Shown here: one piece after another, positions 1 through 39,860 of the stretch | How positions within the stretch are numbered: position 1 is the first letter of the stretch | Layout of the letters: every line of letters starts with the position of its first letter | DNA from: Burkholderiales bacterium | GTDB taxonomy: Bacteria; Pseudomonadota; Gammaproteobacteria; Burkholderiales; SG8-39 | Direction of reading: 5' to 3' | Assembly: GCA_023383795.1 (NCBI GenBank) | Contig: JAHDYJ010000031.1 | Location: forward strand, 1-39,860 | Length of the DNA: 39,860 nt | Made by a program: the position numbers and the translations under genes | Notes under the pieces: model-generated | Databases searched by the model: none | What the model saw: the letters and a program-made list of their open reading frames with translations, nothing else | What the model was told of the DNA's origin: nothing

Positions 1-1006
1 TCTGGTCGCGCGGCGTGAACGCGCGCAGCGCGTGCTGCACCCGGTTGCCGAGCTGGCCGAGCACCGTCTCCGGGATGTCGAGCGGGTTCTGCGTCACGAA
101 GTAGACGCCGACCCCCTTCGAGCGGATCAGGCGCACGACCTGCTCGATCTTGTCGAGCAGCGCCTTCGGCGCGTCGTCGAAGAGGAGATGCGCCTCGTCG
201 AAGAAGAACACGAGCTTCGGCTTCTCCGGGTCGCCCACCTCGGGGAGCTGCTCGAAGAGCTCGGCGAGCATCCAGAGGAGGAACGTCGCGTAGAGCTTGG
301 GCGAGTTGAGGAGCTTGTCCGCCGTGAGGATGTTGACCACGCCCTTGCCGCCCACGGTCTGCATGAGATCGGCGATGTCGAGCATCGGCTCGCCGAAGAA
401 CCGGTCGGCGCCCTGGCTCTCGAGCGTGAGCAGGCCGCGCTGGATCGCCCCGATCGAGGCGGCCGAGACGTTGCCGTAGCCGGTCCGCAGCTCCTTCGCG
501 TGCTGGCCGACGAACTCGAGCATCGCGCGCAGGTCCTTCAGGTCGAGGAGCAGCAGGCCGTTGTCGTCGGCGACCTTGAAGACGAGCGTGAGCACGCCCT
601 CCTGCGTGTCGTTCAGGTCGAGCATGCGGGCGAGGAGCAGCGGCCCCATGTCCGACACGGTGGCGCGCACCGGATGCCCCTGCTCGCCGTAGACGTCCCA
701 GAACGCCACCGGGCAGGCGCTCCAGGCCGGCTCCGGGAATCCGAGCGTGGCGAGCCGCTTCTTCATCTTCTCCGAGGCGGTCCCGGGCGCCGCGAGGCCG
801 GACAGGTCGCCCTTCACGTCGGCCATGAACACCGGCACGCCGATGGAGGAGAAGCGCTCGGCGAGCACCTGCAGCGAGACGGTCTTGCCGGTGCCGGTCG
901 CGCCGGCGATCAAACCGTGTCGGTTCGCGAGCCCCGGCAGCAGGCAGAGTTCGAGGGCCTCGCCCCCCGGGTGCGGGACCTTGGCAAGCGGCAGCGGCGC
1001 GGACAT
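1..1006 (-). CDS. DUF853 / HerA-like P-loop ATPase (YjgR family), C-terminus outside window
   Basis: This reads leftward from ATG at 1006-1004 and stays open to the window edge, so about 335 N-terminal residues are visible. The YjgR family is usually about 500 residues, so roughly a third is missing. Walker A is GATGTGKT at residues 35-42; a hydrophobic Walker B strand ending in [10 protein letters not shown] follows later, then the sensor-like segment [12 protein letters not shown]. These are hallmarks of the DUF853 branch of HerA/FtsK-like ATPases. The family is annotated as a helicase-like nucleotide-binding protein, but its cellular role is poorly defined. It is divergent from yebC across a 129-bp spacer. 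Family assignment is confident; biological function is not. Confidence 0.9.
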
Positions 1007-1135
1007 GGCGGGGCTCCGGTGATCTCGTGCGGGCGGACGGGGTCGCGTCGGCGGATCGAGGCAGGGATCGGGTCGCGACGAAGTGTAAAATTATAGGCTT
1101 ACCGAGACAAACGACGCCGCGCGCGCGAGCCAGCC

Positions 1136-1861
1136 ATGGCCGGACACTCCCGATGGGCGAACATCAAGCACAAGAAGGCGGCCGCCGACGCGAAGCGCGG
1201 CAAGGTCTTCACCCGCGCCATCCGCGAGATCACCGTGGCCGCGAAGATGGGCGGCGGCGATCCGGCCTTCAACCCGCGGCTGCGGCTCGCGATCGACAAG
1301 GCGAAGGCGGATAACGTCCCGTCCGACACCATCGAGCGGGCGATCAAGCGCGGCACCGGCGAGCTCGAGGGCGTCGCCTACGACGAGATCCGCTACGAGG
1401 GCTACGGCATCGGCGGGGCGGCGGTGATGGTGGATTGCCTGACCGACAACCGGACGCGCACGGTCGGCGAGGTGCGCCACGCGTTCGCGAAGCACGGCGG
1501 CAACCTCGGCACCGACGGCTCGGTCGCGTATCTCTTCAAGCACTGCGGGTTGTTCCTGTTCGCGCCCGGGACGAGCGAGGAGGCGGTGATGGAAGCCGCG
1601 CTCGAAGCCGGCGCCGAGGACGTCGTCGCCAACGAGGACGGCTCGATCGAGGTGATCTGCGCGCCGGGCGATTTCGCGAGCGTGAGCGAGGCGCTCGAGC
1701 GGGCCGGGCTCGAGCCCGAGATGGCCGAGGTCACGATGCGGCCGACGATCGAGAACGTGCTCGCCGGCGCCGACGGGGAGAAGATGCAGCGGCTGCTCGA
1801 CGCGCTCGAGGGCCTGGACGACGTGCAGAACGTGTATACGACCGCGGCGATCGAGGAGTGA
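1136..1861 (+). CDS. yebC: YebC/PmpR family protein (TACO1-like)
   Basis: A 241-residue protein opening [14 protein letters not shown], the invariant YebC/TACO1 N-terminus, with full family length. Members have been described as DNA-binding transcriptional regulators (PmpR) and, more recently, as ribosome-associated factors that relieve stalling; the sequence cannot say which applies here. It stands just upstream of ruvC, the commonest proteobacterial context. No strong Shine-Dalgarno is visible before the ATG. An AT-rich patch (TAAAAT at 1086-1091, TATAGG at 1092-1097) about 40-50 bases upstream is the likely promoter region, without a clear -35 box. Confidence 0.97.
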
Positions 1862-1947
1862 GGAGGTGAGGCTCGAGAAGCTGGCCTGCCGCGCAGGCGC
1901 TCGCATCGCCTCCGCCGCGCGGCGCGGTCCGGCGCAGGGCCGCCACC

Positions 1948-1953
1948 TATAAT
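1948..1953 (+). promoter_or_regulatory. Consensus -10 box overlapping the ruvC start
   Basis: A perfect TATAAT lies at 1948-1953 and overlaps the first possible ruvC ATG (1952). No TTGACA-like -35 lies 16-18 bases upstream. If it is used, transcription would begin near 1960 and the mRNA would start almost exactly at the second in-frame ATG (1961), making it leaderless or nearly so. Confidence 0.45.
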
Positions 1954-2509
1954 GCCGGCGATGCCGGCCGCCGCCGCCACCATTCTCGGGATCGATCCTG
2001 GCCTGCGGGTCACCGGGTTCGGCGTGCTGCGCCAGGAGGGCGCGCGCCTCGCCTACGTCACGAGCGGCTGCATCCGGGCGCCCGAAGTGCTCGAGCTGCC
2101 GGCGCGCCTGAAGGCGATCCTCGACGGCCTCGCCGAGGTGATCGCGGCCCACCGGCCCGACCGCGCGGCCGTCGAGCGCGTGTTCGTCAACGTCAATCCG
2201 GAGTCAACGCTCGCGCTCGGACAGGCGCGCGGCGCGGCGATCGCTGCGGTGGTGCTCGCCGGGCTGCCGGTGGCGGAGTACAGCGCGCTGCAGGTGAAGC
2301 AGGCGGTCGTCGGCACCGGGCACGCCCGCAAGGAGCAGGTGCAGGAGATGGTGCGGCGGCTGCTGAAGCTCTCCGGCGCGCCGTCGCCGGACGCGGCCGA
2401 TGCGCTCGCCTGCGCGATCTGCCACGCGCATGCCGGACGTGGCTGGGGCGCGGCGGCGGCCGACCCCGGGCGCGCCCGGCAGCGGATCCACCGGGGCCGG
2501 CTCGTATGA
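1952..2509 (+). CDS. ruvC: Crossover junction endodeoxyribonuclease RuvC
   Basis: A Holliday-junction resolvase that cuts four-way DNA junctions symmetrically, working with RuvAB. The RNase H-like fold is seen from the first catalytic Asp in [13 protein letters not shown], the Glu in [14 protein letters not shown], and the acidic pair near the end in [16 protein letters not shown]. Length (182-185 residues) fits the family. Two ATGs are possible, 1952 and 1961. The second leaves [14 protein letters not shown] and is favoured if the overlapping TATAAT box is a real promoter. The stop overlaps the ruvA start by four bases (ATGA, 2506-2509), indicating translational coupling. Confidence 0.97.
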
Positions 2510-3087
2510 TCGGCCGCATTGCCGGAGTGCTGCTCGAGAAGAACCCGCCGCAGATCCTGGTCGACGCGAACGGCGTCGGCTACGAGGTCGAGGTGCCGAT
2601 GAGCACGTTCTACAACCTGCCGGACACCGGCGCGCGCGTGACGCTGCTCACCCACCTCGTCGTGCGCGAGGACGCGCATCTCCTGTTCGGCTTCGCGAGC
2701 GAGGCCGAGCGGCGCGTGTTCCGCCAGCTGCTCAGGATCGCCGGCATCGGCGCGCGCACCGCGCTGGCGGTGCTGTCCGGCATGAGCGTCGCCGAGCTGT
2801 CGCAGGCGGTCGCGCTGCAGGAAACCGGGCGTCTCACCAAGGTGCCGGGCATCGGCAAGAAGACCGCCGAGCGGCTGCTGCTCGAGCTGCGCGACAAGCT
2901 CGGCGCCGACCTCACGGCCGGGATGGCGGTGCACCGCGCCGCGCCGGCGGCGAGCGACGTGCTGCACGCGCTGCTCGCGCTCGGCTACAACGAGCGCGAG
3001 GCGCTCGGCGCGGTGAAGCAGCTGCCCGAGGGGCTCGCGGTGGCCGAGGGCATCAGGCAGGCGCTGAAGCTCCTGTCGAAGGCGTAG
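2506..3087 (+). CDS. ruvA: Holliday junction branch migration protein RuvA
   Basis: The DNA-binding subunit of the RuvAB branch-migration motor; tetramers hold the junction while RuvB hexamers pump DNA. At 193 residues it has the standard three-domain layout: an N-terminal OB fold ([16 protein letters not shown]), two helix-hairpin-helix motifs (around [13 protein letters not shown] and [13 protein letters not shown]), and the C-terminal RuvB-contacting helices ([15 protein letters not shown]). It overlaps ruvC by four bases and is 15 bases before ruvB, so ruvCAB forms one operon. Confidence 0.97.
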
Positions 3088-3102
3088 CGTAGGATTGCGT
3101 CC

Positions 3103-4155
3103 GTGGCGATCGAGACCGACCGGCTGATCTCCCCGCAGCCCGCGAGCGCGCACGAGGAGGCGCTCGAGCGCGCGCTCAGGCCGCGCTCGCTCGACGAGTA
3201 CGTCGGCCAGAGCCGCATCCGCGGCCAGCTCGAGATCTTCATCGAGGCCGCGCGCAACCGCAAGGAGGCGCTCGACCACGTGCTGCTGTTCGGGCCGCCC
3301 GGGCTCGGCAAGACCACGCTCGCGCACATCATCGCGCGCGAGATGGGCGTCAATCTGCGCCACACCTCCGGCCCGGTGCTCGAGCGGCCCGGCGACCTCG
3401 CGGCACTGCTCACCAACCTCGAGCCGAACGACGTGCTCTTCATCGACGAGATCCACCGGCTCTCGCCGGTCGTCGAGGAGATCCTGTACCCGGCGCTCGA
3501 GGACTACCAGATCGACATCATGATCGGCGAAGGGCCGGCGGCGCGCTCGGTGAAGCTCGACCTGCCGCCGTTCACGCTGGTCGGCGCGACGACGCGCGCC
3601 GGCATGCTGACCAATCCGCTGCGCGACCGCTTCGGCATCGTGGCGCGGCTCGAGTTCTACACGCCGGAGGAGGTGCAGCGCATCGTCACGCGGTCGGCCC
3701 GGCTGCTCGAGGTCGAGATCTCCGACGAGGGCTCGCTCGAGATCGCGCGCCGCTCGCGCGGCACGCCGCGGGTGGCGAACCGGCTGCTGCGGCGGGTGCG
3801 CGACTACGCGCAGGTGCGCGCCGGCGGGCGCATTTCGCGCGAGGTGGCCGACGCCGCGCTCGGCATGCTGGAGGTCGACCAGCTCGGGCTGGACGTGATG
3901 GACCGCAAGCTCCTGCTCGCGGTGATCGAGAAGTTCGCGGGCGGGCCGGTCGGCGTCGAGAACCTCGCGCACGCGATCGGCGAGGAGCGCGACACCATCG
4001 AGGACGTGCTCGAGCCCTTCCTGATCCAGCAGGGCTACCTGCAGCGCACCCCGCGCGGGCGCGTCGCGACCGTCGCCGCGTACCGACACTTCGGCCTGGC
4101 CGCCCCGGTCCGCGAGCAGACCTCCGATCTCTGGCAGGGCGACGAGCAAGGTTGA
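3103..4155 (+). CDS. ruvB: Holliday junction branch migration ATPase RuvB
   Basis: An AAA+ ATPase that drives branch migration with RuvA. Walker [13 protein letters not shown], Walker [11 protein letters not shown], sensor 1 LVGATTRAG, the arginine segment RDRFG and the C-terminal winged helix ending [12 protein letters not shown] are all present in 350 residues, the normal length. The start is GTG at 3103, 15 bases after ruvA; no in-frame ATG lies nearby upstream. It is the last gene of ruvCAB; a G+C-rich stem directly follows the stop. Confidence 0.97.
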
Positions 4156-4187
4156 GGGGTCGGGCCGCGGCGGCATTCCCTGACCCC
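4156..4187 (+). terminator. G+C-rich hairpin immediately after ruvB
   Basis: GGGGTCGGG at 4156-4164 pairs with CCTGACCCC at 4179-4187 (nine pairs, one G-U), beginning at the first base after the ruvB stop. No T-run follows, so it may be a weak terminator or an mRNA 3'-end stabiliser. The rest of the 4188-4423 spacer shows no convincing gene. Confidence 0.4.
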
Positions 4188-4423
4188 GAGGCGGGCCGAG
4201 CGGCGTTCATACCGCTCCGAACCCCACCGCGCCCCGCGTCCGCCATGATGTGCCCGGGCCCCGCCCGGACTCCGGCCTCCGCCTCGGTCATCCTGTCCCG
4301 GGCGCCGGCCGCCGCGCGTCGAGCAGACCCTGCGTGCAGAGCGCCCGAAATGGCGCGACAATCGCGCGTTCGCCGGCGCCGGCGCGCCGGGACGGATGCG
4401 AAGAACGACAGCAGGATAGAAGG

Positions 4424-4849
4424 TTGGCGCAACGACAGCGACCCGCGCGCGTCCAGACATGGCCTGTCCGGGTCTACTACCACCACACCGACGCCGGTGG
4501 GGTGGTCTATCACGGCACCTATCTCGACTTCTTCGAGGCCGCGCGCATCGAGCTCCTGCGCGCGCTCGGCTTCGACCTCGCCGAGCTCGCGGAGCGGCGC
4601 GCGGCGATCTTCATCGTCTACGGCCTGCAGGTGAGCTACCGCAAGCCGGCGCGGCTGAATGACGCGCTCGAGGTGACCGCCGAGATCGCGCGGCTCGGGC
4701 GCGTGCGCGTCGAGTTCGCCCAGCACGTGCGGCGCGCCGGGGAGACGATCGTCTCGGCGCGGGTCGAGGCGGCATGCGTGCACCCGCGCACGTTCCGGCC
4801 GGTGCCGCTGCCCGAGGAGTTGAGAGAGGGACTGGAGTCCATCGCATGA
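4424..4849 (+). CDS. ybgC: YbgC-type acyl-CoA thioesterase of the Tol-Pal operon
   Basis: A hotdog-fold thioesterase (4-hydroxybenzoyl-CoA thioesterase family) that opens most proteobacterial tol-pal operons; it hydrolyses short acyl-CoA or acyl-ACP thioesters. The family signature with the catalytic Asp is visible in VYYHHTDAGGVVYHG, followed by YLDFFEAARIELLR. The reading frame is open back to an ATG at 4250, but homology begins only around TWPVRVYYHHTD. TTG at 4424, preceded by AGGA, gives 141 residues, close to the usual 130-140, so I chose it. The stop overlaps the tolQ start (ATGA at 4846-4849). Confidence 0.9.
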   Translation: MAQRQRPARVQTWPVRVYYHHTDAGGVVYHGTYLDFFEAARIELLRALGFDLAELAERRAAIFIVYGLQVSYRKPARLNDALEVTAEIARLGRVRVEFAQHVRRAGETIVSARVEAACVHPRTFRPVPLPEELREGLESIA

Positions 4850-5526
4850 ACGTCACGCACGACATCTCCATCCTCTCGCTGATCGCTAACGCGAGCTTCG
4901 TCGTGCAGGCGATCATGGCGCTGCTGCTGGCCGTCTCGGTCATGTCCTGGTTCTACATCTTCCGCAAGCTGTTCGCGGTGCGGCAGGCGCAACGCGAGAC
5001 CGAGGATTTCGAGCGCGCGTTCTGGAGCCGCCCGGACCTGAACGCGCTCTACCAGAGCGCGGTGAACGCGCGCCATCGCACCGGCAGCCTCGAGCGGATC
5101 TTCGAGGCCGGGTTCCGCGACTACGTCAAGCTGAAGGGCCAGCGCATCGCCGACCCGACCGAGCTCGTCGACGGCGCGCGGCGCGCGATGCGCGCGACCT
5201 ACCAGCGCGAGATGGACTACCTCGAGTCGCACCTCGCCTTCCTGGCGTCCGTCGGCTCGGTCAGCCCGTACGTGGGTCTGCTCGGCACGGTGTGGGGGAT
5301 CATGCAGTCGTTCCGCGGCCTCGCGAACGTCGCCCAGGCGACGCTCGCCGCGGTCGCTCCGGGAATCGCCGAGGCACTGGTCGCCACGGCGATGGGCCTG
5401 TTCGCCGCGATCCCGGCGGTGGTGGCGTACAACCGCTACTCGCACGACATCGATCGCTTGGCGAACCGCTTCGAGAGCTTCATGGAGGAGTTCTCGAACA
5501 TCCTGCAGCGCCAGGCGACGCGGTGA
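4846..5526 (+). CDS. tolQ: Tol-Pal system proton-channel subunit TolQ
   Basis: An inner-membrane protein of the MotA/TolQ/ExbB family. With TolR it forms the proton-driven motor that energises TolA for outer-membrane constriction at division. Starting at ATG 4846 (MNVTHDISILSLIANAS) it has 226 residues, the usual length. Three membrane segments are seen: VVQAIMALLLAVSVMSWFYI near the N-terminus and two in the C-terminal half (from VSPYVGLLGTVWGIMQSF and from AEALVATAMGLFAAIPAVVA). The open frame extends upstream to 4774, but that part overlaps ybgC and is not TolQ-like. Confidence 0.97.
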   Translation: MNVTHDISILSLIANASFVVQAIMALLLAVSVMSWFYIFRKLFAVRQAQRETEDFERAFWSRPDLNALYQSAVNARHRTGSLERIFEAGFRDYVKLKGQRIADPTELVDGARRAMRATYQREMDYLESHLAFLASVGSVSPYVGLLGTVWGIMQSFRGLANVAQATLAAVAPGIAEALVATAMGLFAAIPAVVAYNRYSHDIDRLANRFESFMEEFSNILQRQATR

Positions 5527-5530
5527 CCGC

Positions 5531-5950
5531 ATGCGACAGCGCAAGCTCGTGAACCAGATCAACATCGTCCCGTACGTGGACGTGATGCTGGTGCTGCTCG
5601 TCATCTTCATGGTGACCGCCCCGCTGGTGAACCCGGGCCTGGTCGAGCTGCCGAGCGTCGCGAAGTCCGCGCCGCTGCCGCAGCGGGTCGCGCCGCTCGA
5701 GGTGCTGATCCGGCGCGACGGCGCCATGCTGCTGCGCGAGCGCGCGCCCGGGGCGCGCGAGGACCGGCCGGTCACGATGCCGGAGCTGCTCGCGATCGTG
5801 AAGGAGCGCCAGGCCGCCGATCCCGACCAGCCGGTCGTGATCTCGGCCGACAAGGATGTCAGGTACGAGGAGGTCATGAGAGTCATGGACGGGCTGCAGA
5901 AGCTCGACGTCCGCCGGGTCGGGCTGATGGTCAGGCCCGCGGAGCAGTAG
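5531..5950 (+). CDS. tolR: Tol-Pal system protein TolR
   Basis: An ExbD/TolR-family inner-membrane protein, 139 residues: a short cytoplasmic N-terminus, one membrane helix (YVDVMLVLLVIFMVTAPLV) bearing the conserved proton-carrying Asp (the D of YVDVML), and a periplasmic domain. It lies four bases after tolQ and seven before tolA, consistent with one transcript. The C-terminal segment ADKDVRYEEVMRVMDGLQK is typical of TolR/ExbD. Confidence 0.96.
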   Translation: MRQRKLVNQINIVPYVDVMLVLLVIFMVTAPLVNPGLVELPSVAKSAPLPQRVAPLEVLIRRDGAMLLRERAPGAREDRPVTMPELLAIVKERQAADPDQPVVISADKDVRYEEVMRVMDGLQKLDVRRVGLMVRPAEQ

Positions 5951-5956
5951 GGGCAG

Positions 5957-6835
5957 ATGCGCCCGCAGACCCGCACCGAGCCGCGCAGCACGGTCTCGTT
6001 CGCGCTCGCGCTGGGCGTGCACGCGCTGCTGATCGCCGTGCTCTTCTTCGCGATCAGCTGGAAGACGCGGCCGCCGGCGCCGGTGGTCGCCGAGCTGTGG
6101 ACGCCGCCGCCGCCGCCGAAGGCCGCGCCGCGGCCCGAGCCGCCCAAGCCGGCGCCGGTGCCCGAGCCGAAGGTCGAGCCGAAGGTCGAGCCGAAGCCGC
6201 CGCCGAAAGTCGACATCGCGCTCGAGCGCGAGAAGGAGATCAGGCGGCTCGAGGAGCTCGAGCGCAAGCGCCGCGAGGACGAGCGCAAGCGAAAGGAGCT
6301 CGAGCAGAAGCAGCTCGAGGAGAAGAAGCGCAAGGAGGAGGAGGCGGCGCGGCGCCTGGAGGCCGAGAGGAAGCGCAAGGAGGAGGAGGCGCGCGCGAAG
6401 GCCGAGCGCGAGAAGCAGCGCATCGCCGAGGAGGAGCGGCTGAAGCGGGAGCTCGACGAACTGCGGCAGCGCCGCACGAATGAGCAGCTCGCGCGTGATC
6501 TCGCGAGCGCGCCGGCGGCCGCGCGCAGCGGCGTGCCGGTGCCCGGCGACCCGGGCGCGACGAACGAGTATCGCGCGCGGATCGCCGCCAAGATCAGGGG
6601 CAACGTCGTGCTGCCGCCGGAGTTCGCCGGCAACCCGGAAGCGGAGTTCGAGGTGCAGCAGCTGCCGAGCGGCGACATCGTGAGCGTCAAGCTCGCGCGG
6701 TCGAGCGGCAACAGGCAGCTAGACGCCGCCTGGGAGCGCGCGATCCTGAAGAGCTCGCCGCTGCCGCTGCCGACGAACCGCGACGTCTTCCAGGCGACGC
6801 TGCGGCTGAGATTCCGGCCGGTCGAGGAACGATGA
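5957..6835 (+). CDS. tolA: Cell envelope integrity protein TolA
   Basis: Spans inner membrane to periplasm and transmits TolQR force to Pal/TolB. The 292 residues show the TolA layout: an N-terminal anchor (SFALALGVHALLIAVLFFAI), a Pro-rich stretch (PPPPPKAAPRPEPPKPAP), a long Lys/Glu/Arg-rich helical domain (about residues 85-185, e.g. EEKKRKEEEAARRLEAERKR), and a C-terminal TolA/TonB-like domain starting around NEYRARIAAKIRGNVVLPP and ending LRLRFRPVEER. It sits between tolR and tolB in the usual order. The low-complexity centre generates spurious ORFs in other frames. Confidence 0.95.
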   Translation: MRPQTRTEPRSTVSFALALGVHALLIAVLFFAISWKTRPPAPVVAELWTPPPPPKAAPRPEPPKPAPVPEPKVEPKVEPKPPPKVDIALEREKEIRRLEELERKRREDERKRKELEQKQLEEKKRKEEEAARRLEAERKRKEEEARAKAEREKQRIAEEERLKRELDELRQRRTNEQLARDLASAPAAARSGVPVPGDPGATNEYRARIAAKIRGNVVLPPEFAGNPEAEFEVQQLPSGDIVSVKLARSSGNRQLDAAWERAILKSSPLPLPTNRDVFQATLRLRFRPVEER

Positions 6836-6883
6836 ACCGCGCGCTGTCGTCCAATGACGACATTCGAGAAGATGGAACTCACG

Positions 6884-6889
6884 TATAAT
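6884..6889 (+). promoter_or_regulatory. Possible internal -10 box ahead of tolB
   Basis: A perfect TATAAT at 6884-6889 lies between tolA (ends 6835) and the likely tolB start (6917). No good -35 lies 16-18 bases upstream. It may provide extra expression of tolB-pal-cpoB independent of tolQRA; this is inference from position and sequence. Confidence 0.4.
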
Positions 6890-6916
6890 CAGTCATCCTT
6901 CAGTGCCGGCCGAGCG

Positions 6917-8185
6917 GTGGAACTATTGTTCCGCGTCCTGACCATTTGCCTCGCGCTGCTTGCCACTGCGGCGCACGCACAGCTCACCATCGAGATCACC
7001 GGCGCGGGCGGGAACCAGATCCCGATCGCGGTCGTCCCGTTCGCGGGCGAATCCGCGCTCACGCCCGCGATATCGGACGTGATCGAGGCCGACCTCGCGC
7101 GAAGCGGGCGCTTCCGCACGCTCTACACCGGCCCGCAGAACCTGAACGACGCGTCCACGATCGATTTCGCGCCGTGGCGCGGCAAGAACGCCGACGCGCT
7201 GGTGGTGGGCGGCGTGTACCCGGTCGGCGGCGGCCGCTTCGAGGCGCGCTTCCGCCTCTACGACGTGCCGAAGCAGACGCAGCTCGGGGCGCTCGCGTTC
7301 ACGCTGACCGTGCAGCAGGCGCGCGCGACCGGCCACCGGATCGCCGACTTCGTCTACGAGAAGCTCACCGGCGAGCGCGGCGTGTTCTCGACGCGCATCG
7401 CCTACGTGGTCAAGAACGGCACGCGCTACCAGCTGCAGATCGCGGACGCGGACGGCGCGAACGCGCAGGCCGCCCTCTCCTCGCTCGAGCCGATCATGTC
7501 GCCCGCCTGGGCGCCGGACGGCTCCAGGCTCGCGTACGTGTCGTTCGAGAACAAGAAGCCGGTCGTCTACGTGCACTCGCTCGCGAGCGGCAAGCGCCAG
7601 GCGATCGCGAACTTCCGCGGCTCGAATTCGGCGCCGGCGTGGTCGCCGGACGGGCGCAGCCTCGCGGTCGTGCTGTCCCGCGAGGGCGGCTCGCAGCTCT
7701 TCATGATGAACGCCGACGGCAGCGGCCTGCGCCGCCTGCTGTCCTCGAGCGCGATCGACACCGAGCCGTTCTTCGCCCCGGACGGCCAGTCGATCTACTT
7801 CACCTCCGATCGCGGCGGCTCGCCGCAGATCTACCGGGTCTCGGCCGCGGGCGGGCCGGTCCAGCGGGTGACTTTCGATGGGTCGTACAACGTCACGCCG
7901 CGCCCGAGCCCGGACGGCAGGTATCTCGCGTTCGTGCGCCGCGACGGCGGCCGCTTCCAGGTGTCGGTGATGGATCTCGCCAGCCGGCAGGTCCAGGCGC
8001 TGACCGACACCGAGCGCGACGAATCGCCGAGCTTCGCGCCGAACGGCCGGATGATCCTCTACGCGACCCATATGGGCGGTCGCGGCGTGCTTGCCGCCGT
8101 CTCGAGCGACGGCAGCGTCAAGCAGCGCCTGTCGGTGCCGGCAGGTGACGTACGCGAGCCGGCGTGGGGTCCATTTCTCAATTAA
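6917..8185 (+). CDS. tolB: Tol-Pal system beta-propeller protein TolB
   Basis: A periplasmic protein that binds Pal and TolA. An N-terminal domain ([20 protein letters not shown]) is followed by a WD40-like beta propeller with repeated blades (e.g. [48 protein letters not shown]). The frame is open from an ATG at 6854, but that start adds 21 residues before the signal peptide and lies upstream of a TATAAT box. GTG at 6917 gives a compact signal peptide ([21 protein letters not shown], cleavage before QLTIE) and 422 residues, close to the family norm, so I prefer it. ATG 6854 remains possible. Confidence 0.94.
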
Positions 8186-8193
8186 GGAGACCG

Positions 8194-8730
8194 ATGATGA
8201 GACGTGCTCTGCTGGGACTGATGACGGCCGCGCTGGTGGCGGGATGCGCGAGCACCGGAACGGAGGAGGGGACCGGCGTCGCGGTCGAGGATCGCAAGCC
8301 CGGCGCCGGCGGGGCCGCGGGCGGCGCGACGAGCGTCCCGATCGGCACGACGACGATCCCCGGCGATCCGCTCAAGGATCCGGCGAGTCCGCTCGCCAAG
8401 CGCAGCGTGTACTTCGACTACGACCGCGACGACATCAAGCCGGAGTTCCGCAGCATGCTGGAGGCGCACGCGAAGTACCTCTCCTCGACGCCGAGCCAGA
8501 AGATGCTGATCCAGGGCAACGCCGACGAGCGCGGCAGCCGCGAGTACAACCTCGGCCTCGGCCAGCGCCGCGCCGACGCGGTGAAGCGGACCCTCGTGCT
8601 GATGGGCGCGCGCGAGTCGCAGATCGAGTCGGTGAGCCTCGGCGAGGAGAAGCCGCGCTGCACCGAGCAGACCGAGGACTGCTGGTCGCAGAACCGCCGC
8701 GGCGACCTCTTCTACTCGGGTGAATTCTGA
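8194..8730 (+). CDS. pal: Peptidoglycan-associated lipoprotein Pal
   Basis: An outer-membrane lipoprotein that binds peptidoglycan and anchors the Tol system. From ATG 8194 (strong Shine-Dalgarno AAGGAGA at 8184-8190) it is 178 residues. A lipoprotein signal ends in the lipobox LVAGC, followed by a flexible Gly/Thr-rich linker. The OmpA-like domain has VYFDYDRDDIKPEFR and the peptidoglycan-binding segment GNADERGSREYNLGLGQRRA. Its stop shares one base with the cpoB start (TGATG). Confidence 0.97.
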   Translation: MMRRALLGLMTAALVAGCASTGTEEGTGVAVEDRKPGAGGAAGGATSVPIGTTTIPGDPLKDPASPLAKRSVYFDYDRDDIKPEFRSMLEAHAKYLSSTPSQKMLIQGNADERGSREYNLGLGQRRADAVKRTLVLMGARESQIESVSLGEEKPRCTEQTEDCWSQNRRGDLFYSGEF

Positions 8731-9467
8731 TGCGCGCCGCGGCCGTGGTGCCTGCCGCACTGGCGCTCGTCGCGCTGCTGGGCGCCGCCGGTCCGGCGCA
8801 CGCGATCTTCCCTGACGAGGAGGCGCGCGCCGGCGTGAAGCGGCTCGAGGAGCGGGTCGGCCGCATCGAGGCCGACGTCGGCCAGCGCGCCGACCGCAAG
8901 GCGCTGTTCGACCTGCTGAACGAGCTCGAGGCCGTGCGGCGCGAGATGGCGGCCCTGCGCGGCCAGTTCGAGGTGCTCGTCAACCGCATCGACGGCCTGG
9001 ACAAGCGGCAGAAGGATCTCTACGTCGATCTCGACACCCGGCTGCGGAAGGTCGAGCAGGCGAGCGTCGAGAAGGAGACCGCGGCGCGCCAGTCGGCGGC
9101 CGAGACCCAGGCCTACGAGGCGGCGCTCGCGCAGTTCAAGGCGAACAACTTCGGCTCGGCGATCCAGGGGCTGCAGGAGTTCATGAAGACCCACCCGACG
9201 AGCCCGCTCGCGCCCTCGGCGCAGTACTGGATCGGCAACGCGTACTACGCGCTGCGCGACTACAAGAGCGCGATCGCCGAGCAGCAGAAGGTGGTCGCGA
9301 CCTGGCCGGAGCACGCGAAGGCGCCGGACGCGATGCTGAACATCGCCAGCAGCCAGGCCGAGCTCGGCGACGTGAACGGCGCGCGCAACACGCTCAAGCT
9401 GCTGGTCGGCAAGTACCCGAACAGCCCCGCCGCCGAGCAGGCCAAGCAGCGCCTCGCGCGGCGGTGA
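8730..9467 (+). CDS. cpoB: CpoB/YbgF, Tol-Pal associated TPR protein
   Basis: A periplasmic coordinator of peptidoglycan synthesis (PBP1B-LpoB) with Tol function in E. coli. The 245 residues begin with a signal peptide (ending AGPAHA), then an N-terminal coiled coil (about residues 30-115, e.g. RLEERVGRIEADVGQRADRK), then tetratricopeptide repeats (YEAALAQFKANNFGSAIQGL, YWIGNAYYALRDYKSAIAEQ, AKAPDAMLNIASSQAELGD). It is the last gene of the tol-pal operon and overlaps pal by one base; a long inverted repeat follows. Confidence 0.95.
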   Translation: MRAAAVVPAALALVALLGAAGPAHAIFPDEEARAGVKRLEERVGRIEADVGQRADRKALFDLLNELEAVRREMAALRGQFEVLVNRIDGLDKRQKDLYVDLDTRLRKVEQASVEKETAARQSAAETQAYEAALAQFKANNFGSAIQGLQEFMKTHPTSPLAPSAQYWIGNAYYALRDYKSAIAEQQKVVATWPEHAKAPDAMLNIASSQAELGDVNGARNTLKLLVGKYPNSPAAEQAKQRLARR

Positions 9468-9495
9468 TGCCGGCGACGGGTGACCGGGCGGAAGC

Positions 9496-9537
9496 GGGCG
9501 CCACCGGGCGACACCGTTAGCGGGGAGGGTGGCGCCC
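9496..9537 (+). terminator. Perfect 10-bp inverted repeat after cpoB
   Basis: GGGCGCCACC (9496-9505) and GGTGGCGCCC (9528-9537) are perfect reverse complements separated by 22 bases, 28 bases after the cpoB stop. There is no T-run; C-rich sequence (CACCCATCACCCCTAACCC) follows, which resembles the unstructured C-rich RNA favoured by Rho. It is a plausible end of the tol-pal transcript. Confidence 0.45.
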
Positions 9538-9646
9538 ATCACCCATCACCCCTAACCCACCGCCCCTCATCCGGCCGTCGCGGCGCGGCATAGACCCCGG
9601 TTATCCCGGCCTGAGCGCTTTTGCTCGCCGCCCGCGCGCCATTCGC

Positions 9647-9652
9647 TAGAAT
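9647..9652 (+). promoter_or_regulatory. Possible -10 box of the YeeE/YedE gene
   Basis: TAGAAT at 9647-9652 lies 35 bases before the ATG at 9688, in otherwise G+C-rich sequence. The best -35 candidate (TTGCTC, 9621-9626) is spaced 20 bases, longer than optimal. Confidence 0.35.
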
Positions 9653-9687
9653 CCTGCGCCTCGGGACGCGAAACGCGGGGGGAGGCC

Positions 9688-10803
9688 ATGAGCGAAGTCG
9701 ATCCGGCAAGCCTGGTGCCTTACGTCGCGTGGGGCGGCTTCGCGCTCGCGTTCGTCTTCGGTTTCGTCGGCAACCGTACCAACTTCTGCACCATGGGCGC
9801 GGTCTCGGACGTCGTCAACATGGGCGACTGGAACCGCATGCGGATGTGGCTGCTCGCGATCGCGGTCGCGATCGCCGGCGCGCAGCTGCTCGAGCTCGGC
9901 GGCGCGATCAAGCTGTCGAACTCGATCTATCCCGGACCGAGCTTCACCTGGCTCTCGTACATCGTCGGCGGGCTCCTGTTCGGCGTCGGCATGACGCTCG
10001 GCTCGGGCTGCGGATCGAAGACGCTGATCCGCATCGGCGGCGGCAATCTGAAGTCGCTGGTCGTGGTCGTGTTCATGGCGGTGGCGGCGTACATGACGCT
10101 GCGCGGGCTGTTCGGCGCGTTCCGGGTCGGCGTGCTCGAGCAGGCGAGCGTGCAGCTCGCCTCGGGCCAGGACATCCCGTCGCTCGCCGCGCGCGCGTTC
10201 GGCGCCGACCGCGCGACGATGGCGTGGATCGCGATGATCGTCTTCGCCGGCGGTCTCGGCGTCTTCGCGCTCGCGAGGCGCGAGTTCTGGACCTTCGACA
10301 ATCTGCTCGGCGGCATCGTCGTCGGGCTGGTGATCGTCGGCGGCTGGTACCTCTCCGGCAGGATCGGCTACGTGGCGGAGGACCCGAACACGCTCCAGGA
10401 GGCGTGGGTGGCGACCAACACCGGGCGCATGGAATCGCTCTCGTTCGTCGCGCCGCAGGCCTTCCTGCTCGAGCTGCTGATGTTCTGGACCGACAAGTCG
10501 AAGCTCGTCACGTTCGGCATCGCCTCGGCGCTCGGCGTGATCGCCGGCTCGGCGGCCTACGCGCTCGCCTCGCGCAGCTTTCGCTGGGAGGGCTTCCGCG
10601 ACGCCGCCGACACCGGCCGCCACGTCGTCGGCGGCATCCTGATGGGGTTCGGCGGCGTGGTCGCGCTCGGGTGCACGATCGGCCAGGGCATCACCGGCTT
10701 CTCGACGCTCGCCGTGGGCTCGATCATGGCGTTCGCGTCGATCGTCGCGGGCGCCGTCGCGACGATGAAGTACGAGTACTGGCGCATGATGCGCGAGGGA
10801 TGA
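9688..10803 (+). CDS. YeeE/YedE-family (DUF395) sulfur-compound membrane transporter
   Basis: A 371-residue polytopic inner-membrane protein. Three conserved Cys motifs of the YeeE/YedE family are visible: NRTNFCTMGA near the N-terminus, LGSGCGSKTLIRIGGGN around residue 110, and LGCTIGQGITG near the C-terminus. In studied members (TsuA) such cysteines pass thiosulfate through the membrane. The start is supported by GGGGGAGG just before the ATG. It stands alone; no TusA, rhodanese or sox gene is adjacent, so the substrate (thiosulfate or another sulfur species) is inferred from the family only. Confidence 0.88.
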   Translation: MSEVDPASLVPYVAWGGFALAFVFGFVGNRTNFCTMGAVSDVVNMGDWNRMRMWLLAIAVAIAGAQLLELGGAIKLSNSIYPGPSFTWLSYIVGGLLFGVGMTLGSGCGSKTLIRIGGGNLKSLVVVVFMAVAAYMTLRGLFGAFRVGVLEQASVQLASGQDIPSLAARAFGADRATMAWIAMIVFAGGLGVFALARREFWTFDNLLGGIVVGLVIVGGWYLSGRIGYVAEDPNTLQEAWVATNTGRMESLSFVAPQAFLLELLMFWTDKSKLVTFGIASALGVIAGSAAYALASRSFRWEGFRDAADTGRHVVGGILMGFGGVVALGCTIGQGITGFSTLAVGSIMAFASIVAGAVATMKYEYWRMMREG

Positions 10804-10872
10804 TCGATCGCAAGCGCGACCGAAAGCGCGACCGACGCCGGATTTGACAGTGCCGTCGGAGCCGTCCGTTCG

Positions 10873-10902
10873 TTGACACCCTCGACCCCGGGGAAATACA
10901 AT
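10873..10902 (+). promoter_or_regulatory. Sigma70 promoter of tRNA-Lys
   Basis: A consensus TTGACA -35 (10873-10878), an 18-base spacer and a TACAAT -10 (10897-10902) lie 15 bases before the mature tRNA start. A second TTGACA at 10844-10849 has no matched -10. Confidence 0.75.
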
Positions 10903-10916
10903 TCGCCCTTTTCTCC

Positions 10917-10992
10917 GGGCCGTTAGCTCAGTTGGTAGAGCAGCGGACTTTTAATCCGTTGGTCGTAGGTTCGAATCCTACACGGCCTACCA
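10917..10992 (+). tRNA. tRNA-Lys (anticodon TTT)
   Basis: A complete 76-nt cloverleaf with encoded CCA. Acceptor stem GGGCCGT/ACGGCCT, D arm GCTC..GAGC, anticodon loop CTTTTAA with anticodon TTT at 10950-10952, T arm GTAGG-TTCGAAT-CCTAC, discriminator A. The first acceptor pair is G1-U72 rather than the usual G-C, a small oddity. It is a single gene with its own promoter; no other tRNA is adjacent. Confidence 0.97.
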
Positions 10993-11298
10993 GAATCAAA
11001 GGCTTAGCCGAGGCTCAGGCCGATCCGCCCGTCTGCCGAAGCGCCCCGCGGCGAACCGTTGCGCGCCGGCGCGACCGGAGTTCGGTATTGTTCTTGCTAG
11101 CGGACCACAATGTCCGCGGCAGGCGGGATCCGGCGGTGTGCATCGACCTGCCACGCCGGCGCCCCCGCGCGACACCGTCATGCCGCCTGCGACGCCGTCG
11201 CCGGCGGGCAACGAGCGGGCGCCGAGGTGGCTAAGGAACTGTACGCATCGTCCCTGGTTTCGTCGATAGGGCTCCGGCGGTCCGGACCCGACGCGGGC
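10993..11298. other. Spacer between tRNA-Lys and the next gene
   Basis: About 300 bases without a convincing gene. The reading frame of the following unknown protein is open back to ATG 11110 (also GTG 11227), so part of this stretch could be its N-terminus, but the composition there is not protein-like. No T-rich terminator is seen after the tRNA. TATTGT near 11087 is a weak -10 candidate. Confidence 0.4.
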
Positions 11299-11928
11299 AT
11301 GAACGACGAAGACTACGTCTCGCTTGGCAAGACGTCGAACGCGAAGGCGCTCGAATCCGACGAGGACGAGAGCCTCTTCCGCATGGCGCAGGAGGACGAG
11401 CTCTTCGAGGGCGTGCTCGACGTGCCGTTCTCGCTCAAGCACCTGCGCGACCTGCACGCGGTGATGCGGCACTCGGTCGCGGTGCTCGGCGAGCGCCACG
11501 AGGAACTCGCGCACGACCGGCTGTTCCACGTCGCGTTCTCGGCGTTCACGCTCGGGTTCGCGCTCGGGCTGGTCGAGGCGCACCGCAAGAAGCTGATGGG
11601 GCTGCGGCCGGGCGTCGCCGCGCTCACGCGCGGGACGCGCGCGGAGACCTGGGGTGTGGAGATCGCTACCTACTACATCGCGTACGTCGATCTCGAGGGC
11701 GTGTTCGGCAAGCGCGCCGACATCGACCTCTACGGCATCGGCGATGCGTGGCGCGAGGTGGCGAACGAGCAGCGTATCGACGCCGCCGACCGCCTGGAGG
11801 ACGTCGTGGCCGCCGGGCGCCGCGCGGCGCGCGCATGGTTCGAGGAAGAGGCGGCCGACGTGCCCGAGGCGTTCGTCGACGCGCTCGCGGCCTTCATCGG
11901 CACGCCGTCGCCGTCGAGCCGCGGCTGA
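11299..11928 (+). CDS. Conserved-looking hypothetical protein, acidic
   Basis: I do not recognise this family. From ATG 11299 it has 209 residues, mostly helical and soluble, rich in Asp/Glu (DEDYVSLGKTSNAK, ESDEDESLFRMAQEDE) with a more hydrophobic centre (FHVAFSAFTLGFALGLVEAHRKK). No signal peptide or membrane segment is clear. The frame extends upstream to 11110, but those residues are low-complexity, so I used the internal ATG; GTG 11227 is another option. No obvious Shine-Dalgarno supports any of them. It converges on the gene at 12023-12331 across a strong hairpin. Confidence 0.6.
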   Translation: MNDEDYVSLGKTSNAKALESDEDESLFRMAQEDELFEGVLDVPFSLKHLRDLHAVMRHSVAVLGERHEELAHDRLFHVAFSAFTLGFALGLVEAHRKKLMGLRPGVAALTRGTRAETWGVEIATYYIAYVDLEGVFGKRADIDLYGIGDAWREVANEQRIDAADRLEDVVAAGRRAARAWFEEEAADVPEAFVDALAAFIGTPSPSSRG

Positions 11929-11993
11929 GCGGCTGGAAGGAATCGGCGCGGGGCGCCTCCCCCTTGTTTCGTGCGATCCCTTGCGCCCGGAGA

Positions 11994-12024
11994 AGCGCCC
12001 TCCGGCGATCTCCGGACGGGCGCT
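11994..12024. terminator. Bidirectional hairpin between convergent genes
   Basis: AGCGCCCTCCGG (11994-12005), loop CGATCT, then CCGGA-C-GGGCGCT (12012-12024): a 12-bp stem with one bulged C. It lies between the stops of two convergent genes and includes part of the leftward gene's stop codon. Just upstream, CCCCTTGTTTCGTGCGA (11962-11978) resembles half of the dispersed ACAAGGGG repeat seen elsewhere in the window. Confidence 0.55.
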
Positions 12025-12331
12025 AGGACAAGCCGTACCCGCGCCGCACCAGCACCCAGCGGCCGTCGGCCGTCCTCCGGTACTGCCGCTCGTCGAGCAG
12101 CCCGATGTACTGGATGCGCCAGTCGCGCTGCGGATTGCCGCGGGCGAGCGCCTCCGCGTCGGCCACGCTCATCGCGCGCTCGAACTCGAACGGCTCGGCC
12201 TCGTACACCGCCTCGCCGTCGCGCATGAGCGCCGCGTAGCCCACCCCCACGCTAATCAGGGCCTGCGGATCGAGCGCCTCCTCCGCGCGCGTTCCGGCGG
12301 CCTGCGTTGGGGTCTTGTCGTGCGCGACCAT
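12023..12331 (-). CDS. Small hypothetical protein (102 aa)
   Basis: Unrecognised protein of 102 residues. The start is well supported: GAGGAG (complement of 12338-12343) lies six bases before the ATG. The N-terminus is polar; the C-terminal half reads as a compact soluble domain rich in aromatic and basic residues (DWRIQYIGLLDERQYRR, GRWVLVRRGYGLS). No membrane segment, signal peptide or Cys cluster. It is transcribed away from the SLOG-like gene at 12637. Confidence 0.65.
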   Translation of the reverse strand: MVAHDKTPTQAAGTRAEEALDPQALISVGVGYAALMRDGEAVYEAEPFEFERAMSVADAEALARGNPQRDWRIQYIGLLDERQYRRTADGRWVLVRRGYGLS

Positions 12332-12636
12332 GGAAGTCTCCTCGAAAGTTCAGCCGGGACTCGCATCGGAACGCGGACCGGGGCTGCCGACGCCGCTCCG
12401 GGATTCTCCCGCCGCTCGGTTACCGGAAGTGTGGTGCGTATGACCGGCGCCGCGGCAACGCGGTTCCCGCGCTCCCGCGCTGCTTTGCAGCACTCGCGCG
12501 CGGGCCCCGTGCCGCCCGCATGAAGGTGCCCGGCCGGCGCCATGCCATCGTAATATGCGGCACCGCGGTGCCCGACACGCTTATGATGCGCGGGCGCGAC
12601 CCGCCGAGGCGGCGGCGCGAGAACGCGAGGACGGGG
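12332..12636. promoter_or_regulatory. Divergent intergenic region with a 14-bp palindrome
   Basis: A spacer of 305 bases between divergent genes. GGCACCGCGGTGCC at 12559-12572 is a perfect palindrome placed where a -35 box would be for TATGAT at 12582-12587, which lies about 50 bases before the ATG of the following gene. This is a candidate operator, by inference. No gene is evident. Confidence 0.4.
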
Positions 12637-13263
12637 ATGACCCAGCTGCTGCTCGATCGGACCAATCGCCGGCTGTGCGACGCCACCCGGGGCGAGTTCG
12701 ATCCGCGGTCGCGGGCGTGGCGCGAGGGGACGGTGCGCGGCGAGCGCATCACGCTGCGCGAGGCGGTGCGCTGGCTGCAGCGCGAGAGCGGCACGCCATG
12801 CCGGGCGCCGGTCGCCGTCGCCGGCGCGCGGGACGCGCCGTCCGCGGCGCTGATCTTCGCGGAGCGGCTGGGGCGCGGCCTCGCCGAGATGGGCCTCACT
12901 ATCGTCTGCGGCGGACTCTCCGGCGTCATGGGCGCGGCCGCGAAGGGCGCGGCGGAGGCCGGCGGCGTGGTCGTGGGACTGCTGCCGCAGGGCGATTGGC
13001 GCGATGCCAATCCCTACGTCACGGTGCCGATCGCCACCGGGATCGGCGAGGCGCGCAACGCGATCATCGCGCGGGCCGGCCTCTGCCTGGTCGCCGTGGG
13101 CGGCGGCTTCGGCACCCTTGCGGAGATCGCCCTGGCGCGCCAGTTCGGCGTGCCGGTGTTCGGTTGGCTCGAGGCTTCGCCGGTGTCCGGCGTGCGCACG
13201 GTCGGCGAGCCGGAAGAAGCGCTCGAGCACGTGGCGAGCGTGGTGCTCGCGCTGGCGCAGTAG
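12637..13263 (+). CDS. SLOG/LOG-superfamily protein (TIGR00725-like)
   Basis: A Rossmann-like nucleotide-binding protein related to the LOG/lysine-decarboxylase-like SLOG superfamily. The diagnostic glycine-rich motifs are present: IVCGGLSGVMGAAAKGA, then a second nucleotide-loop VAVGGGFGTLAEIALA. About 60 N-terminal residues precede the core domain, which begins at APVAVAGARDAP. LOG enzymes are cytokinin-nucleoside phosphoribohydrolases, but this branch lacks the clear PGGxGTxxE form (here GGGFGTLAE), so catalysis is uncertain. The start at ATG 12637 follows GAGGACGGGG; the frame is open to 12307 but unlike protein upstream. Length 208 residues. Confidence 0.8.
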   Translation: MTQLLLDRTNRRLCDATRGEFDPRSRAWREGTVRGERITLREAVRWLQRESGTPCRAPVAVAGARDAPSAALIFAERLGRGLAEMGLTIVCGGLSGVMGAAAKGAAEAGGVVVGLLPQGDWRDANPYVTVPIATGIGEARNAIIARAGLCLVAVGGGFGTLAEIALARQFGVPVFGWLEASPVSGVRTVGEPEEALEHVASVVLALAQ

Positions 13264-13340
13264 CGCTCCGCGCATGCGTGCTTGCGCAGTGCGGAATCGT
13301 ACCGATCGGGCGCCCGCCCGGGTGCCTGGACCGGCTTGCG

Positions 13341-13357
13341 TTGGCATATACTTTGCG
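13341..13357 (+). promoter_or_regulatory. Candidate sigma54 (-24/-12) promoter of the kinase operon
   Basis: TTGGCATATACTTTGCG at 13341-13357 matches the sigma54 pattern TTGGCA-N6-TTGC, with the essential GG (13343-13344) and GC (13355-13356) exactly ten bases apart. Transcription would start near 13368, 26 bases before the GTG start at 13394. TATACT (13347-13352) inside it could alternatively be a sigma70 -10 box, but no -35 is suitably placed. Confidence 0.55.
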
Positions 13358-13393
13358 AACAAAAACAGCTGATTAGACGAGAAGGCCTGCACC

Positions 13394-15352
13394 GTGTTCC
13401 GACTCTGGCCGAGCGCCGCGTCCACCGAAGCCGCCACGTCCGTGGCACACCCGGTAGACGCGTCCGCGCGCGGCACGGGCGGGCTCGCCGCGCAGGTCGG
13501 GCGGCCTTTCCGCTACCTCGCGGTGGCGACGCTGGCCGTGGTCGTCGTCGGCGGATGGCTCTATCTCTACTTTCAGGCGCGCTCGGTGGATCTCGGCGCC
13601 GCGAACGAGGTGCTCGGCGCGCTGCGCGACCTCAAGGAGATCGATCAGCGCTGGAACGACCGCCTGATCGGCGCGCGACTCGCGCCCCAGGCGCTGACCG
13701 ATGCCGAGCTCGAGCCGATGCGCGCCGCTTCCAACCTGCCGACGGTGGGGCGGTTGCAGGCGCAGCTCGCGCAGCGCTCGTTCGACATGGGCGGCCTGCT
13801 CGGCGCGCAGGGTCTCGCCGCCCTGCGCGCCGCGTTCGATGCCAAGGCGCGGGCGGTCGACGAGTTCCTCGGCGCCAACCGCGCCTACCGCGCGTCGCTC
13901 GCGCGGTTCGTCGAGTCGGGCGACGCGCTCGCCGCCGCGATCCGGGAGCGCGCGGCGACCAAGGCACCGGTCCCGGCGACGGTCGAGCGCGCGCTCGAGC
14001 GCGTCACCGCGGCGACGCTCGCGTACGCCGCCCAGCCGGGCGCCACGGTCGCGGGTGCGGCCGAGGGCGCGATCGCGCAGCTCGCGCCGCCTGACGCGGG
14101 CGACCCGCTGAGTGGATCGATCGCCGCCTTCGCCGATGCCGCGCGCCGGACGATCGCCGACCGCCGGGCCGAGAGCGCGCTGTTCGGCGACGCGCTGCTC
14201 GCGTCGACCGGGCCGCGCCTCGAGTCGCTGACCAAGGCGTTCGAGACCGAGTTCGGGAACGCCATCGTCGAGGCCGAGCGCTACCGGCTCTACCTGCTGG
14301 TCTACTCCGGCCTGCTGCTCGTCCTGGCCGCCTATCTCGGCTGGCGTCTCGCCCACAGCTACGCGGTCATCAACCGGATCAACCTGCAGCTGCGCGAGGC
14401 AAACGAGGGCCTCGAGCGGCGCGTCGCGGAGCGCACGCGCGAGCTCTCCGACGCGCTCACGCAGCTGAAGGAGCAGGAGGCGCTGCTGATCCAGAGCGAG
14501 AAGATGTCGTCGCTCGGCCAGATGGTGGCCGGCGTCGCGCACGAGGTGAACACGCCGCTCGCCTACGTCAAGGCGAGCCTCGACACCGTGAGCGGCCGCA
14601 TGCCGCTGCTCGCCGAGCTCGCCGCGGGCGCCGAGCGGCTGCTCGAGCTGCTGCGCTCCGATTCGAGCTCGGAGGCCGAGCTGTCGGCGCAGTTCGCCCG
14701 CGTGTCGGGGCTGATCGAGGAGGCGAACCGGCGCGGCACGCTCGACGAGCTGCGCACGCTCGTGAAGGACGGCCTGCACGGCATCGGCCAGATCGCGGAG
14801 CTGGTGACGAACCTGAAGGATTTCGCGCGGCTCGACCGCAGCAAGGTGGCAGAATTCGACCTGAACGAAGGCGTGCAGAGCGCGCTGAATATCGCCCGCA
14901 ACCAGCTGAAGCAGAAGACCGTGAGAACGATGTTCGGGGCGCTCCCGAAGATCAGCTGCTCGCCCTCGCAGATCAACCAGGTCTTCCTGAACCTGATCAC
15001 CAACGCGGCGCAGGCGACGCCCGCCCAGGGCGGCGTGATCACGCTGCGCACGGCGCTGTACGGCGACCGCGACGTGATGGTCGAGGTGAGCGACAACGGC
15101 CACGGCATCCCGGCGGACGTGCTGCCGCGGATCTTCGATCCGTTCTTCACCACCAAGGAGGTCGGCAAGGGCACCGGGCTCGGCCTGTCGATCTCCTACA
15201 AGATCGTCGAGAGCCACGGCGGGCGCATCGAGGTCGATTCGAAGCCCGGAGTCGGCACGCGCTTCCGCGTGATCCTGCCGAAGGCGCCCGTCGCCCGGGA
15301 GACGGTCGCGCCCGCGCCCGGCCGCATGCCCGCCGCCACCGCCGCGCGATGA
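13394..15352 (+). CDS. Membrane sensor histidine kinase
   Basis: A 652-residue transmembrane histidine kinase starting at GTG 13394 (AGAAGG upstream). Layout: membrane helix 1 around residues 40-60 (YLAVATLAVVVVGGWLYLYF); a mostly helical periplasmic sensor of about 235 residues, possibly a DAHL-type domain; membrane helix 2 around 297-319; a coiled coil; a dimerisation/phosphoacceptor helix with His383 in VAHEVNTPLAYVKA. The catalytic domain follows with N box LITNAAQATP, G1 VSDNGHGIP, F box FDPFFTTKE and G2 GKGTGLGLS. All catalytic boxes look intact. Its stop overlaps the next start by four bases (ATGA, 15349-15352), coupling it to the Ser/Thr kinase-receiver protein, its likely phosphotransfer partner. 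The signal is unknown. Confidence 0.93.
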   Translation: MFRLWPSAASTEAATSVAHPVDASARGTGGLAAQVGRPFRYLAVATLAVVVVGGWLYLYFQARSVDLGAANEVLGALRDLKEIDQRWNDRLIGARLAPQALTDAELEPMRAASNLPTVGRLQAQLAQRSFDMGGLLGAQGLAALRAAFDAKARAVDEFLGANRAYRASLARFVESGDALAAAIRERAATKAPVPATVERALERVTAATLAYAAQPGATVAGAAEGAIAQLAPPDAGDPLSGSIAAFADAARRTIADRRAESALFGDALLASTGPRLESLTKAFETEFGNAIVEAERYRLYLLVYSGLLLVLAAYLGWRLAHSYAVINRINLQLREANEGLERRVAERTRELSDALTQLKEQEALLIQSEKMSSLGQMVAGVAHEVNTPLAYVKASLDTVSGRMPLLAELAAGAERLLELLRSDSSSEAELSAQFARVSGLIEEANRRGTLDELRTLVKDGLHGIGQIAELVTNLKDFARLDRSKVAEFDLNEGVQSALNIARNQLKQKTVRTMFGALPKISCSPSQINQVFLNLITNAAQATPAQGGVITLRTALYGDRDVMVEVSDNGHGIPADVLPRIFDPFFTTKEVGKGTGLGLSISYKIVESHGGRIEVDSKPGVGTRFRVILPKAPVARETVAPAPGRMPAATAAR

Positions 15353-17307
15353 GCACGCTCGCCAGGATCGGCAAGTACGAGCTCGTGGGCGAGCTCGGCA
15401 AGGGCGCCATGGGCGTCGTCTACAGGGGCTACGACCCGGTGATCCAGCGGTACGTGGCCCTGAAGGTGATCCGCAAGGCCGACCTCGACCCGGCCGACGG
15501 CGCCGCGGTGCTGGAGCGCTTCAAGCGCGAGGCCCAGGCGGTCGGCAAGCTGCACCATCCGAACATCGTCGCCATCTACGAGTACGGCGAGGACGACGAG
15601 TGCGCGTTCATCGCGATGGAGCTGGTGAACGGGCGCGCGCTGCGCGAGCACATCCGCTCCGGCTACCGGCCGGAACTGAAGGAGTTCCCCGAGATCCTGA
15701 TCCACCTGCTGGAGGGGCTCGAGTACTCGCACATGCAGGGCGTCGTCCATCGCGACATCAAGCCGGCGAACCTGCTGATCAGCGACATGGGCGTGGCCAA
15801 GATCAGCGATTTCGGCATCGCGCGGCTCGAGACCTCGCACCTCACGAAGATGGGCGAGGTGCTCGGGACGCCGTTCTACATGGCGCCCGAGCAGTTCAGC
15901 GGCGTCGCGGACGAGCGCAGCGACATCTACTCCGCGGCGGTCATCGTCTACGAGGTGCTGACCGGGCGCCGGCCGTTCGACGGCCAGGGCGCGCCGCTGA
16001 TGAAGAAGATCCTCGAGGACATGCCGCCGCCGCCTTCCAGCCTGGAGCCGCGGCTGCCGCGCGAGATCGACGCGGTCCTGATGCGCGCGCTCGCGAAGGA
16101 GCCGGCGCAGCGCTATCGCAATGCGCGGCAGTTCGCCGCGGCGCTGCTGCAGGCGTTCGAGAACCGCGGGCGCATCTCGCAACCGCTGCCGCTTGGGCAA
16201 GGCGGCGAGGACACCAATCCGTCCGACGACGGCGTCGCCGACGGCGGCACGATCTCCGGCAAGGCGGCCGCGCTGCGGCGCGCGCTCGGCGGGCGGCTCG
16301 ACGCACAGGGCAGCGCCGCGGGCGGCGAGAAGGCCGGCGAGGGCGCCGCCGCGGGGTCCGCCGCCGCGCCGCCGATCGTCCCGATCCGGCGTCCGGCGCT
16401 GCTCTTCGTCGACGACGAGGAGCGCGTGGTGAACGCGCTGCGCGCGCTCTTCAAGGACAACTACCGGGTCGTCACCGCGACGAGCGGCGAGCAGGCGCTC
16501 GGCATGGTGCGCCGAGAGCGGTTCCACGTGGTAGTGAGCGACCAGCGCATGCCCGGCATGCTCGGCGTCGACCTGCTCCGCGAGGTCAAGGCGCTCGCGC
16601 CGAACACGGTGCGCATGCTGCTCACCGGCTACTCCGACCTCGCGGCGATCGTCGGCTCGGTGAACGACGGCGAGGTGTACCGCTTCATCCACAAGCCGTG
16701 GAACCAGGACGACCTGATGTCCACGGTGGGCGAGGCCGTGACGATCGCGATCGCGCTCGAAGCGAGCCCGCCGCCGCGCGCCACCGCGAAGGGGGACGAC
16801 GACCTGACACTGGTGGTGCTCGACGATCCCGCGCTCGCGCGCGCCACGCGCGAGATGGTCGGCGATCTCGCCCGCGTCGAGCATGCGGCCAACATCGAGG
16901 ACGCGCTGCGCATCTTCGCCGAGCGGGAGGTGGCGGTGCTGATCGCGGACCTCGAGTCGCGGCGCGTGGACAACACGGTGCTCTTCAAGGTGCTTAAGCG
17001 CGAGCATCCCGGGACGCTGGTGGTCGTGGCGACCAAGGCTTCGGACTCGGAGCTGATCATCAGCCTGATCAACGAGGCGCGCATCTTCCGCTTCGTCAAC
17101 AAGCCGGTCAACCTCACGCTGCTGCAGAGCCACATCGTGGCGGCGCTGGAGCGCTACCACAGCTTCAAGCAGGCGCCGGCGCTGATGCGTACGCAGCGGC
17201 CGAAGAAGCCGGCCGTGGCCGAGTCCGAGGACACGACGCTCGTCCGCTCGATCACCGAGACGTTGCGTTCGATCGGCAGCCGCTTCGCTGCGGCGTTCAA
17301 GAGCTGA
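15349..17307 (+). CDS. Ser/Thr protein kinase with two C-terminal receiver domains
   Basis: A 652-residue cytosolic fusion. Kinase domain (about residues 8-270): glycine loop ELGKGAMGVVYRG, Lys39 in YVALKVI, HRD at 134-136 in VVHRDIKPANLL, DFG at 154-156, MAPEQFSG; all catalytic residues are intact. A Gly/Ala-rich linker (about 275-345) leads to receiver 1 with acidic pocket D355/D356, phosphoacceptor D398 (VVSDQRMPG) and Lys449 (FIHKPWN). Receiver 2 has D492/D493, D534 (LIADLES) and Lys585 (FVNKPVN). Both receivers keep the full set of key residues. The C-terminal tail ends in a helical segment. There is no membrane helix and no DNA-binding domain. Translation is coupled to the histidine kinase, so His-Asp phosphotransfer probably controls Ser/Thr phosphorylation; that is inference. 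Confidence 0.95.
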   Translation: MSTLARIGKYELVGELGKGAMGVVYRGYDPVIQRYVALKVIRKADLDPADGAAVLERFKREAQAVGKLHHPNIVAIYEYGEDDECAFIAMELVNGRALREHIRSGYRPELKEFPEILIHLLEGLEYSHMQGVVHRDIKPANLLISDMGVAKISDFGIARLETSHLTKMGEVLGTPFYMAPEQFSGVADERSDIYSAAVIVYEVLTGRRPFDGQGAPLMKKILEDMPPPPSSLEPRLPREIDAVLMRALAKEPAQRYRNARQFAAALLQAFENRGRISQPLPLGQGGEDTNPSDDGVADGGTISGKAAALRRALGGRLDAQGSAAGGEKAGEGAAAGSAAAPPIVPIRRPALLFVDDEERVVNALRALFKDNYRVVTATSGEQALGMVRRERFHVVVSDQRMPGMLGVDLLREVKALAPNTVRMLLTGYSDLAAIVGSVNDGEVYRFIHKPWNQDDLMSTVGEAVTIAIALEASPPPRATAKGDDDLTLVVLDDPALARATREMVGDLARVEHAANIEDALRIFAEREVAVLIADLESRRVDNTVLFKVLKREHPGTLVVVATKASDSELIISLINEARIFRFVNKPVNLTLLQSHIVAALERYHSFKQAPALMRTQRPKKPAVAESEDTTLVRSITETLRSIGSRFAAAFKS

Positions 17308-17330
17308 CGCACGCGCGGCGAAGGCGTCAG
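17304..17330. terminator. Hairpin spanning both stops of convergent genes
   Basis: CTGACGC (17304-17310) and GCGTCAG (17324-17330) form a perfect 7-bp stem with a 13-base loop. The rightward TGA (17305-17307) and the leftward stop (17327-17329) lie at mirror positions in the two arms. It may be a bidirectional terminator; there is no T-run. Confidence 0.4.
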
Positions 17331-18172
17331 GCGAGCTTCAGCGCCGCGGCGCCCGCCGCCACCAGGGCGGCGCCGAGCAGCCGCCGCCGGCCGAACGGCT
17401 CGCCGAGCAGCAGCGTGCCGATCAGCGCGGCGAGGATCACCGAGGTTTCGCGCAGCGCGGCGACGAGCGCGATCGGCGCCGCGGTCATCGCCCACAGCAC
17501 CAGTCCGTAGGCCGTGGCGAGCATGGCCCCCCCGCCGGCGGCCAGGCGCCAGGCGCCGCGCAGGTGCGCCGCCACGATGCGCCCGTCGCGGGCGAGCGCG
17601 TACGCCGTCATCAGCGTTCCGGTGCAGAGCAGCAGCCAGAGCACGTAGCCGCCCGGCGAGCCGGAGAGGCGCACGCCGACGCCGTCGACGACGGTGTACG
17701 CTGCGATGACGCCCGCGGTGCCGAGCGCATACGCGAGCGCGCCGGCGGTCGACGGGGCGCCCGGCGTGCCGCGCGGCCAGGCGAGCGTCAGGACGCCCGC
17801 GCTTACCAGGACGATGCCGGCCCAGCCCGCCGGCGCGAGCGCCTCCCCGGCCACCGCGGCACCGCCGATTCCGACGAGCACCGGCGCCACGCCGCGCATC
17901 ACCGGGTAAACCAGGCCGAGATCACCCGCACGGTAGGACGCGACGACGCCGGCGAAGTAGACGACGTGGATCGCCACCGAGCCGGCGAGGTACGGCCAGC
18001 TCGACGCGGCGGGCGCCGGCAGCAGCGGCAGCACGATCGCCGCGATCGCCGCCGCCCCGGCCACGACCGCGACGGTGTCGAGCCGCTTGTCGCGGCCGGA
18101 CTTGACGAGCGCATTCCAGCTCGCATGCAGCAGGGCCGCGAGGAGGACGAGGGCAAACACGGTCCAGGACAT
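17327..18172 (-). CDS. EamA/DMT-family transporter
   Basis: An inner-membrane drug/metabolite transporter of 281 residues with about ten hydrophobic helices arranged as two EamA repeats. The first repeat begins VFALVLLAALLHASWNALVK (HASWNALVK is typical of this branch) and the second around TAGALAYALGTAGVIAAYTV. It ends LLLGEPFGRRRLLGAALVAA, the usual EamA finish. I use ATG at 18172 (MSWTVFALV); the frame is open to 18286 but the upstream part is Arg-rich and not membrane-like. The substrate cannot be read from the sequence. Confidence 0.88.
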   Translation of the reverse strand: MSWTVFALVLLAALLHASWNALVKSGRDKRLDTVAVVAGAAAIAAIVLPLLPAPAASSWPYLAGSVAIHVVYFAGVVASYRAGDLGLVYPVMRGVAPVLVGIGGAAVAGEALAPAGWAGIVLVSAGVLTLAWPRGTPGAPSTAGALAYALGTAGVIAAYTVVDGVGVRLSGSPGGYVLWLLLCTGTLMTAYALARDGRIVAAHLRGAWRLAAGGGAMLATAYGLVLWAMTAAPIALVAALRETSVILAALIGTLLLGEPFGRRRLLGAALVAAGAAALKLA

Positions 18173-18351
18173 CTGCACGCACGCCGCTCCCCGGCCGCAC
18201 GATCGGACGCTACGGGAGCGCCGCCGCGGGCGATCCACAACCGCGGCGCGGGGCGTGCGGCCCGCGCGCCGGCGCCGCGCCGGCACCGTGGAGGAAATGT
18301 GACCGGTCGGCCCCGCGCCCGGCGAGCGCCCGGCGCGAGGGTTGCGTTACT

Positions 18352-18837
18352 ATGCTCCGTCCGCCCCGCCATTACGTTGTCATGCACGCCATCCGGAGGA
18401 TCCGCGATTTCCGCCAGTACGGGCTCGACCTGGTGACCGGCCGCGCCTGCCCGTACGGGATGCGCTACCTCTTCCGCCTGAGCGAGGACGGCGCGCAGCA
18501 CGTGCGCAACTTCCTCGGCCTGAACGTCGCCACGCGCGCGAGCGACACGCTGGTCGATCTCGCCAAGGCTGCCGAGCAGCAGCGCCTGGTCACCGTGATG
18601 CTCTCGCGCGAGACGCTGAAGTCGCTCGGCATCTTCGTGATGTTCGACATCCACAACTGCGTCGCGGTCGTGATCACCCCGACCGGCGAGCTGATCGGCT
18701 GCGAGACCGCGGTCGAGGTCGAGGAGGCGCGCAGCGCCCACCGCACGCCCGACCGGGAGTGCGGCGTGCGCTGGCGCAAGGCCTCGCTCAAGGACCGCGG
18801 CGGCAGCGACCCCAGCGACGGTCGCGCCGCGGCGTGA
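18352..18837 (+). CDS. Hypothetical protein (about 151-161 aa)
   Basis: Not recognised. Soluble, basic, mixed alpha/beta in appearance, with the segment FVMFDIHNCVAVVITPTGELIGCETAVEVEEA that reads as a folded core. Two starts are possible: ATG 18352, with GAGGG ten bases upstream but overlapping a TACTAT -10-like box, and ATG 18382 (MHAIRRIRDFRQYG). If TACTAT is a real promoter element only the second can be used. It is divergent from the EamA transporter (209-base spacer to 18382) and followed by a 257-base intergenic repeat region. Confidence 0.65.
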   Translation: MLRPPRHYVVMHAIRRIRDFRQYGLDLVTGRACPYGMRYLFRLSEDGAQHVRNFLGLNVATRASDTLVDLAKAAEQQRLVTVMLSRETLKSLGIFVMFDIHNCVAVVITPTGELIGCETAVEVEEARSAHRTPDRECGVRWRKASLKDRGGSDPSDGRAAA

Positions 18838-18903
18838 GCCGCCGCCCGGGCGCCCGCCGCGCCCGGCGTGTATCGGACGGTTGCCGCCGGTCGCCCGCTG
18901 CTC

Positions 18904-19027
18904 TAGAACCTATCTCAAGATGCGAATGCGGTCGCGAAAGTGGGGATCTACAAGGGGCTCGCCCCTTGTTCGTACGACCTCGGTTCGGGAAGAAGCACGG
19001 CCGCGATTTTGAGATTGCTGCTAATCT
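18904..19027 (+). repeat. Dispersed intergenic repeat, copy A (ACAAGGGG hairpin)
   Basis: The core is GGGATCTACAAGGGG, loop CTCG, CCCCTTGTTCGTACGACC, with a perfect 8-bp stem (18950-18957 with 18962-18969), followed by CGGTTCGGGAAGAAGCACG and CCGCGATTTTGAGATTGCT. The same order of blocks occurs, in reverse orientation, at 38239-38355. The ends of copy A resemble an inverted repeat (CTATCTCAAGAT on the left; the complement of ATTTTGAGATTG on the right), as in small non-autonomous elements. It lies between the genes ending at 18837 and starting at 19095. Confidence 0.7.
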
Positions 19028-19094
19028 GGGATCCGGCGCGGCGCGACGACGCCCCGCGCTCGAAAGCAAGAAACGACTTCCACGGAGACCGAGC

Positions 19095-19793
19095 ATGCCC
19101 GGCAGCTTCATCGACGTTCCGGCCGCCGATGGCGGATCGTTCAAGGGGTACCTCGCGGCGCCGCCCGCCGGCAAGGGGCCGGGGATCGTGCTGATCCAGG
19201 AGATCTTCGGCGTCAACCGCCACATTCGCGCGGTCGCCGACGGCTACGCCGCCGACGGTTTCGTCGTCCTGGCGCCGGATGTCTTCTGGCGCATCCAGCC
19301 CGGATTCGAGGCGGGCTACGACGAGGCCGGCATCGCCCAGGGGCGCGGCATCATGGGCAAGGTCGACGTCGCCAGGGCGGTGGCGGATCTGGGCGCGACG
19401 ACCAACGCGCTGCGCGCGCGCGGCGAATGCGCCGGCAAGGTCGCCGCGCTCGGCTACTGCATGGGCGGCCGGTTCGCTTTCCTCGCGGCGGCGAACACCG
19501 GCGCCGACGCCGCCGTGTGCTACTACGGCGGCGGCATCCATACCGTCCTCGACCAGGCGGCGCGCGCGATCTGTCCGATCCTGATGCACTTCGGCGAGAA
19601 GGACGACCACATCCCGCTCTCCGCGGTCGAGGCGACGCGCGCCGCATTCGAGGGGCGCGGCGACGTCGAGATCCATGTCTACGCGGCCGCCGGCCACGGC
19701 TTCAACTGCGACGAGCGTGGCTCGTATCACGCCGAGTCGGCCCGGCTCGCGCGCGAGCGCTCGGTCGCATTCCTGCGCAAGCGCATCGGCTGA
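19095..19793 (+). CDS. Dienelactone hydrolase family protein
   Basis: An alpha/beta hydrolase of 232 residues in the dienelactone hydrolase (carboxymethylenebutenolidase) family. The Cys-Asp-His triad is visible: nucleophile Cys in LGYCMGGRFAF, Asp in FGEKDDHIPL, and His in AAGHGFNCDERGSYH. The oxyanion-side Glu motif is IVLIQEIFGVNRHIR. The reaction would be hydrolysis of dienelactone to maleylacetate in chloro-aromatic catabolism, but many paralogues serve other esters and no chlorocatechol genes are nearby. Start at ATG 19095 with CGGAGACCGAGC upstream. Confidence 0.9.
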   Translation: MPGSFIDVPAADGGSFKGYLAAPPAGKGPGIVLIQEIFGVNRHIRAVADGYAADGFVVLAPDVFWRIQPGFEAGYDEAGIAQGRGIMGKVDVARAVADLGATTNALRARGECAGKVAALGYCMGGRFAFLAAANTGADAAVCYYGGGIHTVLDQAARAICPILMHFGEKDDHIPLSAVEATRAAFEGRGDVEIHVYAAAGHGFNCDERGSYHAESARLARERSVAFLRKRIG

Positions 19794-19879
19794 GCGCCGG
19801 GCGGTGGAATCCGCGCCGCACGCGTGCTAGCCTTCGACATCCGCCCGGTAAGGAGCCCGTAGAGATTTCCACCCACGCC

Positions 19880-20092
19880 ATGCCGAGCAAATCGATCGAA
19901 TCCCTGGTCCAGGACGCCGCCGAGGAGTGCGGCTGGGACGACGCGACCGTCATCGAAGTGCTGCAGGACTTCATCGACGAGTACGCGGACATCGACGAAT
20001 TCGAGAGCTATCTCGAGTCCCGCGTGCGCGAGGACGCGGCCGCCGCCGAGGAGGACGAGGAGGCAGGTGAGGACGAGGAGGAAGAGGGCTAG
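19880..20092 (+). CDS. Small acidic protein (70 aa)
   Basis: A 70-residue protein starting MPSKSIESLVQDAAEECGWD; a predicted helical domain (ATVIEVLQDFIDEYADIDEF) is followed by an almost purely acidic tail (EEDEEAGEDEEEEG). The family is unknown to me. The first 50 residues have balanced, protein-like composition, which argues that it is real; the Shine-Dalgarno is weak. It lies 86 bases after the dienelactone hydrolase and before repeat copy B. Confidence 0.65.
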   Translation: MPSKSIESLVQDAAEECGWDDATVIEVLQDFIDEYADIDEFESYLESRVREDAAAAEEDEEAGEDEEEEG

Positions 20093-20148
20093 CGGACCGC
20101 TGAGGAACGCCAACGCCGCGATTCCCTCCGAGGAACCGAGCATGCGAC

Positions 20149-20215
20149 CCAAGCCCCGGTCGCACGAACAAGGGGCCCCTTGTATATCCCCTCTTGCGCA
20201 GAGGCGGAGTTTTCT
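20149..20215 (-). repeat. Dispersed intergenic repeat, copy B (16-bp palindrome)
   Basis: ACAAGGGGCCCCTTGT (20168-20183) is a perfect palindrome flanked, on the minus strand, by GAGGGGATAT before it and TCGTGCGACC after it: the same blocks as copies A and C. A second hairpin, CCTCT-TGCGC-AGAGG (20190-20204), and GAGTTTTCTC follow on the plus strand, which looks like a terminator for the small acidic gene. It sits between two convergent genes (ends 20092 and 20240). Confidence 0.65.
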
Positions 20216-20239
20216 CAACAGACTGCTAGGGCCGGGCCG

Positions 20240-20818
20240 TCAGGCCGCGCCGAGCCGGTCCAGCGGATCGGCGCCGGCGCGGCACATCGTCCAGCGGTCG
20301 AACTCCCCGCGCGGCATCACGAAGTGGATGCCGCACCAGATGCGCTCCCAGTCCGCGGCGCGGATCGCGCGCAGCTCGCGCCGGCCGGCCGGCAGCACCG
20401 CATGGCGGCGCATCGGGTCGAACGCGATCAGGTCGCCGGGCCGGTCGGCGCGCGTGGTCCCGCCGCCCACCTGCAGGCCCAGGCCGTCCGAGCGCAGCAT
20501 CCAGTAGGCGAACACCTCGCCTTCCCACGGCGCGTCGTTGTGGCGCCCGAGGCAGGAGGTGTAGACAAGCAGGGCCTCGGACACGAAGAGGTCGTCCGGC
20601 ATGCCGAGCAGGCGCCGCACCTCCCAGTCGAGGCCCTCGGCGAGGAAGTCCGCCCCCACCGCGCGCGGCTCGAAACCCTCCCGGTCCACCGGCGCGTACG
20701 CGGGCGAGCGCGGGTTCCACGGCCCCTGCTCGAGGTAGGCGAGGCACGCGCTGCGGATCCGCTCCGGCATCGTGGCGTTGCAGAGCATGCGCTTGCGCGC
20801 GAAGCCGTCGTGTCGCAT
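20240..20818 (-). CDS. Hypothetical protein, possible 2OG-Fe(II) oxygenase fold
   Basis: A 192-residue soluble protein with no family I can name. The centre suggests a double-stranded beta-helix iron site: HxD in CLGRHNDAPWEGEVFAYW, then GDLIAFDPMRRHAVLPAG, where GDLxxFD...xHAVxP is the usual surrounding of the distal His in 2-oxoglutarate oxygenases, followed by Arg-rich RRELRAIR. The assignment is inference from motif shape only. A GATAAT box on the minus strand (20830-20835) lies 11 bases before the ATG at 20818, implying a very short leader. It is divergent from pdxA. Confidence 0.65.
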   Translation of the reverse strand: MRHDGFARKRMLCNATMPERIRSACLAYLEQGPWNPRSPAYAPVDREGFEPRAVGADFLAEGLDWEVRRLLGMPDDLFVSEALLVYTSCLGRHNDAPWEGEVFAYWMLRSDGLGLQVGGGTTRADRPGDLIAFDPMRRHAVLPAGRRELRAIRAADWERIWCGIHFVMPRGEFDRWTMCRAGADPLDRLGAA

Positions 20819-20886
20819 GGCAGTCGCGCATTATCCGACACTCGCCCCCGGTCCGGTGCCGTCCCACCGTGGCGGTCGGCGCCTGC

Positions 20887-20892
20887 GATAAT
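20887..20892 (+). promoter_or_regulatory. -10 box of the pdxA-like gene (divergent GATAAT pair)
   Basis: GATAAT at 20887-20892 lies 18 bases before the ATG at 20911. A second GATAAT on the opposite strand (20830-20835) serves the divergent gene. Neither has a recognisable -35 box. Confidence 0.4.
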
Positions 20893-20910
20893 CGCCGTTC
20901 CGGTACAGCC

Positions 20911-21921
20911 ATGGACCGACGACCGATCATCGCGATCACCATGGGCGACGCCGCCGGCGTCGGGCCCGAGGTGGTGGTCAAGGCGCTCGCCCACGCGGAC
21001 GTCTACGCCCGCTGCCGCCCGCTGGTCGTGGGCGATGCTGCGCGGCTCGAGCAGGCGATCGCGCTCTGCGGGCTGCCGTTGCGCGTCGCGCGCGTCGGCG
21101 GACCCGCCGACGGGGCCTACGCGTTCGGTGTCGTCGATTGCCTCGATCTCGGACTGGTTCCGCCCGGACTGCCGTACGGCGCGGTCTCGGCGGCGGCCGG
21201 CGAGGCCGCGTTCCGCTATATCGAACGGGCGACGCGACTCGCAGCGGCCGGCGCGGTCGACGCCATCTGCACGGCGCCGATCAGCAAGGAGGCGCTCAAC
21301 CTCGCCGGCCACCGCTTTCCGGGCCACACCGAGCTTCTCGCGCACCTGACCGGCACGCCGGAAGTGTCGCTGATGCTGGTCGCGCCGAAGCTGCGCGTCA
21401 TCCACGTGACGACGCACATGGGCCTCGTCGATGCGATCGAGCGCATCGATCCGCCGCTCGTCCAGCGCACGATCGAGCGCGCCCACATGGTGGCCGTGCG
21501 CGCCGGCATCGCCGAGCCGCGCATCGCCGTGTGCGGCATCAACCCGCACGCCGGCGAGGGCGGGCTGTTCGGCCGCGGGGAGGAGGAGGCCAAGATCCTG
21601 CCGGCGGTGGCCGCCTGCCGGGCGCGCGGCTGGAACGTCGAGGGGCCGCTGCCCGCCGACACGCTCTTCTACCGCGCCGGGCGCGGCGACTTCGACGTCG
21701 TCGTCGCGATGTACCACGACCAGGGGCACGGCCCGGTCAAGGTGATGGGCGTCGAGCACGGCGTCAACGTCACCGTCGGACTGCCGGTGGTCCGCACGTC
21801 GGTCGACCACGGCACCGCGTTCGACATCGCGGGCAAGGGCATCGCCGACGAGCACAGCATGCTCGCCGCGCTGCGCGAGGCGATCGCGCTCGCGCCGCGC
21901 CGCACCGAGGCCGCGGCCTGA
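20911..21921 (+). CDS. pdxA: PdxA-family 4-phosphate (hydroxy)threonine/threonate dehydrogenase
   Basis: An NAD-dependent, metal-binding dehydrogenase of 336 residues. PdxA oxidises 4-hydroxythreonine 4-phosphate in vitamin B6 synthesis; its paralogue PdxA2 oxidises 4-phospho-D-threonate/erythronate in sugar-acid catabolism. Seen here: ITMGDAAGVGPEV, APISKEALNLAGHRFPGHTE, HVTTHMGLVDA, GINPHAGEGG and AMYHDQGHGPVKVMG. The last motif (DQGHxPVK rather than DQGLPVLK) is, from memory, closer to PdxA2, as is the lack of neighbouring pdxJ or ksgA. The start at ATG 20911 is preferred over 20869 because of the GATAAT at 20887-20892 and the motif spacing. The next gene follows 24 bases on. Confidence 0.9.
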   Translation: MDRRPIIAITMGDAAGVGPEVVVKALAHADVYARCRPLVVGDAARLEQAIALCGLPLRVARVGGPADGAYAFGVVDCLDLGLVPPGLPYGAVSAAAGEAAFRYIERATRLAAAGAVDAICTAPISKEALNLAGHRFPGHTELLAHLTGTPEVSLMLVAPKLRVIHVTTHMGLVDAIERIDPPLVQRTIERAHMVAVRAGIAEPRIAVCGINPHAGEGGLFGRGEEEAKILPAVAACRARGWNVEGPLPADTLFYRAGRGDFDVVVAMYHDQGHGPVKVMGVEHGVNVTVGLPVVRTSVDHGTAFDIAGKGIADEHSMLAALREAIALAPRRTEAAA

Positions 21922-21945
21922 GCGCCGGCGCGTAGGGGCCGGCGC

Positions 21946-23097
21946 GTGGGCATCGACTGGTCGCGCGTCGTCTCGGTCGACGATCTGCGCCGCCTCGCGG
22001 CGCGCCGGATACCGCGCCCGATATTCGGCTTCATCGACGGCGGCGCCGAGGACGAAGTCGGGCTCGCCGACAACCGCGCCGCGTTCGACCGCTGGAAGCT
22101 GCGCCACCGCGTGTTCGTCGACGTCGCGCAGGTCGACACGGCGACCGACCTTCTCGGCGAGCCGAGCCGCCTGCCGCTCGCCATCGCGCCGACCGGGCTG
22201 GCCGGGCTCGCCTGGCCGCGGGCCGAAGTGGCGCTCGCGCGGGCGGCGGCGGCGTTCGGCGTCCCGTTCACGCTCGCCACCCCTTCGACCTGCTCGATCG
22301 AGCGCGTCGCGCGCGAGGCGGGCGGGCGGCTGTGGTACCAGCTCTACGTCCTGCGCGACCGCGACTACACGATGAAGCTCGGCCGGCGCGCGCGCGACGC
22401 CGGCTACGAGGCGCTAGTCGTCACCGGCGACCTCGCCGTCGGCGGCGAGCGCGAGCGCGATGCGCGGAACGGGTTCACGGTGCCGGTGCGCCCGCGGCTC
22501 GCGAACATTCTCGAGCTGCTCGGCCACCCGCGGTGGCTGTGGCAGCTCGCCACCCACGGCGTGCCCGCGATCGAGAACCTGGCCGACTGGGGCGGCGGCA
22601 ACCAGGGCGCGCAAACCCTGGCCGCGATGATCGCGGCGCAGTTCGACCCGTCGGTCACGTGGGACGAGCTCGCGCGCCTGCGCGACGCCTGGCCGCGCAA
22701 GCTGGTGCTGAAGGGCATCCTCGCCGCCGAGGACGCGGAGCGGGCGGTCGCGGTCGGCGCCGACGGCATCGTGGTGTCGAACCACGGCGGCCGGCAGCTC
22801 GACGGCACCGTGGCCCCGCTCGACGCGCTGCCCGAGGCGGTGCGCGCCGTCGCCGGGCGGATCGCGGTGCTGATGGACGGCGGCGTGCGGCGCGGCTCGC
22901 ACATCGCCAAGGCGTGCGCGCTCGGCGCGCACGGCGTACTGGTCGGCCGCGCGACGCTGTACGGGGTCGCGGCGGCCGGCGAAGCGGGTGCGCGGCATGC
23001 GCTCGCGATCCTCGCCGACGAGCTGGGGCGCACGATGGCGCTGCTCGGCTGCCGCTCGGTGAACGCGCTCGATGCACGCTGCATGCGGCGTGCCTGA
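21946..23097 (+). CDS. FMN-dependent alpha-hydroxy-acid dehydrogenase/oxidase
   Basis: A TIM-barrel flavoenzyme of the lactate dehydrogenase (LldD)/glycolate oxidase/mandelate dehydrogenase family, 383 residues. N-terminal PRPIFGFIDGGAEDE, flavin-site APTGLAGLAWPRAE, GGERERDARNGF, and the catalytic His/Arg region IVVSNHGGRQLDGTVAP followed by MDGGVRRGSHIAKACALGA are intact. It oxidises a 2-hydroxy acid to the 2-oxo acid with FMN; substrate unassigned. GTG start at 21946 after AGGGGCCGG. It is 24 bases from the pdxA-like gene, so the two may act on related hydroxy acids. Confidence 0.92.
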   Translation: MGIDWSRVVSVDDLRRLAARRIPRPIFGFIDGGAEDEVGLADNRAAFDRWKLRHRVFVDVAQVDTATDLLGEPSRLPLAIAPTGLAGLAWPRAEVALARAAAAFGVPFTLATPSTCSIERVAREAGGRLWYQLYVLRDRDYTMKLGRRARDAGYEALVVTGDLAVGGERERDARNGFTVPVRPRLANILELLGHPRWLWQLATHGVPAIENLADWGGGNQGAQTLAAMIAAQFDPSVTWDELARLRDAWPRKLVLKGILAAEDAERAVAVGADGIVVSNHGGRQLDGTVAPLDALPEAVRAVAGRIAVLMDGGVRRGSHIAKACALGAHGVLVGRATLYGVAAAGEAGARHALAILADELGRTMALLGCRSVNALDARCMRRA

Positions 23098-23182
23098 GCG
23101 TGCGCCGCCGCGCGCGGCGTTACAAAAGGAAACAGCTGCGCACGGCGATCTGCGCTAGGGTCGGCGTTGGAGGGAGTCGGCG

Positions 23183-23566
23183 ATGCGCCACCTGCTGCAG
23201 ATCGTCGTCGGTACTGCGCTCTTCTGCACCGCGGCCGCCGCAAGCGCGGGCGGGCGCATCGCCTTCTCCGTGACCTTCGGATCGCCCGGCTTTCTCCACC
23301 ATGCACCGCCGCCCGTCGTGTATTACGCGCCGCCACCGGTCGTGTATTACGCGCCGCCGCCGGTCGTCTACTACTACCGCTCGGCGCCGGCGGTGATCGC
23401 ATACCCGGTGCCCGGCCTGCGTCATCACGGGCACCGCCACCACTTTCACGGCCGCGCGATCGGTCACCCCGGCAGGTCGGCGTCGAGCGTGCCGCACCGC
23501 TTCGGGTCCGTTGGCATGCATTCCTTCGGGCATCGCCCGCGCGGCGCTCACCACCGGCGTTGGTGA
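23183..23566 (+). CDS. Secreted His/Tyr/Pro-rich repeat protein
   Basis: A 127-residue protein with a signal peptide (MRHLLQIVVGTALFCTAAAASA) and no known domain. Three consecutive copies of an 8-residue unit APPPVVYY start at residue 41 (24-bp DNA units at 23303-23326, 23327-23350, 23351-23374), then YYRSAPAVIAYPVPG and a His-rich tail (LRHHGHRHHFHGRAIGH, HRPRGAHHRRW). It is likely a periplasmic or surface protein; His-rich tails often bind metal, but nothing proves this. GGAGGGAG before the ATG supports the start. Confidence 0.75.
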   Translation: MRHLLQIVVGTALFCTAAAASAGGRIAFSVTFGSPGFLHHAPPPVVYYAPPPVVYYAPPPVVYYYRSAPAVIAYPVPGLRHHGHRHHFHGRAIGHPGRSASSVPHRFGSVGMHSFGHRPRGAHHRRW

Positions 23567-23598
23567 GCGCGCCGGGCGCAGGCGCCGGCCGCCGTGCG

Positions 23599-23901
23599 AT
23601 GATGCAGGCACCGGTCCGCGCCCCGATGCCCGACGCACCCGCTCCACGTCCGCCCCCGCCGCCGCCGCGCAAGTTCCCGCTCACCGCGGCGATCTTCGCG
23701 GTCGCCGGCTTCGGCGCGGCGGTCGGCGTCTGGATCCTCGCCGCCGAGCTCGCGATCGGCTGGCGGCTGCTGCTCGCGCTGGTGATCGCGGGTCCCTTCG
23801 TGCTGCTCGGCGACCTGCTGCGCGACAAGACCACGGCGCCGCCCGGCGTCAAGCCGCTGCCGCCGGAGGACGACGACTGGGGCGCCCCGCGCCGCAGGTA
23901 G
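23599..23901 (+). CDS. Small two-helix membrane protein
   Basis: A 100-residue unrecognised protein: a Pro-rich cytoplasmic N-terminus (PDAPAPRPPPPPPRKFP), two membrane segments (LTAAIFAVAGFGAAVGVWIL and LLLALVIAGPFVLLGDLL), and a charged tail ending DDDWGAPRRR. Two adjacent ATGs (23599, 23602) are possible; no clear Shine-Dalgarno. It lies 32 bases after the His-rich secreted protein and converges on the reductase at 23920. Confidence 0.65.
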   Translation: MMQAPVRAPMPDAPAPRPPPPPPRKFPLTAAIFAVAGFGAAVGVWILAAELAIGWRLLLALVIAGPFVLLGDLLRDKTTAPPGVKPLPPEDDDWGAPRRR

Positions 23902-23919
23902 GGCGCCGTCCTGCGCCGC

Positions 23920-24780
23920 CTAGGAGTAGAGCTTCACGATCGCCGCGGGATCGGACGCGCCCTCGCCGCGCACGTCGAGCAGCGCGAAGCGCCGCCGCAC
24001 TTCCTCGGCCACGGGCAACGGCAGCCCCGCGGCGCGGGCGAGCGCGAGCGCCGCGTCGACGTCCTTCAGGAGCAGATTCGCCGCCGCGAGCGGCTCGTCC
24101 CAGCCGTGGACCATGCGCGGTGCCCACGTCTGGAACGGCCGGGAGTCCGCGAAGCCGCCGGCGAGCGCGCGGGGCAGCGCGCCGGCATCGACGCCGGCGG
24201 TCTGCGCGAGCCGCACCGCCTCGGCGGTGATCGCGATCGTCGTTGCGACGATGATCTGGTTGCAGAGCTTGGTCGCCTGCCCGGCGCCCACCGGCCCCAT
24301 CCGCGTGATGTTGCTGCCGTACGCCTCGAGGATCGGCCGCGCCCGCGCGCACGCCGCGGCCTCGCCGCCGAGCATGATCGCAAGCGAGCCGTCGCGCGCG
24401 CCGGCCACGCCGCCCGAGACGGGCGCATCGACCCACTGCATGCCATTCGCCGCGGCGAGCCGCGCGGCGAACGCGCGCGTCGCATCCGGCGCGATGCTCG
24501 CGTGGTCCACCAGCAGCTTGCCGTCGCCCGGCGCGAAGGCGATGCCGTGCGCGCCGAACACCACCTCCTCGACCGCGCGCGCGTCGAGCAGGCACATGAG
24601 CAGAACGTCCGCCGCCTCGGCGAGCGCCGCCGGTGTCGGGGCGGCGCGCGCGCCGCGCGCAAGCGCATCGGCGAGCTTCGCCGGGTCGCGGTTCCAGACC
24701 GCGACCGCGTGCCCGCGGGCGAGGAGCCGCAGCGTCATCGGCAGGCCCATGCGCCCCAGTCCGAGAAATCCGAGCCTCAT
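23920..24780 (-). CDS. HIBADH-family NAD(P)-dependent reductase (tartronate semialdehyde reductase-like)
   Basis: A 286-residue beta-hydroxyacid dehydrogenase. Rossmann motif GFLGLGRMGLPM at residues 4-15, substrate-site motif WVDAPVSGGVAGARDGSLAI, and catalytic Lys in GAGQATKLCNQIIVA. The family includes 3-hydroxyisobutyrate dehydrogenase and 2-hydroxy-3-oxopropionate reductase (GarR/GlxR); DAPVSGGVAGA is shared by both, so the substrate is open. ATG at 24780 gives MRLGFLGLGRMG directly. It is divergent from the ligase gene at 24978, with an AT-rich regulatory patch in between. Confidence 0.9.
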   Translation of the reverse strand: MRLGFLGLGRMGLPMTLRLLARGHAVAVWNRDPAKLADALARGARAAPTPAALAEAADVLLMCLLDARAVEEVVFGAHGIAFAPGDGKLLVDHASIAPDATRAFAARLAAANGMQWVDAPVSGGVAGARDGSLAIMLGGEAAACARARPILEAYGSNITRMGPVGAGQATKLCNQIIVATTIAITAEAVRLAQTAGVDAGALPRALAGGFADSRPFQTWAPRMVHGWDEPLAAANLLLKDVDAALALARAAGLPLPVAEEVRRRFALLDVRGEGASDPAAIVKLYS

Positions 24781-24855
24781 GCATCCATCCCCGGCTTCGT
24801 GTCCGCCGACAAGCGTAGCGGAACGGCCGCGGCGCGCCCGGCCGGCCGATACTTG

Positions 24856-24902
24856 AAACTTAAACAGTTTGGGTGCCTAACGTTTCGGCTTCCGGGTACA
24901 AT
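24856..24902 (+). promoter_or_regulatory. Promoter/operator region of the aryl-acid ligase gene
   Basis: TACAAT at 24897-24902 is a good -10 box 75 bases before the ATG at 24978. Upstream lies an AT-rich inverted repeat, AAACT-TAAAC-AGTTT (24856-24870), which stands out in this G+C-rich sequence and may be an operator for a TetR/MarR-type repressor. No good -35 is seen. Confidence 0.45.
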
Positions 24903-24977
24903 GCGCCGGAGCAAGCGCGGCGCGCGCGCGGAAACGGGAGTCGATTCCGCCGCGCCGGCGCCGTGAGTGGGGAGGGC

Positions 24978-26609
24978 ATGGCGATCCGCATCGAATATCC
25001 GCCCGAGCTCGCCGCGCGCTATCGCGCCGCCGGCTGGTGGACCGACGAGTTGCTCGGCGACTGGCTCGAGCGGGCGGCGCGCGCGGCGCCCGACCGGACC
25101 GCGGTGCGGCAGGGCACGGTCTCGCTCGGCTACGCGGAGCTGCGCCGCCGCGCTCACGCGTTCGCGCGCGGGCTCGCGCGGCTCGGCGTTGCCAAGGGCG
25201 ACGTCGTCGCGGTGCAGCTGCCCAACCTGGTCGAGTTCGTGGTGGCCTACCTCGGCATCAGCGCGCGCGGCGCGGTCATGCAGACGGTGCACATGCCCTA
25301 CCGCGAAGCCGAGCTCGAAACGCTGCTGCGGCACAGCGGCGCCGTCGCGATCGTGTGCGTCGCCCGGGCGAAGGAGTACGTGGCCGCCGCGCTCGCGCTC
25401 GAGCTGCGCAAGCGGCTGCCGCGCCTCGCGCACGTCATCGCCGTCGGCGACGCGCCGGCCGGCGCGGTGGCGTTCGACGCGCTGGCCGACGCCGCCCTCG
25501 GCGAAGGCGCGCCGGCGGTGGCGGTGGCGGCGAGCGATCCGTTCGTGCTGCTCTACACCTCCGGGACGACCGCGGCGCCGAAGGGCGTGCCGCACCCCTA
25601 CCAGACCTACCTGTCGAACTTCCGGCTCGCCGCGCGCGAGCTCGGCATCGCGCCACACGACGTCGTGCTGTGCGCGGCGCCCTTCACGCACCTCTACGGC
25701 CTCTCCGCGTTGAGCGTGGCGCTCTGCGCGGGAGCCACGGCGGTGCTCCTGCCGGCGTACACGCCGCAGGAGTTCGCGGAGCTGATCGTGCGCGAACGGC
25801 CGAGCGTCGTCTATGCCGGTCCGGCGCACATCGCCAGCTGTCTCGGCAGCGGGCTGCTCGACGGCAAGGACTGCTCCTCGGTGCGGCTGGTCGTCCTGTC
25901 GGGCGCGGCGGTTCCGGCCGAGCTCGCGCAGGGGCTCGAGGCGAGGCTCGGCGGCGGCAAGGTGCTGCAGCTCTGGGGCATGACCGAGCTGCAGGCCGGG
26001 GCCTATGGGCGGCCGGGCGACGCGCCCGGCGATCGCATCGGCTCGGCCGGACGGGCCGCGCCCGGCAACGAGCTTCGCGTGGTGCGCGACGACGGCGCGC
26101 CCGCCGCCGCCGGCGAGGTCGGCGAGCTGGAGATGCGCGGCGCCTCGCTTTTCGCCGGGTACCTCGACAATCCCGAGGCGACCGCAGCGGCGTTCAGCGC
26201 CGACGGCTGGTTCCGCACCGGCGACCTGGCCGCGATCGACGCGGCCGGAAACCTGCACCTCGCCGGGCGGACCAAGGAGGTGATCAATCGCGGCGGCGTG
26301 AAGTTCAACCCGCTCGACGTCGAGAACCTGATCGTCGCCCATCCCGCGGTCGAGATGTGCGCGATCGTGCCGATGCCCGACCCGGTGCTCGGCGAGCGCG
26401 CCTGCTGCTTCGTCACGCTGCGGACCGGCGCGCGGTTCGGGTTCGACGAGATGCGGCAGTGGCTCGCCGCGCACGGCATCGGCAAGGTGCGCTGGCCGGA
26501 GCGGCTGGAGGTGATCGAGGCGATGCCGATGACGCCGACGCGCAAAGTCATCAAGGGCGCGCTGGTGAAGGAGCTCGTGCGCCGGATGCAGGACACGCAA
26601 CAGCAGTAA
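24978..26609 (+). CDS. AMP-dependent aryl-acid ligase (EntE/2,3-dihydroxybenzoate-AMP ligase-like)
   Basis: An ANL-superfamily adenylating enzyme of 543 residues. Phosphate loop LLYTSGTTAAPKGVPH, A5 motif LQLWGMTELQAG, A7 WFRTGDLAAIDAAG, hinge GRTKEVINRGGVKFNP, and the A10 Lys in MTPTRKVIKGAL. The N-terminus (YPPELAARYRAAGWWTDELL) resembles EntE-type aryl-acid ligases, so salicylate, anthranilate or another benzoate is a likely substrate, consistent with the downstream hydroxylase. ATG 24978 follows GGGGAGGG. The last 20 codons lie inside a 147-bp tandem repeat and the present stop (DTQQQ*) comes from that repeat; the ancestral C-terminus probably continued as RRMQDLRRQ into the next start codon. 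Confidence 0.9.
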   Translation: MAIRIEYPPELAARYRAAGWWTDELLGDWLERAARAAPDRTAVRQGTVSLGYAELRRRAHAFARGLARLGVAKGDVVAVQLPNLVEFVVAYLGISARGAVMQTVHMPYREAELETLLRHSGAVAIVCVARAKEYVAAALALELRKRLPRLAHVIAVGDAPAGAVAFDALADAALGEGAPAVAVAASDPFVLLYTSGTTAAPKGVPHPYQTYLSNFRLAARELGIAPHDVVLCAAPFTHLYGLSALSVALCAGATAVLLPAYTPQEFAELIVRERPSVVYAGPAHIASCLGSGLLDGKDCSSVRLVVLSGAAVPAELAQGLEARLGGGKVLQLWGMTELQAGAYGRPGDAPGDRIGSAGRAAPGNELRVVRDDGAPAAAGEVGELEMRGASLFAGYLDNPEATAAAFSADGWFRTGDLAAIDAAGNLHLAGRTKEVINRGGVKFNPLDVENLIVAHPAVEMCAIVPMPDPVLGERACCFVTLRTGARFGFDEMRQWLAAHGIGKVRWPERLEVIEAMPMTPTRKVIKGALVKELVRRMQDTQQQ

Positions 26610-26887
26610 GGTGGCGCGGGCGACGCACCGAGCGCCTGGCTTTGCCCCCTCCCCCTCGAGGGGGAGGGCGGGGAGGGGGTGGAGCGTGAAATCCCCATCA
26701 AGGGCGCGCTGGTGAAGGAGCTCGTGCGCCGGATGCAGGACACGCAACAGCAGTAAGGTGGCGCGGGCGACGCACCGAGCGCCTGGCTTTGCCCCCTCCC
26801 CCTCGAGGGGGAGGGCGGGGAGGGGGTGGAGCGTGAAATCCCCATCAAGGGCGCGCTGGTGAAGGAGCTCGCGCGCCGGATGCAGGA
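26550..26887 (+). repeat. 147-bp exact tandem duplication over the 3' end of the ligase gene
   Basis: Copy 1 (26550-26696) and copy 2 (26697-26843) look identical by eye; a third, partial copy (26844-26887, 44 bases, one mismatch) follows. Each unit holds the last 60 bases of the ligase gene including TAA, then a non-coding segment with a 22-bp perfect palindrome (26647-26668 and 26794-26815: CCCTCCCCCTC plus its reverse complement), the common G+C-rich REP-like type. The unit is 49 codons long. Confidence 0.95.
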
Positions 26888-26938
26888 TTTGCGGCGGCAG
26901 TGGCGGACATCGAACGGATTGCGGCAGGAGACCCACAC

Positions 26939-29275
<2,337 letters not shown>

Positions 29276-29381
29276 AATCGGGTGGTCCGGCGGCCGCGCG
29301 GACCGCCCCGCGGCCGCCGGATGCCGCGCTCGCGATCCCTCGTTTCCCGTCGCTGTCCTCGCCCGCCACTGGTCCGCCGTC

Positions 29382-30611
29382 TTGACCGATACTGACTCCG
29401 CCGCGCGGCGCTCGCGCTGGTTCTGGCGCGCCGTCGCGCTCGCGATCGTCGCCGCCGGCGTCGGCGGCTTCGTCGCGCTGCAGGTGCTGAAGCCCCGGCC
29501 CGCGGTGCGCCAGCCCGCGAAGCAGCTGCCGCTCGTGCGCGCGGCGCCGGTCGAGTTCCGCGAGGGCGCGCTCGCGGTCAGCGGCAACGGGCTGGTGGCG
29601 CCGCGCATCGAGGTCGTGCTCGCCGCGGAGGTCGCGGGGCGCGTGGAGTTCGTCAGCCGCTCGCTCGTGACCGGCGGTGCGTTCGCGCGCGACGAGGTGC
29701 TGCTGCGCCTGGATCCCGAGCCGTTCCGCGCCGCGCTCGAGCAGGCCGAGGCCGACCGGCGCTCGGCCGAAGCCAGCCTGCGGCTCGCCGAGCGGCTGCT
29801 CGAGCGCACCGAGGACCTGATCGCGCAAGGCTTTCTGTCGCGCCAGACGCTCGACGAGCGGGTCGCGAACCGCGACCAGGCGCGCGCGGCGCTCGCCCGT
29901 GCCGAGGCGCTCGAGCGGCAGCGGCGCATCGACCTCGAGCGCTCGGTCATCCGGGCGCCGTTCCGCGGCAAGGTACTGTCGGAGGCGGTCGCGGCGGGCG
30001 AGACGGTGCAGCCGGGCAAGGAGCTCGCTCGGCTCTTCGCCGACGACGCGCTCGAGATCGCGGTCTCCCTCACCGACCGCGACGTGGCGCTGATCGCCGA
30101 TCCGTGGCGCCGCGGCGGGGAGCGCGGGGGCGCGAAGGCGACGGTGACCGTCGAGCACGGTGGCGGCGTGTACAGCTGGCCGGCGCGGGTCGATCGCGTC
30201 GAGGCCGCGGTGGACAGCGCGACGCGCACGTTCAACGTCGTGGTGCGGGTCGACGACCCGTCGGCGCGCGGCAAACCGGTGGCGGGAGCCGCCGCCGCCG
30301 CGCCGCCGCTGCTCGTCGGCATGTACACGACGGTCGAGATCGCCGGACGCGACCAGGGTCGCTACGCGGTCATTCCGCGGCGCGCGCTGCGCGACGGCGG
30401 CGTGATCTGGCTGCTCGGCGAGCGCGACGCGGTATCGATCCGGCCGGTGCGGGTGCTGCGCGAGGGCAAGGACACCGTCGCGATCGCGGGCGACGGGCTG
30501 CCCGACGGCGCACGCGTCGTCGCGAGCGACCTCAAGGTCGTGACCGAGGGCATGGCCGTGCGGGTGGTGGGCGACGGCGCCGGGCGCCCGCCGGAGCGCA
30601 CCGCGCCATGA
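29382..30611 (+). CDS. RND efflux periplasmic adaptor (membrane fusion protein)
   Basis: An HlyD/AcrA-type adaptor of 409 residues. An N-terminal membrane anchor (FWRAVALAIVAAGVGGFVAL) is followed by a biotinyl-lipoyl half-motif (EVVLAAEVAGRVEFVSRSLV), an alpha hairpin (ALEQAEADRRSAEASLRLAE... RDQARAALARAEALERQRR), the second lipoyl half (IRAPFRGKVLSEAVAAGETV), a beta barrel and a C-terminal domain. It docks the permease to an outer-membrane channel, which is not encoded nearby. I chose TTG 29382; the frame is open to 29115 but upstream residues are Arg/Ser-rich and overlap the hydroxylase gene. It overlaps the permease by four bases (ATGA, 30608-30611). Confidence 0.9.
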   Translation: MTDTDSAARRSRWFWRAVALAIVAAGVGGFVALQVLKPRPAVRQPAKQLPLVRAAPVEFREGALAVSGNGLVAPRIEVVLAAEVAGRVEFVSRSLVTGGAFARDEVLLRLDPEPFRAALEQAEADRRSAEASLRLAERLLERTEDLIAQGFLSRQTLDERVANRDQARAALARAEALERQRRIDLERSVIRAPFRGKVLSEAVAAGETVQPGKELARLFADDALEIAVSLTDRDVALIADPWRRGGERGGAKATVTVEHGGGVYSWPARVDRVEAAVDSATRTFNVVVRVDDPSARGKPVAGAAAAAPPLLVGMYTTVEIAGRDQGRYAVIPRRALRDGGVIWLLGERDAVSIRPVRVLREGKDTVAIAGDGLPDGARVVASDLKVVTEGMAVRVVGDGAGRPPERTAP

Positions 30612-33600
30612 GCGGACTCATCGCCTGGATGGCGCGCCACCCGGTGGCCGCCAACCTGCTCGCGCTGTTCATCGTGATTGCCGGCCTCACCAGCGCGCTC
30701 ACCATGCGCCAGGAGGTCTTCCCGCAGGTCGAGCTCGACATCATCGAGGTGCGCGTCGTCTACCAGGGCGCCGCGCCCGACGAGGTGGAGGAGGCGATCG
30801 TCCAGCGCATCGAGGACCAGATCGAGGGCATCGAGGGCATCGACCGGCTCACGTCGATCGCCGCCGAGGGCGTCGGCATCGTGCGCGCCGAGCTCGCGCG
30901 CGGCGTGCGCGTCGCCGGCAAGCTCGACGAGATCAAGGCGGCGGTGGACCGCATCACGACCTTCCCGGACGAGGCCGAGCGGCCCGAAGTGAAGGAGCTC
31001 ACCACCCGCCAACGGGTGATCGAGCTCGTGGTCTACGGAGACGCCGGCGAGGCCACCGTGCGCGAGCTCGCGTACCGCGTCAAGGACGAGCTCTCGGGCA
31101 CGCCCGGAATCTCGCTCGTGCAGGTGGCGAAGGTGCGCGAGTACGAGGTGTCGATCGAGGTGCCGAACGACGCGCTGCGCGCCTACGGGCTCACGCTGCA
31201 GGACGTCGCCGAGACGGTCCGGCGCTCGAGCCTCGACCTGCCCGGCGGCGACATCAAGGCGCAGGGCGAGTCGATCCTGCTGCGCGCCAAGGGCCGCAAC
31301 TACGACCGCGCCGATTTCGCCTCGATCGTGGTCGTGTCGGCCCGCACCGGCGCCAGGGTCCGGCTCGCCGACATCGCGCGCATCGACGACGGCTTCCGCG
31401 ACGAGGATCTCATCGTGCGCTACCAGGGCAAGCCGGCCGCGTTCGTGCAGGTGTTCCGCGTCGGCGAGGAGAAGGTGCTCGACATCGTCGGCCTGGCCCA
31501 TCGCTACCTGGACGAGAGCCTGCGGCCCGGCCTGCCGCCGGGCCTCGAGGTCGCGGTCTGGCGCGACGACTCGGCCGAGTTCAGGAGCCGCATGCGGCTG
31601 CTGCTGAAGAACGGCCTGATCGGGCTCGCGCTCGTGCTCGGCGCGCTCACGCTGTTCCTCGACCTGCGGCTCGCGTTCTGGGTGTCGGCCGGGATCTTCG
31701 TCGCCTTCGTCGGCGCCTTCAGCGTGATGCCGCTCCTCGGCCTGTCGATCAACATGACCTCGCTGTTCGGCTTCATCCTGGCGATCGGCATCGTCGTCGA
31801 CGACGCCATCGTGACCGGCGAGAACATCTACGCCGAGAACGAGCGCGGCGCGCCGCCGGTCGAGGCGGCGGTCGCCGGCGCGCAGCGCGTGGCGCTGCCG
31901 GTCGCGCTCGCCGTGTCGACCACGATCGCGGCGTTCATACCGCTGCTCTTCGTGCCCGGCACGGTCGGCAAGTTCCTCTACCAGATTCCCGCCGTCGTCA
32001 TCCTCGTGCTCGCGGTCTCGGTGATCGAGGCGATGCTCGTGCTGCCGCACCATCTCGCGCACCTGCATATCCGGGGACACGCGCCGCGCACGCGCGTCGG
32101 GGCGCGGCTCGCGCGCCTGCGCCACGCGGTCGACCGGCAGCTGCGCCGGTTCGTCGACGGGCCGCTCGACCGCGTCCTGCGCTTCGCCACCGCACACTAC
32201 GGCGTGGTGATCGCGGGCGGCGTCTCGGTCCTGATCCTGACGCTCGGCGTCCTGAGCGGCGGCTACGTGCGGTTCAGCTTCTTTCCGCAGGTGGAGGGGC
32301 GCTACGTGACGGCCTCGCTCGAGCTCGCGCCGGGCGCTACGGCCGAGGCGACCTTCGAGGCGGCGCTCGAGATCGAGCGCGCCGGCCGCGAGGCGGCGCG
32401 CGCGCTCCCGGATCCGAGCGGCGAGCCGCTGGTGAACGCGGTCCATCTCACCGTCGGGACGCAGGATCGCGCCGGCCCGGGCGCCGCCGGCGCGCTGAAC
32501 GTGCTCCAGGGCAACAAGGCCTCGGTGGTCTTCGAGCTGCTCGACCCAGAGGTGCGCACGGTGTCCGCGCGCGAGTTCGAGACCCGCTGGCGCACGGCGG
32601 TCGGCGCGCTGCCCCAGGTGCAGAAGCTCTCGTACGCGTCTAACGTGATCAACCTCGGCTCGCCGGTGCAGATCGAGCTCTCCGCGCGCACCCAGGAGGC
32701 GCTCGCGCAGGCGGTGCAGGCGCTCGAGGAGGAGCTCGCGCGCATCGAGGGCGTCTACGACGTGCGCAACGACCGCGAGCCGGGCAAGCGCGAGGTGCAG
32801 TTCGCGCTCAAGCCGAACGCGCGGGCGCTCGGGCTCACGCTGGAGAACCTCGCGCAGCAGGTGCGCGCGGCCTTCTTCGGCGCCGAGGCGCTGCGCGTGC
32901 AGCGCGGGCGCGACGAGGTGCGGGTCTACGTGCGGCTGCCGCGCGGCGAGCGCAACTCGCTCGCGGACCTCGCGCGCTACCGGATCCGCACGCCCGCCGG
33001 CGACTTCGTGCCGCTGCACGAGGTCGCGGAGCTCTCGCTCGGCCACGGCCCGGCGACGATCGTGCGCCAGCGCGGGCGCCGGGTCACCACCGTGCTGGCC
33101 GAAGTCGACGGCGCGGTCGTCACCGGCCAGCAGGTGAACGCGCGGCTCGTCTCGGAGGTCATCCCGCGGCTGCAGGAGGAGATCCCGGGGCTCACCTACG
33201 CGATGGCGGGCGAGCAGCGCGAGCAGGGCCAGACGCTGCCCGCCCTCGCGGGCAACTTCGTGCTCTCGGTATTCGCGATGTACGCGCTGCTCGCGCTCGC
33301 GTTCCGCTCGTACGTGCAGCCGGTGATCGTGCTCGCCGCGATTCCGTTCGGCCTCGTCGGCGCGACCGTCGGGCACCTGCTGCTCGGGCTGAGCATCGGG
33401 CTGGTCAGCCTGTTCGGCATCGTCGGCCTCGCCGGCATCATCGTGAACGGCGCGCTGGTGCTGGTCGACTTCGTGAACGAGGAGCGCGGCCGCGGCAAGA
33501 GCGCCGAGCAGGCGATCGTCGACGCCGCCAAGAGCCGTTTCCGCCCGATCCTGCTCACGGCGGTGACCACCTTCCTCGGCATCTTCCCGCTGATCGTCGA

Positions 33601-33775
33601 GCGCAGCATCCAGGCCCAGTTCCTGATCCCGCTCGCGGTGTCGATCGGCGTCGGCGTGCTGCTCGGCACGGTGCTGCTGATGGTGCTCACGCCGGCGCTC
33701 GCGATGGCGGTCGAGGACCTCGGCCGGCGCTGGCGCGGGCGCGCGCGCCGCGACGGGGCCGCGCCGGCGCGCTGA
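30608..33775 (+). CDS. RND-family efflux permease
   Basis: A 1055-residue inner-membrane proton-driven transporter (AcrB/MdtF superfamily) with the two-fold repeat: N-terminal helix (MARHPVAANLLALFIVIAG), porter domains, helices 2-6, second half starting ATAHYGVVIAGGVSVLILTL. Helix 4 keeps the proton-relay acidic pair in AIGIVVDDAIVTGEN. Helix 10 reads GLAGIIVNGALVLVDF; the position of the AcrB relay Lys is Val-Asn here, and the Asp of the common VVND variant is Gly. The substrate is unknown; location next to aromatic-degradation genes suggests export of toxic aromatics, by inference. Coupled to the adaptor by a four-base overlap. Confidence 0.94.
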   Translation: MSGLIAWMARHPVAANLLALFIVIAGLTSALTMRQEVFPQVELDIIEVRVVYQGAAPDEVEEAIVQRIEDQIEGIEGIDRLTSIAAEGVGIVRAELARGVRVAGKLDEIKAAVDRITTFPDEAERPEVKELTTRQRVIELVVYGDAGEATVRELAYRVKDELSGTPGISLVQVAKVREYEVSIEVPNDALRAYGLTLQDVAETVRRSSLDLPGGDIKAQGESILLRAKGRNYDRADFASIVVVSARTGARVRLADIARIDDGFRDEDLIVRYQGKPAAFVQVFRVGEEKVLDIVGLAHRYLDESLRPGLPPGLEVAVWRDDSAEFRSRMRLLLKNGLIGLALVLGALTLFLDLRLAFWVSAGIFVAFVGAFSVMPLLGLSINMTSLFGFILAIGIVVDDAIVTGENIYAENERGAPPVEAAVAGAQRVALPVALAVSTTIAAFIPLLFVPGTVGKFLYQIPAVVILVLAVSVIEAMLVLPHHLAHLHIRGHAPRTRVGARLARLRHAVDRQLRRFVDGPLDRVLRFATAHYGVVIAGGVSVLILTLGVLSGGYVRFSFFPQVEGRYVTASLELAPGATAEATFEAALEIERAGREAARALPDPSGEPLVNAVHLTVGTQDRAGPGAAGALNVLQGNKASVVFELLDPEVRTVSAREFETRWRTAVGALPQVQKLSYASNVINLGSPVQIELSARTQEALAQAVQALEEELARIEGVYDVRNDREPGKREVQFALKPNARALGLTLENLAQQVRAAFFGAEALRVQRGRDEVRVYVRLPRGERNSLADLARYRIRTPAGDFVPLHEVAELSLGHGPATIVRQRGRRVTTVLAEVDGAVVTGQQVNARLVSEVIPRLQEEIPGLTYAMAGEQREQGQTLPALAGNFVLSVFAMYALLALAFRSYVQPVIVLAAIPFGLVGATVGHLLLGLSIGLVSLFGIVGLAGIIVNGALVLVDFVNEERGRGKSAEQAIVDAAKSRFRPILLTAVTTFLGIFPLIVERSIQAQFLIPLAVSIGVGVLLGTVLLMVLTPALAMAVEDLGRRWRGRARRDGAAPAR

Positions 33776-34268
33776 GCCCGCGCGCGTCGCGCACGGCGCT
33801 GCGCGCGATGACGGCGCGCAGCATGTCCTTCAGCGCGCGCGCGTTGCGCGCCCCGAACGCGCGCAGGATCTCGGCTTCGTGCGCCTTGGCCCGACGCAGC
33901 AGGCCGTCGACGACGCGGCGCCCGTGCGCGGTCTCGAAGACCAGCGTGCGGCGCAGATCCGCGCCGTCGTCGGCACGGCGCACGAGCCCGCTCCTCACTA
34001 GGCGCTGGACGAGCCGCGTCAGCGTCGGCTGCTTGGCGAGCACGCGCGCGGCGAGCTCGCCGATCGTCAGGCCGTCGCCGTCGGACAGCGTGGCGAGCAC
34101 GCGCCACTCGAGCGGCGAGAGCCCCGCCGCGCGCACCTGCGCGTCGAACTCCCTGTAGACCGCGTGGCTCGCCTGCGCGAGCAGGTACGAGAGGTAGTCC
34201 TCGACGAAGCCGGCGCCGGCCGCCGCCGGCCGCCGCGCCGCCGCATTCGCCGTCCCGCCATTGGCCAT
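33687..34268 (-). CDS. MarR-family transcriptional regulator
   Basis: A winged-helix repressor-type protein of 193 residues. A dimerisation helix (VEDYLSYLLAQASHAVYREF) precedes the winged helix-turn-helix (LSPLEWRVLATLSDGDGLTIGELAARVLAKQPTLTR in order, with wing VRRADDGADLRRTLVFE). The typical MarR ends near residue 150; the last 40 residues are Pro/Arg/Ala-rich and overlap the end of the permease gene by 89 bases, probably read-through without function. It is divergent from the flavin reductase operon with an AT-rich palindrome between them. MarR-type regulators (e.g. NicR) control nicotinate catabolism next to NicX genes, which fits this context. Confidence 0.9.
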   Translation of the reverse strand: MANGGTANAAARRPAAAGAGFVEDYLSYLLAQASHAVYREFDAQVRAAGLSPLEWRVLATLSDGDGLTIGELAARVLAKQPTLTRLVQRLVRSGLVRRADDGADLRRTLVFETAHGRRVVDGLLRRAKAHEAEILRAFGARNARALKDMLRAVIARSAVRDARGLSAPARPRRGARARASAGRGPRPPSRAPA

Positions 34269-34307
34269 GTCCGTCTCCCCCCGCCGGCCGCCGCGCCGCC
34301 CGTTGCG

Positions 34308-34331
34308 TTACATGAAGAATCATATAATATG
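34308..34331. promoter_or_regulatory. AT-rich operator/promoter between MarR gene and flavin reductase operon
   Basis: CATATAATATG (34321-34331) is a perfect 11-bp inverted repeat containing TATAAT (34323-34328); just upstream ATGA-AGAA-TCAT (34312-34323) is a second small inverted repeat. This AT-rich island is in a very G+C-rich intergenic region and is the likely MarR binding site overlapping the operon promoter. Confidence 0.6.
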
Positions 34332-34445
34332 GCGCGGGTATCGGCGGCACAAGCGCGGGCGAGCGCGGGCGTTCGCGGCGCGCCGGGGGGAGAGGAACGC
34401 CGCAGAGAAGCGTCCGCCCGCCGCCGGGGCAGGAGACCATTGGCG

Positions 34446-34949
34446 ATGACGACAGCGAGCGCCGGCTTCGACGCGCGCGGCTTCCGCGACGCGCTGGGCT
34501 GCTTTCCGACCGGCGTGACGGTGGTGACGGCGCTGCGCGCGAGCGGCGCGTTCGTCGGCGTCACCGTGAGCTCGTTCAACGCGCTCTCGCTCGAGCCGCC
34601 GCTCGTGCTCTGGTCGCTCTCCACCGCGTCGCCGAGCCTCGAGGCGTTCGCCCAGGCGTCGCATTTCGCAGTCAACATCCTCGCCGAGGAGCAGGTCGAC
34701 ATCTCGCGCCGCTTCGCGACCTCGGCGCCGCACAAGTTCGCGCGCCTCGAGGTGCACGAGGGCATCGGCGGCGTGCCGCTGCTCGGCGGCTGCGCCGCGT
34801 ATCTCGAGTGCCGCGCGTACGCGCAGCATTCCGGCGGCGACCACGTGCTGTTCATCGGCCATGTCGAGCGCTATGCGTGCGACCGGACCCGGCGGCCGTT
34901 GGTGTTCGCCCGCGGCCGCTACGTTGCGACCGGGGCTGAAATACGGTAG
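34446..34949 (+). CDS. Flavin reductase family protein
   Basis: A 167-residue FMN-binding split-barrel flavin:NAD(P)H reductase (HpaC/flavin_Reduct family). Signatures: FRDALGCFPTGVTVVTAL, VTVSSFNALSLEPPLVLWSL, HFAVNILAEEQVDISRRFA and a C-terminal GGDHVLFIGHVERY. These enzymes supply reduced flavin to a partner monooxygenase; the ACAD-fold protein at 36916 is the best local partner. ATG 34446 lies ten bases after AGGAG; TTG 34440 is in frame and also possible. First gene of the operon divergent from marR. Confidence 0.9.
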   Translation: MTTASAGFDARGFRDALGCFPTGVTVVTALRASGAFVGVTVSSFNALSLEPPLVLWSLSTASPSLEAFAQASHFAVNILAEEQVDISRRFATSAPHKFARLEVHEGIGGVPLLGGCAAYLECRAYAQHSGGDHVLFIGHVERYACDRTRRPLVFARGRYVATGAEIR

Positions 34950-34956
34950 GCGGTCG

Positions 34957-34988
34957 ACAGTGGACAGTGGGCAGTGGGGGAACAGTGG
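34957..34988 (+). repeat. Short ACAGTGG heptamer repeat
   Basis: ACAGTGG at 34957-34963 and 34964-34970, GCAGTGG at 34971-34977, and after four bases ACAGTGG at 34982-34988. It fills most of the 72-base gap between the flavin reductase and the NicX-like gene. Such heptads vary in number between strains. Confidence 0.75.
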
Positions 34989-35021
34989 CGGATGATCGGC
35001 GGATGAGCGGCGAGGTGCGGC

Positions 35022-36068
35022 ATGTTGCGTGAGCGGGTGGAAGGCAAGTGGATCGACTGCTTCGCGGCGGTGTTCGCGAAGTGCGGCGTAGCCGCCGGCG
35101 ACGAGGTCGCGCTCCTGTCGGAGACGCAGTCGCGCGAGGTGAACGTGCAGCTCGCCGAGCTCGCCGCGCTGCGGCTCGGCTGCCGGGCGTTCCACGTCGT
35201 CGTGCCGACGCCGCCGCTCGCCGCGCCCGCGCCGGTGCGCTCGACCGGGGCGAGCGACGCGCTGCAGCGCCTCGCACCGGTGGTCGCCGCGCTCGCCGGC
35301 TCGAAGCTCGTGATCGACCTCACGGTCGAGGGCCTGCTGCACGCGGTCGAGCTGCCCGACATCCTGAAGGGCGGCGCGCGCGTGCTGATGGTCTCGAACG
35401 AGCATCCCGAGGCGCTCGAGCGGCTCGCGCCGGACGCGGCGCTCGAGCCCAAAGTGCGCGAGGGCATGCGCATGCTGAAGGCGGCGAAGGAGATGCGCGT
35501 CACGTCGGCGGCGGGCACCGACCTCGCGATCGCGCTCGCGAACGCGCGCGTCGGCGGGGTATGGGGCTACACGTCGCGACCCGGAACGATCGCGCACTGG
35601 CCGGGCGGTCTGTGCCTCGCCTTCCCGGCCGCCGGCAGCGTGCGCGGCCGGCTCGTCCTCGCGCCCGGCGACGCCAACCTCACCTTCAAGCGCTACCTGC
35701 GCGAGCGCATCGAGCTCGACGTCGAGTCCGATTACGTCACGGCGGTGCGCGGGGAGGGGCTCGACGCCGAGATGATGCGCGGCTACTTCGCGTCCTGGGG
35801 CGACCGCGAGGCGTACGCCGTGTCGCACGTCGGCTGGGGCATGAACCCCGCCGCGCGCTGGGATGCGCTCACGTTCTACGACCGGCGCGACACGAACGGC
35901 ACCGAGCTCCGCGCCTTCGCCGGCAATTTCCTCTACTCGACCGGGGCGAACGAGGTCGCCGGCCGGCACACGCTCGGACATTTCGACTTGCCGCTGCGCG
36001 GCTGCACGGTGACGCTCGACGGCACGCCGGTCGTCGACGCCGGGCGGCTGCTGCCGCCGCTGGCCTGA
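35022..36068 (+). CDS. NicX-like 2,5-dihydroxypyridine 5,6-dioxygenase (M29 aminopeptidase-fold)
   Basis: A 348-residue protein resembling NicX of Pseudomonas putida along its whole length; NicX opens the ring of 2,5-dihydroxypyridine to N-formylmaleamate with Fe(II). The iron ligands known for NicX (His265, His318, Asp320, from memory) align with His269 in AVSHVGWGMNPAARW, and His320 and Asp322 in LGHFDLPLRGC. The segment RAFAGNFLYSTGANE also matches. Databases may call it leucyl aminopeptidase because of the shared fold. It lies between the flavin reductase and an alpha/beta hydrolase (as NicX lies beside NicD), supporting a ring-cleavage role; the true substrate may differ from 2,5-dihydroxypyridine. 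Confidence 0.85.
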   Translation: MLRERVEGKWIDCFAAVFAKCGVAAGDEVALLSETQSREVNVQLAELAALRLGCRAFHVVVPTPPLAAPAPVRSTGASDALQRLAPVVAALAGSKLVIDLTVEGLLHAVELPDILKGGARVLMVSNEHPEALERLAPDAALEPKVREGMRMLKAAKEMRVTSAAGTDLAIALANARVGGVWGYTSRPGTIAHWPGGLCLAFPAAGSVRGRLVLAPGDANLTFKRYLRERIELDVESDYVTAVRGEGLDAEMMRGYFASWGDREAYAVSHVGWGMNPAARWDALTFYDRRDTNGTELRAFAGNFLYSTGANEVAGRHTLGHFDLPLRGCTVTLDGTPVVDAGRLLPPLA

Positions 36069-36086
36069 GCCGGGCGGGAGACCGAC

Positions 36087-36896
36087 GTGACGCCGGCCGC
36101 GATCAGCAAGGGCGACGGCACCACCGCGGTCGTGCTGCTGCACGGCGTCGGCGGCGCGAAGGAGATGTGGCCGGCCCAGATCGACGCGCTCGCCGGCGCG
36201 GGCTATCGTGCGGTCGCCTGGGACATGCCGGGCTACGGCGCGACGCCCGCGGTCGCGCCGTACGACATGGGCGGGCTCGCCGCGGCGCTCGGGCGCCTGC
36301 TCGATACGCTCGAGGGCCGGCGCGTCGTGCTGCTCGGCCACAGCATGGGCGGAATGGTCGCGCAGGAGGCGTACGCGCGCTATCCGGCGCGGATCGCCGG
36401 CCTGATCCTGTCCGCGACGAGCGCGGCGTTCGGCGCGCCCGACGGCGCGTGGCAGCAGCGGTTCCTGCAGCGGCGGCTCGCGCCGCTCGACGCCGGCCGC
36501 ACCATGGCGGAGATCGCGCCGACGCTGGTCGCGGGGCTGGTGGGCGCCGAACCCGATCCGGCCGGCGCGCGGCTCGCGGTGGAGATCATGTCGCGGGTCC
36601 CGGCCGCGACCTATCGCGCGGCGCTCGGCGCGCTAGCCGCCTTCGACCGCCGCGCCGCGCTGCCGCAGATCCGCGTGCCGGCGCTGCTCGTCGCGGGCGA
36701 ACGGGACGCCGCCGCGCCGCCGCGCGCGATGCGCGCGATGGCCGATCGGATTCCCGGCGCCGAGTTCGTCGCGCTCGCCGGGTGCGGGCATCTCGCGAGC
36801 CTCGAGCAGCCGGCGGCGTTCAACGCCGCCGTGCTGGCTTTCCTCGCGCGCCGGTTCGCGGACGGCACCCGCGACCGGGGCGGGCGCGAAACATAG
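36087..36896 (+). CDS. Alpha/beta hydrolase (NicD-position)
   Basis: A 269-residue alpha/beta-fold hydrolase. Oxyanion motif VVLLHGVGGAKEMW, nucleophile Ser86 in LLGHSMGGMVAQEA, acidic residue in VAGERDAAAPP and His in AGCGHLASLEQP form the usual triad. In the nicotinate pathway the gene after NicX encodes N-formylmaleamate deformylase (NicD), also an alpha/beta hydrolase, so this protein may hydrolyse the ring-cleavage product; the match is by family and position, not specific residues. GTG start at 36087 after GGGAG, 18 bases from the NicX-like gene. Confidence 0.88.
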   Translation: MTPAAISKGDGTTAVVLLHGVGGAKEMWPAQIDALAGAGYRAVAWDMPGYGATPAVAPYDMGGLAAALGRLLDTLEGRRVVLLGHSMGGMVAQEAYARYPARIAGLILSATSAAFGAPDGAWQQRFLQRRLAPLDAGRTMAEIAPTLVAGLVGAEPDPAGARLAVEIMSRVPAATYRAALGALAAFDRRAALPQIRVPALLVAGERDAAAPPRAMRAMADRIPGAEFVALAGCGHLASLEQPAAFNAAVLAFLARRFADGTRDRGGRET

Positions 36897-36915
36897 AACA
36901 CCAGGAGAGACCGAC

Positions 36916-38199
36916 ATGACGAACGTTGCCGTTGCAGTACCGACCGCCGAGCGGCGACCGGGCTATGCGCCGCCGCCGATCGTCGGCGAGGGCTTCCCGC
37001 TGACCGAGGGGCAGCGGCGCCTGCTCGCGCTCGCGTCCGAGCTCGGCCGCGAGCGGTTCGCGCCGCGCGCCGCGCAGTACGACCGCGACGCGAGCTTCCC
37101 GGTCGAGAACTTCGACGACCTGCGCGAGGCCGGCCTGCTGCGGATCTGCGTGCCGGCGTCGCACGGCGGATTGGGCGCCGACATCCTGACCTACGCGATC
37201 GTGGCCGCCGAGCTCGGCCGGCACTGCGGCGCCACCGCGCTCTCGTGGAACATGCACGTCTCGTCGACGCTGTGGACCGGCGCGCTCGCCGACGACCTCG
37301 ACATGACGAGCGAGATGCGCGCGGAGCACGAGCGGCACCGCGCGCTGCACTTCGAGCGCATCGCGCGACACGGCAGGATCTACGCGCAGCCGTTCTCCGA
37401 GGGCAGCGCCGCGGCGGCCGGCCGGGCGCCGTTCGGCACGCTCGCCGCCAAGGTCGACGGCGGGTGGGTGCTGAACGGCAAGAAGATCTTCGCCTCGCTC
37501 TCCGGCGCCGCCGACTACTACGGCATCCTCTGCACGGAGGACCGCCCCGACCGGTCGGTGCGCGACACGCTCTACATGGCGGTGCCGGCCGACGCGCCGG
37601 GCTTCTCGATCGTCGGCGAATGGGACCCGCTCGGCATGCGCGCGACGGTGTCGCGCACGCTGATCCTGAAGGACGTGTTCGTCGCCGACGACGCGCAGCT
37701 GATGCCGCGCGGGCTCTACTACCAGGCCGCGTCGCGCTGGCCGCACATGTTCCTGACCCTCTCGCCCGCCTACATGGGCATCGCGCAGGCGGCCTACGAC
37801 TTCACCGTCGCCTACCTGCGCGGCGAGGCGCCCGGCACGCCGCCGGTGAAGCGGCGCATGTACCCGACCAAGCAGATCGCGGTCGCCGAGATGCGCATCC
37901 GGCTCGAGCAGACGCGCACGCTCTTCCTGCGCGCGTTCGCCGAGGCGAAGGTCGACCCGAGCAAGGACGAGCGGCTGCGCGCCTACGCCGCGCAGCACAC
38001 GGTGATGGAGAACGCGAACGAGCTCTGTCGCCTCGCGATCCGCACCTGCGGCGGGCAGTCGATGATGAGGTCGCTGCCGCTCGAGCGGCTGTACCGCGAC
38101 AGCCGCTGCGGCTCGCTGATGCTGCCGTGGACCGCCGAGCTCTGCCTCGACCGGATCGGCCGCGAGGCGCTCTACGAGGCGGGCGAGGTGGACGACTGA
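36916..38199 (+). CDS. Acyl-CoA dehydrogenase-fold flavoprotein, possible group D monooxygenase
   Basis: A 427-residue protein of the ACAD superfamily: N-terminal helical domain (FDDLREAGLLRICVPASHGG), middle beta domain (GGWVLNGKKIFASLSGAADYY, EWDPLGMRATVSRTLILKDV), C-terminal helices with RTCGGQSMMRSLPLERLYRDSR. After RDSRCGS, where dehydrogenases usually have IYEGT with the catalytic Glu, this protein has LMLPWTAE, so that Glu is absent. Members lacking it are often reduced-flavin-dependent monooxygenases (HpaB/HsaA/DszC-like), and a flavin reductase heads the same operon. It lies 19 bases after the hydrolase; CAGGAGAGACC precedes ATG 36916. Plain dehydrogenase activity on an acyl-CoA with the Glu elsewhere remains possible. 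Confidence 0.88.
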   Translation: MTNVAVAVPTAERRPGYAPPPIVGEGFPLTEGQRRLLALASELGRERFAPRAAQYDRDASFPVENFDDLREAGLLRICVPASHGGLGADILTYAIVAAELGRHCGATALSWNMHVSSTLWTGALADDLDMTSEMRAEHERHRALHFERIARHGRIYAQPFSEGSAAAAGRAPFGTLAAKVDGGWVLNGKKIFASLSGAADYYGILCTEDRPDRSVRDTLYMAVPADAPGFSIVGEWDPLGMRATVSRTLILKDVFVADDAQLMPRGLYYQAASRWPHMFLTLSPAYMGIAQAAYDFTVAYLRGEAPGTPPVKRRMYPTKQIAVAEMRIRLEQTRTLFLRAFAEAKVDPSKDERLRAYAAQHTVMENANELCRLAIRTCGGQSMMRSLPLERLYRDSRCGSLMLPWTAELCLDRIGREALYEAGEVDD

Positions 38200-38238
38200 G
38201 CAGCGGCCGCGCGGGGCTTGCCGCCGCGAGTTTGCCAG

Positions 38239-38355
38239 AAGCTATCTCGAGATCGCGGACGTGCTTCTTCCTGAACCGGGTCGTACGAACAAGGAACAGA
38301 TTGCCCCTTGTATATCCCCGAACGAACAAGGGGAGACCCCTTGTAGATCCCCTCT
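38239..38355 (-). repeat. Dispersed intergenic repeat, copy C (two tandem hairpins)
   Basis: Reading on the minus strand: GGGGATCTACAAGGGG-TCT-CCCCTTGTTCGTT, then GGGGATATACAAGGGG, a longer loop and CCTTGTTCGTACGACC, then CGGTTCAGGAAGAAGCACG and CCGCGATCTCGAGATAGCT. The hairpin stems lie at 38326-38333/38337-38344 and 38289-38294/38306-38311. The long second half is shared with copy A (18970-19020). It fills most of the gap between the ACAD-like gene (ends 38199) and the decarboxylase (starts 38458). Confidence 0.75.
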
Positions 38356-38457
38356 GGGTAGGGTCTAGTCTCGACCCCGGAAGCGGGGCGCCGTCGGCGC
38401 GGCTGGCACGGGTAGTGCTTCCGCTCGAGACAAGGGACTCTTCCGTTGGAGCCGAAC

Positions 38458-39860
38458 ATGGACGCCAGCCCGGAAGGCACGGAACGGCCCGCGACGCCCG
38501 CGCGGCAGGGGGCGATGCGCGCCTTCTGGAACTGGCTGAAGAGCGGCGGTCGGCCGGATCGCGCCGCGCTGCGCGATCTCGGCGCAGGCGACCTCAAGGC
38601 GCTGCGCACGACGCTGCGCGAGTGCCTCGCCGAGACCGGCGGCGAGGCCTCGGCGCGCGGCCGCGTGCACTGGATCGCCGCGACCTACCGCGACCTGAAC
38701 GACGCCGGGCGCAGGCGCTTCCTGCAGCTGCTCGCGGGCGAGTTCGGGCCCGACGAGCACGCGGTGCGCCGGGCAGTGGAGGAGTACCTGCGCACGCCGC
38801 CGGGGCCCGCGCGGCGGCACGCCGAGTCGCGGCTGCGGCTCGCGCTCGGCTCGCCGCGCATCCGGGTCCTGAAGCAGTTCAACCTGCTCTCCGACGGCGT
38901 CAAGTTCCTGGTCGACCTGCGTGCGGACGTGCTCGGCCACGTCCGCGAGGCACCCGAGCTCGAGGTGATCGACGAGGAACTCTATTCGCTGCTCGGCAGC
39001 TGGTTCGACGTCGGCAATCTCGAGCTCGCGCGCATCACCTGGAATTCGCCGGCCGCGCTGCTCGAGAAGCTGATCGCCTACGAGGCGGTGCACGAGATCC
39101 GCGGCTGGGGCGACCTGCGCAAGCGTCTCGACTCGGACCGACGCTGCTACGCCTTCTTCCATCCCCGGATGCCGGGCGAGCCGCTGATCTTCGTCGAGAT
39201 CGCGCTCACGCGCGACATGGCCGCGGGCGTGCAGGCGCTGCTCGACGAGTCGGCGCCGGTGCTCGACCCGCAGTCGGCGCAGGCCGCGGTCTTCTACTCG
39301 ATCTCCAACACGCAGCTCGGCCTGCGCGGCGTCTCGTTCGGCGGCTTCCTGATCAAGCGCGTGGTCGAGCAGCTGCTGCTCGAGTTCCCGCGGCTGAGGA
39401 CGTTCGCCACGCTCTCGCCGATGCCCGGATTCCGGCGCTGGCTGGACGCGGAGATGAAGGCGAGGCGGGCGGATCTTGTCGGCGCGTCCGACGCCGACCG
39501 GCTGTGCCGGACCGCCAGCACCAGCGATCCGTACGAGGCGCTCGCCGAGCTCCTGAGGCGCGACCTCGCCGCCGATGCGCCGGCGGCGACGGCGCTCGAG
39601 CCGCTGCTGACCCGCCTCGCCGCCCGCTATCTCGCCGAGGCGAGCGAACCCGGCGGAGGGCGCGCTCAGGTGGTCGATCCGGTGGCCCGCTTCCATCTCG
39701 GCAACGGGGCGCGCCTCGAGCGCGTCAACTGGCTCGGCGACACCTCGCCGCGCGGCATGCGGCAGTCGTACGGATTGATGGTGAACTACCAGTACAAGCT
39801 CGACGAGATCGAATCCAATCACGAGGCCTACGCGCGCGAAGGCAAGGTCGCGATGTCTGG
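38458..39860 (+). CDS. Malonyl-CoA decarboxylase (3' end beyond window)
   Basis: 467 codons are visible, running off the right edge. The family is identified by the N-terminal helical domain and the acetyltransferase-like catalytic domain: FFHPRMPGEPLIFVEIALTR, VFYSISNTQLGLRGVSFGGF (Ser of the catalytic site), ATLSPMPGFRRWL and ARFHLGNGARLERVNWLG (catalytic His), then SYGLMVNYQYKLDEIE. It converts malonyl-CoA to acetyl-CoA and CO2. Little should be missing, since the family ends soon after the NYxYxL motif. ATG 38458 follows TTGGAGCCGAAC. Separated from the aromatic operon by repeat copy C, so probably an independent unit. Confidence 0.93.
   Translation, partial: MDASPEGTERPATPARQGAMRAFWNWLKSGGRPDRAALRDLGAGDLKALRTTLRECLAETGGEASARGRVHWIAATYRDLNDAGRRRFLQLLAGEFGPDEHAVRRAVEEYLRTPPGPARRHAESRLRLALGSPRIRVLKQFNLLSDGVKFLVDLRADVLGHVREAPELEVIDEELYSLLGSWFDVGNLELARITWNSPAALLEKLIAYEAVHEIRGWGDLRKRLDSDRRCYAFFHPRMPGEPLIFVEIALTRDMAAGVQALLDESAPVLDPQSAQAAVFYSISNTQLGLRGVSFGGFLIKRVVEQLLLEFPRLRTFATLSPMPGFRRWLDAEMKARRADLVGASDADRLCRTASTSDPYEALAELLRRDLAADAPAATALEPLLTRLAARYLAEASEPGGGRAQVVDPVARFHLGNGARLERVNWLGDTSPRGMRQSYGLMVNYQYKLDEIESNHEAYAREGKVAMS

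Follow-up and report, generated by a model that had tools for sequence, protein, structure and literature searches.

A membrane histidine kinase encoded beside a Hanks-type Ser/Thr kinase with two C-terminal receiver domains: a conserved gene pair in Burkholderiales

Introduction

Two-component signalling and Hanks-kinase signalling in bacteria have mostly been studied apart, as routes joined by cross-talk. PknB-like kinases are activated by dimerisation and by autophosphorylation of the activation loop, and PleD, with the domain order REC-REC-GGDEF, is activated through dimerisation of its receiver (REC) domains. The Frz system uses a CheA-type kinase. REC-PP2C response regulators of the PA3346 type go by the name HsbR.

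In PA3346, a receiver phosphorylated by a histidine kinase (HK) governs a Ser/Thr phosphorylation state via a phosphatase, according to the accessible text of a review (PMC12189002). The available part of a study of Campylobacterota describes a REC-PP2C-STYK protein, with receiver and Ser/Thr kinase in one chain, for which HK control was proposed (PMC9239204). Fungal Rim15 is presented in a further partial source as a protein kinase with a C-terminal receiver, whose phospho-Asp is replaced in Ascomycota (PMC8510515). Excerpts of a two-component survey of Azospirillum mention a tandem REC of the FrzZ-like type and an HK that contains a Ser/Thr kinase domain (PMC4618731), and the accessible text of a survey of over 600 bacterial STYKs describes no receiver fusion and does not contain the word 'receiver' (PMC1262709).

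Here we analysed a stretch of 39,860 nucleotides (the window) from a Burkholderiales bacterium (assembly GCA_023383795.1, contig JAHDYJ010000031.1), in which a membrane HK gene is followed by the gene of a Ser/Thr kinase with two C-terminal receivers (kinase-REC-REC). As in PleD, tandem receivers are predicted to govern one enzymatic output, but here the output is a Ser/Thr kinase placed N-terminal to the RECs, REC2 keeps its Asp, and there is no GGDEF domain, so that the protein is not of the PleD type. Compared with HsbR/PA3346, phosphate would be added here and is removed there, and the window protein carries no PP2C domain and falls outside the RsbU/HsbR type. The Campylobacterota protein, as far as its partial description goes, has an N-terminal REC, a PP2C domain and no assigned HK, in contrast to the two C-terminal RECs and the fixed neighbouring HK found here. 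Rim15, compared by its partial description only, shares the order of kinase and C-terminal REC but is a eukaryotic kinase.

FrzZ-like proteins consist of two RECs without output, an architecture matched (again by partial description) by kinase-less relatives of about 315 aa, whereas the window protein has a kinase. These relatives have an adjoining HK gene of their own, as opposed to the CheA-type kinase of Frz. The closest kinase domains, by sequence and by fold, are those of the PknB/StkP PASTA kinases. Our full-text literature search, with most subscription papers outside its reach, listed none that describes a Ser/Thr kinase bearing two RECs and linked to an HK. Fusions of receivers with Ser/Thr kinases are already in print, and an HK-linked kinase with two C-terminal RECs is a new arrangement of that kind.

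Results

Domains and residues of the two proteins

The first-pass annotation of this DNA had begun the pair at 13341; this was wrong, since that position lies off the HK frame by 53 nt, in which no start codon precedes the GTG at 13394 (Table 1). Its description of the genes and domains is otherwise upheld. ORF coordinates bear out the ATGA overlap of the two genes, and the domain search that it proposed recovers Pkinase, two Response_reg stretches and HATPase_c. The Hanks-type kinase residues (K39, HRD at 134-136, DFG at 154-156) are intact and both receivers are complete (D355/D356, D398, T426 and K449 in REC1; D492/D493, D534, T562 and K585 in REC2), with the numbering correct throughout. 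The kinase-REC-REC protein contains no DNA-binding, cyclase or PP2C output by Pfam at E<=1, as had been claimed.

Table 1 Features of the gene pair, in window coordinates
Feature	Position	Strand	Basis
Membrane histidine kinase (HK) gene	13394..15352	+	ORF, GTG start, 652 aa
DAHL domain (aa 67-298)	13592..14287	+	Pfam PF19443, 9.5e-21
ATGA overlap, HK stop / kinase-REC-REC start	15349..15352	+	ORF reading
Kinase-REC-REC gene	15349..17307	+	ORF, ATG start, 652 aa
Ser/Thr kinase domain (aa 10-257)	15376..16119	+	Pfam Pkinase 3e-49; PDB sequence and fold matches
Linker (aa 276-346), Ala/Gly rich	16174..16386	+	Low model confidence, relaxed selection
REC1 (aa 352-460), phospho-acceptor Asp398 by motif	16402..16728	+	Best Pfam Response_reg stretch
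REC2 (aa 484-612), phospho-acceptor Asp534 by motif	16798..17184	+	Two Response_reg stretches; bounds from models
C-terminal tail (aa 613-652), predicted helix 629-651	17185..17304	+	Models; similar tail in kinase-less relatives

The first protein has the features of a HisKA-type sensor kinase with a DAHL domain. DAHL (PF19443), HisKA (374-420) and HATPase_c with its N and G boxes (524-631) each score above the Pfam cut-off, and the predicted phospho-acceptor is His383, within HisKA. Hydropathy shows two hydrophobic segments, TM1 at about aa 38-62 and TM2 at about 297-320, on either side of DAHL, suggesting that this domain is periplasmic. DAHL was detected in 18 of the 28 HKs scanned, the window's HK among them, and H383, N533, N537, D567, G569, G593, G595 and G597 are invariant in the 28 aligned sequences.

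The second protein is predicted from its sequence to be an active Hanks-type kinase, with a Pkinase fold, the VAIK Lys K39, the HRD Asp D136 and the DFG Asp D154; each of its RECs has the acidic pair, phospho-Asp, Thr/Ser and Lys of a response regulator. The nearest solved relatives of the kinase domain are PknB and PknA (36-39% identity in the top PDB rows). It is not a PASTA kinase (NF033483): the match reaches 292 bits against a cut-off of 450 bits and covers aa 8-273 only. A hydropathy scan of the protein finds no hydrophobic segment, and Pfam gives no PASTA and no GGDEF match.

AlphaFold2 models the kinase and both RECs of the full protein well (mean pLDDT 81.6) but does not position the kinase relative to the RECs (pTM 0.49); the linker has pLDDT below 50 at 276-344 and is modelled as disordered. 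Modelled alone, the tandem REC is confident (pTM 0.85). Its best solved matches across both RECs are PleD chains, which fill the top ten rows, with a loose superposition (TMq 0.44-0.50).

Selection and conservation of catalytic residues

Measured against three same-genus genomes, dN/dS is 0.065-0.135 in the kinase, REC1 and REC2, 0.41-0.68 in the linker and 0.32-0.66 in the tail. The three domains are under purifying selection, and linker and tail are weakly constrained. The tail was considered as a membrane- or DNA-binding element: its C-terminal helix is basic in fusions and kinase-less relatives alike, but its amphipathicity is near that of shuffled tails (mean z 0.7-0.75). Because of this and of its poor constraint, we claim no function for it.

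We examined residue conservation in two alignments. One, of 136 rows (120 search proteins, 15 locus proteins and the window protein, which is present three times), leans towards close relatives. Of the kinase residues, K39 is kept in 135 rows, the Asp of HRD in 134 and DFG in 135. The five REC1 residues are complete in 136/136, and REC2 has Asp534 in 136, Lys585 in 135, D492 in 115 and D493 in 124. The other consists of 82 locus proteins, counting the window twice and including one fusion cut by its contig start (L104). Here 81 rows retain K39, 79 retain D136 and 80 retain D154; the HRD Arg is kept in 69 (Gln in 10, Gly in 2), position 163 is Ser/Thr in 79 and position 166 is Thr in 69. The REC1 quintet is invariant (82/82); in REC2, Asp534 is kept in 82, Lys585 in 75 (Arg in 7), D492 in 66 and D493 in 28.

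Two fusions carry pseudokinases, L024 (HGN/DLA) and L149 of genome G329 (HGA/GFG), and both REC Asp are intact in each. Kinase activity therefore cannot be the sole output of the family. The linker of the L024 protein (3599-5983) spans about 250 aa and is rich in Ala and Pro.

These pseudokinases favour an alternative in which the tandem RECs signal by protein contacts and the kinase domain is constitutive or a scaffold, ungated by phosphorylation, as does the wide spread of pairs of HK and tandem REC that lack a kinase (HK beside 55/61, see below). The near-complete retention of K39, D136 and D154 in the 82 rows and the purifying selection on the domain argue against it, and we regard it as unlikely.

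Spread and linkage of the pair

The best 120 of 7133 matches in a protein search (sources jgi, ena, lgn and ncbi) have 53-90% identity to the window protein, its own entry aside, and the matches listed include full-length homologues at 80-90% identity. These homologues, together with the low dN/dS in the kinase, REC1 and REC2, exclude chance or decay as the origin of the pair, confirming that it is real and conserved. Among the best 80 rows of a scan with one genome per species, at least 12 records carry the full-length protein (L009-L020), eleven of them Burkholderiales or Betaproteobacteria and one another bacterium; the same rows include the pseudokinase version L024 and a contig-cut protein, L021. 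The pair is present in the complete genome of Betaproteobacteria bacterium GR16-43 (L020). Spread by plasmids was considered and set aside, as no plasmid record covers 80% of the kinase-REC-REC protein.

Matches at 1e-100 occur in 18 of 61 relatives (own genome included); one of these, lying where a contig starts, matches by its RECs alone. With scoring limited to the three top candidates of each genome, 55 of the 399 genomes of the order matched at 1e-105; 54 of these matches reach the receivers and one (G409) is by the kinase part only. The first-pass annotation had taken two intact RECs on one Ser/Thr kinase to be rarer still than the generally uncommon fusions; locally, the arrangement is not rare.

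An HK of the same type lies directly upstream of the fusion gene in 80 of the 80 cases in which upstream DNA could be read (32 + 48, from two collections that share some genomes; the window is one of the 80). In the first collection, which has 33 presumed fusions, the HK precedes 32, the exception being L104, which stands at a contig end with no kinase visible; L104 and L021 are presumed fusions cut by the contig start and stand outside the linkage count. In the second it precedes 48/48, with -3 to +146 nt between the HK end and the start of the kinase domain. At 90% redundancy 55 fusion pairs are left. Fourteen further Ser/Thr kinases found in this genome served as a control: BLAST and profile searches of the adjoining DNA, reaching 2.7-4.2 kb upstream for 13 and 0.35 kb for the remaining one, detected no such HK, and a profile search of the 14 kinase ORFs detected no receiver. 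It had been set down beforehand that finding the two genes usually unlinked would speak against their coupling; with linkage in 80/80 the coupling stands.

Two kinase-REC-REC copies in a row are present in L017 and in seven genomes of genus g37 (G047, G094, G137, G272, G301, G330 and G358), and HK genes lie between the tandem copies. This doubling suggests duplicated circuits, either parallel or cross-talking. Separately, L047 has two stand-alone pairs of HK and tandem REC in a row.

Kinase-less relatives

In Comamonas, Rhodoferax, Solimonas, Nevskia, Chlorobi and Ignavibacteria, tandem REC proteins of about 315 aa that lack the kinase are encoded beside an HK of this kind. The HK adjoins 55 of the 61 proteins classed as stand-alone tandem RECs, a class that is impure, as it includes the contig-cut fusion L021, L082 with a single REC stretch and the truncated L084. 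Of the other six, two (L021 and L083) begin where their contigs end, one (L071) is accompanied by an HK fragment that scores below the cut, and L051, L080 and L085 showed none.

The stand-alone proteins keep the REC1 residues in 60-61/61. Their REC2 acceptor position is Asp in 31/61 (29/58 without L021, L082 and L084), Glu in 17 and Asn in 9. Their C-terminal tail is similar to that of the fusions.

As the kinase-less form is the more widely spread, we read it as the older one; the simplest reading is that a kinase was apparently added to an older pair of HK and tandem REC. In a REC tree, from which L106-L153 are excluded, all 27 of 27 non-redundant fusions fall in one group together with the contig-cut L021 and L104, but the node support is 0.29, and we do not press a single fusion origin.

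Covariation between the HK and the receivers

To compare the two receivers as partners of the HK, we computed APC-corrected mutual information between HK and REC columns and set it against partner shuffles. The HK specificity region comprised residues 370-400 and 452-475. This region and the alpha1 ranges follow the general interfaces of HKs with response regulators, but we set the regions on both proteins only once a first list of pairs had been inspected.

Across all pairs (n=76), the HK region and REC1 alpha1 contribute 17 of the top 100 column pairs (0/60 shuffles, under either scheme), compared with 1 for REC2 alpha1; with n=105 the values are 15 (0/100 shuffles) and 1. Stand-alone pairs (n=50) give 11 for REC1 alpha1 (0/100 shuffles) and 0 for REC2 alpha1. 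At 75% redundancy these become 12 and 0, and REC2 alpha3 also stands out (4 of the top 100, 0/60 shuffles).

The fusions present a different profile. With n=25, REC1 alpha1 yields 1 pair and REC2 alpha1 yields 3. At 90% redundancy (n=55), REC1 alpha1 gives 1 of the top 100 against a shuffled mean of 2.4, its strongest pair scoring below all 100 shuffles, and REC2 alpha1 gives 8, a count reached by 0/100 shuffles and by 0/60 in a run with two shuffle schemes. At 75% redundancy (n=31), REC1 alpha1 and REC2 alpha1 give 2 each; 11/60 shuffles reach the REC2 value, and 2/60 reach its 5 pairs in the top 200. The silence of REC1 alpha1 in fusions is expected and has little power as a test, because in them this helix hardly varies (mean entropy 0.97 bits, vs 1.76 in stand-alone proteins); the covariation evidence for REC1 comes from the stand-alone pairs and the combined sets. 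The REC2 signal in fusions is weak, sensitive to redundancy and not robust.

We read this covariation as pointing to REC1 as the ancestral HK target and to REC2 as a possible second target. An alternative is that both receivers are direct acceptors of the HK, REC2 having been recruited as a second target after the kinase fusion. It would account for the invariance of Asp534 in the fusions, set against its frequent loss in stand-alone relatives, and for the eight REC2 alpha1 pairs at n=55 that the shuffles do not match. However, at 75% redundancy the top-100 count falls within the reach of shuffles, though the top-200 count less so; the second acidic residue of REC2 is Asp in 28/82 rows (124/136 in the set leaning towards close relatives); and another HK may supply phosphate to REC2. 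We hold this reading as tentative and somewhat unlikely.

Neighbouring genes

No neighbour besides the HK is common to all the fusion loci compared, and an operon partner that would reveal the substrate was accordingly rejected. A rough GC3 rule served to choose 124 flank genes, of which 76 were scanned. Branched-chain amino-acid ABC genes resembling livMGF directly precede the HK in five fusion loci, with all three genes in L013, L014 and L020, one in L015 and two in L024, both of which are cut by the contig; the names were read from the sequences, with ABC_tran by Pfam for L013. This could reflect shared ancestry or a link to amino-acid uptake.

In nine stand-alone loci (L022, L023, L026, L027, L028, L030, L032, L034 and L041, from Comamonas, Diaphorobacter, Aquabacterium, Rhodocyclaceae and others) a gene resembling di-haem cytochrome c peroxidase/MauG lies directly upstream of the HK. 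The assignment is based on nine Pfam matches among the 76 flank proteins, with L023 and L027 matched individually and the rest placed by a double CxxCH. At L009-L020 and at L024, gene calling gave no gene with a double CxxCH. The peroxidase gene hints at a redox or peroxide cue for this stand-alone branch.

In the window, a gene of SLOG cluster-4 (nucleotide-sensor-like) at 12307-13263 (+) lies 131 nt upstream of the HK gene, in the same orientation, and was not seen as conserved at that place in L009/L010. Further downstream are ORFs for an AMP-binding ligase (24873-26609), a fusion of FAD_binding_3 with an NADH:flavin-oxidoreductase (26900-29275), an AcrB-type exporter (30104-33775) and an acyl-CoA dehydrogenase (36916-38199), and this region (24873-38199) may be a cluster for aromatic-acid degradation.

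Discussion

Since the two genes are neighbours in many related bacteria, the sensor HK likely controls the second kinase directly, by passing phosphate to a receiver. The explanation that we consider probable as a whole, as judged from sequence, is that the HK phosphorylates REC1 (Asp398) and thereby switches the PknB-like Ser/Thr kinase. Of the proposal that the kinase is controlled by a His-Asp relay with two acceptor sites, the coupling to the HK is thus retained on the strength of the 80/80 linkage; the use of both Asp as acceptors is so far not supported, the covariation in the kinase-less relatives being with REC1 alpha1 and not with REC2 alpha1.

In this mechanism, DAHL would sense a periplasmic cue and His383 would autophosphorylate. 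The phosphate would pass to Asp398, REC1 being proposed as the acceptor because the HK specificity helices covary with its alpha1 in the kinase-less relatives. Phosphorylation of REC1 may then alter the arrangement or the dimerisation of the tandem RECs, by analogy with PleD, and two tethered kinase domains might be brought together or freed for trans-autophosphorylation of the activation loop (Ser163/Thr166 region). We prefer gating by dimerisation, by analogy, because of the general activation modes of PknB-like kinases and PleD and because Ser/Thr 163 and Thr 166 are kept. The active kinase would phosphorylate substrates on Ser/Thr; the locus itself revealed neither a substrate nor a phosphatase. 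REC2 (Asp534) may serve as a second acceptor or as a tuning site, kept specifically in the kinase-bearing clade.

The signal might also run in reverse, with the Ser/Thr kinase phosphorylating its own RECs or the adjoining HK and so modulating an ordinary His-Asp pathway. That response regulators can be phosphorylated on Ser/Thr and that eSTKs can modulate HKs is covered in the accessible text of a review (PMC12189002), but such a scheme leaves unexplained why the RECs of the fusions keep their phosphorylation chemistry and why they are fused to this kinase, and we consider it very unlikely.

A more elaborate form of HK control is a hard-wired cascade from His to Asp to Ser/Thr, in which the membrane HK would run the tethered Hanks kinase through the tandem receiver, and REC2, kept or re-recruited after the fusion, would make this a two-site phospho-switch; this is speculative and rather doubtful. 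The family offers natural comparisons for such questions, the kinase-less relatives representing a state without output and the pseudokinase members one in which the output is dead. The Asp of REC2, often lost without the kinase and invariant with it, poses a clean question about the role of the second receiver. Under the proposed control by the HK, a His-Asp signal would be turned directly, within a single protein of this conserved pair, into phosphorylation on Ser/Thr.
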